This document shows, piece by piece, positions 1 through 64,000 of a stretch of DNA of 64,000 bases; position 1 is the stretch's first letter; each line of letters begins with the position of its first letter. This stretch comes from Craspedostauros australis. Taxonomy: Eukaryota > Bacillariophyta > Bacillariophyceae > Mastogloiales > Achnanthaceae. The DNA is taken from positions 1,302,001-1,366,000 of the forward strand of contig JAMXDE010000003.1 of assembly GCA_026770025.1 (NCBI GenBank), read 5' to 3'. The position numbers were made by a program, and so were the translations under genes. The notes beneath the pieces were generated by a model, which worked only from the letters and a program-made list of their open reading frames with translations, ran no database searches and was not told where the DNA came from.

Positions 1-1
1 T

Positions 2-724
2 TCTCAAGACGCCACTCCGGTTCCTTCGACCCTAGACGACAAGAACAGCATGAGCACCGACACTGCTGTCACAGCCACAGCTACCGCTACGTACGTGGCG
101 AACGGTGAACACAGCGGGTCGTCTTCCCATTCGAGCTCATCTTCCAGCATATCCGCTGCGTGCACGCAACAGCCGACGCACAAAAAGACAAAATCCATCG
201 AAGCAGTAGATTCAAACCATGCGCCAAAGGCCCCACCAAGCACATCGCAAACGGCGAAATGGTTGGAATGGCGCCAACTTCGCGTGCTGGAGGAGACACC
301 GTGCGCCGTTCCAATCACGCTCTCCCGATCTTCGTTGCAAGAGTCCTGGGACATCGGGCTGTCAAAGGAAGGCAACGCATGTGTCGTTACGCGCGTGGGC
401 AGGGGCCGCACAATCGCGAACAATGACGACGCCTCGGTACGACTCTTTTGCGGAGATCTCATCCTCCACGTCCAAAATCATGGCACACGCACCGAGACAT
501 GGTCTCCGGGATGTCCTGGCTCCAAGACGAACCTGAGAGCTCCAACTCCATCCTTTGTGGCATTGAAAAAGTTCAATACAGGGACCGCTGCAGCAACGAA
601 TGGCACGGGAAGCGACGGGGATGACTGGTTCGATGATCTGGTAGCGATCTTCAAACAGAGCATGGAACTGCAACTGATTGTGCAACGAGTGGGAGTCGCC
701 ACCACTGTTCAGTCCACGCCTTGA
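2..724 (+). CDS. PDZ-like domain protein, 5' end outside window
   Basis: The frame is open from base 2 to a TGA at 722-724, so the gene probably starts upstream; an in-frame ATG at 50 is possible but not compelling. The N-terminal part is Ser/Thr/Ala-rich and looks disordered. The C-terminal 140 residues read like a divergent PDZ module: a first strand near PITLSRSS, a carboxylate-loop-like WDIGLSKEGNACVVTRVG, a GDLILHV segment matching the usual GD-I-L core, and a closing LQLIVQRV strand. PDZ domains bind C-terminal peptides and act as scaffolds. No partner or localisation can be read from what is visible. The family call rests on motif resemblance only and a profile search could overturn it. 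The next gene converges from the other strand 300 bases away. Confidence 0.55.
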   Translation, partial: SQDATPVPSTLDDKNSMSTDTAVTATATATYVANGEHSGSSSHSSSSSSISAACTQQPTHKKTKSIEAVDSNHAPKAPPSTSQTAKWLEWRQLRVLEETPCAVPITLSRSSLQESWDIGLSKEGNACVVTRVGRGRTIANNDDASVRLFCGDLILHVQNHGTRTETWSPGCPGSKTNLRAPTPSFVALKKFNTGTAAATNGTGSDGDDWFDDLVAIFKQSMELQLIVQRVGVATTVQSTP

Positions 725-1027
725 CACTGCACAGAGTCGCAAGTGCTGAACGCACACGCAAACACGCATATGTGAAGAAAATGTACACAGATGGGGAACA
801 AGCAAACATAGAAACTGCAAATATAACAAGACTACTAATACGAGCACATAAATGTAGAGGCATACTAATACTCGCAGTGACTAGTAGCATATGTACGTAT
901 CCAAGCCAAAGAACGCGATGGCAGGGGCACAAGTGCTCCTTGGAAGGAAGTTGCCCTTCAGTCGTCCTTCCTTCCATTGCGCTTTGGGACGAGCCCGCAT
1001 CGAATGTCAAGAATTAGATTCGTATTC
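725..1027. other. Convergent intergenic gap
   Basis: This holds the 3' flanks of the PDZ-like gene and the TSC2-like gene. It is AT-rich and I see no gene or structured element in it. Confidence 0.6.
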
Positions 1028-4000
1028 TCACTTTGTACTATTATACGAGTTATGCGTAACGGCCCGACCGCCCTTGCCAACTGCGAGGCGCTTGAGTTGG
1101 TAGAGGATCCGGTATCGTTCCAGGCAGGGGAATGGAGGTGGAAGGGTGTCCAGAACGGAACGACATGCCAGATCGGCACGTATTGCGATGCCCCGAACCA
1201 CGTTCGCGGCATCGACGGTCGGCACGATCTCATTCTCCACGAAGTACATCAGCTCTCGACGCAACGCGCTGGGCAGATGCTTCCGGATCCGCACGCACAC
1301 CCGCACGAAGTCGTCGTTCTGCGCAAACGGCGACACGAAGATCGTGACGAAGCCAAAGTGACCACTGATCAGATTCTGTCTCATTTCCGCTGGCTCCAAA
1401 TCGATGTCGGCCGCCACAGGAGAGTCCTTGTCGACGAACACGATGGCCACGGCGTCATTTCCAACATGGCGCTTGCGGGTGTTTATCTCATCCGGCATCC
1501 ACGTGACGTCGTGGAATACAATCACGCTGCGAGCAGCATCCAAGATGTTCGGATCGGAGTCGTCGCTGATCCATGCCCGGGCCAAGGCACCGTCTGACTC
1601 GTACTCGGTGACGTCAAGTCCACCGGAATAGTAGCGCAGCTCATTCGTCGGTACCAGTCCACCGAGACCTGATGCGAACCTGTGGAACGCCGGCGCCGAG
1701 GCCTTGCTGCCAAGGATGATGGTTTCGGGATCTTGATCGTCAGCATCGTTACCATGCGGACCAGCGTACAGCAGAGCGACTTTGTGTGCCAAACAAGGTA
1801 GTCGACGATCCACGATGCTGATGGCCTGGTTCAGTTTGTGTCCTGGTCGCATCCGCTTCACCGGGAGGTAGGATGGAATCAACCTGCTTGCGTTCGCGTT
1901 TGAGTCCGCGCTTGCGTTTGCACCGCTGCTTGGTGCAGTACCATCGCTGCTGTCCGCAGAAGTAGGTGCTAGTGTCCAGCTTTTGAGGACTTCCTCATCG
2001 AAGCCCAGTTGCCGAAGGTGTTCAACGATGAGAGCAAAATCTTCATTGTTCGCACGATCGGAACACAAGAAATCTCGAATCCACTGCCTGATGGATACTT
2101 CGTTGACTTCGTCAGCCTTGTCAGGACCACCATCATCGGTCGTGGTCCCCACCATCGCATCTGCCAGCGACTGGATAGAGTGATTCGACCAACGTGCTAA
2201 CGAATCGAGCGTATCGTTGCTGTTGTTTCTTCTGCTACCAATACCCTTGCCAAGGATGCCCCTTCTGTTGTCATTCGTGAACAGTTCGTCCATCGTCTGC
2301 ATCAGGGATTGGGCTTCGTTGATGATATCATTTTCCTGATGGCGGAGCTTGGTGGGAAGCGGGGATATCTTTGGAAATGATACATCACCCTCTTGCACCT
2401 TCATGTTGGAAAGACGCGAAGATCGAAGTGTCGCACGCGCAGGGCTTGGGTTTGCCAAGGAAACCTGCGAGTTCATCCGCACGAGAGCACGTCGGCGCGA
2501 TGTTGGACATCGCACGATGATCTCGATCCATCCCCGGTATCTCGACGTTGGTGATCCTCGCCGGAACGTCAGCAACGTCGAATCACCGCACAGCCAAGAT
2601 GCTTCGGCGGCTTTCGAATCGTTGCCCTTGGCGTTATCCTTGGCACTTTTTCTGTTATTGTAATTGTAGTTGTTGTCGTTGTTGGTGGCGGTGGTTGTGG
2701 TCGTCGGGTTGATGCCAGCGCTGGTTTGAAACTCTTCGATGGCAACAATCTCTGATGCAAGATCTCGATGATACGAGTACGAGCGCGAGGCGGCAGCGCT
2801 GTTTCGGATTCGATCGACTCGGTGCAAGACCTGTGAACGGTTCTGCAGGAGGACCTGCGCGTACTTGTTGAGGAAGTCTACGTGAGGTACGTACAGATCT
2901 GGAACGGACGGTATGCTTGGTTGGGTGTGGTCATCAGCACTCGTACCCGCACTCGTTTTGTGAAAGTCGATACCTGCCTCAATCAGGTCATCAAGGCTGT
3001 CCTGATTGAGCAAGCTGATCAGCAGTCCCATGCATCTGATCGAGAGGTAGAGGATGTAGTTTGGCTCCTCCAGGCGAGTGGCGATGATTCCTCGGATCAT
3101 CTGCACAAAGTCCACAGCCAAGGCTCCACCATGCTGCTGCAAGACGGCTGGCCGCGATTGGAGGATCTCACAGAGTGTCGAAAGGGAACTAGCGAGGCCC
3201 GAGGCCGTCTCGGCGGGGTTTTCTTTGTCTGCGGTTCCCGATGGCCTCTTCGTTGCGCCGCTTGACTCGTTCGCGAGACACCCATCGTGATGCTCACGGG
3301 GCGACCTGACAACTCGAGACAATGAACTGCGAATGAATTCCGCCACGCAAATGAGATGCTTGTCGTTGGCACTCGAGAAATTCACAATAGATGCCAGGAA
3401 CCTGTGTCCCACACAACTCCATGTCGTGCGTGTTGATGGATTCTTCGATAGCTCGCCGACGATAGTGTCAGCTCTATTTGCGCTAGTACCTCGTCCCTGA
3501 TTTATCAGAGCCGCGTTCAGTACCTGCACCGCAAGTCGGAGAACCGAGGCACGGCAATCGCATCTTGATGATTCAGATCGTAACACGTTCACCAAATTAT
3601 CGACACGCACGGCATCCAAGAGGTCGACAGGCGCACCCGACATCATGATGGACGAGATCGTCTTGCTGGTGAAATCGATGATCGTGGATAAGAACATGTG
3701 CGTTTGTTCATGCTGGCAGGCTCCGATGCGGTTGCAGCAGTAGTCTAGCGACTGGCAGAGGGTGCCAATCATGTTTTCGAAGGAGATGATGGTGCTGGGC
3801 GCCATCCGTCCACTATGGTGGCGAGGTCTTGTCGTTGTCGTTGTCACTTTCCCTCTTCCTGGCGCATGCGCCATGACAGACGATGCGATGATTGTGATGG
3901 GGCGTTGATCGGACGGATGGTCGGTGGATCTGGACAGGAAGATGAGAAGGTTCCTTGGGATCGGACACACGGCGTCGCGTTGGGAAAGGAAGCCGAGGTG

Positions 4001-7000
4001 CCCACCATCCGACAGACGGAGCCGGGAGAGCGGGATGATCGCGGACAAGCACAGCAGTGCTGGCTCGTAGAATCTTGTCTCGCATTCGATGAATCGATCT
4101 TTCGGGATGCTGCTGGAGGCGATGATTTCGCACAATGCACTGATCAGGTTCTGGAGGTTGGATTGCATGTTCGGCGCGTCGATGAACGCAGTGCAGATGC
4201 TGGATGCAATCTCACGCGTAGCAACGAGACGTACGGAGCCCCATGTGCTCAGATCGTCGATCATATCATCGGGGCTGTCGTGAACAGGTCGCGCGATTTT
4301 GCCATGGGCATCGAGGGCAATGCTCTTCAAAAGCTGAAGGCATTTCTTCCTCGTTTTCTTGGATGATGATGGGTCGCGCAAGATCTTGCCAACAATTCGA
4401 ACACTGTACCGTTGCAATCGGTATCCATTGCGCAGACCCTCTTCTGCCGAGGATATGTCATTGGTATTGTTTTTGCTACCCAATTCGCCGCTGCCTCTGT
4501 GTCCATCTCCATCTCCGACGGCATCTCTCTTTGGCTTCATCTTGTCTGATCCTACAGCAGACGAGTTAGACGATGTTGGATCCATCTCGTTGACTGTGCG
4601 TACGATCACGTACTTCGGTCGTTTGTGGTTGGCCTGCGCCAGCCACGACAGCAGCGGCATCAAAACCTCGTCGAGCAAAGTCTTGCGAGTTGAGGCAAGA
4701 TGCCTGGTGATGGACAGTGGAGACAGCGCCGATGAAGGCTGGCTTCGTTCGGAATGAGATGCGTGTGGCATTTTGGTGTGGGTAGGCACATGTGCTGCAT
4801 CTTGGTCTTCCAGCGTCAGCATGCGAAGGGCGTCGAGACGAGCCCTCGCCGAGTGAACAAAGCAGTTGTCATCTGTCACGGCAAATGCATGTCCCAGGAT
4901 CACCCTGACCGTCTGGGTGATTTCGCTCGGTCGGTACGGAAGCAGCCCGTTCTGGATCCAGGAGCTGCTCAGCACGTGTCTGTTGACGTTGTTGAGCGTG
5001 CCAACGGCAAAAACCTCGGGCTGCAGCAAAAAGTTGTAGAGCCGAACTTGGTCGTTGAAGTGCTGAATGAAGAAGACTGCTGGTGCTCCCGAGTTGAATT
5101 GCTGGTCGAGAAGCGAGCACAATCGAATGATGACGGACTCGACCTCAAGCACTCCCTGCGAGATCAAGGGATTGACTTGACGATTGTGCTTGTCGTCTAT
5201 ACTCATGCCATGCATGTTGTTGTATGCCAACCAGGGGCCAACAGCCTCGAGGAAGGCATTGACGAACGAATGACCGTCAGCCGCCGTCATGAGGTTGTGG
5301 GGGTCTTGGGGGTCTTGTTTCAGGCGATGGTCAATGAAATATCCCAACGAAGTAACTGTGCTGATGGCCAGTGGTAGAAGCGTGAAAAGTTGTGCTACGG
5401 TGGAGGATGGCGATTCTGCTTCTTGATTGGCTGATGACTTGGTTGCCAATAACTTGGGAGTGGTGGCCGGGGATGCCGACATCGTCAATTGGCTTGATGG
5501 TTTTGTGGGGACGTCATATTCATGCTGGAGTAAATCCTCCGCCAGGCTGTGGATGGCCTTCGAGACATCATGAACAAGGTTGAAGTACCGACCCCACAGC
5601 ATCTGCAGTGCTGAACTCCCATCCGTCTCGGAATGGTGCCCCCATAGGGCTGTCATCATGATGTGAAGTGCAGCGTTGGCCTCGATGGATGCAGCCTCCT
5701 CCACTGTGTGCTGATCGGTTTGTGTCGAACTGCCCGTAGAAAGTAACGACATCACTTTGGACTCGAGAGTATGCCAAGCAACGAATGTGAATTCTGCGTT
5801 GTTCAGCATGGTTAGCAGGCAATCAAAGGAATCGGTGAAACAAGATTCGATCTGAATCTCCGTTGCCTCCAACTCTTCGTGGTGGGCGACGGACAAACGT
5901 GTGCTCGCGAGGTCGGCGATGTCATCATCTTGAAATGCTTTCTTAACGACACCAGTCGCAACATGCAAGTGAAATGTTTGTCGCACCATCTTGTCGCGCC
6001 ATCGTGTTGGGATCAACGCACGGTCGCACAATACCAGCAGGGTGCTGATGGTCTCCGCTGATGCTGACGATGCTGCCAGGATGTCATGACATACGGTATC
6101 CTGATGCATACCCGTGGCTGGGTGGTGGTTTGCGCTGCGCAAAACTGTGATTCCATTCTCGGCAACAACAAAGAGAGCCTGAAGCGTCTGATCAATGAGT
6201 GTGTCGGTTGGATACCAACCGATGGACACCATGTCTGCTACTACCCGACATATGTCGAGGCAGAATCTCCAGTCGACCTGGTCGCTGTCATGCCACGAGG
6301 TAGCGATGAATCCAAGCCATCGCTCAAGTATTCGGTCGACGCTTTCGTCCACCGCAACGATTCCCAGACCTCGATTTCGCTTCCAAGTCTGACGTGGCGG
6401 GCAGGTTGGCTGCGCCACTTGACGGGCCTTGCCTTTAGCTTTTCCGGTGCCTTCACCTGTGTTGCTGATTCTGGCTTGCCCATGTCCATCGAATGGTCCG
6501 CTGCCCATTGGTGCGCGCTGTGGCGTTGAACTTGAGTCGCAGAATAAGCCTTGCAAGATGTACGTCTGCGCGAGCATGAATGACTTGTGCACTTCTTCTG
6601 TCTCATCTTGGATGATACGGGTACGATCCATGTTGTCTGTCACGGCAACACTTGCAGTTGTTTGTGTTTGTTGACCATATGTAGGGTGGGTGTACTGTTC
6701 GAAGAGCTCGATCACTGCAACAGTAAAGCTCAGTACATCCGACGGCAACATCTCTGACACGTACGGATGTTCCAGGTCTGCAGCAGCAGCAGCAGCAGCG
6801 TTGGCTGGATCTATCACGCCGGATGTCGACGCCGGAGGAAATGCTGTCCTTGTTGTGTTTGAATGTGAGCCACCTCTTGCTGTCTTGGATAAGTTCAGCA
6901 CGATGCTGTGTGGTATATCGTGGCTTGACCTGCCATGATGTTGGTGACGCTGTTGATGCTGCTGGTGTTCTTGATGGGGTGTGGAATGGTGGGCTGTGTC

Positions 7001-7732
7001 TCTGTGATGGTGCGTTTTGTAACGCCAGGACGGGCCGATGGACTTGCACACCAGAGCAGCGCACACCCAGAGTATGTCAGTCAAATTGGATGTGTGGTGC
7101 GCTGGACTCATCACATTCGCAATGACTGGATGATGAGAGTTCGAATGAATAGACTCTGTTGCTGCTGCTGCCGCTACTGGGGGTTGCTGTTGTTGCTGTT
7201 GCTGTTGCTGTTGTCGTGAGTGTTTCTGCCTTGCATTGCCCACGCCAATGCCACTAGTGCCGCTGCCGATGCCGTCAACATCACCAGTACGAGGGAGAGT
7301 ACGTCCGCTCTCACCTCTCGGTCTCACGTCTCCAACAGCTTTGATTGCATTCATTGACAAGGTTGGATACAGCCGTAGAGTGGTCCTCCGTATCGTATGA
7401 AAGACGTCCGTCGGATTGTACGATTGGACGGGACATTTGTGAATGGAATGCTGCAGCATCCTCGTCACCTTGTGGATGGATCGATACCCCACGCATTCAC
7501 GCAAAGCGTCACATGCCACGTACACGGGAACGACAGGTCTTGGTGTCCGCTTCCTGTTTGTGGCTGATGTGTGAGGCGTACGCCGCGTTGCATCGTCATC
7601 GCGAGAGTTCTGCTGCTGCTGCTGCTGACGATGATGATGCTGCGGGGTTGATTGCGGATCTATTGCATCGTTGGTTGCGTCTTTTCTGTTGTCCTTGGTC
7701 ATCTGAACTTTCAACCCGTAGTGTCCTCGCAT
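1028..7732 (-). CDS. Tuberin (TSC2)-like Rap/Ran-GAP domain protein
   Basis: Single-exon frame of 2234 residues starting at an ATG (7732-7730). The N terminus is His/Gln/Asn-rich with polyQ tracts. The long middle looks alpha-helical and HEAT-like. The C-terminal ~210 residues (about 1985-2195) form a Rap/Ran-GAP domain: KVALLYAGPHGND, ETIILGSK, PAFHRFASGLGGLV, and RKRHVGNDAVAIVF, in which the Asn near residue 2092 corresponds to the catalytic asparagine thumb. Upstream, GWIEIIVRCPTSRRR resembles the tuberin segment that reads W-E-I-x-V-R-x-P-T in animals. That favours TSC2 over RalGAP-alpha. Known family role: with TSC1, tuberin accelerates GTP hydrolysis by Rheb and restrains TORC1. A partner or target in this organism is inference. 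At 2234 residues it is longer than human TSC2 (about 1800), mostly through low-complexity inserts. Confidence 0.85.
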   Translation of the reverse strand: MRGHYGLKVQMTKDNRKDATNDAIDPQSTPQHHHRQQQQQQNSRDDDATRRTPHTSATNRKRTPRPVVPVYVACDALRECVGYRSIHKVTRMLQHSIHKCPVQSYNPTDVFHTIRRTTLRLYPTLSMNAIKAVGDVRPRGESGRTLPRTGDVDGIGSGTSGIGVGNARQKHSRQQQQQQQQQQPPVAAAAATESIHSNSHHPVIANVMSPAHHTSNLTDILWVCAALVCKSIGPSWRYKTHHHRDTAHHSTPHQEHQQHQQRHQHHGRSSHDIPHSIVLNLSKTARGGSHSNTTRTAFPPASTSGVIDPANAAAAAAADLEHPYVSEMLPSDVLSFTVAVIELFEQYTHPTYGQQTQTTASVAVTDNMDRTRIIQDETEEVHKSFMLAQTYILQGLFCDSSSTPQRAPMGSGPFDGHGQARISNTGEGTGKAKGKARQVAQPTCPPRQTWKRNRGLGIVAVDESVDRILERWLGFIATSWHDSDQVDWRFCLDICRVVADMVSIGWYPTDTLIDQTLQALFVVAENGITVLRSANHHPATGMHQDTVCHDILAASSASAETISTLLVLCDRALIPTRWRDKMVRQTFHLHVATGVVKKAFQDDDIADLASTRLSVAHHEELEATEIQIESCFTDSFDCLLTMLNNAEFTFVAWHTLESKVMSLLSTGSSTQTDQHTVEEAASIEANAALHIMMTALWGHHSETDGSSALQMLWGRYFNLVHDVSKAIHSLAEDLLQHEYDVPTKPSSQLTMSASPATTPKLLATKSSANQEAESPSSTVAQLFTLLPLAISTVTSLGYFIDHRLKQDPQDPHNLMTAADGHSFVNAFLEAVGPWLAYNNMHGMSIDDKHNRQVNPLISQGVLEVESVIIRLCSLLDQQFNSGAPAVFFIQHFNDQVRLYNFLLQPEVFAVGTLNNVNRHVLSSSWIQNGLLPYRPSEITQTVRVILGHAFAVTDDNCFVHSARARLDALRMLTLEDQDAAHVPTHTKMPHASHSERSQPSSALSPLSITRHLASTRKTLLDEVLMPLLSWLAQANHKRPKYVIVRTVNEMDPTSSNSSAVGSDKMKPKRDAVGDGDGHRGSGELGSKNNTNDISSAEEGLRNGYRLQRYSVRIVGKILRDPSSSKKTRKKCLQLLKSIALDAHGKIARPVHDSPDDMIDDLSTWGSVRLVATREIASSICTAFIDAPNMQSNLQNLISALCEIIASSSIPKDRFIECETRFYEPALLCLSAIIPLSRLRLSDGGHLGFLSQRDAVCPIPRNLLIFLSRSTDHPSDQRPITIIASSVMAHAPGRGKVTTTTTRPRHHSGRMAPSTIISFENMIGTLCQSLDYCCNRIGACQHEQTHMFLSTIIDFTSKTISSIMMSGAPVDLLDAVRVDNLVNVLRSESSRCDCRASVLRLAVQVLNAALINQGRGTSANRADTIVGELSKNPSTRTTWSCVGHRFLASIVNFSSANDKHLICVAEFIRSSLSRVVRSPREHHDGCLANESSGATKRPSGTADKENPAETASGLASSLSTLCEILQSRPAVLQQHGGALAVDFVQMIRGIIATRLEEPNYILYLSIRCMGLLISLLNQDSLDDLIEAGIDFHKTSAGTSADDHTQPSIPSVPDLYVPHVDFLNKYAQVLLQNRSQVLHRVDRIRNSAAASRSYSYHRDLASEIVAIEEFQTSAGINPTTTTTATNNDNNYNYNNRKSAKDNAKGNDSKAAEASWLCGDSTLLTFRRGSPTSRYRGWIEIIVRCPTSRRRALVRMNSQVSLANPSPARATLRSSRLSNMKVQEGDVSFPKISPLPTKLRHQENDIINEAQSLMQTMDELFTNDNRRGILGKGIGSRRNNSNDTLDSLARWSNHSIQSLADAMVGTTTDDGGPDKADEVNEVSIRQWIRDFLCSDRANNEDFALIVEHLRQLGFDEEVLKSWTLAPTSADSSDGTAPSSGANASADSNANASRLIPSYLPVKRMRPGHKLNQAISIVDRRLPCLAHKVALLYAGPHGNDADDQDPETIILGSKASAPAFHRFASGLGGLVPTNELRYYSGGLDVTEYESDGALARAWISDDSDPNILDAARSVIVFHDVTWMPDEINTRKRHVGNDAVAIVFVDKDSPVAADIDLEPAEMRQNLISGHFGFVTIFVSPFAQNDDFVRVCVRIRKHLPSALRRELMYFVENEIVPTVDAANVVRGIAIRADLACRSVLDTLPPPFPCLERYRILYQLKRLAVGKGGRAVTHNSYNSTK

Positions 7733-9393
7733 GTAATGATGAGCAGGATCGTATCACCAATCATGTCCTTTCTCGCTACGTGCTCGTCTCTATCTCGATC
7801 TATTGTACAATATTATATAATGGAATTGGACTTCTCGTTGTCCTGCTTTCTTGTGCCACTCGTTGTCGTAGAATTCAGCCCGAGCTCAGGAGAGAGATGC
7901 TCGTGTGGATGCGGGTAACCATCAAAGACTCGGTGATGATTCACCTTTTCTCGCTCTCCCGAATTCCTTGCCATCGGTGTCGCCTTGGAGCGGAACTCGT
8001 TTGTGTGGTGTATGGTCAACGTGTCTGCTTGCTTGTCGAATAGTATAATAATAGAATCGAGCATGTACTGGCAAGGCAGGATGATGATGTCACTTGTGGG
8101 CTTCCCAATGTGATACTCAAGGTCTCGTTTGTCTCGAGAGGCCTGACTTTGATGGCCTTGCCCTCAGTTGCCAACGCCTCGTGTTACCTCGAAGTTCGCT
8201 CCTTCGCCTCACTCGTGCTTTCTTCTTCGCTTTCTTCTTTTGGACAGTCTGCGAATCTGAGAACTCCAGCCAAATTGGGAACGGCAACTTCCTTTGTCAC
8301 AATTTGACGATCAGGGGTCCTGCGATCTCTCCTCCTTTCATGACAAGTGTTGTCCTCACCCTCGCTCTCACTCTCTTTGTCTCTCTCTCTCTCTTGCCTT
8401 GACGTTGCTCAAAGGGTGTGCCCCCAGCCAGAGTCTTCAGTTGGCGCCAACTATCTCCGCACCAGGGCCATTGATACCGCACATCTCCATGCTTCCAAAC
8501 TTCCATCCTTTCTCCGTCTCCATTGTTCCCACCTTTCTTCCTCTCCTTCGTCAGCTTCCGTCTTCAACATGCGTACCACGTTTCTTCTTTGACAATCAGG
8601 ACGCAGAATTTGTGTGGAGGCAAATCGCATCAACATAACGTCACATAACGTTCGATTAAACGCCGTCCATAAATGCGTAACTGACACACTGACGTCACGC
8701 GACAGCAACTCTTCCTCGGTTCTTTGACCACTGCGACTGCATCGGATCCTCCAATCCCGACTTTATTCGGAGTTGTTGGAGCGAAATTGGCTTTTGGGTT
8801 CATCCGGTGCCGGCTTCTTGTGTGGGGAGATGTCGTCGTTTCTTGTTCGCTTCTTGTTCGCTTCTTCGTCGACGGTTCGTGACGCTGTTTCTCAGAGTCA
8901 TCTCACTGTTTGGGGTGTCGAGATCGACTTGTTTGTAGCAGTAGGTATTCTATGTTGGCTTGGCCACGAGCTATGATTGGGAGCGGTTCAGTATGGCAGT
9001 TCGTCCGTATCGGTGAAAGGAGGAGCTATTATTTGTGTGGTTGGCACGATAGGTAGTAGAGAGCACGAGCATGTGAGCACTGGCAAGTGTCATACACGCA
9101 GAGCAGGTACAAGCGACAAGGCAACGAGTACTCGTTCTTTCAGCATGTGTCTTTTTGGGCGTCCACGCGACGAGGAAGGCAGGAGCTAATCATGGTTTAT
9201 ACGTGTGATAGCGTTGTTCTATTGATTGTATGTTGGCGTGATGCGCTTGGCATCAGTCGCTCGTGACTTTGTGAGGCTATGCTCGGAGTACGTCGCCTGT
9301 GCTCTTCGGTATATACCCCGATCACATGATCTTCGCTCTCTCCCTCATGGAGTCGGTTTCTGTTAAGAGCGATGGTAGCTCCTGCACAATCGT
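7733..9393. other. Intergenic region upstream of TSC2-like gene
   Basis: About 1.7 kb between the TSC2-like start and the 3' end of the next minus-strand gene. The frames present are short and lack ATG starts. It contains a CT-rich stretch near 8365-8400 and a palindromic TGACGTCA at 8690. No gene is supported. Confidence 0.6.
8690..8697. promoter_or_regulatory. CRE-like palindrome TGACGTCA
   Basis: A perfect 8-bp CRE palindrome sits about 960 bp upstream of the TSC2-like ATG. bZIP factors bind TGACGT cores, and in diatoms such cores have been linked to cAMP/CO2 and light responses. A single site this far from a start could be chance. Confidence 0.25.
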
Positions 9394-10887
9394 TCATGCG
9401 GCTTTAGCGACCACCTTCTGTGCCATGGAACCCCTGCGCTGCGGTTTGGCGATTGCGCGGTCGCTGCATGGTTTGGGTGGCACGCTTTGCCTCGTGCTGT
9501 CGTCGTCGTCATCCGCTTGGTTGGGCTGTTGCGTGGTGAGAGCACAGTCGGTTTCGGAGAATCGACGTGGTAGACGACTTTGGCAGTGCTGATCGAGATC
9601 GCCCCAGATGCACGATGAATCGTCGTCCAGAACGCACACGGCGTCTTGCAACCCCTGCAGGTAAGCAGCGCGTCTCGCCTCCATGCCCGATCGAACGTAG
9701 TGGAAGGCGATGATGTTGGCATCGCAGAAGCCTTTGGCACGTTGATCATCCTGTTCCGACAGGACGGCTTCCAGCGATGCAAGCCGACTCTCGTCCTTCT
9801 CTCTGCGTGTGGCTGTGTCGGCGCAGTTCCATTCCAGCCCGCGAAAGCAGAACGAGTCGTCGTCGTCGTCGTCGTCGTCGTCATCATCCTCATCCTCATC
9901 GCAGTAGGCTTGTACGTGATGCGGATGTTGATATTGCTCGTCCTGCCACTGCGGTTCGACGTGCTGTGGTTGGTTGGGCATGTCCGAGCTTTGCTGCTGC
10001 TGCTGCTGCTGTTGCTGCTCGTCTTGTCTTGACTTTTGAATGTCAGTGCGGCAATCCTCGCGGATTCTGCGGATGTCTTCGGGCTGCAGCCAGGCTGCGC
10101 GCGTTTCTTCAGCGGTGCGCGGAGGGTACATCCTCACCTCGACTTCGCTATTGAAGTGGACCTGTCTCTCCATGATGGTGGGCAATTGGGGTCGAGTTGA
10201 TGAGATGCTGCTGTCGTGGTTGTTGTCGTTGTTGTCGTTGCTGACTTTGGCGTTGTGAAAATATGGCTGGTGTGGTTTGAAGCTGTGGGGAGCGAAGAGC
10301 AAAGAGGGCGGGGACCGCGTCTGCACAGGCAACAACACGAGTACTTGTGTGGGATGTGGCTCCGTGACAAGTCGTGCGGCTATGCGGCTTTGTGAACGTT
10401 GTTGGCGTTGTTGTTGTTGTCGTGGTTGGAACGCTTCTTGTGTCTGAGATGGTGGCGGAAGTTGCTGTTCCGACTGTTCTTGTTTGGAGTCTCTTCGTGT
10501 CTTGGGGTGAAGCCTGGACATTTTATGAGAGGAAGTGCGGTTGCGGCGTGCGGTGTGGGGATGGCATTCCGTCACAGGGACAGCCCCGCCTCCGTTTTCG
10601 GAGGGTGCTGCGAGAGTGTCAATTCGAAGAGACTGACCGAAAAGAGTTGTGGGTGCATGACCAAATGACACTGATGGTTGTTCTTCGTCTCTTTGTTTTC
10701 GGATGCTGATGACAACGTCGTTTTTACCATTGTTGGCGTGGTTGTCACTGCTGCTGTGGCTGCTGCTCCTGCTGGCGCTGTTGCTATCACTGCTGGTGCT
10801 GGCGGTATTAACGCTGTTGTTGAGCTTGGTTTCGTGGTGTTGGTTGGAGTTGGATTGGTGATGGAAAGCCCGCTTGATTGGCATCAT
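9394..10887 (-). CDS. RGLE-motif protein, unknown function
   Basis: 497 residues from tandem ATGs at 10887 and 10884. The first half is Ser/Asn/Gln-rich and probably disordered. From about residue 238 a conserved-looking block begins: QVHFNSEVEV, then TRAAWLQPEDIRRIREDC. A polyQ tract and a run of Asp residues follow, then FRGLEWN, and later VLSEQDDQ, ANIIAFHYVRSG and YLQGLQDAVCVLDD. This order (V-x-F...V, W-x-x-E-D/E, RGLE, VL-x-EQ-x-x-Q, I/A-A-x-x-Y, A-x-x-x-G-x-x-DA) matches a large family of uncharacterised proteins I recall from diatom genomes. I know of no assigned function, and no catalytic motif or membrane segment is visible. The acidic and Gln-rich inserts would suit a nuclear or scaffolding role, but that is a guess. 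Confidence 0.75.
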   Translation of the reverse strand: MMPIKRAFHHQSNSNQHHETKLNNSVNTASTSSDSNSASRSSSHSSSDNHANNGKNDVVISIRKQRDEEQPSVSFGHAPTTLFGQSLRIDTLAAPSENGGGAVPVTECHPHTARRNRTSSHKMSRLHPKTRRDSKQEQSEQQLPPPSQTQEAFQPRQQQQRQQRSQSRIAARLVTEPHPTQVLVLLPVQTRSPPSLLFAPHSFKPHQPYFHNAKVSNDNNDNNHDSSISSTRPQLPTIMERQVHFNSEVEVRMYPPRTAEETRAAWLQPEDIRRIREDCRTDIQKSRQDEQQQQQQQQQSSDMPNQPQHVEPQWQDEQYQHPHHVQAYCDEDEDDDDDDDDDDDSFCFRGLEWNCADTATRREKDESRLASLEAVLSEQDDQRAKGFCDANIIAFHYVRSGMEARRAAYLQGLQDAVCVLDDDSSCIWGDLDQHCQSRLPRRFSETDCALTTQQPNQADDDDDSTRQSVPPKPCSDRAIAKPQRRGSMAQKVVAKAA

Positions 10888-13455
10888 GATGCTGTGTTTT
10901 TGTGCTTTTGGGTGACTTGGTTTTCTTTTTGTGAGGTCTCGGGTGTGGGCCCAGAACAGTCAACGAACTCAGCGCCACAGACGGGTTTGAATTGTTTAAC
11001 CGTCACATTGATTCAAAGACATAAGAAATAAAATGACTGGTTTGGCGATGTCCATGGCAGTATCTGCACTCGCGCAAGCGTGTCAACAGATAAGAACATG
11101 TGGGAAGGCGAAATGCAAGCCTATGTAGTGGACGAGCAAAGCTCAATCAAACCATTGCAAAAGTGTCTTGGGATGAACGAGTGGGAACAGTCACATGAAA
11201 CGTCGTCTTTGTAACTGTGTGCGTCGTCTAGCGCGTCTCTCCTGAACATGGAGTTGACACATCCACATGTGTTGTGCGAGAAAAACCGGGATTTGGTGTT
11301 ATTCAAAAATACTGCACAGCGTGACCGCCTTCGTCGGCTTTCGCCTTCGCGGTACAACTCTGCACGTGCAGATACCCTCCGACTTCTCTTTCCTCGTACT
11401 CGTTGAGCGACTGGCTTCGATCTGAGCCTCACGAGATGGAGTCTTGACCCAAGGACTCAGCAGGGTGCAGCACTTAGTCTAAATTTAACTAGAATGCCTG
11501 AGGACATCATCCAAGAGCACGTCATCCAACCTCCTTCAAGATAGCCTCGGGTTCCACAAACAAACAAAGCCATCGAAGCGTCGACACCGACAAAACCATC
11601 CAAACGAGCTGCTCGGGTTGGGAATGAAATGTAAACCGCGCAAACCTATGGCAACATTTATAAGATGTTAGAGTGCCCATGATCGTACACAACCATGCGC
11701 GATGCGCATGATTCGATAGGAATTTCTCGATTTATTGTGCTTCGATCCAGACCACGTACTCGTGCACGATCGGCACGAGTAGGTAATTCAAACACGACGT
11801 TGTTGGTACTCATCCAAGAGCGGATGTGCCATCCTCACCATTACATTTACTCTGCAGCACCATCTACTCAAGAGTACTGTTTGTCTTTGCGACGGCAGAG
11901 GGGTCGGTATGAGCATCAGAATCAGCACAAGTGTCAGCATCGCTTTCATAGGTCGTACGAGTCAACAGTGGATTAGATCGCGAGATGGCAGCACCTGCGA
12001 TCTATGGCATGTCTGGGTGCGGTGCGACTGATGTGCTACTGATGTGTGTAATGCATATAATACGACCTAGTTACCGAAAGGAAAGCGCGCCTTCGTGTTT
12101 GAGGACTCTCTGCTCGTACACTGCGAAGGAGAGATCCATTCTCGTGGGGTGCAATACCTCGCGGAGCGAATGGATGACCAGAAGGTTTCCAATGCACCTC
12201 TGTGGGTTCCAGTAAGACCACACACAAGCCCGCTGTTGGTTCAACGCATGATCGACCTGATCCTTCGTCTTCGATCACTGTGGTCCTCATGGATTGCATT
12301 GCATTTCGTGATCCTTGCTGCTGCATAACGACGATGATGGGGCATGTGTCGAAGGGGCCCTTCGCTCAAATCGTCGCCGCCATCCAATCCAAGTTTATCC
12401 GTGTTTGGCGACCTCTTTCTTCCTGTGAAACAAACATTATATAACAGGTGTTCTCTCTCTCTCTCTCTCGAGTGTTTGCATGTGTGGTACGCACATCTGT
12501 GTGCGAGTGTCGCAATCTAGGTATCAGTGATCGCCCTTGCGCGTCTGAGTGTCAAGCGGCGGAGTGGACCAGGGTTTGATACGATCGAAAAGGGATTGCA
12601 GAACCTGCGTGGTTCCCCCTCTCCCGTGTGTGCAGATTCAAACAACAAATCGTTCTCGTCTTATGAAATGGATTCTTTTGTGAAGAGCTTGCCAAACAAG
12701 AAGTGATGGATTCATCCAACACCGTATTGACGTGATGTTCGACGAGCCACGAGCTGATGGAGTGCACATTTGGAACGATCGTTGTTGCTCGTGCTGCCTC
12801 ATTGCCGATGGCGGCACTGTCACGAGAAGAGTACCGATCTCGCTTCTCTCCAATTTCATCATTCGTGCGAACCTCTCATTCACTCTGAAGGTCACTGTTC
12901 GTTCCCACGGAACGACAGCATGGACACTTGTGTGGGCACAATGGGCAGCCCTTTGTTACCCTCGTCCGTGGAAAGTGCAACTATGATCAAGCGGAGGAAA
13001 CCAGAAATGTCGGGTTCACGAGCCGAATGAGCGGCCGTCACGCTTTGATTTGGCCTCGGGCATCAGTGAACACTGCGAAAACGAAAACCACAGCAAGGCC
13101 TAAGTTTAGTATGTTAGGCGATATTGACTTAATAAACACTAATGAAGTACGCATGATTCGTTTTCGACCCGCGTGACTCATTCGACGTTCGCGCCAAAAA
13201 GAGATCGCGCCATTTCTGACAACAACGCGACAAAATCCCGTATCGCCAAACTCGCTCGGACGATCCAACACGCAAACAAAAAACAGCAACGAGACGACTC
13301 CATTCCATTCTGTGGCGTCTGGTTGTTTCCATTTCTCACACAAATCACAATCGTACAAACGTAGACGCAAGCGCAGACACAAGCACAGAAACACAACATC
13401 AATCATTGCATCAACACCAACGCCAACAACAGCAGCAGCAGCTGCAGCAGCGACC
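10888..13455. other. Divergent intergenic region
   Basis: About 2.6 kb between the divergent starts of the RGLE-family gene and CTF4. It contains a short (TC)n run near 12451-12469 and scattered AT-rich tracts. Frames here are under about 105 residues and none looks coding. Promoters of both genes presumably lie at its ends. Confidence 0.6.
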
Positions 13456-16400
13456 ATGAGTGCGATGGATGCGCCAACAACAACAACGACGACGACGACA
13501 ACACCGAAGGATGTCCATGATCTTGGATTGGAATTCGACGATGACGAGGAGTTCCCATGTCGGTTGATCAAGTTCCCCGTTTGGAAATCGAGTGAGGCAG
13601 CAGCAGGCGATGATGGCAATGGTCGCCAGCCGACCTCCCGCATCGATATGGTATCGTACGGTGGCGACGATGGCGTCATCACCTCGATGAGCATGAACAT
13701 GACAGCAGAATCAACGAAAGACGACAGCAATGATGCATCCTCAACTCAAAAGACAATGCCATCCCTGCTGTCCAAGTCACGCATCGCCCGGACCTTCGAT
13801 GAATCCGTGAGAGCCGTTGCGGTTTCCCATGACGGCAAGCGCGTGGCTGTGGGATTCCAAACGGGCCGCACGACCATCTTGCAGTACGATGACTACGATG
13901 GCACATCACGACATCCATTCTGCCGCAGTTCCGCCACCACGCAGTCTCACTTCGGGACGCAGGACAGCGACAGCATGCAGGATCTCGACTTTGGCGATGG
14001 CCTGAGCCAGACTGACGAGGATCAGGAAATCACAGGACCGCACTTGCAGGCACCCGTGCGTGATATGCTCTTCCTGCCGTTCGCCGACTCGAAGGACAGC
14101 TACTTCCTCGCCATCGCTTCCGAGCACTCCTTCTGCATCGTCAATGCCACATCCAGCGAAAGCATCCGCGAGTTCGGACGCGCGTTGGAGCATGACTGCG
14201 AAGAGCACCATTTCGAAAACGGCATCCGCAGTCTGGCCTACAACCACACCCTGAGATGTTTGGCCACGCTGAGCATGGATGGACGGGTGTGCTTGTGGGA
14301 TCTGCAGGCCGCCGCCACGGCGAAGCAATGGAAGCTGGCCCATCAAGAGAAGAAGAAGTGCATCCCGCAGGCCGACACGGGTGAGACCTTCGGAGCGGAT
14401 CCTTGGGATCGTTCGTGCCGTCCGTTGTTCATCACTCAGCCATCGGCTTCGTCATCCAGTGACGCAAGCGTCTACCTCCTGACGCCCGGTCAGACGCAGC
14501 CAGTCATTCGCCGCATCTCCCGAGAGGGCAACAACGGCATCGTTTCTGTTCAGGAACTTGTCCTGAACAAGACATCATCGAGCGACGCATCCAGCATCGG
14601 TCACGTCGAACCCATCACGCAGTTGGTGCAAGAACAGGGAACATCTGCAACGGCGACGGCATTTGGCTTTGTCTCGAGCGGACGTGACGGCAACTTGGTC
14701 CAATGGACCGTGTCGACGCCAACTGGCGGCGATGCAAAGCAATGCTCCACCACCAGCCGGCGCATCGCCATGCCCAATGCCTTCGCAGCTGTCGATCTGC
14801 AGTTCGCCTCCAACATGTCGCCCAGCGCTGAACTCCAAGGCAGATTGATGATGGTCAGCGCCAAGGCCAAGTGCCACATGTTGAACGTTCCCGCATGGAA
14901 GCCACCATCCGAGAAGGCAGCCACAAAACCTGCCACGTCCTCAAAGCTGTTCAAGGACATCGATACGAACGTCGACGATCTGCTCGTGGACTCCGATGAT
15001 GAGGAGGAGAACGAGATGGACATGGGAGCAGAGGATAGCATGAATCCGCAATTCGATACTCAAGATGCAGCCACAATCAAGGCTGCCATGAAAGGCGGCA
15101 GTGCCCCCAAGAAGACTGTGCGGTTTGTGGATGACGAGGCAGACGAGGACGATGATGGCAATGGTGATGATTATGGCCTCACGCAGACACCACAAAGCAA
15201 CCCAGAAGAAGGACTGGAAGATATCGTCGGTGCGCCTTCTGATATTGCTGCCACAACCGGTGATCAGCTCACCCAGGATGTCGGAGATAACACCGAGGAC
15301 GGTGACAACGGCATGGCCAACATTCTCCAGCAAGATGACGAAGATGAAGATGGTGAGCTGGGACAGTATCAACCCTTGGATGGCGCAACAACACGGTCTG
15401 TGCACGGCAGACATGTCATGACTTTGCCTCCGCAACCGCCGTTCGCTCCATCCGCCACACCGCTGGATCTACCACGACGATTCATGTGCTGGAATCACAT
15501 CGGCGCCATCACGCTCGCGCAAGGCGACGAGGATCTCAACGGTCGCCGACAGCAGCGCAACATTGTCGACATCACTTTCACGGACTCGGCCTTCCGTCGC
15601 CCCATCAGTTTCACCGACAACCAAGGTTTCATCCTGGGATCGTTGGGAGAAGACGGCGGCATCTTCGCCACGGACACGCAGGATCCGGATGATGAGGATC
15701 ACACCAACAGCGCCAGCAACGACATGGACGACGACATGGACAACCAAGAATTGGATGACGTCGTGGACGGTTTGAACATCTCGGAACGCACCAAGGCTGC
15801 TGTCCGCCGCAGTCGCCGACGACGTGATCGCGGATCGTCTCAGGCAACCGGATCCAGCATCTACTTCCATCGATTCGAAACCTTCGGATCGCAGCGTGAC
15901 AAGGATTGGTACCTCACTCTGCCAAGCGGTGAGCGTGCCCTCGGAGCTGCCAGCGGTAAAGGATGGGCGGCAGTGGCAACAAGGTAAGACCGGACTGAAG
16001 TGAGAAGCCAAGCGCGAACTTGTGGTGATGTGATGTGATGTGATGTGATGTATTGTTGCTGCCGCCGTGGATATGCTGCGAATATCGTCATCACTTTTTG
16101 CTCAACGTTGATCGATCGAAACATCTCTGATTCCTGTTATGTCTATTGTCGAAACTTGAACTCCCTTTCCAACTCCCATGCTCCAGCCGCCGATACCTAC
16201 GATTCTTTACGAGCGGCGGCAATCAAGGAGTCGTTGTCTGCTTGCCAGGCAACGTCGTTTCCATGGTGGGCCGTTCGCAATTCCTCGCTGTTGTGTATCA
16301 CACCAACTCACCGTTGATGGATGGCACTCAACAACTCGCGTACAGGGTGTACGATGCAGTCCACTTCAAGCTGGTTGCGACCGGTCCAGTGTCGTCGATC

Positions 16401-17668
16401 AGTGACACCACCAACCTGTACTGGCTGGGCTTCAGCAATGACGCCGCACTGATGATCATGGATTCCGGCGGCATGCTTTCCATGTTGATCCCAACAAACT
16501 CCGATGGCGACGATGGCACCACCACGCACACGCCACACAGCTGGGAGCTATCGCCTGCGTTGGACACGAGAGGACTCCGCAAATCCGACGACGATCAATT
16601 CTGGCCGGTCACTGTCCAAGATGGCAAACTCGTTTGCGTTCCGTTGAAGGGTGGCAATCAGTTCCCCGACGCAGCACGCAAACCAATCACGACATCGATG
16701 GGGCTCAAGCTTCCGCTTGCCACGCGCGATAACTGGCAGAGGTGAGTAATTGTGATGACGGACGACACTTGCAACATGCATTGTGTGGAGTCTATTCATG
16801 CGTACTTGTGTGTGTGTGTTCGTGTTGAGAAAGAAAACTAACCTCTCAACATGCCTGTTTCTCCTTCCTTTCCTATTCCCTTTTGTCCATGCATTTGCAC
16901 ATCGCCATATCATACGCAGCACTCAACTGGAGGAGCTGTCCGTGCGATCCAACCTCGCGTTGGGTCACAAGCGGACAATGCACGAGCTGACGTCCACGGA
17001 CGCAGCGGATGACGACTTCGAACGAGAGTACACGCGAATGTGCGCTCAAGTGGTACGTATCATGAACAGATATCTGATTCATGGATTGATTGAATGAATG
17101 AACGAGGAGGATTGCACCAAGCCCTGTCTCTGGTGGATGTAAGCACCGATCATGCTCATGCAATTTCTGTACTCCACGCACGTCCTTTCTCACACAATCC
17201 AACATGCATCCAACCCATATTTGTCTCTCTTTGCCCTCTGCGTCGCCACCAACCATTGAATTTCTTCCATTCACACTACGTGCATATGCATTCGCCCATT
17301 CTCCACAACAGGACAAGGTGACGTTGAAGCTCTTCCAGACAGTCGTTCAGGCAGGCAAGCTGGAGCGCGGGCTGGACCTGTTGGATAGACTGCACTTGGA
17401 GAAGAGTTACGACATTGCCGCAACTATCGCGGGCAGACACGACAAGCTCGTCGACATGATCGAGGCAGCCCGCGATGACAAGTTCGCCGATCCCGAGGAT
17501 GACGATGTCAGTGACTATGGAAGCCAATCGATGGCCTCTGCAGCTGCGACGACGACGACGACAGCCAAGACGGCGCACGTGAGCCCGATCAGCGACGCCA
17601 AGCGACTCTTCGAGTATTCCTCCAATCCAATGCAGAGCAACAAGAAGCAGCGCCGTGGCATTTTCTAG
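13456..17668 (+). CDS. CTF4: CTF4 / WDHD1 (And-1) replisome adaptor
   Basis: Four exons: 13456-15983, 16187-16741, 16920-17052 and 17312-17668; phases agree across all three GT-AG introns, giving about 1190 residues. I chose the ATG at 13456; the longer open frame upstream starts only with GTG. The N-terminal third is WD40-like (DGKRVAVGFQTGRT; GIRSLAYN; LATLSMDGRVCLWDL; SSGRDGNLVQW). An acidic disordered linker follows. Across the first intron the protein reads GWAAVAT-SRRYLRFFTSGG, the start of the WDHD1/Ctf4 second beta-propeller, which continues with VVSMVGRSQFLAVVYH and LYWLGFS. The C-terminal helices (DKVTLKLFQTVVQAGKLERGLDL) match the domain that trimerises Ctf4 and binds CMG helicase, Pol alpha and client peptides. 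There is no C-terminal HMG box, unlike animal WDHD1. Expected role: coupling helicase and primase at replication forks in the nucleus. Confidence 0.92.
16024..16051. repeat. (GTGAT)n microsatellite in CTF4 intron 1
   Basis: About five tandem GTGAT units inside the first CTF4 intron. It is non-coding and a possible length polymorphism. Confidence 0.85.
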
Positions 17669-18225
17669 AGAGAGAGAGAGAGTAATCATTATTGGTTGCT
17701 CCAGAGTAATCGCACAATAGCGACACGAAGATCGGACGCAAACGATGGGGAAGAGTTCAAACTCGAAAGATATTACAAATATGAACCACACTTCATCCTA
17801 TTGTATGAATCGCAACAACAAATTCAAGCAAAAGACACATGCCTCTCTAGAGAGTCTGTCTGCCCTGCTGTCGTCTTCTCGTACATTGAATGCAGACGAA
17901 GTACCTGCTGTTGATGAAGAGACGACGTTTCCCCTTTGTGCAAATAATGTTGTCGATGCAACAATGAGGGGAATGTTTGCCCGAGTGAGGTTCTTCTTCC
18001 ACTTGGAAACAACATGGGGTAGAGGAATCTCGATTGCAATAGTTCTCAATGTAGACGTTGGGGACGGCAACCATGAATGCACACCATCCTCCCTCGGAGT
18101 TTGAGGGTCGCAATGCGTTCATGTGTGGTACGGGCGCCACCTGCCGTTCATCGTCCACCACAATCCAGCTCCCTGAGTTCGTTTCGCATTGGCAAGGATA
18201 TAAAATAAAGCATGTACAAGTCTCC
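17669..18225. other. Convergent intergenic region
   Basis: 3' flanks of CTF4 and the HTH protein gene. A (GA)n run directly follows the CTF4 stop. No gene was seen. Confidence 0.6.
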
Positions 18226-19365
18226 TCACGGATCGGTTTCTTCGCTGTCCGTGTCGTCGCCCTCCTCGGAAACCTCGTCGGCGTTGGGCTCGGCTCTCGC
18301 TTCTCCTTGCTGCTGCTGTTGCTCCTGCTGCTGCTGTTGCTCCTGCTGCTGCTGTTGCTCCTGCTGCTGCTGTTGCTCCTGCTGCTGCTGTTGCTCCTGC
18401 TGCTGCTCCTGTTGCTGCGCATTCTTGGATTCATTGCTTTGATTGTCAGCATCAATCATGGCAAGAACGTTGATGTCGTGCAGGCTGGAGGGAGGCATTT
18501 TGAGAGCGGCCGCGATGCTTCTGAGAGTTTTGGTTTGGTGACTCGGCAAGTTGCGGATCGCCTTTCGGATCTCATCAGGATCGTACTTGGACTTGCGCTT
18601 GCGCCGCGGCTTGCGCTTGATTTCGTAGGCGTAAATGGGGGCATTCGGCGTGCCAACATTGACCAATGAATCCTTGCGAAGCTTCTGTAGAGTCGTTGTT
18701 GAGACGCCGAAGCGTCTTGCGACGGCACCAAGGATCCCTGCTGGCAAGCGTCCGTCTGGAGGGTTGGCCGGCAACGAGGCCAGGGCTTTCCATTTCATGT
18801 TGATGTCCAGGTCCGTTCGTTTCTTTCTAGGCGGTCGTTCCGTCGCGGGCTCCTCGGTGCGTTCCATGGTGTGTGCTGGGGTTTGTGCCGGGGTTTGTGC
18901 CGGGATTCGTTGCATAGTTTGTTGCATGGATTGTTGCAGGGTTTGTTGCCTGGTGTGTTCCGTGGTTCGTTCTGTGGTGGGTTTCACGCTGTGGTGGATG
19001 GTTCGTTGCATAGTTTGTTGCACGCCATGATGCACGCAGTGTTGCATGGTGTGTTGCCTGGTTTGTTGCATAGTTGGTTGCATAGTTGGTTGCACACTGT
19101 GTTGCACGCCTTGCTGCACACCATGATGCATGGTATGATGCATGGTATGATGCATGGTGTGTTGCCTGGTTTGTTGCATGGTAGGTTGCCTGGGTTGTTG
19201 CATGGTAGGTTGCATGGTGTGTTCCCTGGTTGGTTGCGTGGTGCGTTCCATGATGGCTTTTACGAGATGTGGACTCATAGAGTTACAAGTATTCAGGGCA
19301 ATGCTGTGCTCTTTGATGAGATCAGGTGAAGGCCCCTTTAGTTGTGTAATAATAGAACTCGGCAT
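18226..19365 (-). CDS. Transposase-type HTH DNA-binding protein without catalytic domain
   Basis: 379 residues from the ATG at 19365-19363; the longer frame upstream begins with TTG. Residues ~45-175 are a four-residue repeat (T-M-Q-Q, T-M-H-H, T-R-Q-H and variants). Residues ~180-295 resemble the bipartite DNA-binding region of Tc1/mariner-like transposases. The first helix-turn-helix has PDGRLPAGILGAVARRFGVS followed by TTTLQKL. A basic linker KRKPRRKRKSKYDPDEI leads to a second HTH, TLRSIAAALKMPPSSLHDI. In a mariner transposase a DDE catalytic domain would follow. Here the frame instead enters a ~30-residue linker, a QQQE polyQ tract and an acidic tail ending DDTDSEETDP. The frame is intact. 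It could be a domesticated DNA-binding factor or a truncated remnant that happens to be open; the HTH call itself is an inference from motif spacing. Confidence 0.7.
   Translation of the reverse strand: MPSSIITQLKGPSPDLIKEHSIALNTCNSMSPHLVKAIMERTTQPTREHTMQPTMQQPRQPTMQQTRQHTMHHTMHHTMHHGVQQGVQHSVQPTMQPTMQQTRQHTMQHCVHHGVQQTMQRTIHHSVKPTTERTTEHTRQQTLQQSMQQTMQRIPAQTPAQTPAHTMERTEEPATERPPRKKRTDLDINMKWKALASLPANPPDGRLPAGILGAVARRFGVSTTTLQKLRKDSLVNVGTPNAPIYAYEIKRKPRRKRKSKYDPDEIRKAIRNLPSHQTKTLRSIAAALKMPPSSLHDINVLAMIDADNQSNESKNAQQQEQQQEQQQQQEQQQQQEQQQQQEQQQQQEQQQQQGEARAEPNADEVSEEGDDTDSEETDP
18308..18417. repeat. 18-bp coding repeat (polyQ/E)
   Basis: Tandem 18-bp units of CTG and CTC triplets which, on the minus strand, encode repeated QQQQQE. 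They lie near the C terminus of the HTH protein. Confidence 0.9.
18870..19255. repeat. 12-bp period coding minisatellite
   Basis: Degenerate units of about 12 bp (variants of TTGCATGGTTTG) encode the four-residue repeats of the HTH protein. There are roughly 30 diverged copies, with some higher-order blocks duplicated. Confidence 0.85.
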
Positions 19366-20055
19366 GAATTGTAGAATACGATTATGAGAGAGTGCTGACC
19401 GAGACGGAGAGGCAAGGACGAGACGCTCACACAAAGATGCGCATACGCTGCGCGTCCGATAGCAATGACGAGCTCACGTGGCCAGACACCGTTGCTTTCA
19501 TTGACGTGGGATTCAAGCCTGCCGTTTCGCACGTGCGACTCCGATCGAGAAAGTTTCGCCCTTCACAACGACACAATACCGTTCGGAGGGCTGTGACTTT
19601 TCCGATCGGAGTAGCTAGCCATTTTCGGCCACAACTCGTGTAAAAAACTCGAGGAATCTTCACGCGAACAGAAACAGAAATTAATAAGATGTATCCCAAT
19701 TGAACCGTAACTCCGAATAGGAATATCTAACTTCTTCGTGTTTGGTCTACGATCAACCCGAATAAACGTTCTGTCTCGAAAAGGTCATTTCGAGTCATGT
19801 CACGGGAGCGCATTGCGAAAAAGAATCTTTTCTCCTTTTTGTGCACAACCATTTTCTCCCAACGAGATGACCGACATCTCTCCTTCTCGCTCTGTTGGCC
19901 TCGTTCTCGCCATCGTTGCACATTCGTCATTCGCCATTGCCACCATTGCTCCTGTCGCCATCATAGTATTATAACAATAAGTGGCCTTCCTGTCAATCCA
20001 TTGAAGTGCAAGACAATATCATACAATCCCCCAATCGATAGTTGAAGTGAGCACC
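19366..20055. other. Divergent promoter region
   Basis: About 690 bp separate the divergent starts of the HTH gene and the CRAL-TRIO gene. A TATTATAACAAT stretch lies near 19970, about 85 bp before the CRAL-TRIO ATG. No gene was seen. Confidence 0.5.
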
Positions 20056-21546
20056 ATGCCGACAGAAGCGGAAGAAGAGACCCCAAGCGCACCCGCTGCC
20101 ACCAACGACGATGCCGAGGCCATCGAAGAAACGGATGCAGAGCTCAAGACCGGAGAAGATGAAAACGAAAGCAACATCGACGCTGCCAGCAACCCCGCAG
20201 ACAAAAGCAATGAGATGACGACCGAACGGTCCATCGGGAATGTCGAGGAAGACGAGGACGCGCCGGCACCATCGTACGATGACAAAGACGACGACGAGAT
20301 TGTCATCAACGAAGATGAGATCGTCAATGCCGTCCAGGTGGAATATCCCGAGGCCACGTTGGCCGAATGCCAGCGATTCGTGCGTTCGTGCCGTCACAAC
20401 TGCAGCACGCGACGTCGCACGAACAAGCCGGAATACATCCAGCAGCAGGCCGAGCAGCTCATGGAGTCCTACCTGGATTGGCGATCGTGCTTTGGCATGG
20501 ATTACGGCAAGGATGACGAGGCTGCATCGGATGCCGTGCAGGAGGATTACGGACTTTTGTCTGCGGCAGCGCACGATTCGAAGGATTGGCTGTGGGCCGC
20601 CGAGAAGGCATTGGGCGTCATGGAAACGCAGAAGAAGGTCAAGGAACTCGAAGCCCAGGCCAAGTTGGAAGCGAGGAAGAACAGGAACAAGAAGAAGAAG
20701 GACAAGGATGATGGAAAGAAGGTTGCCAGCATCCCCGATATTGAGCAGGTTCTCAAGGAAGAAGAGGAAGCCGCAGCAGCAGCCGCCGCCAAAGAGAATG
20801 GCGATGGTGAAGAGAATGCAAACGGTGATGCAGCAAACGGCGACGCCAAAAAAGACGACACCAAAGATCAAAACAACAAACCCAAACCCAAACCAGAAGA
20901 TCTCGCTCAACTGCTCTTCTTGCACAAAGACGATGGCGACGAGCAGAAACCGCTCAAGGACAAGGACGGTTTCACCATCCTGCATTGCATACCCGCCCAG
21001 GTCGATCGAACCGTCATCGATACCGAAACGCACGCCAACGCGTTGGCATTTTACATGGATCGCATCTTCGATCGCAGCACCGACGAACGCTTCACCGTTG
21101 CCATCGATCTGCGTCCCGGTGTAGGCTGGCCCAATCCCTTGGCCGTCAGCATGATCAATTTTGCACGCAAGGTCACCAACATCCTGCAGGGTCTGTATCC
21201 CGAACGGTGCGAACGTCTCATCATCTACCCGCTGCCTCGCATCGCCGCACATGTGTGGAGGGCCGTCAAGGTCTTCATGCAGAAGGAGATTGCCGACAAG
21301 GTCATCATCGCGCCCGGACCGGCCGTCATGAAATCTCCCATGCCCAAGGAGGAGCTGTTGCAGTACATCGACGCGGATGTGTTGGAGAAGCTGGACGCGC
21401 ATCGGACCAACCGCTTCAAGGCGGTGGCCAAAGACGAAAAAGACGAAGACAAGGAGGAGGCAGAAACCGTGGCAGAAAATATCGAGGACGAAGCAACAGC
21501 AACGACGCCGGTCGAAGCTGGAGCTGAAACTGAAACTGACAAATGA
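20056..21546 (+). CDS. CRAL-TRIO (Sec14-like) domain protein
   Basis: 496 residues in one exon. The ATG at 20056 (context caccATGc) is preferred to the in-frame GTG at 20047. The N-terminal ~75 residues are acidic and disordered. Residues ~75-190 resemble the helical CRAL-TRIO N region (AVQVEYPEATLAECQRFVRS; QQAEQLMESYLDWR). A Lys/Glu/Ala-rich insert (~190-300) looks like a charged coiled coil. Residues ~300-460 resemble the lipid-binding CRAL-TRIO fold: GFTILHCIPAQVDR, FTVAIDLRPGVGW, VTNILQGLYPERCERLIIYP, and AAHVWRAVKVFM followed by ADKVIIA. The YPERCERLIIYP motif is the strongest mark. Sec14-like proteins exchange phosphoinositides and other hydrophobic ligands between membranes. The ligand is not predictable here. 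The long charged insert between helical and core parts is unusual. The acidic C-terminal tail looks disordered. Confidence 0.82.
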   Translation: MPTEAEEETPSAPAATNDDAEAIEETDAELKTGEDENESNIDAASNPADKSNEMTTERSIGNVEEDEDAPAPSYDDKDDDEIVINEDEIVNAVQVEYPEATLAECQRFVRSCRHNCSTRRRTNKPEYIQQQAEQLMESYLDWRSCFGMDYGKDDEAASDAVQEDYGLLSAAAHDSKDWLWAAEKALGVMETQKKVKELEAQAKLEARKNRNKKKKDKDDGKKVASIPDIEQVLKEEEEAAAAAAAKENGDGEENANGDAANGDAKKDDTKDQNNKPKPKPEDLAQLLFLHKDDGDEQKPLKDKDGFTILHCIPAQVDRTVIDTETHANALAFYMDRIFDRSTDERFTVAIDLRPGVGWPNPLAVSMINFARKVTNILQGLYPERCERLIIYPLPRIAAHVWRAVKVFMQKEIADKVIIAPGPAVMKSPMPKEELLQYIDADVLEKLDAHRTNRFKAVAKDEKDEDKEEAETVAENIEDEATATTPVEAGAETETDK

Positions 21547-21890
21547 TGTGAATATCCGAAATGAAATACTACAAGTACAAAAGTTGGAATGTACCCAATG
21601 TATGGTAGACTGCTGATCGTCTTTTTGCTCTGTTGGGGCTCACATGCAAAGTTGTCGCTTGGTTGCAGAGCGTGAGTACACTCGGAACATAACCTGGTAC
21701 TCCACTCATGCTTGCATGCTTGTGGATCACAGCCTCGCGAAACGCTGCCTGTTCTACATTCATGGTCATCGTGTTACCATACAACTGCTTCATTTATTTC
21801 GATTACCCATTTCCAATGACACGTGGATTAATCAACTACTGTCCAAATCAAATCAAGGGGCCCATGGACAAACACAGTGAACAACATGTC
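21547..21890. other. Convergent gap
   Basis: 3' flanks of the CRAL-TRIO gene and the first CDPK gene. No gene or clear structure was seen. Confidence 0.6.
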
Positions 21891-24289
21891 TTAGAGCATC
21901 TCGCGAGCTGAATTTTCCAAGGTGGAATCATATCGACCACCCGGGATCTTGGCATCAAGACCCAGAAGTTGCGTGCTATCATCGTTCATCGTCGACGTGG
22001 ATTCGAGATGGGCCACCTGCTTCACCATTCGGTTCGTCTTCTTGCGGAACATTTCCAGGAACTCAGGGTAGGATACTGTGTGATTAAAAATGAATAGTGA
22101 GGATACAAGATGGGCTGGTGTGAGACGGGGTCTGCTTGTTGCCAATGGCACAGCATGATGCAGCACAGACAACAGCATTGTCACATGGGAGGAACAATAA
22201 CACTCACGTTGACCATCACCGTCCTTGTCGCCCGAGTTGATGATTTCATCAATCTCCTTGGACGTAGTTTCTTCGCCCAGCATCTCGCGCAGGTTCTGCC
22301 GAGATATGAATCCGCTGTCGTCAGAATCCAATCGATCGAAGGCCTCCGCGATGCGTTCTTCGGCGATGTGGCCGTGCGCTTCCAAGGTCGCTGCGAGGAA
22401 TTCGGTGTACATGATGTGGCCGTTGCGGTTGACGTCGATGCTTTCAAAGATCTCCTTGACCGTGTCGGGCGAGTAGTTGGCATCCTGCAGGGCCTTTTCG
22501 AATTCTTCGTAGGTGATGACTCCGTCGTTGGTGGCGTCGTACTGATCGAAGCATTGGCGCAGATGCAAGATCTCCTCCGTGCTGGATCGGTGGGCGATGA
22601 CGTTGAGCGCGATCTTCTTGAGCTGGGATGTGTTCTTGTAGTTGAGGAGGCTTGCGTCGACGGCGGTGGAGATGGTGACATCCGGCTTGCGTTCGGAGAG
22701 GTTGAATTCCTTGGAGAGCCATATGTGCGCCAGTGCATCCGCGGCCCTCATGCGTTTCTTTGGATCGAGAACGAGGAGCTTGCTGACCATGTCTTTGGAT
22801 TCTGGTGACTTGCCATCCCAGTGGCTTCCTTCGACTGAGTACTGGGCGCGCATGATGAGATCGATCATCTGCCTCCGCCTTTTGTGGTAGAACGGTCTGT
22901 GGGACGTGAGGAGCATGTAGGCGATGACACCGCACGACCACAGATCCGCCTGCGATGTGTAGACTCCCTGAAGCACTTGAGCTGCAGGCCAAGTGAATGT
23001 GAATGCGAGTGTGGGTGTGAGAATGAGTTTCATGAAACCAGAGGTGTTGTGATGAGTGGTTGAGAAGTGACGCGAGAAGAGCAGCAGCAATTCAACACAA
23101 GCAAGCGCATAAAATCCAACCGACAAAAGAAGCACGTTGACTTACGAGCCATGGTGTAGATGGTGCCCACTCCTTCCGTCATGGTGTCACGCTGACCGGC
23201 AAGGAACTTCTTGGAAAGTCCAAAATCGATGACCTTGATCTCGGCGTGGTTGGAATTGTTCTCGAACATGATATTTTCGAATTTGAGATCGCGATGGACG
23301 ATGCCATGGTCGTGCAGGTACTTGATGGCAGAAAGGAGCTTGCCCATGATGTTGGCGGATTGCTTTTCCGTGTAGGGTGCGCGCGTGTAGAGATCGTCGC
23401 CGTCGCAAAGCTCAAGGACGATGTAAATTTGCTTCTTGTAGTCGTACACCTCGTGCGCCTTGACGATGTTGGGATGGTCCTGTTATTCGTGATGCGAACG
23501 CGGCCGTGCGAATATTGCGGCAACAGCGACAGAAGAAGCAGACGCAGAGACACAGGCAAATGACAAGTCACCAAATGGTGGAATAGGAAAAGAGAAATAG
23601 AAATGGAAGGAGTATCGAGCGTGAGCATTGCGTGTCCCCCAAATGGGCATCTAACATTCCAGATACGTTCCTTTTATGCCGTACAGCAGCAGCATTCTTC
23701 TCCATTTGATCTGCAGAACCACCATTGCGACGCGCGGTCCAATATGGTCCAAGGCAATCCAAAGAACAATACAGTGCAACAGAGCAACAGAGCAACTGAC
23801 CATCCCCTTGAGAATATCGATTTCGTTGCGCAGTTCATTGAGAAAGAGCGGCGACACGCGGTCCAGAATGATGCTCTTGAGCGCGTAATTGACGGGCACA
23901 TCGCGGCGTTCCTTGATCTCCTCGGGATGCGCCTTGACGCCGCCAAAGACGGTCTTGGTCTTGGTCACGGCCGATCCTCCAATGGCGTCCGGCTTGATCT
24001 GCACTTTGGCCACGAATCCCATGGATCCGTTGCCCAGGACCTTGACGGTGTCGTACTTTTTGAAGACATCGTTCTTCGTCTGGTGCCTCAGCAGGTTGGA
24101 ATGCAGCGACGATCCGGTCGTGTCGCGGCTGGAGGACTTGTGCAGCGAGCCCTTGTCCTTTGCCTTGGTTGTCGCTGTCTTTGCCGTTGTTGCTGTTGTG
24201 GTGGGTGCCGCAGCGGCTGCTGCCTTGTTGCCGCCACCTGCAGGAGAGGTCTCCTGCACCTGCTGTTCGGCTGCCAAGCAGTTGCCCAT
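21891..24289 (-). CDS. Calcium-dependent protein kinase (CDPK) 1
   Basis: Four exons on the minus strand: 24289-23801, 23479-23146, 22981-22208 and 22075-21891. Phases agree, giving 593 residues. It starts MGNCLAA, a good N-myristoylation signal with an adjacent Cys for palmitoylation, so membrane association is likely. Kinase: glycine loop GNGSMGFV (~86-93), ALK lysine ~138, catalytic HRDLKFEN (Asp ~227), DFG ~248, then TMAPQVL in place of APE (APQ). The usual CDPK junction (KKIALNVIAHR) leads to four EF-hands: DATNDGVITYEE, DVNRNGHIMYTE, DSDDSGFISRQN and DKDGDGQLSYPE. The third loop ends in Asn, not Glu, so its Ca2+ binding may be weak. CDPKs translate Ca2+ transients into Ser/Thr phosphorylation. 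A paralogue lies about 3.4 kb away on the other strand. Confidence 0.93.
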
Positions 24290-25008
24290 CTCTCCTCTTT
24301 CTCTTCTTTCTCCTCTTCTTTGTCTCTTGCGTGTGCTTGCTATAGTGCGCTTTGTGCGGCACTGCAGTATCAGTATGGTGGGATATGATGCCTGCTGCTG
24401 CTGCTGCTGCTGCTATGGATCTAGCGTTGTGGAAGTGTGTTGTTTGATGCTTGTCTCTCTGGGATTATGATTATGATGTGATTTGGTGTGAAGTATCGCC
24501 TCTCTTGTGAGGATTGGTTGCTGCCTGCTATTGATGACAAACGGTGCCGACAGATGGCCGCGTGACCCAACAGAAGCGAAGATTTTCAAACTCACGAATC
24601 AGCCACGGTGGCGGATGCAGCGACAAAAATCGCGGACAACGCACCGTCGAATCTCCACAAGATCACAGGGAATCCACGACTAAGCTGCATCAACGAATCG
24701 TCGTATTCGTATCGTGTATCATTCACGATTATGCGCGACTGGAAGATTTGGCTCTCCAACCACACAATCGTCACATCAACGCACATCAACCATTCTGCAG
24801 AACAAACGAGAGAGGTGCCAGGGTCGACAGAGAGCAAACAGAGGAGATTGCATCGACCAGATCCGAGAAGGAGCACACCATACGTAACAACAAGCAAAGC
24901 AACAGAACCGAAGAAGCAATTCGAAAGATCGAGCGCCAACATTGCCCGATCTCCAATTGCTTTGATACGACCGATACTGATCACCGAGCCTCATCCAACC
25001 CACGCACC
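24290..25008. other. Shared 5' region of CDPK1 and JmjC gene
   Basis: About 720 bp between divergent starts. It holds a (GCT)n run at 24392-24414. An open frame in phase with the JmjC gene extends upstream from 25009 but has no convincing start, and the signal peptide fixes the ATG at 25009. Confidence 0.6.
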
Positions 25009-27030
25009 ATGAAACTGCGACGATACAACGCCGTACTCCTCGCGGTCGTGTTGCAGGCAACGATCTCCTGCGTTGATGCGTTCTGCGTCAACTCCCATGC
25101 TGCAGCAACGCGACTCTTCTCCGCCGTCTCCGACACCAACGGCATCGCGCAATCCATCATCGACAACCTCGATGCCTCCAAAGCGCAGGAATACACCGAG
25201 ATGTTCGGATTCGACACGCCCGCCTTCTTTGCCGTGTTTGATGCCATTCGCAGCAGCGACGATGTGAGGTTGGGATTGCACGGTGCTCCGTTCGTGCTGC
25301 GCAACTCGGATGTCGAGACGAAGATGTCGCAAGCCACCTTTGTTGATTACTTTACCATGAAGGATTTGGAGAAGGCGCTGGAAGATGACTTCCTCGATGC
25401 CGCACGTGGATCGACGGATAATCGCAAAGGTTGGACGGTGCGTATGTAGTGGCGATGTTGCTGTCATTGGTGTTGTTATTGGTGTTGTTATTGTCATTGG
25501 TATTGTTGGATTCATTTCATGTGGATGCACGATCATTCTCTGCTTGCCCAAATCTCACGCACAATCCTCACCATCCATGCAACTAAGATAATCAAACATA
25601 CTCGCACGCATAATCCATTGCAATCCAACTTTCTCTGCTATCCTCAGATCACCGCCGTTTCCAATCCCCGCGGCGACTCCTTCGAAGAGGCTCGCATGAC
25701 CTACGACGACGTCCTGGCCGCGATGGAAAAGGGAACGGTCATCTTCAATGCAGCCGGCGCGCACATACCCAAATTGGCGGCTCCCAGCCTTGCCTGCACG
25801 GATGCCACCTGCACGCCCAACGCAATGAACATTTACATCACGGCGGCGGGCAAGCGCACCAGCGCACCGCCTCACACCGACAAGCAGGACGTCGTCATCA
25901 TCCAGACGTCGGGCCGCAAGCATTGGAAGGTCTACGCGCCGCCGGATTCCGTGCAGAATCCCATGGCCGATATGTTCGCGCGCGGTAAGGCCAATGACAA
26001 TCTGCCGCTGTACGAGTTGGACAAGCAGGGCACGTTATTGTTGGAGACCACGCTGAATGAGGGTGATGTCTTGTTCATTCCGGCCGCCTTTCCGCATACC
26101 ACCAGCACTGTCAACATGAATGACGACGACGACGACGACGATACCACCAGCATCCATCTGACGTTCAACATCGACACGCACGTGTGGGATTTGGATTACC
26201 TGAGCATCCGACGATTGGCCATGCGCCGCGCCTGCGTCAAGGACACCGCGCTGGGACAATCGCGCGAAGAAGACAACCGCTACGTCGGCAGGGTCAATCA
26301 ATTGCCCATGGACGTGCGCAAGGATGTTTTGGAGCAGCTGCCGTTGAACTTTCTCGATGAAGAGGCGTGCGATGCCGACACGGCGATCGAGCAAGTCACC
26401 GCGACCGTGATGGATATCTCGCAACGCATCGATGCGGAAACGGCCGATCTCGTGAGCCAGGATGTTTGGAGAGAAACCGTGGCGCGCGTGCGAGAACAGG
26501 GCATGGAATTGCTGGACATCCATCGCGACATGTACCTCGCCGCGATCGAAGAGGGACGCGTGCGCGAGGCCGAAGATGCCATGACGGCGCACATCGTGAC
26601 GCAACAACGCAAGACGATGACGCAGGAACGCATGCAGCGATTGTCGCTGTTCCGCGTGCAGCGATATTACGAGAAGATCAACGAAGCCAAGGCGTCCATG
26701 GTGACATGGTCCTACGAGGGTCAGCCCGCGGATGGCGCCGCCAGCGCGTTGCCGGAGAATTGGGCCTTCACGATGCCGCTGAAGGTGGGCGATCAGGTCG
26801 AGGCCGATTTGGGCGGCGCCTTCTTCCCGGCCACCGTGACGAAAGTCATCGGAAAGAACGCCGCGTACGATGTTCAGTTCTTCGACGGAGATCAGGAGAG
26901 CGGTATGGAACGCGGCATGCTGAAGTTGCTGGCGCCACCCAACCTTGCCGAAGACGATGAGGACACCTCCAACATGACACCGAAGCAGCTGAAACGCTGG
27001 AAGAAGCAGCAGGCCAAGAAGAGCAAGTAG
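25009..27030 (+). CDS. JmjC-type oxygenase with Tudor-like C terminus and plastid presequence
   Basis: Two exons, 25009-25437 and 25648-27030, joined in phase 0, giving 603 residues. The N terminus is a signal peptide (AVLLAVVLQATISC) ending CVDA|FCV at residues 24-25. This A|F junction, followed by a Ser/Ala/Arg-containing stretch, matches the diatom plastid-import motif. The middle is a JmjC/cupin-8 fold: NIYITAAGKRTSAPPHTDKQ supplies the Fe-binding H219-x-D221, GRKHWKVYAP the next strand, and DVLFIPAAFPHTTS the second His (~293). This layout is typical of ribosomal-oxygenase-like proteins (MINA53/NO66 group). Residues ~515-565 (LKVGDQVEADLGGAFFPATV, then DVQFFDGDQESG) look like a Tudor/SGF29-type barrel. 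The substrate is unknown. Family knowledge suggests Fe(II)/2-oxoglutarate hydroxylation or demethylation of a protein. The C terminus is Lys-rich. Plastid targeting is inferred from the motif. Confidence 0.85.
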
Positions 27031-27665
27031 CAAGTGTGGCAGAGTCGAGTCGAGTAGTGTACTATGTATCGGAATAGTACTGCCTCTGGAGTTCAAGTGG
27101 TCTCCCTACATGCACGGACAAGCGTAGGTCGTGGCCGTTCGCATTTTCATTCACGAGCTCCCGAATCACGATGTTGAGTTCTCGATGGTGTTCGTGTTGT
27201 GGGTGAAGAAGCGCAATGTTCTCCGTGATTCTGTTCGAAAATGCGACACCAAGCGCCGCCTTTCTGGTTTGGGGACAAGGGCGAAAATTCAACCACGGAA
27301 GAGCCATTGCGCGCATTCGCCTCCACTGTGTGTTGTGGAGATTCGAGAGTGATCATCACACACTCGTTGGTGCGGAATGCTCCCATGAGGTGAGGTATCT
27401 GCACAACAAAGCACAAGGCCTTCCTCTCTTTGCTTTCACACACATGTCACCACCATCATTGTGACTGTCACTTCCATCTCTCTGCGTCCTCGAATCAATC
27501 GACCAGCCATTGCACGAGTCTGGCCTCCAACCAGATCATCAGGTGGTGCCTCTGCTTCGACCTCTCGGCTTCCACTCCAGCTGCCAAGCAACGATCCGTA
27601 ACGACACTGCACTCCATAACATTCCACTCCACTATACGCCACGTTGACACTATCAACCGCCCAAC
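27031..27665. other. Intergenic region between JmjC and CDPK2
   Basis: About 635 bp between tandem plus-strand genes. It should contain the JmjC 3' end and the CDPK2 promoter. No gene is supported. Confidence 0.55.
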
Positions 27666-30126
27666 ATGCCGGAAAACTTCGTGACGCCGACCATCAGCGA
27701 GGATGATGGCTACGATCCAGACTCTCCGCAGTTTGCTGCGATGCCAGAGCTGCACAGCCATCTCATGCGAGCGCACGTCAAGCGCAATCCGTATCGGTAC
27801 TATTCCGTCATCCGGGTTCTCGGCGAAGGCAGCATGGGACGCGTCGAAGAGGTGCAGAAGGAGGGCAGCGTGGTGGGTGGATCGGCCAGGACGGCCTTCG
27901 TCGAGAACGAGAGGCGGCGGAATCAAGACTGCTGCTTCGTTCTTCCGACTGCCTTCCTCAAGCTCCTCTCGCCATTCTCCTTCTGTCCGATCAAGCGCCA
28001 TGACCACTTTCATGACGGCCAAAGTGACAGCAACATATTCAGCAGCAGCGATCGGGATCGCAAGCAGCAGCAACAGCATCCTCGCAGTGCCAACGGAGGC
28101 AGCAACAGCAACCAACACAAGAGAAACAACTTCCGCAATTCCAGAGACGCGCACGGTGATTTCAACAAGTTGTCCGTCGCAACCGATGACACCCTCCCTT
28201 CCACAGCACGCAGCAGCAGCAAGACCACGTTGGCTCATTCCACGTCGGCTCATTCCACGTCCTCCATGATCACGTTCGGCCACAAAAAGGAGGTGGTCTA
28301 CGCCCTCAAATCCATCCATCTGGACATGGTCAAGAACGATGCCATGCTCAAGCGAGAGCTCAACAACGAGATATCCATCCTGCGATCCTTGGATCATCCC
28401 AACATCGTCAAAGCGATGGAAACGTACGACTACAAGAATCACCTCTTCCTCGTCCTCGAATTGGCCAGCGGCGGCGACCTCTACACGCGCGATCCCTACA
28501 CCGAACGGCAGGCCTGCACCTTGATGACGGGTATCGTCGACGCCATTTCCTACCTCCATTCACGCAAGATCATCCATCGCGATCTCAAGTTCGAAAACAT
28601 CATGTTTGCGTCATACGAGTCGGAAGAAATCAAGATCATCGATTTTGGGTTGTCCAAAAAGTACGCGCAATCGGAGCGGTTGCACGATGCCGTCGGGACG
28701 GTGTACACCATGGTGAGTTGTTGTTGTTTCATATGCGCATGTGTGCGTGGGTCATCTCGTATGACATGACTGCTTGGTCCAGTCTCACTGCAAGCATCCA
28801 CTCACACAACTCTCTGCATTCGATGGTAGGCTCCGGAAGTCATCATGGGCAACTATGCTGAAAAGGTTGACGTGTGGTCCATTGGCGTCATCGCCTTCAT
28901 GCTGCTTAGTTCCAGTCTGCCTTTCTACGGCAAGACGAGGTAAGTCCCTGTCGTCTCCTCCTTGTTCTCCAGTCTGGACGAGTCAGCGTGGTTTGCAACA
29001 ATGTTAGTCTGTGGATGCCGCTTGGGATCTTGCCATGGCAGTTCTCCATTCTTGCACGTTTGGATCCGCTGACCTTCGTGCATGAACCAACCCACATGTT
29101 GCTCAACCCGCATTGTTTCATGCCAATCGCCATCCATGCTACACATGCACGCAATTGCAACTTGTATTGTATGATAGACAACATGTCATTCGCCGAGTGG
29201 TCAAGGGTAGATATTCGTTCGAAGGATACCGATGGAACACCACGTCACTGGCCGCCAAGCAGTTCATCCACAAGCTGCTCAAACTCAATCCCGCCGACCG
29301 CCCCACAGCGATACAGGTCTTGGACTTGCCATGGCTGCAGCAGAATGTGGAGCACATGCACAAGCGCAGCCGCCGGATGTCGGAATGCTTGGCCTTCGAT
29401 CGTGTTCAGGCGTCGATACAGAGCTTCGCGGGCTACCGACGACTGAAGAAGCTGGCCTTGCTCGTCATCGCGCACAAATCGACGGACGAGGAGATAGGAT
29501 TCCTGCGGCAGATCTTCCGACAGATCGACACCTCCAAGGATAGCGGCATCTCCATCAACGAATTCAAGGAGGCACTCGCCGATTATCAGTACAGCGACGT
29601 CGAACTGGAGCACATGTTCCATGCCATCGATATATACGGAACAGGCGAAATTCATTACTCCGAATTCTTGGCCGCCACCATGGAGGCGCACGGTCAGATC
29701 GAGGAAGAGCGCATTGCGGAAGCCTTTGATCTCATCGACGCGGACGATTCCGGATTCATCACGGTGGCGAACCTCAAGGACTTTCTGGGGAAGCAGCTGC
29801 CCGATGCTTACCTCAACGCCATCATCGATGAGGTCGACGTCGACCATGACCATTGCATTTCGTATGAGGAGTTCTTGGCATTGTGGGACGAGGCGGAGGA
29901 CATGAAGCTGAGAGAGAACTACCTGTGCGGCGCCAAGAGGCGGCAGGAGTCCATGGACGCCATGTCCTCATCGGGCAGCTCCGGCAGTCTATCGGAAGAG
30001 ATGACAGAAAGTGTCAGCGCCCTCAGCAGAGGGAGCATGACGTCGAACGAGCTCGGCGGTGGTATGTACTTCTTTGATGTCGAAAAGCAGAAGTCCGTTC
30101 GGTTGTCGCAACCGCCACAACAGTGA
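27666..30126 (+). CDS. Calcium-dependent protein kinase (CDPK) 2 with N-lobe insertion
   Basis: Three exons, 27666-28712, 28830-28939 and 29178-30126, in consistent phase, giving 701 residues. There is no N-terminal Gly2, so no myristoylation. Kinase: glycine loop GEGSMGRV (~53-60), ALK lysine ~215, HRDLKFEN ~304, DFG ~327, and an APEVIMGNY activation-segment end encoded at the start of exon 2. Between the glycine loop and the ALK lysine lies an insertion of about 140 residues, rich in Ser/Asn/His/Gln. CDPK1 has a shorter insertion at the same place, and both share a GGSA motif there. Four EF-hand-like loops follow ([48 protein letters not shown]). The second, third and fourth depart from consensus. 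The tail is Ser-rich. It is a paralogue of the divergently placed CDPK1. Confidence 0.92.
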
Positions 30127-30295
30127 AGCGCCCAACATCTGCAAGAAAGTCAAGTCAAGATGTTCACAAGTAGAGTACTATAATTGTTTTTGGTGTTCAT
30201 CATACCATGTTGATTGCAGACAGTATCCCCCTTTCTTTTCTGCTGCAACCGTTTCCGATGAGACAAGATTGCAGGGCGTTTCTGTTGGAGTCTTA

Positions 30296-33200
30296 TTACA
30301 CTGCCACCACCATCACGATCGCCGCCATCCATGACATGACACAGCCGAGCAACATGGAAGAGGCATGCCCGCCCCGCGTCATTGCTGCGCTGGTTGGGGA
30401 CGCGGTTGGGGCCGATGTTGACGATGCTTCGGGACTGGCGGATGGTGTCGTGGAAGGGCCCGCACTGGGTCGGAGAGACGGCGTCTCGCTTGACGGTTCG
30501 GTTGGTCTAGCGGAGCCAGTTGGTGTGCCGCTGGGCATGCCTGACGGTTCTCCGGTGGGAATGTCGAACTCGTCGATCGCCAGCAGCTCGGTCGACTGAG
30601 CTGTGGCCAATTCTGGATCGTCGCTGCCTTGCATCGCGGCGGTGTACGATGCCAAGTCCTCAGGCTTACCGAAGGCGGCAAAGATAAAGTCTTGAGCTGA
30701 GAACTGTTCGGCGTCCTCCGCAGAGTCGGCTTGGAATTGGACGGTCGTTTTGAATCGCACCGTGGTCGACTCCTTCTCGTCTCCACCTTCGAGGCGCCGA
30801 GTCACGATAGCCGGCTCATCCGTCGTTGCGTTTGAAGTGAGCAGGCTCACGACAACATCCAGGATTTGGAACCTGTCAGTCGTTTCTGCTGGTTGGGACG
30901 CGAGAATGTGAACTGCTGTCACGTTCTCCCAGGCTGCAGCCGTAGCGTCGCTGACTCCCAGTTGCACAGCCGGCACGATTTGGAGGGTGGAATCGATTTG
31001 GACAGTATACACAATGTCCGAGATTGCGGTTGGAGTTGCGGAAGCGATGGGTGCGTGGGTCGGCGCCATGTCCGGAGAGCCTGTGGGGCCATTCATTGCA
31101 ATGCCATCGATGAAACATGTCTCGAAGTTCCTTTCCATCGCGTCTACACCTCTTCGCAAGTAGGCGAAGATGGAGTCAGATGGAATGTCTCCTGCGTCTT
31201 CCTCACACAAACTATACACGGAGTCCGCCACGATGTTGCGACAGTCAAACCGTGGCTGAGGGATCCCGTCGGCGCAGTTGGTCATCGTGCAGCTAGTGCA
31301 GGGCGCGCCGTCGACGACAACACGGCAGGCCGTGCAGTCCCCCACAATACCGTTGGAGCCCGGGGAAATGCAATCTTTTTGTTCGATGGTAAACGAGGCG
31401 TAGGGTCCGACGACGTTGATGCCTGATGTGGCCGTGATAGTGGTGCGAGATTCTGTGATGGCCCCGCTGGTACTGTTGACTGGCACCATCGCAGAGATTT
31501 GAGCGCAGTAGGTGTCGTTCGTAAGGATGCCGTTGGCGGGGTCACTTGGGTGTTCGTTGTTCTGGCAGTATTCGCAGCGATCTTCGCAGTCGATCAAGTA
31601 TTCTCCGTCAATGACTTGCTGACAAGAATTGGCGGAGCACGTGATGGTCGGGTCGGGACTGATCTGGTCAACGAAGCCCGTGCAGACTTCCTCAGGTGTG
31701 AGTTCAGTACTGGTATCATTGGATGGCATGGAAGTGGGCACCATTGCTGTTGGCAGCATGGTTGGTAGGATAGTTGGCAGCATGGTTGGTGTCGTGGTCG
31801 GAGAGCGTGTGGTGCCATCCGCAAGGCCGTCGACGAAGCATGTGCCGAAACCTTGATCTGGACCATCCCCACCTCGCTGAAAGTAGGCAAAGATGGAGTC
31901 AGAAGGAACGTTCGACACATCTTCCGGACACAAGCTGAACACGGAGCCCGGAATGAGATTGCTGCAATCAATCTGTGGCTGCAGATTTCCGTCCGCACAT
32001 TGGGTCACATTGCAGCTACTGCAGAGTTTGTCATCGACGGAGATGCTGCACGTTGCACAATCCCCAACGAGGGCGTCGGTGGCTGGGGACTTGCAGTCAC
32101 TCTGTGTGATCGTCATGAAGTTGAAGGGTCCGACAACGTTGGTGCCGGATTTGACCGTCACATTGAAGCTGAAGTCGTCGATGACCCCAGTAGTGCTGTC
32201 CACTGGTGTCAAACTGGAGAGCTGACCACAGTAGGTGTCATCTTCCTCAATGTTGTTGGCGGGGTCACTTGGGTGTTCGTTGTTCTGGCAGAACTCGCAG
32301 CGCTCTTCGCACATGATGAGGTAGTGGCCGTCGATGACTTCCTGGCAAGAATTCGGTGAGCAATCGAAGGTTGGGCTGAGGCTCATGAGGCCAGCGAATC
32401 CCATGCAGACTTCCTGTGGTGTTGTCGTGTCTGATGGTGCCTTCGTTGGGGCAGAGGTTGGCATGGAGGTGGGCACCACTGTTGTTGGCACCACTGTTGT
32501 TGGCACCACTGTTGTTGGCACCACTGTTGTTGGCACCACTGTTGTTGGCACCACTGTTGTTGGCACCACTGTTGTTGGCACCACTGTTGTGGGCACCATT
32601 GTTGTGGGCACCATTGTTGTGGGCACCATTGTTGTGGGCACCATTGTTGTGGGCACCATTGTTGTTGGTAGCATGGTTGGTGTCGTGGTCGGAGAGCGTG
32701 TGGTGCCATCCGCAAGGCCGTCGACGAAGCATGTGCCGAAACCTTGATCTGTACCGTTCCCACCTCGCTGAAAGTAGGCAAAGATGGAGTCAGACGGGAT
32801 GCTCGACACATCTTCCGGACACATGCTCAACACGGAGCCCGGAATGAGATTGCTGCAATCAATCTGTGGCTGCAGATTTCCGTCCGCACATTGGATCACC
32901 TTGCAGCCACTGCAGAGTTTGTCATCAACGGAAATGCTGCACGTCGCGCAATCCCCAACGAGGGCGTTGGTGGCTGGGGACTTGCAGTCACTCTGTGTGA
33001 TCGTCATGAAGCTGAAGGGTCCGACGACGTTGGTGCCGGATTTGACCGTCACATTGAAGCTGAAGTCGTCGATGACCCCAGTAGTGCTGTCCACTGGTGT
33101 CAAACTGGAGAGCTGGCCACAGTAGGTGTCATCCTCCTCAATGTTGTTGGCGGGGTCACTTGGGTGTTCATTGTTCTGGCAGAACTCGCAGCGCTCTTGG

Positions 33201-34120
33201 CACATGATGAGGTAGTGGCCGTCGATGACTTCCTGGCAAGAATCTGGTGAGCAATCAAAGGTTGGGCTGAGGCTCATGAGGCCAGCGAATCCCATGCAGA
33301 CTTCCTGTGGTGTTGTCGTGTCAGATGGTGCCTTCGTTGGGGCAGAGGTTGGTATGGACGTTGGGATGTTTGGAAAGGAGACAGGAGGTGCTGTGATGGA
33401 TGGAGGCAGCACAAAGGCTGGAGGCTCTGTTGTCTTTTGTGCGACACCGCCAATAAAGCATGTGTCGAAGTTGTTTTCTGGAGTGATCACGGTTCTCTGC
33501 CAGAAGGCGAAGATGCTGTCGGTAGGAACATTCTGAATGACCTCGGGACAAAAGCTGTAGTTGGAGTCCGGAATGAGGTTGCTGCAGTCAATCAACGGCT
33601 GGATACGTCCATCGCTACAGCTGGAAACAGCGCAGCTGTCGCAGAGCTTGTCGTCCAGGAAGGCGACGCAAGTCTCACAATCGAGAGCGCTGGAATCTCC
33701 GACCGGCGGTTTGCAATCTCGTTGTTCGACAGCCATTGAGGTGAAGGGCCCAACGACGTTGATGCCTGATGTGGCTGTGTTGATGACGCGAAGTGCTTGG
33801 ACAGCATCGCTGGTGGCGTTCAACGTCATCAACAGGCTGGATCGTCCACAGTAGGTGTCATCCTTCTCAATGTTGTTGGCGGGATCGCTTGGGTGTTCAT
33901 TGTTCTGGCAGTACTCGCACACCTCTTCGCACCGAACGAACAGTTGCCCATTCGCATCTTCCTGGCAGGACGAGGCCGAGCAGTCGAAGGAGGCGTCGGT
34001 GACGATATCCGACAGGAAGAAGTTGCACAAGTCTACTCCAGGTTGTGCATGGGATGAGGTTGCCACGGCGACAATGCCAACGGCCATCCACGCAAGCTGC
34101 TGAAGGAAAGGCGCAATCAT
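30296..34120 (-). CDS. Secreted Cys-rich four-repeat surface protein with PT-rich linkers
   Basis: 1274 residues in one exon, ATG at 34120. It opens with a signal peptide (LAWMAVGIVAVATSSHA, residues ~9-25). Four repeats of ~200 residues follow, each with about twelve Cys and the signature C-x-x-x-CE(Y/F)CQNNEHPSDPA, DDTYC/NDTYC, (I/T)NVVGP and DCSNLIP or DCRNIV. Linkers are Pro/Thr-rich: the longest holds 13 PTT(M/V)V units, and SAPTKAPS occurs twice. After the repeats, a ~150-residue region lacking Cys leads to a Ser/Pro/Thr-rich stalk and a terminal hydrophobic stretch (MLLGCVMSWMAAIVMVVAV). That end suits a GPI-attachment signal or a single membrane anchor. PT-rich linkers in diatoms are often heavily O-glycosylated. 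A cell-wall or adhesion role is inference; I do not recognise the repeat as a named domain. Confidence 0.85.
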   Translation of the reverse strand: MIAPFLQQLAWMAVGIVAVATSSHAQPGVDLCNFFLSDIVTDASFDCSASSCQEDANGQLFVRCEEVCEYCQNNEHPSDPANNIEKDDTYCGRSSLLMTLNATSDAVQALRVINTATSGINVVGPFTSMAVEQRDCKPPVGDSSALDCETCVAFLDDKLCDSCAVSSCSDGRIQPLIDCSNLIPDSNYSFCPEVIQNVPTDSIFAFWQRTVITPENNFDTCFIGGVAQKTTEPPAFVLPPSITAPPVSFPNIPTSIPTSAPTKAPSDTTTPQEVCMGFAGLMSLSPTFDCSPDSCQEVIDGHYLIMCQERCEFCQNNEHPSDPANNIEEDDTYCGQLSSLTPVDSTTGVIDDFSFNVTVKSGTNVVGPFSFMTITQSDCKSPATNALVGDCATCSISVDDKLCSGCKVIQCADGNLQPQIDCSNLIPGSVLSMCPEDVSSIPSDSIFAYFQRGGNGTDQGFGTCFVDGLADGTTRSPTTTPTMLPTTMVPTTMVPTTMVPTTMVPTTMVPTTVVPTTVVPTTVVPTTVVPTTVVPTTVVPTTVVPTTVVPTSMPTSAPTKAPSDTTTPQEVCMGFAGLMSLSPTFDCSPNSCQEVIDGHYLIMCEERCEFCQNNEHPSDPANNIEEDDTYCGQLSSLTPVDSTTGVIDDFSFNVTVKSGTNVVGPFNFMTITQSDCKSPATDALVGDCATCSISVDDKLCSSCNVTQCADGNLQPQIDCSNLIPGSVFSLCPEDVSNVPSDSIFAYFQRGGDGPDQGFGTCFVDGLADGTTRSPTTTPTMLPTILPTMLPTAMVPTSMPSNDTSTELTPEEVCTGFVDQISPDPTITCSANSCQQVIDGEYLIDCEDRCEYCQNNEHPSDPANGILTNDTYCAQISAMVPVNSTSGAITESRTTITATSGINVVGPYASFTIEQKDCISPGSNGIVGDCTACRVVVDGAPCTSCTMTNCADGIPQPRFDCRNIVADSVYSLCEEDAGDIPSDSIFAYLRRGVDAMERNFETCFIDGIAMNGPTGSPDMAPTHAPIASATPTAISDIVYTVQIDSTLQIVPAVQLGVSDATAAAWENVTAVHILASQPAETTDRFQILDVVVSLLTSNATTDEPAIVTRRLEGGDEKESTTVRFKTTVQFQADSAEDAEQFSAQDFIFAAFGKPEDLASYTAAMQGSDDPELATAQSTELLAIDEFDIPTGEPSGMPSGTPTGSARPTEPSSETPSLRPSAGPSTTPSASPEASSTSAPTASPTSAAMTRGGHASSMLLGCVMSWMAAIVMVVAV
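31800..33340. repeat. Near-identical ~890-bp tandem duplication (repeats 2 and 3)
   Basis: The segments around 31820-32460 and 32710-33340 match almost base for base over several hundred bases, at an offset near 891. They encode the second and third Cys-rich repeats of the surface protein. Repeats 1 and 4 are clearly more diverged. Confidence 0.85.
32470..32667. repeat. 15-bp minisatellite coding PTT(M/V)V
   Basis: Thirteen tandem 15-bp units (GGCACCACTGTTGTT and one-base variants) encode the Pro/Thr linker between surface-protein repeats 2 and 3. Two sub-blocks (eight V-type, five M-type) show internal homogenisation. Confidence 0.92.
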
Positions 34121-35119
34121 GGTGCCTGGTGTTCAGAGTTCTTGTGCTGTCTCGCGTTGTGTTGTGTTGTCGTGTTCTGCTAAGTTCTGTTTGTTACGAG
34201 GAGTACTCGAATGTGTGTTGTTCTGACTTGATCCGTTGATTTGCTGTCGATTGATGGTCGGTGACGGACGGATCGAAGGAGCAAAGATTTGGAATTGTGG
34301 AAGAATCGAGGGTTGATTGGAAACGCGCAGCCGAGGTTGTGTGTGAGCAGGACAGGCAGAATTGACGGGCCCTTGGCAATGACATCGTCCAGATCCAACA
34401 ATGTACATGGCAACTCCATTGCTCGCTTCCATCTTTCCATCGTTCCGCTCAGCTCCGCACCGAACCAATTGCCACCAACCACATCGACAATCCAGGCGAG
34501 GAGAAACACACCAACGCTACCCCATTCGTACGATTAGATTGCACCACTATCAATGAGTGTGCAGAGAGTATTTTAAGTTGTGTTGCGTGTCATGTCACTC
34601 CATCTTGTTGCGCAGCGACTCCATTGTCCAGACTCATTCATTCACTCACTCACTCACCCAATCAATCAATCAATCAATCTCTCTCAAGTTTCTCTTTTGT
34701 GTATCCGACTCCGATGTTCCGAATTGGCGCTTGCCGATTTGTGATGATTTGTGGCGATTTGTGAGGCGTTGAGGTGGACGACAACAGAAAGAGAGAAATC
34801 CGTTGGAGGGCACGCAACCACTTCGAAAAATATCGCTTTTTCAATTGCTGGCGCGGTTGTCCGTGTGAAGCGCCATTGGATCTTGGGTGGCGAGTCCCCC
34901 CCATTGAGACTCCGACGTGTCCTTCGACATTTACGGACTCGTAAGCATGGCGGAAAACATCACGAACACGGACACGAACAAGATTGAAAGAACACGAATG
35001 AGGTGAATCACGTTCATGATCTTTGCTCACCTCCGATTTGTTCCATCTCACGATTCAATGCCAACACAAAGAGAAAAATGAAGGTGAAGACACGAATAGA
35101 GAGTGGCTCGTATTGGTGG
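34121..35119. other. Intergenic region with simple repeats
   Basis: About 1 kb upstream of the surface protein gene. It contains CACT and CAAT tetranucleotide runs near 34633-34680. Several frames near 34920-35240 have coding-like composition, but none forms a convincing gene. Confidence 0.45.
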
Positions 35120-35383
35120 TTACTCGGATCCGGAGGACAATCCGTGCAACTGGACCTTCACCGGAAGCTCAAGGGAGGTTGTGTGCAGTTCTTCGAGATG
35201 GACTTTGATGGGCGCGTTGTCGTAAAGGTAGACTTGTAGTGCGCCACGAGAACTGCCAAGACGGTCGGTGACCATCCAACCCAGGGCGTCACGCAGCTCT
35301 TCGTCAAGGGTTCGGATCTCAGTCCTGACGTCTATCGCAAAATCTTTCTGAATCCAAGAATCCACACCAACGTTCGCTACCAT
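35120..35383 (-). CDS. Small hypothetical protein (87 residues)
   Basis: An uninterrupted minus-strand frame from an ATG at 35383 reads as ordinary soluble protein: IRTLDEELRDALGWMVTDRL, GALQVYLYDNAPIKVHLEEL, LELPVKVQLHG. I do not recognise it. It lies 195 bases beyond the GNAT stop on the same strand, and the intervening GGCA microsatellite would be its leader or an intron. The opposite strand also has coding-like pieces here, so the assignment is uncertain. Confidence 0.3.
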   Translation of the reverse strand: MVANVGVDSWIQKDFAIDVRTEIRTLDEELRDALGWMVTDRLGSSRGALQVYLYDNAPIKVHLEELHTTSLELPVKVQLHGLSSGSE

Positions 35384-35408
35384 CGCAAATGCAATCGGTA
35401 CGTGGGTA

Positions 35409-35460
35409 GGCAGGCGGGCAGGCAGGCGGGCAGGCAGGCAGGCAGGCAGGCAGGCAGGCA
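35409..35460. repeat. (GGCA)n microsatellite
   Basis: About 13 tetranucleotide units with two interrupting GGCG variants, between the GNAT gene and the small minus-strand frame. Confidence 0.9.
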
Positions 35461-35578
35461 ATATGGAAGAAGTTCGCACCTTCACAGATGCCGAGTTGGA
35501 TTTGCTGCGTCATGGCGGCATTCCGCACATCGCGTCCAACTCCGACTCGCCGGAGAGTGGCAACCAACACCCAGCGGC

Positions 35579-36710
35579 TCAAGGCTCCACGTAATCCAGA
35601 TAGTACTCGTCACTTTCCGGCACGCTCTCCGTCTTTTCTTTGTCTTCTTCAGTTGTTGGTTGCGTGGACGACGTGTCGCCAGAACCATCATCATCTTTGG
35701 CGGTTGCATTCTCGCCATTCGTCGCCCCGGCGTCTGTCGCGCTATCGACGATCCCAAGAACTCCACTGTCGCCATTCCGCCTTCGATCAGCACCGTCACC
35801 CCCTTCCCCCAACACTTTGTACAGCACAAGGACGCTCCCGAGATCCGCGTCATCCTGTTTCTCGACGACGTCGTACTCCAGTTTTTCGTACATCTTGGCG
35901 GCAGCCATATTGCTCTCCTGCACGCGGATGTAGATATCCCCTCGTATCGGATTGGTGGATTGCAAAAAATCCTCGCTGGCTTTCACCAACGACTGCGCGA
36001 TGCCTTGCCGCCGATGATCGGGCGACACAGATAGATCCGACAGGTACGGCCGCGGCAACGGTGGCGTTGTTTTGCAAGGTCGGGCATCAATATCGCAGAA
36101 TCCGACCACAACGTCCTCCTCGTCGCCGTCATCAGGTTTGGTGACGGCAACCAACATCCGATGGTCATCATATTGATCCGGATATGCAAAGCTGGTTTGC
36201 AATCGATTCAGCTCGGCCAACCGATACAGAGATTTCCAACCGACCTTGTCGGCGTAGAAGGACGCGATGATGATGTTCGCCACGGTGCCCAGATCTGCAT
36301 CGAGTAGAGTACGTGATTGCACATCATTGAGTGAGTGAGTGAGTGTATGAATGTGAGTGAGTTCTGGATGGATGGAGAGTTGGATGAGGAACCAACAGGC
36401 GGATACTTCTTACTACTCTCTCCAGAGAGAACCTCGATGCGTCTCTTTCTTCTCACTCACCAGAATACTTGCAATCGCGAACGGAGTACTCTCCTCGCTG
36501 ACTTTGTGGCGCATCAGTATCGTTTCTATCGCCGCCTCTTTGCTCAGCATGTTCTGTTGCGGCGAATAGCGTTGATGTGGACTTTGGTGACGAGACCAGC
36601 TGATGGCAGCGTGATGTGCCGACTATCTGCGGAACAAATGCAACAGCAGGATGATGATGTATGCAAAAGATCGCGATCCAACCCAGTACAGTGATCGCAG
36701 ATATCGTCAT
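35579..36710 (-). CDS. GNAT N-acetyltransferase with plastid-type presequence
   Basis: Two exons on the minus strand, 36710-36461 and 36294-35579, giving 321 residues. The join at CKYS-DLGTVANIII uses donor GTGAGT and acceptor ATGCAG in matching phase. Exon 1 encodes a signal peptide (ISAITVLGWIAIFC) and AVA|FVPQ, the A|F plastid-import motif, followed by a Ser/Thr-rich stretch. Exon 2 carries the GNAT fold: LSVSPDHRRQGIAQSLVKAS contains the acetyl-CoA-binding R/Q-x-x-G-x-A loop (RRQGIA), and IRVQESNMAAAKMYEKLEYD is the usual motif B (N-x-x-A-x-x-x-Y). A disordered acidic tail of ~85 residues ends DEYYLDYVEP. Plastid GNATs in plants acetylate protein N termini or lysines. Which type this is cannot be told. 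The intron holds a GAGT repeat. Confidence 0.85.
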
Positions 36711-37174
36711 GATGCCATTGGTCTGGAGCCATGGGTGTGGTACGATCTATGGACAGCAACGATGATGATTGGTGGCAATGGCGCCCTCTCTCTGTGCGCC
36801 AACAAAAGCCACACGAAAAATCGCCGCCCGTTGTCCATGTGCATTGTTGTGGTACGTTTTGCGAGGAGGTACCACGTATCAATCATTGCCGTCAGATACT
36901 ATACAAATGGTCCTAAATTCGTACTCGTTTTTGTTTCGTGGAAACGAAGAACAAATCCGCGGAAACGGAACAATGGCAAGACATCAACATCAACGTCAGC
37001 CGATCGATCTTTGATTGGCAGCCATGAGCGACAGGAACCACTAACCTACCCGATCGCTCCATCCAACAATACTATCAGTACGATCGACAAGCACTTGTGA
37101 TAACGCCATTGTACATCACTATCGGCCAATCCACATCTACGATTGTTACGAACAAGGAGAGAGAAAGAGAGAAT
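36711..37174. other. Shared 5' region of GNAT and histidine phosphatase genes
   Basis: About 460 bp between divergent starts. No additional gene was seen. Promoters for both genes are expected here. Confidence 0.55.
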
Positions 37175-38071
37175 ATGCAAGGCATCATCTGCGATCGAAG
37201 CCATTCAAAACAGTTCTCTCGATCCGCATCGGCATCCGCACGCAAATCCATCATCCGCATCCTCCTCATCATGGCAGCGACACTCTCGTCTCTGCAACGA
37301 ACGACGGCGGCTTCAAAATCGTTGTACATCGTGCGACACGGTCAAGCGCAGCACAATCCGCGCGCCGAAGCAGCCAAAGCGGCAGGATGCAGCATGCAAC
37401 GATTCTTCGAACTCATGCGCGACGACGACGCCCTCGACGCGGATTTGACGCAGATCGGCAGAGAGCAGGGACGCAGCTCCAGGCTGTCGTCGCACGTCGC
37501 CAAATCACTGGATCTTGTCGTCAGTAGCCCGCTGTCGAGAGCTTTGGAAACCGCCAACCTCGTGGTCGATGGCGCGTCGCCGCAGTGCAGTTTCCAAAAG
37601 GTCTGCTGCGAAGATTTCCGCGAAATCAACGGCAGTCTCCTCAATGCCCAGCGACGCTCGACGCAGGAACTGCGGGAGAAGTTTCCCGATTGGGACTTCT
37701 CCGGTATCCCGACCACCGATACGACGTGGTCGACCGAACTGGAGACGTACGAGGCATGTGCCGATCGAGGATACCTGGGACTGTGCTGGTTGATGGGGCG
37801 TTCGGAGCAAAACATCCTGCTCGTGGCGCACGGTGGATTGCTGCGGTTCATGATGACGATGCAGCCGAATGTGCAGATGAGGGACATGCGAAAGACAACC
37901 AAGACGAATCCACTGTGCGACGACCGATTCGACAATTGCGAAGTGAGGCGGTATTTGTTGGATTGGGAGGATTCGTGTGATGTCAAGAGCGTCGATGACG
38001 AGGAGACTGGAAGCCAAGACCTGTCAAAATCATCGGCCCGGACGCTTGTATTGACGCAGGTTGATCTTTGA
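37175..38071 (+). CDS. Histidine phosphatase (phosphoglycerate mutase-like)
   Basis: 298 residues if translation starts at the ATG at 37175; the open frame upstream begins only with GTG. A second in-frame ATG at 37271 (catcATGg) has a better context and would give 266 residues. The core begins SLYIVRHGQAQHN, with the phospho-accepting His in the RHG motif (~residue 54). SSPLSRALETA (the second Arg) and LVAHGGLLRF (the second catalytic His, ~222) follow. These are the defining motifs of the branch 1 histidine phosphatase superfamily. Sequence alone does not separate a mutase from a phosphatase, but the absence of the full dPGM pattern makes a broad-specificity phosphatase more likely. The N-terminal hydrophobic stretch (IIRILLIMAATLSS) could be a weak signal or anchor if the first ATG is used. 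Confidence 0.85.
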   Translation: MQGIICDRSHSKQFSRSASASARKSIIRILLIMAATLSSLQRTTAASKSLYIVRHGQAQHNPRAEAAKAAGCSMQRFFELMRDDDALDADLTQIGREQGRSSRLSSHVAKSLDLVVSSPLSRALETANLVVDGASPQCSFQKVCCEDFREINGSLLNAQRRSTQELREKFPDWDFSGIPTTDTTWSTELETYEACADRGYLGLCWLMGRSEQNILLVAHGGLLRFMMTMQPNVQMRDMRKTTKTNPLCDDRFDNCEVRRYLLDWEDSCDVKSVDDEETGSQDLSKSSARTLVLTQVDL

Positions 38072-38333
38072 CCACTGCAAACACAATTAGAGTACACGAG
38101 TGTAGAGAATTTTGACTTCTTTCATGCATTTTTCTATGAATTACTTTCAACATGTGTTGCCGTGCCACCATTACGTTGGTGACGATAGCACTACTCTAGA
38201 TGGGGTTGGTTGTTGCGCCCCATCACCACAGGTCACTGTCTTGTCCCACGAAGGATTCGATGATATCCGCATCTGCTTCAATCGCCTCGTCTTCGTGCTG
38301 CGCGTGTTGCGTCGTCGCATTGACCAGATCTGT

Positions 38334-38996
38334 CTAAGCATCTGCCGTCGACAGGAGTTCGATGAAGTGCGCCAAATCCCAAGCTTGCGCGTAGCGCAAC
38401 GCCGTGTCACCGTCCTCGTTGGCTGCATCCAAACAGGACACCTGGCGAGTATTGACCAAGTACTCCAGCACGGCATAATCGTTCGATCGCACCGCGAAAT
38501 GCACCGCCGTTTCTTTGTAGTCATTGGTCTTGCACAGATACTCGTCCGTTGCAGATTCCATGGCCAGAACGATGTCTTCCGGTGGCAGAATGATGGCGGT
38601 GACAGTTCCATCGTCTTCCAGTCGCGTCGCGACGGGATCGCCGTGAATGGCCTTGTGCAGCTGCGTCCACCCGTTCTCGGAAACGTGAGATTCATCCAAT
38701 GTGGTGGTGAAGTCTTGTTGCGAAAGGACGTTCGATTCCATCTCGTCGGCGTCATTGTACTCGTCAACGACATTGTGCTCGTCAATGTCTTCTTCAGCGA
38801 AATCATAGTCCGCGATGTCCGTTTCTGCCATGGCAGAGTAATCTTCGTTGATCGAAACATAATCCGTATTGGCTGTCGGCGATTCCAACGATACTTGGTC
38901 AGCATCGACCACATTGAAAAGAACAATTGCGGACACGATCGTCATGAATGACAGGAGCTTGAAAGGTGATTGCGTGTTGAGGTAAGAGAATGTCAT
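38334..38996 (-). CDS. Secreted ankyrin-repeat protein
   Basis: 220 residues from the ATG at 38996. Residues 1-33 are a clear signal peptide (FKLLSFMTIVSAIVLFNVVDA). An acidic segment of ~70 residues follows (repeated D/E with Tyr), then ankyrin-like units: NGWTQLHKAIHGDPVA, YKETAVHFAVRSNDYAVLEY and GDTALRYAQAWDLAHFIELL. The T-x-LH and A-x-x-G/N-x-x-x-x-x-L patterns support the fold, although only two to three repeats are present. Ankyrin repeats bind proteins; a secretory-pathway location is less common. Function is unknown. The histidine phosphatase gene converges on it from the other side, 260 bases away. Confidence 0.75.
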   Translation of the reverse strand: MTFSYLNTQSPFKLLSFMTIVSAIVLFNVVDADQVSLESPTANTDYVSINEDYSAMAETDIADYDFAEEDIDEHNVVDEYNDADEMESNVLSQQDFTTTLDESHVSENGWTQLHKAIHGDPVATRLEDDGTVTAIILPPEDIVLAMESATDEYLCKTNDYKETAVHFAVRSNDYAVLEYLVNTRQVSCLDAANEDGDTALRYAQAWDLAHFIELLSTADA

Positions 38997-40150
38997 CTTG
39001 GTGCTGTTGAATTCGTTGTTGTTGTCGTTGTTGTTGTGGATGGTGATGATGTTGTGATCTTCGTTGCTGATTTTATGAGATGAATGGATCTTCCTCTTGC
39101 TGTTCGTCTTCCTCTTGTGTTCTTGCGTTGTTCATGCGTTGTTCGTGCGTTGTTCGGCGGCGATGGGTCATCTGTCAGTGTGGATGTTGAGGTCGCTCTT
39201 CTTTTGGGCACGATTGTGCCTACGTTCCTCAAACAAGATTCGCACGTTGACATGGAACTTCGTTTCGCAGACGTGTGAATGACTTGTTGACGTTGCATGC
39301 ACAGAAGAGGTTTTTAGCCGGTGAAGAACGACATCCCTTGTCCGATGTGGAGCCGAGTCTGTGCAGGATTGAAACACGATCTTTTCATTCCGGTTTGTTT
39401 GTCAGTCTGCGAGTGGAAGCAGTCGATATGAACTCATACAAGTACATCAAACAGACTGACAGACTGCTCAAAGCGGCAAGACAGACACGTCCGCAAACCT
39501 CCGGAGCAGTCGTCTGCGCATCCAGAGCGACAAGCTCCCAGCAGAATAGACTTGTCCATCTCGTTGCGACTCTTCGCTATGGCTGAAGCGGTGACACTCT
39601 TCCCCACCACACCAACTCGCAGAGCAGATTCACCATTATCAATGAGAGAGACGCGTCTGTAACTTGCTGGGTACACAGGTGCGCAGAACAAGAGGTGTGA
39701 TACAACATCCGCAACAGACAGTTTGGCTTGTTCTCTCTGCATGCGCCCATGCCCCATTGTATTGGCGGCGATGAGCATCCTTTGGCCATATGCACGCACG
39801 GTATATCTTCAGATGGAATCTATGCAGCAAGGGGATCGAGGACGTGGTGAACAACCATCTGATTCCGACGAGCGTAGATACCACATAGACTTGGTCTGTC
39901 CGACTATCCGTTGAATGCAACCTTTTTGGACAGCAACCAACAAAAATGATACCTTTTGGATTCGAACCTCTTCCCACCAACCCACAACATCGACAATCCC
40001 AACGCAAGATGATGACATCGGCAACATCATCAAACGAGCCGCCATACACCATACCATACTATACCATATATGCCATACTCACGGACTGTCTGCACAACGA
40101 TTGATATGTACAATAGTACCAGTAGCTGCAGTTGAACAAGCAACAACACA
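38997..40150. other. Divergent intergenic region
   Basis: About 1.15 kb between the starts of the ankyrin and zinc-finger genes. Only short frames without homology that I recognise. A GGATTCGAACC string at 39958 is not a tRNA. Confidence 0.55.
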
Positions 40151-41317
40151 ATGGCACGATCGAAGGAAGCCATCAAGCGAAGGGCGGAGAAGCGCCAACG
40201 GTCGGAGGCAGAGCAGTGGAAGGTGGAAGATGAGGATCGTCGCAAGAAGAGTCGGCAGGCCACAACGGATCCAGGTCGTGGAAGCCGCCACTACGGTAGC
40301 TCCAACGCATATGCGGATTCGCACTCAGCAGGAGGAGACGGAGGCAGGGATGAACGGATGAAGGAGGCCGGTGCCTGGAAGTGCCGTCAGTGCGGCAACG
40401 ACAACTTCGCGAGCCGCCGATATTGCTATTCTCACACCTGCGACGAGCCCAGACCGAGGGACGCTCCTTTCGTCAAATCCACCTCCTTTGATCGCAAGAA
40501 GCGCCAGCAGCGGAGAGAACCAGGGGTGGACTCCAAAAAGGAAGTTGGTGCCAAGCATGAGATGAAGAACTTTGCGAGCCGCGACTCATGCCACAATCGA
40601 GAAGGTGGCACGGAACTGCCACCGTCACAAGATCAGCATGGTCAGCAACTCAACACAGACGGCAAGGAGGGAGACGCAACTGGATCGTCGGGAGCTGATG
40701 GCGAGACGGCTGCCGTTCCCACGCCCACAATCTGGGCAGACCAAGCGGGTCCATCCACCTTGAAGAGCAATCAGGACTTGCGCAAACAATACCTGGAAAC
40801 ATCCGGGGAGGGCATGACAGAGGACGATATTGCGCGTGCCAAGATCCTTATCGCTCGCGATGAACGCAGACGCAAGAAGAAGCTTGCAGCACAGCAGTGG
40901 CATGGCGCACCCATCGCCACGGCACAGGCTGATTTAAAGGAACCAACACGCGCAGACGAAGACAAGACAAAGAAGGCGAAGAAAAAGAGGAAAAGTATGG
41001 ACCAGAAGGCACAGAATAAAGCATTGCGTGATTCCAACAAGGCACTGCGGGAGAAGTACGCGAAGACAGGTGGAGAAGGCATGAAACGCACCGACATTGA
41101 CCGCGCGAAGATGCTGATTGCACGTGATGAACGCAAAAAGCAAGAACGGCTGCGATCGTCGAAGATAGAGTCTCGTGGGAAGAGCAAAGGTAACGCCAAG
41201 CACAAGAACAAGCACAAGCACAAGAGCAAAGCCAAGGATGGAAGCGATGGCGAGGCCAAGGATGTGCCATCAGACCAGCGCAGCATCGATGATACGATAG
41301 ATACGATACATACGTGA
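40151..41317 (+). CDS. RanBP2-type zinc-finger-like, Lys-rich protein
   Basis: 388 residues, ATG at 40151, very basic. Residues ~76-100 contain WKCRQCGNDNFASRRYCYSH and a following TC, close to the RanBP2 zinc-finger pattern W-x-C-x2-C-x3-N-x6-C-x2-C. The last spacing is C-x4-C here, so it is a variant. Such fingers bind single-stranded RNA or ubiquitin. Two copies of a ~34-residue motif follow: LRKQYLETSGEGMTEDDIAR and LREKYAKTGGEGMKRTDIDR, each continuing AK(I/M)LIARDER with a basic run. The C terminus is a Lys/His-rich tract (KHKNKHKHKSKAK) that would suit nuclear or nucleolar RNA binding. I do not recognise the duplicated motif. RNA processing is a plausible role but is inference. Confidence 0.75.
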   Translation: MARSKEAIKRRAEKRQRSEAEQWKVEDEDRRKKSRQATTDPGRGSRHYGSSNAYADSHSAGGDGGRDERMKEAGAWKCRQCGNDNFASRRYCYSHTCDEPRPRDAPFVKSTSFDRKKRQQRREPGVDSKKEVGAKHEMKNFASRDSCHNREGGTELPPSQDQHGQQLNTDGKEGDATGSSGADGETAAVPTPTIWADQAGPSTLKSNQDLRKQYLETSGEGMTEDDIARAKILIARDERRRKKKLAAQQWHGAPIATAQADLKEPTRADEDKTKKAKKKRKSMDQKAQNKALRDSNKALREKYAKTGGEGMKRTDIDRAKMLIARDERKKQERLRSSKIESRGKSKGNAKHKNKHKHKSKAKDGSDGEAKDVPSDQRSIDDTIDTIHT

Positions 41318-41842
41318 GATAGCACTACCCTACACGCCACTTCACCAATGGGTATGGCTCTCTCTCTCTCTCTCCGGAGTACTCGTAAAGTACCAGTAGA
41401 GGACTCTGCTCCATGACATCTTTGAGCTGCATTGTGATTTGGGAGACAACAAACGTCAAGAACCAGAGAGAGAGAGAGAGAGGATCGACTGGTACGAATA
41501 ATAATAATCTGTTTGAAGTTGACTCATCTGACTAATCCATTTTTGAACAACACAAGAACAACGCGCCAATGACGTCTGAGGATCAAACCACAAACGTGAC
41601 ATCAACAACACACATCATCACGATCACAGCCAGCAACACATCTCATCTCCACCTTCACCGTCACCGATCCATCCATCCATCCATCCACCCACCTAGTCAT
41701 CTATTACAACCGCCAACACAACATACGATCGTCATCTTGTGAGTATACGTAGACTACTGAAACATCTCCAGAAAGTATTCGCAGGACAGAACGAAGACGC
41801 GGCATAATATTGTACCACAGAGGACGTTGGAAAGATACAAAA
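41318..41842. other. Intergenic region with CT/GA runs
   Basis: It holds a (CT)n run near 41360-41376, a (GA)n run near 41465-41480 and a CATC repeat near 41668-41690, between tandem plus-strand genes. No gene was seen. Confidence 0.6.
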
Positions 41843-42775
41843 ATGGCGACCAAGAGCGACGATCAGAACATTCCTGCGGCAGCCGTCCTTTGGAGACGTG
41901 CCTATCATGCAGTGCCACCGGTCAACTTCCCAGGCACGCAGCTCTCTGTCTCGTTCTCGTTGGTCAGCGCTGTCTTCCTCACCACCATCCGACTGACCAT
42001 GGAGCAGGTCCTCCCAGCCGCATTCGGCTGGCCGGCACCTGGAGAGATGCCGACCATGGAGGCAGCCGCAAACTGCACCTCGGTGTGCCACTCAACGCTT
42101 CTTTGCTTCGGACTATGGGCGGCTCTGACCACGCAACCATACTGTCCCAACGAGAAGCTGGAGAAGGCACCGCAGTGGTGGAGGGAGTTGACGGACGCCC
42201 TGCTGCAATTCTGCACGGGTTACATGATTTACGACGGCGTCGTCAATATCCTGTACCTGCGATGGAACGCGGGTGCTTGGTATCCAATCTTGGGTGACGA
42301 TGATATCCTTTTCCTGGTCCATCACATGATCACGTCCACCTACATGACGTCCACCCGCGTCATTCAGGCAGGACACATGTCCGCCATGATGTGCATGTTG
42401 CTGGGTGAGATCACCAACCCGCTGCACAATGCCTACATGATGGCTGATGTCGCCATGAAGGTATTTGTGGAGGAGGGTGATGCCGCCACTGCGCCTCTCA
42501 CGATCTTCCTCAACAAGTGGATCACCGTGAGCTTTGCGGCGGCCTATTTGTTCGCACGGGTGCTCCTCTTCCCCGCCTTTGGGGTTCACATGTCCTACAA
42601 TCTCATCGGCACCAAGAAGGGCCGCAGCAACATCCCGCTGGGACTCAACATCATGTGGAATGCGATGATATGGATCGTATCATTCGGCAGCATGTCGTGG
42701 ATCGAGAAGTGCTACTACATCCTGGTGGATTTTGCCTCCGGTGGAGTGGCTGCATCTGGTGGACAAGAATTGTAG
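41843..42775 (+). CDS. TLC-domain multipass membrane protein
   Basis: 310 residues from the ATG at 41843 (aaaATGg); the upstream in-frame start is only TTG. Six hydrophobic segments are visible, around LSVSFSLVSAVFLTTI, VCHSTLLCFGLWAAL, LLQFCTGYMIYDGVV, DDILFLVHHMITSTYM, WITVSFAAAYLFARVL and GLNIMWNAMIWIVSF. The third and fourth segments carry the TLC (TRAM-LAG1-CLN8) marks: a Y-x-x-x-D before the lipid-facing helix, LVHHMITS, and the EITNPLHNAYMM segment that matches the E-x-(S/T)-x-P-x-x-N region. The overall size fits the TLCD/TMEM56 group rather than ceramide synthases, which are longer and usually have a homeobox-like region. Expected place: ER or another endomembrane. The family has been tied to lipid sensing or membrane composition, but the reaction is not known. 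Confidence 0.85.
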   Translation: MATKSDDQNIPAAAVLWRRAYHAVPPVNFPGTQLSVSFSLVSAVFLTTIRLTMEQVLPAAFGWPAPGEMPTMEAAANCTSVCHSTLLCFGLWAALTTQPYCPNEKLEKAPQWWRELTDALLQFCTGYMIYDGVVNILYLRWNAGAWYPILGDDDILFLVHHMITSTYMTSTRVIQAGHMSAMMCMLLGEITNPLHNAYMMADVAMKVFVEEGDAATAPLTIFLNKWITVSFAAAYLFARVLLFPAFGVHMSYNLIGTKKGRSNIPLGLNIMWNAMIWIVSFGSMSWIEKCYYILVDFASGGVAASGGQEL

Positions 42776-44144
42776 AGCAGAGCAGCAAGAGCGCATGTCA
42801 TGGATCGTATTCGTCAGTTTGCACAAGCATTTATCGGGAGAGGCAGGATCTCGCGAGTCACCCCAATCCGAGGGGAATCGAGTTCTATTTCGCTTTCTCA
42901 CTTCAAGTTGTACCATGCCGGCGTTGGCACCGTTGCTCCCTCTCGAACCACATGGAAGAGGTGAATGCGATCATTCCTCCGGAGTCGCACGATCTAGGGT
43001 ATTACACCAGAGTACAGTCAGGCAACTGCGGTACTCGAGGCGTTGTGATGACCAGTCGGCATCTTGGTTGTAAAAAGCAGAGAACCGCCACCACAGTTCC
43101 CTCTGGGACGCCCCGAACAGGATCCCGCCACAGTTCAATGAACCCGGGAAGAAACGAGTCTTCTTCGCAAACCGCGCGTTGGTGTTATATTTCACATCAA
43201 TCCGATGAGATCGTACTCCTTGTTCCAGGACAACGTAGGCACCAAGTTTCTGTGCAAATAGAGCAATAGACAGCTTGCGCCATCAACATCAAACACCATC
43301 AACTCCACCAGTCTTCCCCACCGTGGCTCGTACCATGATGTCTCTGTCTCGCGGCTTTCCGCCTCTGAGAAATTGGCGGGACATTCGTGCACGCAAAATC
43401 ATCACCAACACACGCCAAGAGAACGCTGTGTGGGACAGAAATGTTGTCTGATGGAAACACACGAAGTGCTTCTCTACTCGCATGGGTATGTTTGACATCT
43501 GTGCCATGATGCCCTCTTGCTCTTTGCTCCGTCCCCATGCGTGGCGCAATGATGTATCTCCAAGATTTGTGTAGTCGTATGTGTGACAGGCATGGTGCGC
43601 GTAGGTAAGAACATGTCACCCAAGCCTTGCTCTGACATGAAACAGCCACTAACATGCCACGAGGGGGCGAAGAGCAAAGTGGTCGGAGACGCGAGAATGA
43701 TTCCATGCGCCAAGTAGGCTTCCGCACGTCCAGTCCTGGGCGAGTTTGATTTTCTGAGAGAATGGTGGCATCAGCAACTATTCTACCCTCGCGCAGGGAT
43801 GGAATGGTGAAGAAATATAATAGGGGTGACGCACAGAGTACCAACATGGTGTGGCAGAGCATCATACGCCGTCTGGCCGGGTGCTCATCTCCAACAATGA
43901 ACTCAAACACAACAGGTGGTGTTGGGGCTCGTCCGGAGAGAAACCATTTCCAAAAGCCACGGTGCCAACCATGCACTTGGAATTGCATGTTGCTCTCTTC
44001 CACACGAGAAGGAATGTCATTGAGCGTAGACGACCACGATCCACCATCCGCGAGGTTCCGTGCCTGGCTTCCATGTGCGCCGCCTTCTCTCGTTCCTCTC
44101 TTCTCTGCGCGTTCGTGGAGGAGCTTTCGGTCGCGCAGAGTCCA
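42776..44144. other. Intergenic region beside the transposon
   Basis: About 1.4 kb with no supported gene. A long minus-strand frame at 43299-44180 starts with TTG and reads like non-coding sequence. The segment may hold older mobile-element debris, but I could not identify a family. Confidence 0.45.
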
Positions 44145-44253
44145 ATAGCCATGAGGACAGATTCTGTCTGGGGAGACCAAAAATGGCCATTTTGGGCTCA
44201 GGAGACAAAGTTACCCGGAGGTTCGCCAAAATCCGGTCTGAGGAGACAATTTT
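44145..44253 (+). repeat. Left terminal inverted repeat
   Basis: Matches the right end in inverse orientation over roughly 95 bases with substitutions. It contains three GGAGAC motifs (near 44172, 44201 and 44242), one in the form GGTCTGAGGAGACAATTTT. Confidence 0.6.
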
Positions 44254-44540
44254 CAGTTCCACGTGATAAATCTCCACGATAGGATTTTGCGGTCGAATAC
44301 TTCGACTAAAAGAAACTCTGCCAGCTCTTCGTTCTGACATCTCCTCCTCCAAGATTTTCTTCATCGTCATTGTTTCTTCGCTTTCCTCCAGATGGCAACA
44401 ACCCTCCCTCTCCAATCTCCTTGCCTGCTGTGGTTCATTTCATCCCATCATCAACCTCGCACCTCCTTGCTTATCATTCGCAGCATCCCCCATACTGCCT
44501 TCTTCTTCCAGCTTGCCTTCTTCGATACGTCAACTTCATC

Positions 44541-47254
44541 ATGGCATCTTCTCTTCCGCCTGATGCTCCCAATGCCAATGACGACTTGCCCACAGCTTCC
44601 ACTCCACTTGCAACAACCGGCCATGGCAATGTCTCTCCATCCCAGCAGCTTCATCCCTTTGGACAAGTTTTGGATGATGGAATGGGTGATGCAGGCAAAC
44701 ACACCCATGAAGAAGAAGGAGATGGCATCTGTGTCAACAGTGATGACAAAGGTGCGGTGCCTACAGTGGTGCCTCCAGATCCTGTTGGCGATTTTGGAGT
44801 CCAACCGTGCTCGCTTCCTGGCTACAGCCATCGCATCGTCCTCCCTCCGAAGAAGGGGAGTAGGGAGATCTCTGTGGAGTGGAAGGTGCTCTCGGCCTAC
44901 GAGCATGCAACAAAAGTGACTGTTGGAGAAGCCCAGAAGCTCGCTCTCCTCCATGCAAAGGAAGAGATTCGTTCACTGCGAACAGCTGTCTTGCAGCGCT
45001 TCCCCAAGAGTCCTCCTGGGTCTCCACCATACGTGCCAACACCCCATGACTTGATCCACGATGTGCTGGGCCCCACATCTCCCATTTTCATCCGTGCATT
45101 TGGCCCAAGTGGGCTGGGTTTCTCATATGCTGAGTACATGGAGTTCCTCTATGCCATCACATCACAGATAGTGGAAGGCGGCACTGTTCGTCGGCTCTAC
45201 GATGGCGGCAACGCTTCCACACTTCCCAGCTTTCCCACCAGACAGCACTACGTCAATCTCTGGGATCGTATTCAACGTAATGGAAACCCTGTCTCTCGGA
45301 ATGGCCATCGCTTTGTTTGTACCGAATTGGAAAGTGCTTTTAACTTGACACTTGAGATTCTTTGTCTTTGGCATCGTTGCCCGAATCGGATCGTCACATT
45401 GGATGATGACAAGGTCCATTGCAGCAGCTGTGCGGAGAGCAGCTATTTGCTTGGCATGAGACATACTCATGCAAATCGTAATGGGTAAGTGACGAACAGC
45501 ATTGTGTGTTTTGTTGCAGAGGGGTGGCATCTCCATTTCATATTTCAATTCCTCACCCCAGGTCTCCGTCTCGTTTCCGTCTTCTGCGTTCCTTCAGATT
45601 AACCCTGAACACTCTTGTCCAGTCTGCTTCTGGACTTGTTGTGGGGTTGGCTGCTTGCCAAGATGGGTTGGATGACGACACCTATTGGTTGTTCACCCAA
45701 CTAAAAGAACCAGATGGTTCTTTTTGAAATCTAACCCTCATGACAGATCGAGGATACAACTGCCGCAGCACCACCGTCTTCCTCACTACCAGGGGTGCCA
45801 ATCTGGAGGGTACACACATGCGAGCTGGATACCTACCATTCACCTTTGGCCCATCCATTGGCAAGGGTGCACTCCAGATGAATATTGGGAGGAAGGGGCC
45901 ACGGATGGTGCATAGCGCTGTCACCAACAGCATTGGCAAACGACAATTGACATGCTATGGATACCGACTCAACGAACAAACTGTGCTTGCACTCTCCACA
46001 AGATCGAGTGGCTTTGAGTGGGACCTCACCCTCAGCAATGCCAGTGACCAACAAAAGTACCAAGACATGGTGGAGGACAAGCATGGGAACAATCGAAGAT
46101 TCCCACACTACCCACGCTTCTTCCAAACATGCAATGTCAATCCAACACGCTCGTCAGCAGTCAGAGCTGCCATATCCCAAACTCCCCTTGGCGCAACCGG
46201 CATTGTGGCTGCCGCATCCAAGAATGTGAAACAGCGTTGGGCAGACATGGTGTGGGATCTACCTGTGGATGGACTCACCTGTGGCCAGGGTGACCATCTG
46301 TGGTTCGTCCACCGCCGCTTCGCGTTCACGAGCACCTCCACCTACAGCATGATACAGAAGGTGCTTGAAAGCGGAGAGTGGTGCAATGCTGACAACGCCA
46401 CCATATTCAATCAACCTGCATGAGAGTGCATTGGCCGCTACTTGGGATATGACGTACTTGGTCGGAAGGCGAAGTACCTTCAAGCATTGCAAGCAGAAAA
46501 GGCGAGATTGCGCGCACTTGATTTATACTCCAAACTCACATCTCCCACCTTCAATTCCCGTCATGTTGAAATTGCACTTCTCTCCTCTCTCCGCGACGAT
46601 GCCCCTGAAGAGGATGCCCTCCCTGACAAAGACTTCATCGAACTCATGGTTATGTTCTACCGCAGCAAGGCCCAGTGAAGCAAAGCCACACAATGCAAAA
46701 TGCTCCGCACCATCCTTGCTGATGACGACAAGGTTCGACGGCGATTCGTGGCTGTCAGCGACGCCTCCCTCAAGAAAGACCTCAAAGATCGTCTCCCCAA
46801 CACCAATGTGACAAAAATGCCACGAGAGAAGGTTGTGGAGAGATTGGTTGCCCTGGCGATGAAGGAGATCGAGCAGGAGCCTGACCATCCATCCAGTTTC
46901 CAGGCAGGAATCACCACTTCACAGTGGATGCACAAGCTTGACCACAACCTCACGTCTCTCATGTTACAATTGTGGTTCATGAAGTTGGTTTGGGGCAAGG
47001 CTGGAAAGCTCGAAAAGCTGGGCCACAAAAACAAAGCTCCCCTCATGAAGCAGGCCCTCCACTGTGTTGGAGTGGGCAGCAAGGGAAGGCAAGTGAAGGC
47101 GATGTACCAAGTGGGGGTGGTGCGAAACACCGATGCACCAGCTCCACAGAGACAGCGGACGCGCTCGGAGACAACTCCACAACGACCGCGGACGCGCGCA
47201 GCAGCTCAACAAGGAAAGTACAGCCATGGGAATGGGTCGAGATGTAACACATAG
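44541..47254 (+). pseudogene. DDE-type transposase-like gene with three in-frame TGA codons
   Basis: Exon 1 is 44541-45484 (ATG at 44541). Donor GGTAAGT and acceptor CCCCAG join it in phase to exon 2, 45562-47254. Exon 2 is one continuous frame broken only by TGA at 45725, 46421 and 46676; every piece between them stays in the same phase. Landmarks: FGPSGLGFSYAEYMEFLY, IVTLDDDKVHCSSC (probable first catalytic Asp), the segment NLTLMTDRGYNCR just after the first TGA (probable second Asp in DRGY), LPFTFG, and GDHLWFVHRRFAFTSTSTYS. This D-DRGY-RRF-FTST order resembles transposases I have seen in stramenopile genomes, but I cannot name the superfamily. The 3' part is Lys/Arg-rich. TGA is a genuine stop in neighbouring genes, so this copy is inactive. 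Confidence 0.7.
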
Positions 47255-47621
47255 CAAAGTAATAACACACAAATGTCCATCAAATACAGGGTGGTGTATC
47301 GTTCCTGTGAAGAGGCGTGGTCACAAATCATTGTGATGCAAGAGGAAGAACGCTGCGGAACGATCATGTCCTGTGAAGAGCGTGGAGGACATGGATAAGC
47401 ATGCAATGAACGTATGTATACGAAGAACTGTGATGAGATGCAAGTGGCTCAATGCATCCAGGAGAAGCATTGAGCCATAGTAAGCAGGAGGGCATGCCAG
47501 GACATTGAGAAATCGGAAAAAAACGATATGAGGGGGGGAAAAAGTGAGCGCGAACAAATAGTTTTAGTCGAGGTGGTCGAAGAAAATGCCATCGCGATAA
47601 AACGTCGCGTTGCTTGATTTT

Positions 47622-47714
47622 GGTCTGAGGAGACCAATTTTGGCACCCCTCGAATCCGCTTGGTCTCCTGAGACAATTTTGGACTTTTATCGTGGACGAA
47701 TTTCCTCATGGATA
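47622..47714 (-). repeat. Right terminal inverted repeat
   Basis: Inverse counterpart of the left end. It contains GGTCTGAGGAGACCAATTTT in direct orientation and GGTCTCCTGAGACAATTTT in the other, so each end is itself a cluster of related motifs. Confidence 0.6.
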
Positions 47715-49253
47715 GGATAAGCCATGGTCGATCCATTGCGCTACCTGATAGGAAGGCCTCTCTGGATCACGCTCGCCAAAGACGGTTTGCGAGTGACAAA
47801 TCCACCCCACTCACGCCTATTCCGATGTTCAATTCCGCGCATCAGGAAGGTAGCCTACTCGACTTGAAGACGGCAACGGTGGGCATCTTGTCGCCTTTAC
47901 CCCCCTGTCTGCTTTCGATTCGCAAGCTGTGCGGTACCTGCAAGGGCAGAAGCGTTTTGACACTTTGAGCTCGTCTGTGGTGCTGTTGCTGTTGATGGTG
48001 TCCAGTTTCGCGCCAACACCCACACGCTCCCGACAACATCTTCGCGTTTTCAGAGAGCTTCCTTGGCGCTGCCTTTGGCGCCAAAGAGCAGCTTCTGGCA
48101 GTGGATGCAATCCGCAGCCCGTTGCCGCCAGGTCGGAGGACCAACAACACCACGCCCCAGAATGCGGGAGAGTTGCTCTGCGAGTTCGAGTTGTCCAGAG
48201 CGCGGCACTCTGCACACCGGCACTGGCACGAGGCACTATGAACAAGTAGTCGTACATACCCGAGATAACATGTCCGTTGTGTGGATTAAAAATTCTCTTG
48301 GTCACGGTGGCCGCTCTTTGTATCTCTTCAACTATCATCAATCAACAAGAAAATAAGCACAAAACGTCATGACAGGTTTTCGAGGCGTCGACAGCGTGAC
48401 CTCGGAATCGAGTTCCTCCACAAAACAGAAGCCAAATCGGCGAGCGAGCTGAAGAGCTTCACATTTTGTGCAGAAACGGAGATTTTGATGTCCCAGGTGC
48501 ATGACCTCGCAAAGATGTGGGATCAAGCGAGCCCAAGTCGTTGCTAAAGTGCCGGTGCACCTGTAGCTTTGACATTGTAGTGCGAATTGCGCAAGCAAAG
48601 GTCAGACAAAATAGCTCCTCCAGATGAACTATACGTGCGCCCCCTGCGGACAGTGCGACTGGAACTGCCTCCACGAAGAGATGCAAGTTCGTGATCTTTG
48701 TCCCTTCCTTGTTCTTCATGTCTTCGTCGTCGTTCGTGGTTGCTCTGTGCTCACACACCTCTTCAAATAGCAAAGGAGAACGGAGTCTTGCGACCTTCGT
48801 GGCAGTATTGGTTGCCTGGTTGTTCGTTGTTGTGTTCGTGCCGGTACCGCGCGTGTTGAAGAACAGGACTGTATCTGTGTACGCACACGCCAGCAACGGG
48901 ATAGATTTCACGTAATATACAGATTCCTCCCAAGAGAGTGGAGAGACTAAGCCGCCTCCGCGGGATTGTGGAAATGGGAGCTATAGTACGGAGAGCGTAC
49001 GAGCATTGGCACCAAGAGCGGCGGTCCTCGCAGGTATGTGGGAGGCGCAAGTTTGGATGTTCTCGTCACAAAATCTCGACGAGCAAGTTGTCAACAACAC
49101 CAACAACACAAGAGACAGCGACAATCGCGACGCTCTGTGAACACAAGCAACAGCAAGAACGGCACTGCACCTACGCTGCATCTAACTGCACATCTTGGCA
49201 CATCATACCACACCATATCGCACGATAACATACAACGATAGTGTCGCACCATC
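47715..49253. other. Intergenic region with possible coding remnant
   Basis: About 1.5 kb. Around 48028-48228 the plus strand reads NIFAFSESFLGAAFGAKEQL and ELLCEFELSRARH with good composition but no start or clean exon edges, so it may be a relic. The rest looks non-coding; the receptor gene promoter should lie at the right end. Confidence 0.4.
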
Positions 49254-52200
49254 ATGGCACCTAATCCACAGCATATCCACGCTTCCACCGATGGGGACGA
49301 TCGCGACGATACTCTGCACGAGCACAGCGGTAACGATCCCACATTCGGACGCGTCCACCAACCAGAGAGCGGAGTTCACCACGCCTACGCACCGGGAAGG
49401 TCTCCAGGAGACGTCGATGCCCATGGTAATCGTATCAACCCTCACAACGCGATGGGCGGCCTCCAAGCTAGTCCAGCCGGCGCAGCCGAGAAGAAAGTGC
49501 CTCAGGTCAATGGTACCAGCCTTGACGATAACGAGAGCACCCCAGCCAAGTCCAGCTCTAACAGCCTCCTGACTCCGACCAGATCCATGTCACAAGAAGA
49601 TGGATCGACTAAGGATATGGAGGAAGGCAGCACGTTTTCGTCAAAGCACAGCCACGCCTCAAGCGCACCATCGAGCTCGAAGAGCCCAAACCACTTCTCG
49701 TCCATAGGTTCCACGAACTCATCCATCTCTGGCGGCCACATGAACCGGCGCAGCTTCGCCCAACGCAACAGCTCCCCTGAGCACGCGCAGGAAACCAAGT
49801 ACGTGGCCGGAGCCAAGGCTCTGGTGGCTTTGGTGCTCCTCGTAGCCACGGGAGTCACAGCGGGGGTCGTGTACTGGTTTACATCCGACACCGAATCAGG
49901 CGACTTCGAGACAAGGGTGAGTACCATACCAACACAGATACGAAGGTAGAGCAGAAGAGTGTCACGCAGCGCACTGTTGTCGAAAGAGTGACTATGTGGC
50001 CACTACTCTTGGCAGCACGCGTGTTAATCAGCCATGCCGGTTCGGATCTGGGTGTGAATTCCCATCCGATTCGGTTTTCATCTTGCTCGAGTTCACACAT
50101 GCAAATCCTCCTCCTCCATGTTGGTGTGGCGCGAGTAGCTGTATGCGTGACTTGCTGTTCCGGTTCTCGTGCCAAAACTGTCTGATCCACCCGCCTGAAA
50201 CCTCGAATCACAACCTAATCCTGTTCTGCCCTACTCGTATGCGTACTGTGCCTTCTTGATTCTCGCTGACCTGGCCCGAATCTGACGTTGGCTGAAAAAC
50301 AATGCACCCTTCCCACCTTTTCCTTCTCGTCTCCCTATCTCATCTGATACATTCGCTCCACGCCACGCTACTCCACTTAACTTCTGCTCTGCTCTCTTGG
50401 CCGGATCCTTATCTAACCACGGTCGCCGCCTCATCCCGAACAGTTCTTGGACTTTGCCAACCAGATCGTAGAGGTCTCGCAAATGAACGTGAGGAATGTC
50501 TTCGAAACATTCGAAACCGCCAGCATTCAGGTCTCTGCCTATGGCGATGGAACGGACCAGAGCTGGCCCAACATGATCATCCCGCACTTCGAGGCCGAGT
50601 TCGCTCCCATCATCAACCACACGGGGGCGAACTATGTCACGTTGACACCGTTCGTCACATCAGAGCAAAGGGCATCGTACGAGGAGTTCGTTCAAAACTC
50701 ATCTCACATTTGGATCGAACGGGGCAAAGAATACAACCACATTCCACCCGAGACCGAGCTGAATTTCCGCCCAGAAATCTGGGGTCTAGACTTTGTGAAT
50801 GGTGGGAGCTTCGTCTCGCCAGCAGATCAGGCCTTGCTGGCCCCAGCATCGCACATCGCACCATTGGCGAGGCGATACAATCTCATCAACTACGACGGAT
50901 TCGCCTACTCTCACTTCGTGCGAGTGTACCAAGACATGATCGATAACCGCGAAGTCATTCTGTCGGAGGTCCTCAACTTGGATCGTCCGTACCAACAGAA
51001 CAATACAAGCACGTGGCCAGAGAGCTTCATGGCAGCACCTGTCTTCAAGTACACGATGGATCGCGACGGGGAGCAGAATCCAATCGTCGCTGCCATCGTT
51101 GGTGCCATGCCATGGCGCCGTTTCTTCGTCAACCTGGTGCCGGAAGGCATCGAGGGGATCATCCTGGTGGTCAAGAACACGTGCGACCAGTCGTTCAGCT
51201 TCATGATCGAAGGTCCGCGGGTGCAGTACATGGGACCGGTGGACTACCAGCAACACGCGTACGGTGATCTGGAGGTCGAGGCCTCATTCACAGCCTTCCG
51301 GAGCTTGGAGGATTGCCAGTTCTCCATGCACCTCTACCCATCGAAGGCCTTCCGGAAGACGTACGAAACGAAGATCCCGCTCTTCAGCACGCTCGCTACT
51401 GTCGCCATCTTCATCTTGACAACCGGCGTCTTCGTCCTCTACGATTGCCTCGTGGAGAGGCGGCAGCTCAAGGTCGTCACCTCCGCAAACCGTTCGAACG
51501 CCATCATCAGCTCCCTGTTCCCAGACAACGTCCGAGACCGATTGATGCATTCGGGAGATGCAGAAGATCGGGCTGGCGAGCCACCAAAGAAGGACAAGAA
51601 GAGTCCCAAGCACTTCCTCAACCGATACGCGGCTCACATCGCTGATGGCATAGCGGCCCGTTCCGGCTCCTCAGACCACACCCACGAACTGCAAGAACGG
51701 CCGATCGCCGACTTCTTCCCATCTGTGACGGTCCTCTTCGCCGACCTGGCCGGTTTCACGGCTTGGTCCAGCACGCGCGAGCCTGCCGAGGTCTTCACGC
51801 TACTCGAGGCGCTGTACGGCACCTTCGACAAGCTCGCCAGAGGGCTGGGGGTCTTCAAGGTCGAGACCATCGGAGACTGCTACGTTGCCGCATGCGGTCT
51901 TCCCGAACCACGCGCCGATCACGCAGTCGTCATGTTTCGCTTCTCTCGTCATTGCCTCAGCAAGATGAAGCAGCTGGTCACCAAACTATCCGTGAAGCTG
52001 GGGCCAGAAACGGCCGAGCTCAGGATGAGGTTCGGGCTGCATTCAGGCCCGGTCACTGCCGGTGTGCTGCGCGGCGAGAAGTCTCGTTTCCAGCTCTTCG
52101 GAGACACGGTCAACACCGCATCTCGCATGGAGAGCAGCGGAATTGCCGACAAGATCCAGCTGTCGCAGCAGGCAGCTGATGAGCTCGCCCGGTGCGGCAA

Positions 52201-53779
52201 GCAGCACTGGTATACTCCGCGGTCGAAAAAGGTCCATGCCAAGGGCAAAGGCGAGCTCCAGACTTACCTCGGCGTCGAGACGCTCTCGTCACCGTCATCG
52301 AAAGGAGGCAAGACAGCTTCGAAGGCAGCCAACTCTGGTGGTAGAGCTGGGATCGACAAGAGCTCACATAGCGCCCATGGCAAGATCGTGCGGCACAGAA
52401 GTCAACGAGCTGGCCTTTCGCACAGCAGAGCTCTGGCACTAGATGCTGCAAACAAGGACGCCTCCTCCACTTCCATCGTGGGCGACGACTATGATGACGA
52501 CCAGCATGTCACCAATGACGACGACGATGACGTTTTCGGTGATCAAGGCGCTACAGCAAGCCACGAGTACGAGTTCCAGCACCATGTCGAATGGAACATC
52601 GAGACCTTGCAACTTCTTCTCAAGAACATCATCGCGATGAGGCACAGCACGGCAATCGACGCGAATACCATCCGGGGACTTTCCATCACCGAAGAAATCG
52701 ACGGCACAGTTCTGGACGAAGTCAAGGAGATCATCCACTTGCCCAACAAGATGAACAAGTACAAGAGGAACCCCAACGGTGTCCAGTTGCCCACAGCGGC
52801 CCAGGAGCAACTCAGGGATTACGTCCAGACCATCGCCAAGATGTACCATTCCAATCCATTCCACTCCTTCGCCCATGCCAGCCACGTCGTCCAGTCAGTG
52901 CGAAAGCTGCTGTCACGTATCGTGGCGCCGAAGATCGACTGGGAGAAGGCCAGCACCGACTACCAGCAGTACGACCAGAAGGCGATGCACGACTTCACCT
53001 TCGGCATCACCTCGGACCCGATCACGCAGTTCGCGTGTATCTTCGCGGCCCTGATCCACGACGTTGATCATGCCGGAGTCCCCAACACGACCCTGATCAA
53101 GGAGAAACGCGAGATCGCGGTGCACTACAAGAACAAGTCGGTGGCAGAACAGAATAGCATCGACCTGGGGTGGAGCCTGCTGTTCGAACCTCGCTACGCA
53201 GACCTGCGAGCCTGCATCTACAGCAACCAGCACGAGCTCGACCGCTTCCGCCAGCTGGTCGTAAACTCCATCATCGCGACGGACATCATGGACGGCGACC
53301 AAAAGCAGATGCGCAATGCTCGCTGGCACAAGGCATTCTTCGAGAACGGCGGCAACGCCCAGGCTCACGCTCACACCGCAATCAACGCCTCGAGGTTCCA
53401 TTTGGCACCACAGGGACACACCCAGGTGAACCGCAAGGCAACGATCGTCATCGAGCACATCATCCAGGCATCTGACATCGCCCACACCATGCAGCACTGG
53501 CACATCTACCTCAAGTGGAATGAGAAGCTGTTCGACGAGATCTACAAAGCTCACCTTGCCGGCAGAGTCGACAAGGATCCGTCAGATAACTGGTACGAGG
53601 GCGAATTGGGTTTCTACGACAACTACATCATCCCGCTGGCCAAAAAGCTGAAGGAATGCGGGGTGTTCGGAGTGTCGTCGGACGAGTACCTTAACTACGC
53701 CCAGGCCAACCGGATGGAATGGGCGATGAGAGGCCAGGAGGTGGTGAAGGGCTACCTCGCAAAGTACGACCGATCCTAG
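49254..53779 (+). CDS. Receptor guanylate cyclase-phosphodiesterase fusion 1
   Basis: Two exons, 49254-49916 and 50444-53779, joined in phase 0, giving 1332 residues. Order: Ser-rich cytosolic tail (1-188), TM1 (~189-209), a ~320-residue extracellular domain beginning FLDFANQIVEVSQMN, TM2 (~534-558, IFILTTGVFVLY), class III nucleotide cyclase (~645-830), acidic linker, class I PDE (~1000-1310). Cyclase: metal Asp in VLFADLAGFT and ETIGDCYV, Asn/Arg in FGDTVNTASRMES. Glu in KVETIGD is the guanine-recognising form, favouring GTP, although the partner Cys position is Gln (FQLFGD). PDE: FHSFAHASH, HDVDHAGVPN and SDIAHTMQHW supply the metal site. One polypeptide can therefore both make and destroy a cyclic nucleotide, probably cGMP, under control of an external signal. 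GC-PDE receptors of this kind have been linked to pheromone signalling in pennate diatoms. Its paralogue follows 2 kb downstream. Confidence 0.92.
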
Positions 53780-54513
53780 GACCGGTGGATGGGCACGAAG
53801 CGCGTAGCGTGGGGAAAGCACGTATGAGTATGGGAGGTGGGGAAACTTCGACAAGGAAATGCACCAAGAGACATGCTCGGAGGCAGGGTCTGTTGGATTG
53901 GCCATCGGAGGTTATGTGCATTAAAGTATGAATACAAGTGTTGCTTGCATTATTCATACATACGCTTAGGTCGTATGCATTTGGATACGAGTTGAATAGT
54001 GCGCGGGTGGTTGGTACGGATACAAGCACTCCAGAGTACCTCGGGTGCGAGGCAGTTGGAAACGAAAGCAGCAGCTGTTCTGTCCTATCGTTCTGCTCTT
54101 CCGTTCTCGCATCACCAACTTGATCTTATGGATTGCAGCACCTACTTTACGAGTGGGTCACTGAGGACCGAAAGAGCCTCATACTCCTTCGCTCCTTTGC
54201 GCCACCAAGCCTCGTTGATGAGCAAAGGAAACGGAAACGATGGTCATCGTTGCAGAATGTAGTCGAGGATGATTCCAATCCAGGAAAGTACGATCTCAGA
54301 TATGATTCGGGAACGTGAAAGCTGAGCAGTAAAGTTGAATCAATATGCATCTTTCCATGGACAGCACCACCAAATGCGATGTCATGCAATGCATTGCAGC
54401 AACTCTGCCTTTCCGGGAGCACAATTGTGCTGTTCCCACGACAGATGATGAGGAAGATGCATCAAGGACGGCAAAATCAAACATCTCGGTGGTTTGGGGT
54501 ATCGTCAACAACG

Positions 54514-54540
54514 AAAACAACAACAACAACAACAACAACA
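54514..54540. repeat. (AAC)n microsatellite
   Basis: About nine AAC triplets in non-coding sequence. Confidence 0.9.
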
Positions 54541-55180
54541 GCGCTTCTGTAGCCGTGGCAGCCGTGTACTCGTTCCGTTTCCTGGAAGGATGAGGTTTGC
54601 TATGCCACAATTGACGTTTTGTTGGGGACTACTCGTATGACAGTTCTGCGGACACGCCTTGGGCTCTTTTTGGTGCATCACCAGGCAAAAGTTAAACGAC
54701 CAGGCATGCCCTGAGAGTTTTGCGTGCGCGATCCGCGAGAGGTTTCTGCGAAGGGGAATATGAACCCTTGGTGTCTTTGTTCGCCACGTGGCTCTGTGCA
54801 TCCCGATTGGAGAACCCTGCCAAACCAAAGCGCATGTGGATGACGCGCGAGGGGGGTTATGCGGTTTGTGCCAACACCAACACGCCACAATGAGGCTTTG
54901 AAATCAACCAAGAACACAATAACTGCGATCTGTCCACGCGCTTCTCCAGGCAAATACGACCAAGGAAGGAAACAAGCGATTTTGCCTTCACAACCACGGA
55001 CACCGGTACTCGTTGTACTCGTGTTGGGGAGACAACTACCAGAGCGAAAACAGAAGACAAAGCCACACAGCAGATGGAGGTGGACTAATTCTAATTCCTG
55101 GTTGGTTCATCGATTTTGAACACAAACTCAAACGCGCGCGCACACGTGTGATCTGCGCTGGTTGCGGTCTTTGGCGTGGC

Positions 55181-55235
55181 CACACAGCATTCACACACAG
55201 CATTCACACACAACATTCACACACAACATTCACAC
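55181..55235. repeat. 13-bp tandem repeat
   Basis: Four copies of a CACACAGCATTCA-type unit (two with GCATT, two with ACATT), about 560 bp upstream of the second GC-PDE start. Confidence 0.85.
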
Positions 55236-55792
55236 TCGCCCTCGCGAGAGTCACAACCTGCATGAGGATCGCTCACCTCCGACGACACAACACAACACAA
55301 TTCGAACGAGAACAATCTCAAATCGACACCGACAACAGTTCCAACACCAACACCAACACCAACGCAACCACGGAGAGTCCCCATCTTCACATACCCTTAT
55401 AATTATCACAGAAACAGGAAGGATCATCACAGTAAGACCAATCAGGTTTCCAAGGATTGCATCACGTTGCGCCTCACACAAGTCCAACCTCCAGCGCATC
55501 CATTGCATCATCAACGCAACCTGGCTGCGGAAGACCTCATCTTCCAAGACGAAGCACCCTTTGGCTTTGTTGCCAGTCCGCGCAACGCAACACTCGCAGA
55601 AACGTGGGCCCACCAACAGCACTATTCCCTGAACCACACAGCTCACACACTGCGCAGGTGGAGGCGCTCGGAGAGAAGCAAGGCTGCGGTGACATCGTGC
55701 CACTACGCATACAAGTACTCGTACTCGTACGTTGACAGAACTTCCACGCAGCAACCAGCGCAACATTCTCCAACCCAACCCCTGCCATCACC

Positions 55793-58700
55793 ATGAGCAG
55801 TTTCAGCTTCGATTCGATGGAATCATCCCCCGGAACCAAGAGCAAAGCCGACAGCAAATGCAACAGCAACTTCAAGGACGAATACGGCCAAAGCAAGCAC
55901 AGAAACAGCGGCGGCGGACGCCTCGATTCAACTTGCCCGATTTCAATGGAATCCATCACATCAGAAGCAATTGGCACCAACAGTGTCGATGGCAACAGCT
56001 CTCGAAGCAACAACAGCAACAGGAGCGGCAAGCTCATGTCATCACGGAGCGCACGAAAGACAACGGGCGACGATTTTGCCAGGAAGGAAACGAAGTACCT
56101 CACATTCTCGAAAGGGCTGGTGTTCTTGGTACTGTGCATCGCGGCCGTCCTCAGCGCATACGGCGTGTACCGAGCATCAGCATCGGACGATGAAGAGGCG
56201 TACGAAACGAGGGTGAGTGCTGATGGAGTTACGAGCGCGGAGCATGATGCGATGCGCATCAGCAGCTCCTGTTGATTTGGAATCCGTTGGTCGCCCATGA
56301 CCGATGCCACGATGGTTGTCATGACAATTCGCATTTGGGTCATTGCCTTTGTCAATTCACCGATCGTGTTGGAACCATCACTCGGAGCAAAAGTGTCGTT
56401 GATCTTGAGGCCCCTGCAGAATTGGACTTGTTCAAAGCCGCAATTCCTGTTTTGGTGACGCTCGTGTGAAGTCTGTTGGGTTCGTTGTCGTGTCCTTGGC
56501 AGCTTATTTCTTTGTTTCACCAACGCCATTTCTTGCTGAGTGATCACAAACGGCACAAGAAACGGGCTTTAAAATCTGTCTTTTTTGCTTCCAATCGAAT
56601 TCGCCGCAGGACGGTTCATTCGTTCCCAATAACCGTTTTGTCAACGCAAACGAATCTCACAACTTCTCCATTGCTGCATCATTCTTCGGACCAAATCGCA
56701 ACCGCAACGCGACATACTTCGTCACCCATCATCCATCACGGTACTTTTGCATATCTCTCTGCGATATAAACATGAACAACATCAACAGTTCAATGACTTC
56801 GCCAATGAGATCATCGCCGTGTCCAAGCTCAATGCAGAAGCAGTCGTCCAGGCCTACGAGACGATGAGCCTGCACATCACGGCTGCATCGGATGTCGAAG
56901 CGTGGCCCTCAGTGATTGTGGCAGGATTTGAAGGTCTTTCCCGAGACATGATGGACTTCACGGAGACTCGATTCGTCGGTCTGACGCAGCTGGTTCCTAT
57001 TGACGAGAGAGACGAGTTCGAGCAGTTTCAGCTGAACAATCGAGAGTGGATAGAGGATGCCGTCAAGTTCTCTCACGAGGGCGACTCTGCCACAACGATC
57101 CAAGCGGCACTTGATACTGTCGACTCTTCCATAACCCCGTACATCTTCGATCGACACGATGAAACCAATGTGCCTGAACGAGCAGCCAAAACAGCCACTC
57201 TGAGAACCGGCAATATCAATGGCAACAGCAACGGAGAGGAGATGGAATACTTCCTACCGTTGGCACAGATATCACCAATCCTCCAGCAAGCACCATCCGT
57301 GAATTTCAACGTGTTGGATCGGCCATACCTAGCCATTGAACACGAACGCGTCAAGGCCATCAGAGCAACTGTGCTTTCCAACTTCACGCTCAGCAACGAA
57401 CAAGAAGTTACGGCCGATCGTCGGACATGGCCCTCAAGCACAATGGCCACGCCCATTTGGCGCACGCTCAAGTTCAGCAAAGACGAGCAAAGCGTCGGTG
57501 ACATGGTGGGGATGATCACGGGTGACATGCCGTGGCATGGGTACTTCCATGATCTCATCCCGGAGGGTATCGACGGAGTTTACCTGGTGGTGCGTAGCAC
57601 GTGCGGCGGCGTCATCACGTTTCGAATCGATGGACCGGAAGTAACCTTCCTGGGCAACGGTGATCTGCATGTTTCGGAGGATGACCTGGAGGTGATGTCA
57701 GACTTTGACCGTTTCGGGACTTTGGAAGCATGCCAGTACACACTCCATCTCCATCCCACGAAGGCGTTCCATTCGCGGTATCACACCAACCAACCGATCA
57801 TCAACACCATCACGGTCGTCCTGACCTTCGTGTTGACGACCTTCGTGTTCATTCTGTACGATATCATGGTGGAGAGCCGGCAATCGAAGGTGATGAAGAT
57901 CGCAACGCGGTCCAGCACAATCGTGAACTCCCTGTTCCCGGACAACGTGCGAGACCGGCTCATGAATGAGGACGGCAGCGACGAGGGCAACTCGGAGCAA
58001 AGACGCAAGAGCGGTGCAAGTCAAGCACTTGCGGCTTTTGGTGGCACTAGTGCCGCCGCAGATCAGGTGGTGGGGATGCAAGCCGGTGGAGATCAGATTC
58101 GATCGGGACCACCCTTCAAGGCCAAGCCAATCGCGGACCTGTTTCCCCAAGTCACCGTCCTGTTTGCTGATATCGTGGGGTTCACGGGTAAGTCATGGTC
58201 TGACGACTGCAAGTCTGGAAGGCGGTATGGGCATACCTCTCTGGCTCTCATGCCCAGAGCCTTCGTCGTTGTAATCTGATAGCGCTGTCCGCCCGCGGAG
58301 TATCCTTTGTCCAGGACTTCATGCTCAACATTATACTCACCAACTGCCATCTATCGCTTGCAAATGCCCTCTCATACGTCCCAACCACCCAACAGCGTGG
58401 GCAAGCATCCGAGAACCTTCCCAAGTATTCGAGCTGCTGGAAACAGTGTACAATTCCTTCGACCGCATGGCTCGCCGGCTGGGCGTGTTCAAGGTGGAGA
58501 CCATCGGCGACTGCTATGTCGCGGCGACTGGGCTTCCCGAACAACGAGCAGACCATGCCGTCGTGATGGCACGCTTCGCGAAGGGTTGTTTGATCAAGCT
58601 CCAATCGGTCCTCCATGAATTGTGCATGACACTCGGCCCAGGCACGAAAGATCTGTCGATACGAATCGGCCTCCATTCTGGACCCGTCACGGCCGGAGTG

Positions 58701-60557
58701 CTGCGCGGCGATAAGTCGCGATTCCAGCTCTTTGGTGACACAGTCAACACGGCCGCCAGGATGGAGCAAACCGGCAAGCCGGGTGAAATCCACATCTCCC
58801 AAGAGACTGCGGATGCGCTGGTCACGTCCGGCAAAACGGACTGGGTGATCCCAAGAAGGGATGCCATCGTCGCCAAAGGGAAGGGGACACTCAGCACATT
58901 CTGGGTGCAAACGCCTGCAAGGAACCCGATTACGGAGGACACTTGGAGCAGCAATTCCAATTCTGCTCACGCTCAGCAGCACCGGCGCGATGAGGCTGTC
59001 GCTGATAGCGATGGCGGGGATGAGTCAGGAAGCTATTGTCATGGTGCCACGGTCGATGCCGATAGCGACAGCGATGGCTTTGCCAGAGTTGGTAGTGTCG
59101 GCGAGGTGCGCGAGAAGAATTTGGAGGAGCACGCCGGGACAGGCGCGACGGAAACGGAAAAGTACGACAGCATCATCGAAGAGGCCGCATCACAGGCGCC
59201 TGCCACGAAGAAGCCATCGTCACAACGGCGCAGACGATCGCGCTTGCATACACAGGTATCTTTGATGGAGTTGGAGATCCAGTGGAACGTTGATGCGCTG
59301 CTGACCATGCTGAAACGGATCGTCGCGATGCGTCCGCCTGCTGATGATCAAAAGGATGGCCGTCGCAGCACTCACCCGGGGTCATCAGATGGAGGCACTC
59401 CCAGATGGCAACCAACCGTCGCAGGAACCCCGTTCGATGAATTGGAGGAAGCCATCGAATTTCCAAGCGAGACATCGCAGTACCTGCGCGACCCGGCCAC
59501 CATCCAGCTGGATGGCAAGGTCCGAGAACAGGTGGAAGACTTCGTGCGCCAAATCGCCAGCATGTACCGTGACAATCCATTCCACAACTTCTCCCATGCC
59601 AGCCACGTCGTCCAATCCACGATGAAGCTGCTGTCACGCGTCGTGACGAAGGACACCATCGACTACAAGGCCATGCAGTACAAGAAGGAACAGTCCGATC
59701 AGATGCTGCATGCATTCACGTACGGCATCACGTCCGATCCCATCACGCAATTCAGCTGCGTCCTGGCTGCGTTGATCCATGACATCGATCATCATGGCGT
59801 TCCCAATTCGCAGCTTGTGAAGGAGAACACCCGCGTGGCACAGACCTACAACAACAAGAGCGTGGCGGAGCAGAATTCATTGGACTTGGCATGGGACTTG
59901 CTGATGGATGAGAGTTACAGTGATTTCCGGGATTGCATCTACATGGACGACCACGAGCTGAATCATTTCCGACAGCTGATGGTGAACATGGTGCTCGCCA
60001 CCGATATCATGGACAAGGAGCTGGGATCCGTGCGCAAGGCGCGCTGGATAAAGTCGTTCGACCAACGACGATCGCTGCATGCCAACATCAATCGGAGATC
60101 GTTGGAGATCATGGGTGGCCTGGAATCTCTGTCTAGCGGGGTGAGCCAGGACGAGGCAGCTGAAGCGGCAATGCCACCGGTGGACCAGATCGCAGTCAAT
60201 CGCATGGCGACCATCGTGATCGAACATCTGATCCAGGCATCGGACGTCGCCCACACGATGCAGCACTGGCACATCTATTTGAAATGGAACGAACGGTTGT
60301 TCCATGAGATGTACCGCGCGTATCAGGAAGGTAGGTCCGAGACGGACCCGTTGCTGGGATGGTACCAAGGTGAGTTGTCGTTCTTCGATTTCTACATCAT
60401 CCCGCTTGCCAAAAAGCTGAGGGAATGCGGCGTCTTCGGCGTGAGTTCTGATGAGTACCTCAACTACGCTCTCGCCAACCGTCGCGAATGGGAATCGAGG
60501 GGAGAAGAGACGGTCCAGACGTACTTGGGGAAGTACAGGGGCGAAATCAAGCGGTAG
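55793..60557 (+). CDS. Receptor guanylate cyclase-phosphodiesterase fusion 2
   Basis: Three exons, 55793-56212, 56789-58187 and 58396-60557, in consistent phase, giving 1326 residues. The architecture matches the upstream paralogue: short Ser-rich tail, TM1 (~108-128), extracellular domain starting FNDFANEIIAVSKLN, TM2 (~477-501, VLTTFVFILYD), cyclase from ~595, PDE to the C terminus. The second intron splits the cyclase inside VLFADIVGFT-AWAS, a position where gene 1 has none. Cyclase keeps both metal Asp, Glu in KVETIGD, Gln in FQLFGD, and Asn/Arg in TVNTAARME. PDE motifs are FHNFSHASH (~1003), HDIDHHGVPN (~1068) and SDVAHTMQHW. The first exon corresponds in position and phase to that of gene 1. 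The linker between cyclase and PDE differs strongly, which would allow different regulation. Confidence 0.92.
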
Positions 60558-60955
60558 GCAGCAGCTATCCGTTTTACCGTAGGATGGCATTCAATTCATA
60601 GGGCGTTCACTTTAGACTCCACATTATAGTAGAATGCTCTACTCTGTTCTTACCTTACTCATTCACTCGACATTGAATCGATCTGGAGTCTGGTGGAGAT
60701 CACGGAAGGCCACACGATGCGATCTAGCCGTCTCTCTACGTTGGAGAGAGAGTCTATGACACCGAAACTTCCCACCAAAAACGCAGACACAACAAGAATC
60801 CGCATCCGTATCTTTGCGAAACTGGCGGGAACGGTTGGAAGAAGAGGAAGAGATCGTGGGGGTCGCGGGTTTGGAAGCGTTCGCGTGGGGCTTGCTGTGG
60901 TTGGGGTTCACATCACATCGCATCACTTGGCGCGTGTTGGTTGATCGCATCGGAA

Positions 60956-60995
<40 letters not shown>

Positions 60996-61170
60996 GTGGT
61001 GGCCGCTTGTTTCAGCCGCTGCTTTTGGCTCTCTTGATGCGCCAGAGTTGACACTCATGTCCATGGCAATACCGCGTTCGCACGACTTTGGATGCCGTTG
61101 ACGAGGGATCAACGATACCACGATACATCAGAATACGCTGAACATCACCGTGTTCGGAACGAGTGGAGGG
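60558..61170. other. Intergenic region with (GTTGTC)n
   Basis: About 610 bp between tandem plus-strand genes, with a hexanucleotide (GTTGTC)n run at 60957-60994. An upstream exon of the LRR-like gene cannot be excluded. Confidence 0.5.
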
Positions 61171-63288
61171 ATGGGACCAACCAAGGCGACAGCGTCGATG
61201 CCAAGAGCAATGGCGACGGTGGGCGCGCCACTCGGCAAGCAGAGCCAACAGCCAGAGCCTGGCGATCGCCAACGCAAGCATCAGAAGCAACAGCCGCAAC
61301 AGCCGCAGCCGTCGAAGGCCCGTAAACTGCGTTCGGACTACCAGTTCCAAACCCTGTGGAAGATGATCGTGGAGGAATACGAACCGTTGGGAGGGCCTCC
61401 GTACACTCCAGACAGCTGCAGGAAGAAGACGAGGAGATCGAGGATGCTTCCCATGAGGTTGCGTGATTGGCAGATGCTCGATCAGGCGCAGCAGCGCTCC
61501 GATGCTCGTCCTGGTGCCGACGGCAGCAGTCCAAGCCAATGTGTTGGCAGCCGCATCATGGATGAGGGCGTGGACTTTGAGTGGTCGCAGCTGGAACGGC
61601 TGGTGCGACGCTGGAAGTGCCTCTTCGTCACGCCTTTCTGGCTGTGCCATCGCGAATCTCTCACCAACATGAAGCTCTTGCCACAGATGGATCTCAATGG
61701 AGTCCGGATCCACGTTGATCCCAGGTACGTTGGCGAGAATGGATGCAAACTGCAGTTGTGCTTCCTGATGCGCCTGTTTGCAACACAGCCTCGGCGCTCC
61801 CGCAACTCCCATACCAGTGCAGCAGCAGACATGGATACAGGCGAGAGTGCAAGTACAAGCGCAAGTGCAAGCATGGGCGCATACGACTGCCTTGAGTCAG
61901 CTTACAACCACAGCCGCGGTCACGCAAGTGATGATTGCCATTCCCATCCCTATTGCCAAGGCCAAGGCCACATGAACAACCATGCCCATGAACACGGCCA
62001 CAGAGAATGCGTGATCCGAAAGGACTGCTTGTGGAAGCCAATGTACACCGCGCTGCGGCAGCATCAGACCCAGCTGCGCAAGCTCTCGTTGTCAAATTGC
62101 GATGTCATCGACCCCGCCATGTCTGAGTGGCTGGCCCAGAACATACAGTCCTTATCAATCAGCCGGTGCAGATTTCAAGATGACGGCCGTGCCCTTTGCG
62201 AGCAGCTTGTGCGCACCACGTGCCGCCTTCGCGAGCTCCACCTCAACTGTCTCACAATCGACGCCGATCACCTGGTGCGCGCCATGCAGACGATGCACAC
62301 GGTGCGTGCGTTTGGCATCGAGAGCCTGGCTTTCGTCGGAAGCAGGACGGGCAGCATCGACAGGATCATCCGCGCAGTCGTTGCCAATCCTCACATCCAG
62401 CAGCTCTCGCTCAGCGGCAACGCGGAGGCGGGAAATTGGCTGGATCGATTGCTCATGCTGATACGGGCAAAACACTTGGTCAAGATCAACTACACGGTCG
62501 GGGCTTCTGATTCTCCACCAACTGCAGCAACGTCGACCAATGCCAACGGAGCAGGTTCGGCCCGAGCCCGGAGACGAAGCCATGTCAGCAACGGCCGCAC
62601 TCGCGTCTTCAACGGAGCAGGCAACACCAATGGCAGTACTGCCAGGGCCGCCACCACCACCGCCCATGCTCTTCTCGCTGACAGAGAACCTGCTACGGCA
62701 GCGGTGGTCGCCGCTCTGTCCGACAACCACTCTCTCATGGAGCTCTCCATACCAGGTGGCATCCTGGATGATCGTTACTACTCTGCCCACGCCCCTCGCA
62801 TCCTACGAGAAAACGCGATCCGCAACTACGTCTTGGTGTTGGCAACGCTGTTCGCCAGCATTCAATCGCATGCGCTGTTCGGGAAGCTGCTGTCCAGCAA
62901 TACAGTGCGCAATCGACCAACCTTGATGTACGAGATACTCAATCGATTCAACAAGATGCTGGTTGATATTTGGGATGATGGACGGGCGGGGCGCTATGAA
63001 GCGCAACTGCAGCTCGTGCAGGGCCTGTCATCCAAGCTGTCGCAGGAGCTGAGAGATCTGAGAGACATCCACATCAATCTCCACAGTGAAAGCCGGCCAG
63101 CAGTGCCACCAACGAAACGACGGCGGCTGTCGTCTACGCCCAACGAAAAGCATATGGCTGCGGTTCTGCCATACAACTTGGAACGCCTGCACGTTGACGG
63201 CCATCATCATTTTGGCGCAGAAAAAAGGCAAGCCGATGCTGGGAATGCCACTGCGTCTGATTCGTTGATATCTGCTTGGTACAGTTAG
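61171..63288 (+). CDS. LRR-like (RNI-type) protein, nuclear signal
   Basis: 705 residues from the ATG at 61171; the frame extends upstream to a GTG, and a further 5' exon is possible. The N-terminal ~60 residues are Gln/Pro-rich. Residues ~60-240 hold a globular region (LERLVRRWKCLFVTPFWLCH; NGVRIHVDPRYVGENG). A His/Ser-rich insert follows. Residues ~300-480 contain leucine-rich units of the ribonuclease-inhibitor kind (LRKLSLSNCDVIDPAMSEWL; LRELHLNCLTIDADHL; IQQLSLSGNAEAGNWLDRLL). The C-terminal part is helical (LMYEILNRFNKMLVDIWDDG; LQLVQGLSSKLSQELRDLRD). It ends near a PPTKRRRLS cluster that suits a nuclear localisation signal. LRRs mediate protein binding; no catalytic motif is seen and no specific function can be assigned. 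Similar LRR proteins of unknown function are common in diatom genomes. Confidence 0.7.
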   Translation: MGPTKATASMPRAMATVGAPLGKQSQQPEPGDRQRKHQKQQPQQPQPSKARKLRSDYQFQTLWKMIVEEYEPLGGPPYTPDSCRKKTRRSRMLPMRLRDWQMLDQAQQRSDARPGADGSSPSQCVGSRIMDEGVDFEWSQLERLVRRWKCLFVTPFWLCHRESLTNMKLLPQMDLNGVRIHVDPRYVGENGCKLQLCFLMRLFATQPRRSRNSHTSAAADMDTGESASTSASASMGAYDCLESAYNHSRGHASDDCHSHPYCQGQGHMNNHAHEHGHRECVIRKDCLWKPMYTALRQHQTQLRKLSLSNCDVIDPAMSEWLAQNIQSLSISRCRFQDDGRALCEQLVRTTCRLRELHLNCLTIDADHLVRAMQTMHTVRAFGIESLAFVGSRTGSIDRIIRAVVANPHIQQLSLSGNAEAGNWLDRLLMLIRAKHLVKINYTVGASDSPPTAATSTNANGAGSARARRRSHVSNGRTRVFNGAGNTNGSTARAATTTAHALLADREPATAAVVAALSDNHSLMELSIPGGILDDRYYSAHAPRILRENAIRNYVLVLATLFASIQSHALFGKLLSSNTVRNRPTLMYEILNRFNKMLVDIWDDGRAGRYEAQLQLVQGLSSKLSQELRDLRDIHINLHSESRPAVPPTKRRRLSSTPNEKHMAAVLPYNLERLHVDGHHHFGAEKRQADAGNATASDSLISAWYS

Positions 63289-63406
63289 AATAATGTTACG
63301 TCAAATATTAGTGTAGAGCACTCGTAGAATATGTTATAATATGATAGTATTGAATCGCTATTGTAGGTGCGTGCATTGGGCAAGCACCATCTGTGGTCCT
63401 GCCTCA

Positions 63407-64000
63407 TCACTCTTCGACGGCATCACGGGCAGTTTTGCTGCTTTTGTCGTCGCTGTCCATGTTGCTTTTGTCCTCTTCATCTTCGTTGGAGGAGACCTTC
63501 TCTCCGATAACCCGGATGTCCAAGACTTGGCACTTCTGGACGTAATCCATCAGAGGGTATTGCTGCCGCATTTCCTCCGTCATGCCGTCCTCCTCCAAAT
63601 CCTCTTGATCCGGGTACTCGTCACCGTACCCCGTGTAGATCTGCTCGATGGTCTCGTAGGAATGTTTGCCCACCAGTTCGCCCCACGGCACCTCCCAAGG
63701 ACTCTCGTCCGTGCCGCCCAGGAAGGAACTGTCATCCAACGTCACGAAGACCTGCTTGTCCCGCGAGTTCGTGCCATTTCCAGCGTAGGCCATGTACCCG
63801 TACGCGAATCGTGCAACGCCATGTTGGTCGCGTCCCTTGTTGGATGGCAACCACGGCGGGTCGTCGCGGATGGTCTCCTGAAATTCGGGATGGTCCACGT
63901 TGTTGTTCTTGGCGCTGTCGGAGATTCCGAATTGGCACAGGAAGTCCTCCATGCATCGCATGAAGGGAACGGATTGGAAGTAACCAGAGGTGACCATATC
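63407..64000 (-). CDS. Cyclophilin-like protein, 5' end outside window
   Basis: The frame is open to the right edge. The first ATG at 63997 is probably internal, because the family normally continues upstream (F-Y-N-L-V-K-S-G-Y-F). Visible marks: TSGYFQSVPFMRCMEDFLCQ and FGIS (cyclophilins have F-x-R-v-x-x-F-m-x-Q-x-G), RFAYGYMAYAGNGTNSRDKQ, VFVTLDDSSFLGG, and GELVGKHSYETIEQIYTGYG. Together they fit the cyclophilin beta-barrel with peptidyl-prolyl isomerase ancestry. The QFGIS in place of QGGD, and changes in the FA-x-A region, suggest reduced or altered activity. The C terminus is acidic and Ser-rich (~35 residues). It converges on the LRR-like gene with a 118-base gap. Confidence 0.75.
   Translation of the reverse strand, partial: DMVTSGYFQSVPFMRCMEDFLCQFGISDSAKNNNVDHPEFQETIRDDPPWLPSNKGRDQHGVARFAYGYMAYAGNGTNSRDKQVFVTLDDSSFLGGTDESPWEVPWGELVGKHSYETIEQIYTGYGDEYPDQEDLEEDGMTEEMRQQYPLMDYVQKCQVLDIRVIGEKVSSNEDEEDKSNMDSDDKSSKTARDAVEE

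Follow-up and report, generated by a model that had tools for sequence, protein, structure and literature searches.

Two genes lie side by side on the forward strand of the analysed window, a 64,000-nt stretch of the Craspedostauros australis genome: gene 1 at 49254-53779 and gene 2 at 55793-60557, separated by 2013 nt. The outer bounds of the pair are exactly the first ATG (49254) and the last stop codon (60557). Both genes are GT-AG spliced, with splice sites predicted without transcripts, and encode predicted proteins of 1332 and 1326 aa with no internal stops, identical at 543 of 1344 aligned columns (40%). The host is a diatom, and its assembly holds 88 matches to the silicon transporter family and 61 to the light-harvesting family.

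Table 1 Features of the two genes, with positions in the window.
Feature	Position	Strand	Remarks
Gene 1 exon 1: Ser-rich N-tail and TM1	49254..49916	+	ATG at 49254, donor GTGAGT at 49917
Gene 1 TM1, aa 184-208	49803..49877	+	hydropathy peak 2.32
Gene 1 intron, 527 nt	49917..50443	+	GT-AG, phase 0; ETR|F junction shared with gene 2
Gene 1 exon 2: ectodomain, TM2, cyclase, linker, PDE	50444..53779	+	single open frame
Gene 1 ectodomain, to aa 531, possibly CHASE-like	50444..51373	+	CHASE below cut-off
Gene 1 TM2, aa 532-558	51374..51454	+	hydropathy
Gene 1 juxtamembrane stretch, C-end SSLFPDNVRDRLM	51455..51550	+	conserved in paralogue alignments A1 and A2
Gene 1 class III cyclase, aa 646-830	51716..52270	+	Pfam PF00211, E 7.7e-45
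Gene 1 Gln771 at guanine-site Cys position	52091..52093	+	
Gene 1 linker, aa 836-985	52286..52735	+	variable, partly acidic, low-complexity; 23% identical to its gene 2 counterpart
Gene 1 class I PDE, aa 1027-1292	52859..53656	+	Pfam PF00233, E 1.7e-25
Gene 1 Glu1275 at 'invariant' purine Gln position	53603..53605	+	
Gene 2 exon 1: N-tail and TM1	55793..56212	+	
Gene 2 intron 1, 576 nt	56213..56788	+	GT-AG, phase 0
Gene 2 exon 2: ectodomain, TM2, cyclase start	56789..58187	+	
Gene 2 TM2	57797..57874	+	hydropathy
Gene 2 intron 2, 208 nt	58188..58395	+	GT-AG, within cyclase after GFT; gene 1 without counterpart
Gene 2 exon 3: remaining cyclase, linker, PDE	58396..60557	+	
Gene 2 Gln at guanine-site Cys position	58725..58727	+	
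Gene 2 class I PDE, aa 1002-1282	59580..60422	+	Pfam PF00233, E 2.8e-27
Gene 2 Glu1266 at 'invariant' purine Gln position	60372..60374	+	

Both proteins are arranged as a tail, a transmembrane (TM) helix, an ectodomain, a second TM helix, a class III cyclase, a variable linker and a class I phosphodiesterase (PDE). Hydropathy peaks mark the two TM helices and the intervening stretch, which is probably extracellular in both. The spliced proteins matched Pfam Guanylate_cyc (E 3.8e-48 in gene 2) and PDEase_I (Table 1), and the two adjacent same-strand genes that the sequence-only reading had described are confirmed. An NCBIfam scan returned only matches below cut-off, and a Pfam TIM21 match in gene 1 (E 0.082, below cut-off) was dismissed. 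The cyclase and PDE of gene 1 lie within one unbroken frame of 1120 codons, while in gene 2 the PDE and most of the cyclase share a frame of 760 codons. Because the domains share open frames, separate cyclase and PDE mRNAs are unlikely for both genes. Of 23 fusion loci fetched in full, among them the window genes, 14 contain one uninterrupted cyclase-PDE frame by a crude best-match test; a stop or frame change splits the other 9, read as putative introns.

Careful checking found the metal and catalytic residues intact in both domains of both genes, as first proposed. Each predicted cyclase keeps both metal Asp, the guanine-site Glu and the catalytic Asn and Arg, and so carries the metal and catalytic residues of a class III guanylate cyclase (GC). 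Each PDE keeps the general-acid His, both further His, the HD motif (HDVDH and HDIDH in the two genes) and the third metal Asp; its class I membership by profile stands, with metal ligands and HD signature present. An AlphaFold model of the PDE from a two-sequence alignment (mean pLDDT 41) did not support the fold by structure. Between the two genes, identity is 63% over 195 residues in the cyclase and 57% over 346 in the PDE, compared with 27% over 92 aligned residues in the tail and 23% over 145 in the cyclase-PDE linker, which bears out the claimed divergence of tails and linkers. Pfam found no regulatory domain between cyclase and PDE in either window protein. The pulse generator or ligand-controlled switch of the sequence-only reading is still hypothetical. 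The receptor could act as a reciprocal ligand switch, one ectodomain state driving the cyclase and the other the PDE, so that cGMP moves up or down. Two intact, conserved domains on one chain, perhaps in one dimer, would suit such a device; the long, variable linker is, however, unlike tight conformational coupling and carries no Pfam regulatory domain, and we consider the switch unlikely.

The ectodomain may be a CHASE domain that has diverged. Scanned alone, that of gene 1 matched Pfam CHASE at E 0.0044-0.006, below cut-off; CHASE was not listed by Pfam on scanning gene 1 exon 2 or the whole protein, and no Pfam family matched the gene 2 ectodomain. Among 14 paralogue ectodomains, five matched CHASE at E <= 0.1, and two exceeded the Pfam cut-off (L028, 2.7e-6; L035, 1.6e-5). 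An ectodomain profile reached a probability of only 47% against three CHASE sequences from the genome and found nothing credible in the PDB, where a flagellin-hook protein row (5e-6) was rejected as a 25-residue match with no stretch passing alone. The AlphaFold model (mean pLDDT 36, two-sequence alignment) did not support the ectodomain fold by structure. The gene 1 ectodomain contains N-x-S/T sites and two Cys kept in paralogues and invariant in paralogue alignment A2. The juxtamembrane stretch of gene 1 (51455..51550) presumably resembles the helix preceding the cyclase in receptor cyclases. Separately, two plasmid records contained CHASE relatives and were set aside.

A count over the genome gave 127 places for cyclases and 113 for PDEs, which include about 103 GC-PDE pairs; the window pair is nothing exceptional in this respect. 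In a kinship tree of 30 rows from these about 103 members, in which unsampled rows could change the grouping, gene 1 grouped with L035 and L045 (support 98/94) and gene 2 with L032, L016 and L029 (support 100/98). By tree and by domain best matches, the nearest relatives of each window gene lie elsewhere in the genome; judged by sequence, the two are not nearest paralogues. The sequence-only reading had seen here tandem duplicates with sub-functionalised sensors. Recent tandem duplication would explain why the genes are adjacent, on the same strand and 2013 nt apart, and same-strand orientation is found in 12 of 16 neighbouring pairs <20 kb apart in the genome, the window pair included. However, the genes differ in intron content, silent-site estimates by a rough method are mostly >1, and sub-functionalised tandem duplicates are unsupported because the 30-row tree places each gene with non-neighbours; we regard this origin as highly improbable. 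Across six paralogue pairs (non-independent, two with saturated dS), dN/dS was 0.05-0.24 for the cyclase and 0.14-0.21 for the PDE, values indicating purifying selection on both halves. Viral contigs scanned with the gene 1 PDE yielded no confirmed relative.

Both active sites depart from the textbook residues that read the base. In both window genes the 'invariant' purine Gln of the PDE is Glu, which falls on the PDE4D Gln in a profile alignment, and of the Glu and Cys expected at the cyclase guanine site, Glu is kept and Cys is Gln. Each substitution occurs in all 29 readable fusions (of 103), and every one of these conserves the metal and acid residues of the PDE as well as Asn and Arg of the cyclase. 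Ten unpaired PDEs have Gln (3), Glu (3) or Asp (4) at the purine position, and other cyclases in the genome have Cys, Gly or Ser at the guanine-site Cys position, a residue that to our knowledge is not universal among guanylate cyclases. The Lys/Asp pair found in adenylate cyclases is absent from the window cyclases. Gln can still donate to guanine O6, and together with the GC-type Glu we count it in favour of cGMP production. A His three residues after the third metal Asp is present in all 29 fusions and in L052; because L052 has this His yet keeps Gln, the His is not tied to Glu, and a new Glu-His pair was rejected. The purine-site departures were absent from the sequence-only reading. The combined signature of Glu (PDE) and Gln (cyclase) in these fusions was not found in print by literature search.

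Human PDE9 Q453E carries the Gln-to-Glu change at the equivalent position. According to the passages of PMC3069055, the mutant is active with 25-fold weaker cGMP affinity (KM for cGMP from 0.113 to 2.8 uM), kcat is halved, and the cGMP/cAMP preference drops from 337 to 29, cGMP still being favoured 29-fold. This is a laboratory mutant in an otherwise normal PDE, whereas the diatom Glu is natural and present in every readable fusion, and the result from a PDE9 background may not transfer to the diatom PDE. The selectivity drop from 337 to 29 in those passages weakens the idea, tried and set aside, that Glu ties the PDE to cGMP. Alternatively, hydrolysis might be weakened by the missing purine Gln, leaving the PDE half as a cGMP-binding or scaffolding module that senses product for feedback. 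Glu in 29/29 readable fusions and Asp in 4/10 unpaired PDEs lend this some appeal, but the same 29 fusions keep the PDE metal ligands and general-acid His, and Q453E retains half of kcat in the passages of PMC3069055; such a role seems unlikely. Still less probable is a mixed substrate, the altered purine sites handling cAMP besides cGMP, or another nucleotide, in both synthesis and breakdown: both sites depart together from textbook residues and the Q453E passages (PMC3069055) describe compressed cGMP/cAMP selectivity, yet the cyclase has the GC-type Glu and no adenylate cyclase Lys/Asp pair.

In the reading we favour, at somewhat under an even chance, a ligand gates a guanylate cyclase, and a low-affinity cGMP sink tethered to it keeps local cGMP signals capped. 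Both genes would encode members of the diatom GC/PDE family that act as receptor guanylate cyclases. The extracellular, possibly CHASE-type domain between the two TM helices would bind a ligand and re-set the conserved juxtamembrane helices, switching on a homodimeric class III cyclase. The cyclase, whose catalytic residues are present, would use GTP to make cGMP, and the PDE on the same chain, with its metal residues in place, would hydrolyse it. Because the purine Gln is Glu, the PDE affinity for cGMP is probably micromolar; low cGMP would then be spared, with hydrolysis only on a local rise. Rather than running a futile cycle, the protein would give a cGMP signal that is short-range, capped and self-terminating, and many paralogues with divergent ectodomains and tails could feed many ligand inputs into one messenger. 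More speculatively, the two purine pockets may have been re-set together into a matched cGMP source and low-affinity sink, defining a distinct bifunctional receptor class whose roughly one hundred copies with varied ectodomains form a main chemosensory repertoire of the cell, acting as built-in level limiters; this wider proposal we hold to be possible but doubtful. With about a hundred receptors of this kind, a single genome would have a large, mostly unread sensory repertoire. The unusual base-reading residues in both active sites are directly testable, and the natural Glu would allow the dispute over the glutamine switch, previously argued against using the PDE9 Gln-to-Glu mutation, to be tested in enzymes evolved with Glu.

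Metazoan receptor guanylate cyclases, e.g. the natriuretic peptide receptor, are transmembrane and have the GC-type Glu, as do the window genes; they have one TM helix, a different ectodomain and a kinase-homology domain, and no PDE. CHASE-domain cyclases such as Dictyostelium ACG have two TM helices flanking a CHASE ectodomain, which feeds into a class III cyclase, but ACG, unlike the window genes, is an adenylate cyclase without a PDE. CAPE, a protein of Marchantia and other streptophytes that combines adenylyl cyclase and PDE (see also PMC8115329), has both activities in vitro according to passages of PMC5159850. It shares with the window genes a class III cyclase and a class I PDE on a single polypeptide; in the passages of PMC5159850 its PDE is N-terminal, its cyclase is C-terminal and it makes cAMP, whereas the window genes, with the cyclase before the PDE and a GC-type Glu, fall outside that class. 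The sequence-only reading had spoken of a distinctive signalling system: the receptor fusion is real, but the architecture is already known in diatoms, being published for Seminavis robusta, and here the family runs to about 103 copies, a very large number. Passages of PMC4726125 and PMC8027222 describe several S. robusta receptor GC/PDE fusions, e.g. Sro991_g228730, as likely cGMP enzymes with the same short cytosolic N-terminus, TM helix, extracellular stretch, TM helix, cyclase and PDE, a likeness in described architecture. In these passages the guanine-binding residues are conserved except two, which are unnamed, and the words 'glutamine' and 'CHASE' are absent from the main texts. Exudates of one bacterium raised seven S. 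robusta cyclase genes, two of which also encode a PDE domain (PMC6688387), and passages of PMC8027222 report that sex pheromone raised all eight GC/PDE genes that were differentially expressed.

Reading open frames and splice sites gave both same-strand genes (Table) without internal stops and with three GT-AG introns in all. The splice joins are predictions from genomic sequence rather than from transcripts, and the protein alignment was restored across every junction. The first intron lies at a common position in both genes, the junction of ETR with F, and gene 2 has an extra intron within the cyclase that gene 1 lacks. The two proteins are identical at 543 of 1344 aligned columns (40%). The adjacent paralogous cyclase-PDE genes proposed in the sequence-only reading are confirmed. 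Pfam profile search found the guanylate cyclase (GC) and the PDE in both proteins with strong E-values, and no family above cut-off in the ectodomains of the whole proteins. Each protein has two hydrophobic segments, TM1 and TM2. A stretch following TM2 and ending in FPxNVRDRL is conserved between the two proteins and across paralogues; from its resemblance to receptor cyclases, we take it to be the helix that would pass the signal into a cyclase dimer.

Table. Features of the window
Feature	Position	Strand	Description
Gene 1	exons 49254-49916, 50444-53779	+	open frames and splice sites; 1332 aa
Gene 2	exons 55793-56212, 56789-58187, 58396-60557	+	open frames and splice sites; 1326 aa
Rap/Ran-GAP frame	1031-7753	-	2241-aa open frame; domain close to C-terminal end
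Ctf4/Mcl1/WDHD1-like protein	13177-15984	+	WD40 and Mcl1_mid
Calcium-dependent protein kinase-like	21894-23141	-	partial kinase domain and EF hands
Tandem repeat	32472-32668		15 bp, 13 copies, 98% match; within a 1278-aa minus-strand frame without Pfam match
Frame downstream of gene 2	61102-63285	+	728-aa open frame; weak leucine-rich-repeat match, below cut-off

Intact catalytic residues had been claimed for both domains, and alignment showed none lost in either gene. Both cyclases contain the two metal Asp residues and the GC-type Glu, along with the catalytic Asn and Arg (residues and codons checked). Both PDEs contain the acid His, the metal-binding His and Asp and the purine-clamp phenylalanine. 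Across 29 distinct places with a readable cyclase-PDE fusion, none of the five PDE residues varied, nor did the clamp Phe or the catalytic Asn and Arg of the cyclase, and the two cyclase metal Asp residues were kept wherever readable (27 and 28 of 29). The dN/dS values of six paralogue pairs (cyclase 0.05-0.24, PDE 0.14-0.21) indicate purifying selection on both halves, as a rough test in which pairs have members in common and silent sites are saturated in two.

The surrounding assembly comprises 74.8 Mb in 90 contigs and encodes silicon transporters and light-harvesting proteins, which identifies a photosynthetic diatom. The silicon transporter family gave 88 exon-level matches (L017-L024), at least 25 of them near full-length without a stop and part with stops or the look of clustered fragments; a passage on Nitzschia putrida reports more than twice the usual number of these transporters (PMC9054022). 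After merging of exon matches, the genome held 127 cyclase and 113 PDE places, including 103 GC-PDE pairs with the PDE 0.4-1.3 kb downstream of the cyclase on the same strand. This count may overstate genes, as some pairs are perhaps haplotype copies or very recent duplicates (for example L038/L039, dS 0.016-0.029), and may also miss members hidden by introns. There are 16 neighbouring pairs less than 20 kb apart, of which 12, including that of the window, share a strand. A 30-row family tree does not place gene 1 and gene 2 as sisters; 11 of its 27 inner branches are well supported, including those relied on for this placement.

Passages in two papers term the purine-site glutamine of PDEs invariant (PMC13095499) and 'a hallmark' (PMC7720076). 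This position is glutamate in both window proteins, and in profile alignment it falls on the PDE4D Gln with equal spacing to the next Phe. Glutamate was found in 29 of 29 readable fusions out of the 103 pairs; no place was counted twice, and L007 was excluded because the fetched piece stops short of the site. In an alignment of 20 of these fusions, Glu also formed an invariant column. The 10 unpaired PDE places carry Gln (L052, L058, L059), Glu (L053-L055) or Asp (L056, L057, L060, L061). L052 is a useful control, since its flanks fit the fusion motif (WFGNQIGF) and the register of the Gln/Glu comparison is therefore right. A metal residue is missing as well from L055 and L060, which may be decayed PDEs; the frames of L057 and L061 continue into long Ser- and Lys-rich tails. 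For human PDE9 Q453E, Hou et al. 2011 (PMC3069055) report a rise in KM for cGMP from 0.113 to 2.8 uM, a halved kcat and a fall in cGMP/cAMP preference from 337 to 29. The diatom fusion PDEs should by analogy be active with lower affinity, but the natural pocket may compensate in ways closed to the PDE9 mutant.

The guanine-site Cys position of the cyclase is Gln in all 29 fusions. The neighbouring GC-type Glu was present in 26, unread in one, and read as Q or K at two places (L011, L047), taken as edge effects because the match starts beside an intron. A codon pattern for the surrounding FQLFGDT occurred at 111 places genome-wide (reversed control, 0): on contigs C1-C59, which hold 92 of the pairs, it was present in 88 and absent from 4, and it was found in 12 of 24 unpaired cyclase places. 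Eight of the other 12 were read and have Cys (L003), Gly (L001, L002, L005), Ser (L004) or Ala (L062, L065, L066); the last three, cyclase-like with altered metal or catalytic residues, are perhaps pseudo-cyclases. Gln-type rows formed a single group of 38 in a 46-row cyclase tree (support 100/100).

A genome scan for CHASE gave four places, one of which (C23:667609, E 2.7e-5) lies inside the 1092-aa frame of a GC-PDE pair. The best place (L025, E 5.2e-20) is on C48, a contig without GC or PDE matches. Paralogue ectodomains were aligned from 14 of 22 candidate loci, three being dropped for stops and five as short. CHASE matched five of the 14 at E <= 0.1, above the Pfam cut-off in L028 (2.7e-6) and L035 (1.6e-5) and below it in gene 1 (as L030, 0.006), L034 (0.013) and L029 (0.016); the gene 2 ectodomain had no Pfam CHASE match. 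Excised from the window, the gene 1 ectodomain gave E 0.0044, and Pfam did not list CHASE for its entire exon 2 or the whole protein. Comparison of the ectodomain with three CHASE sequences of the genome by hhalign gave E 0.0002 but a probability of 47%. We regard the ectodomain as possibly a diverged CHASE domain.

The architecture, residues and conservation of these GC-PDE proteins are observed, whereas the ligand, the dimer, the affinity, the direction of control and the role of cGMP as both product and substrate are inferred. The best reading, held tentatively, is a ligand-gated cyclase with a tethered low-affinity PDE capping cGMP; our confidence went from even to slightly below even because a scan of the entire gene 1 protein does not list the CHASE match. 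An extracellular ligand would act on the sensor domain, re-setting the helices and switching the cyclase on, cGMP would rise, and the tethered PDE would cap that rise.

Among open-licence papers without their supplements, we saw no published mention of the Glu/Gln signature or of the CHASE assignment, and both may be published elsewhere. Neither 'glutamine' nor 'CHASE' occurs in the main text of PMC4726125 or of PMC8027222, and 'CHASE' is absent from that of PMC6688387; among the papers listed by further literature searches (8 of 38 in one case), no diatom paper on either point appeared. The GC-PDE architecture, multiple genes and the receptor hypothesis are already published. Moeys et al. 2016 (PMC4726125) describe a pheromone-induced diatom GC/PDE with two TM helices, its guanine-binding residues conserved except two, and put it forward as a ligand-gated receptor. 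Bilcke et al. 2020 (PMC8027222) likewise give eight GC/PDE genes of the same topology, 8/8 induced. In passages of the Seminavis robusta genome paper, cyclases are listed with the tandemly duplicated genes and a cGMP family is named as the most broadly responsive, and cyclase and PDE domains are both reported as enriched in Nitzschia putrida. Of the distinctive signalling system envisaged for the window, the two-domain receptor is supported, while its architecture and the receptor idea were already on record for S. robusta.
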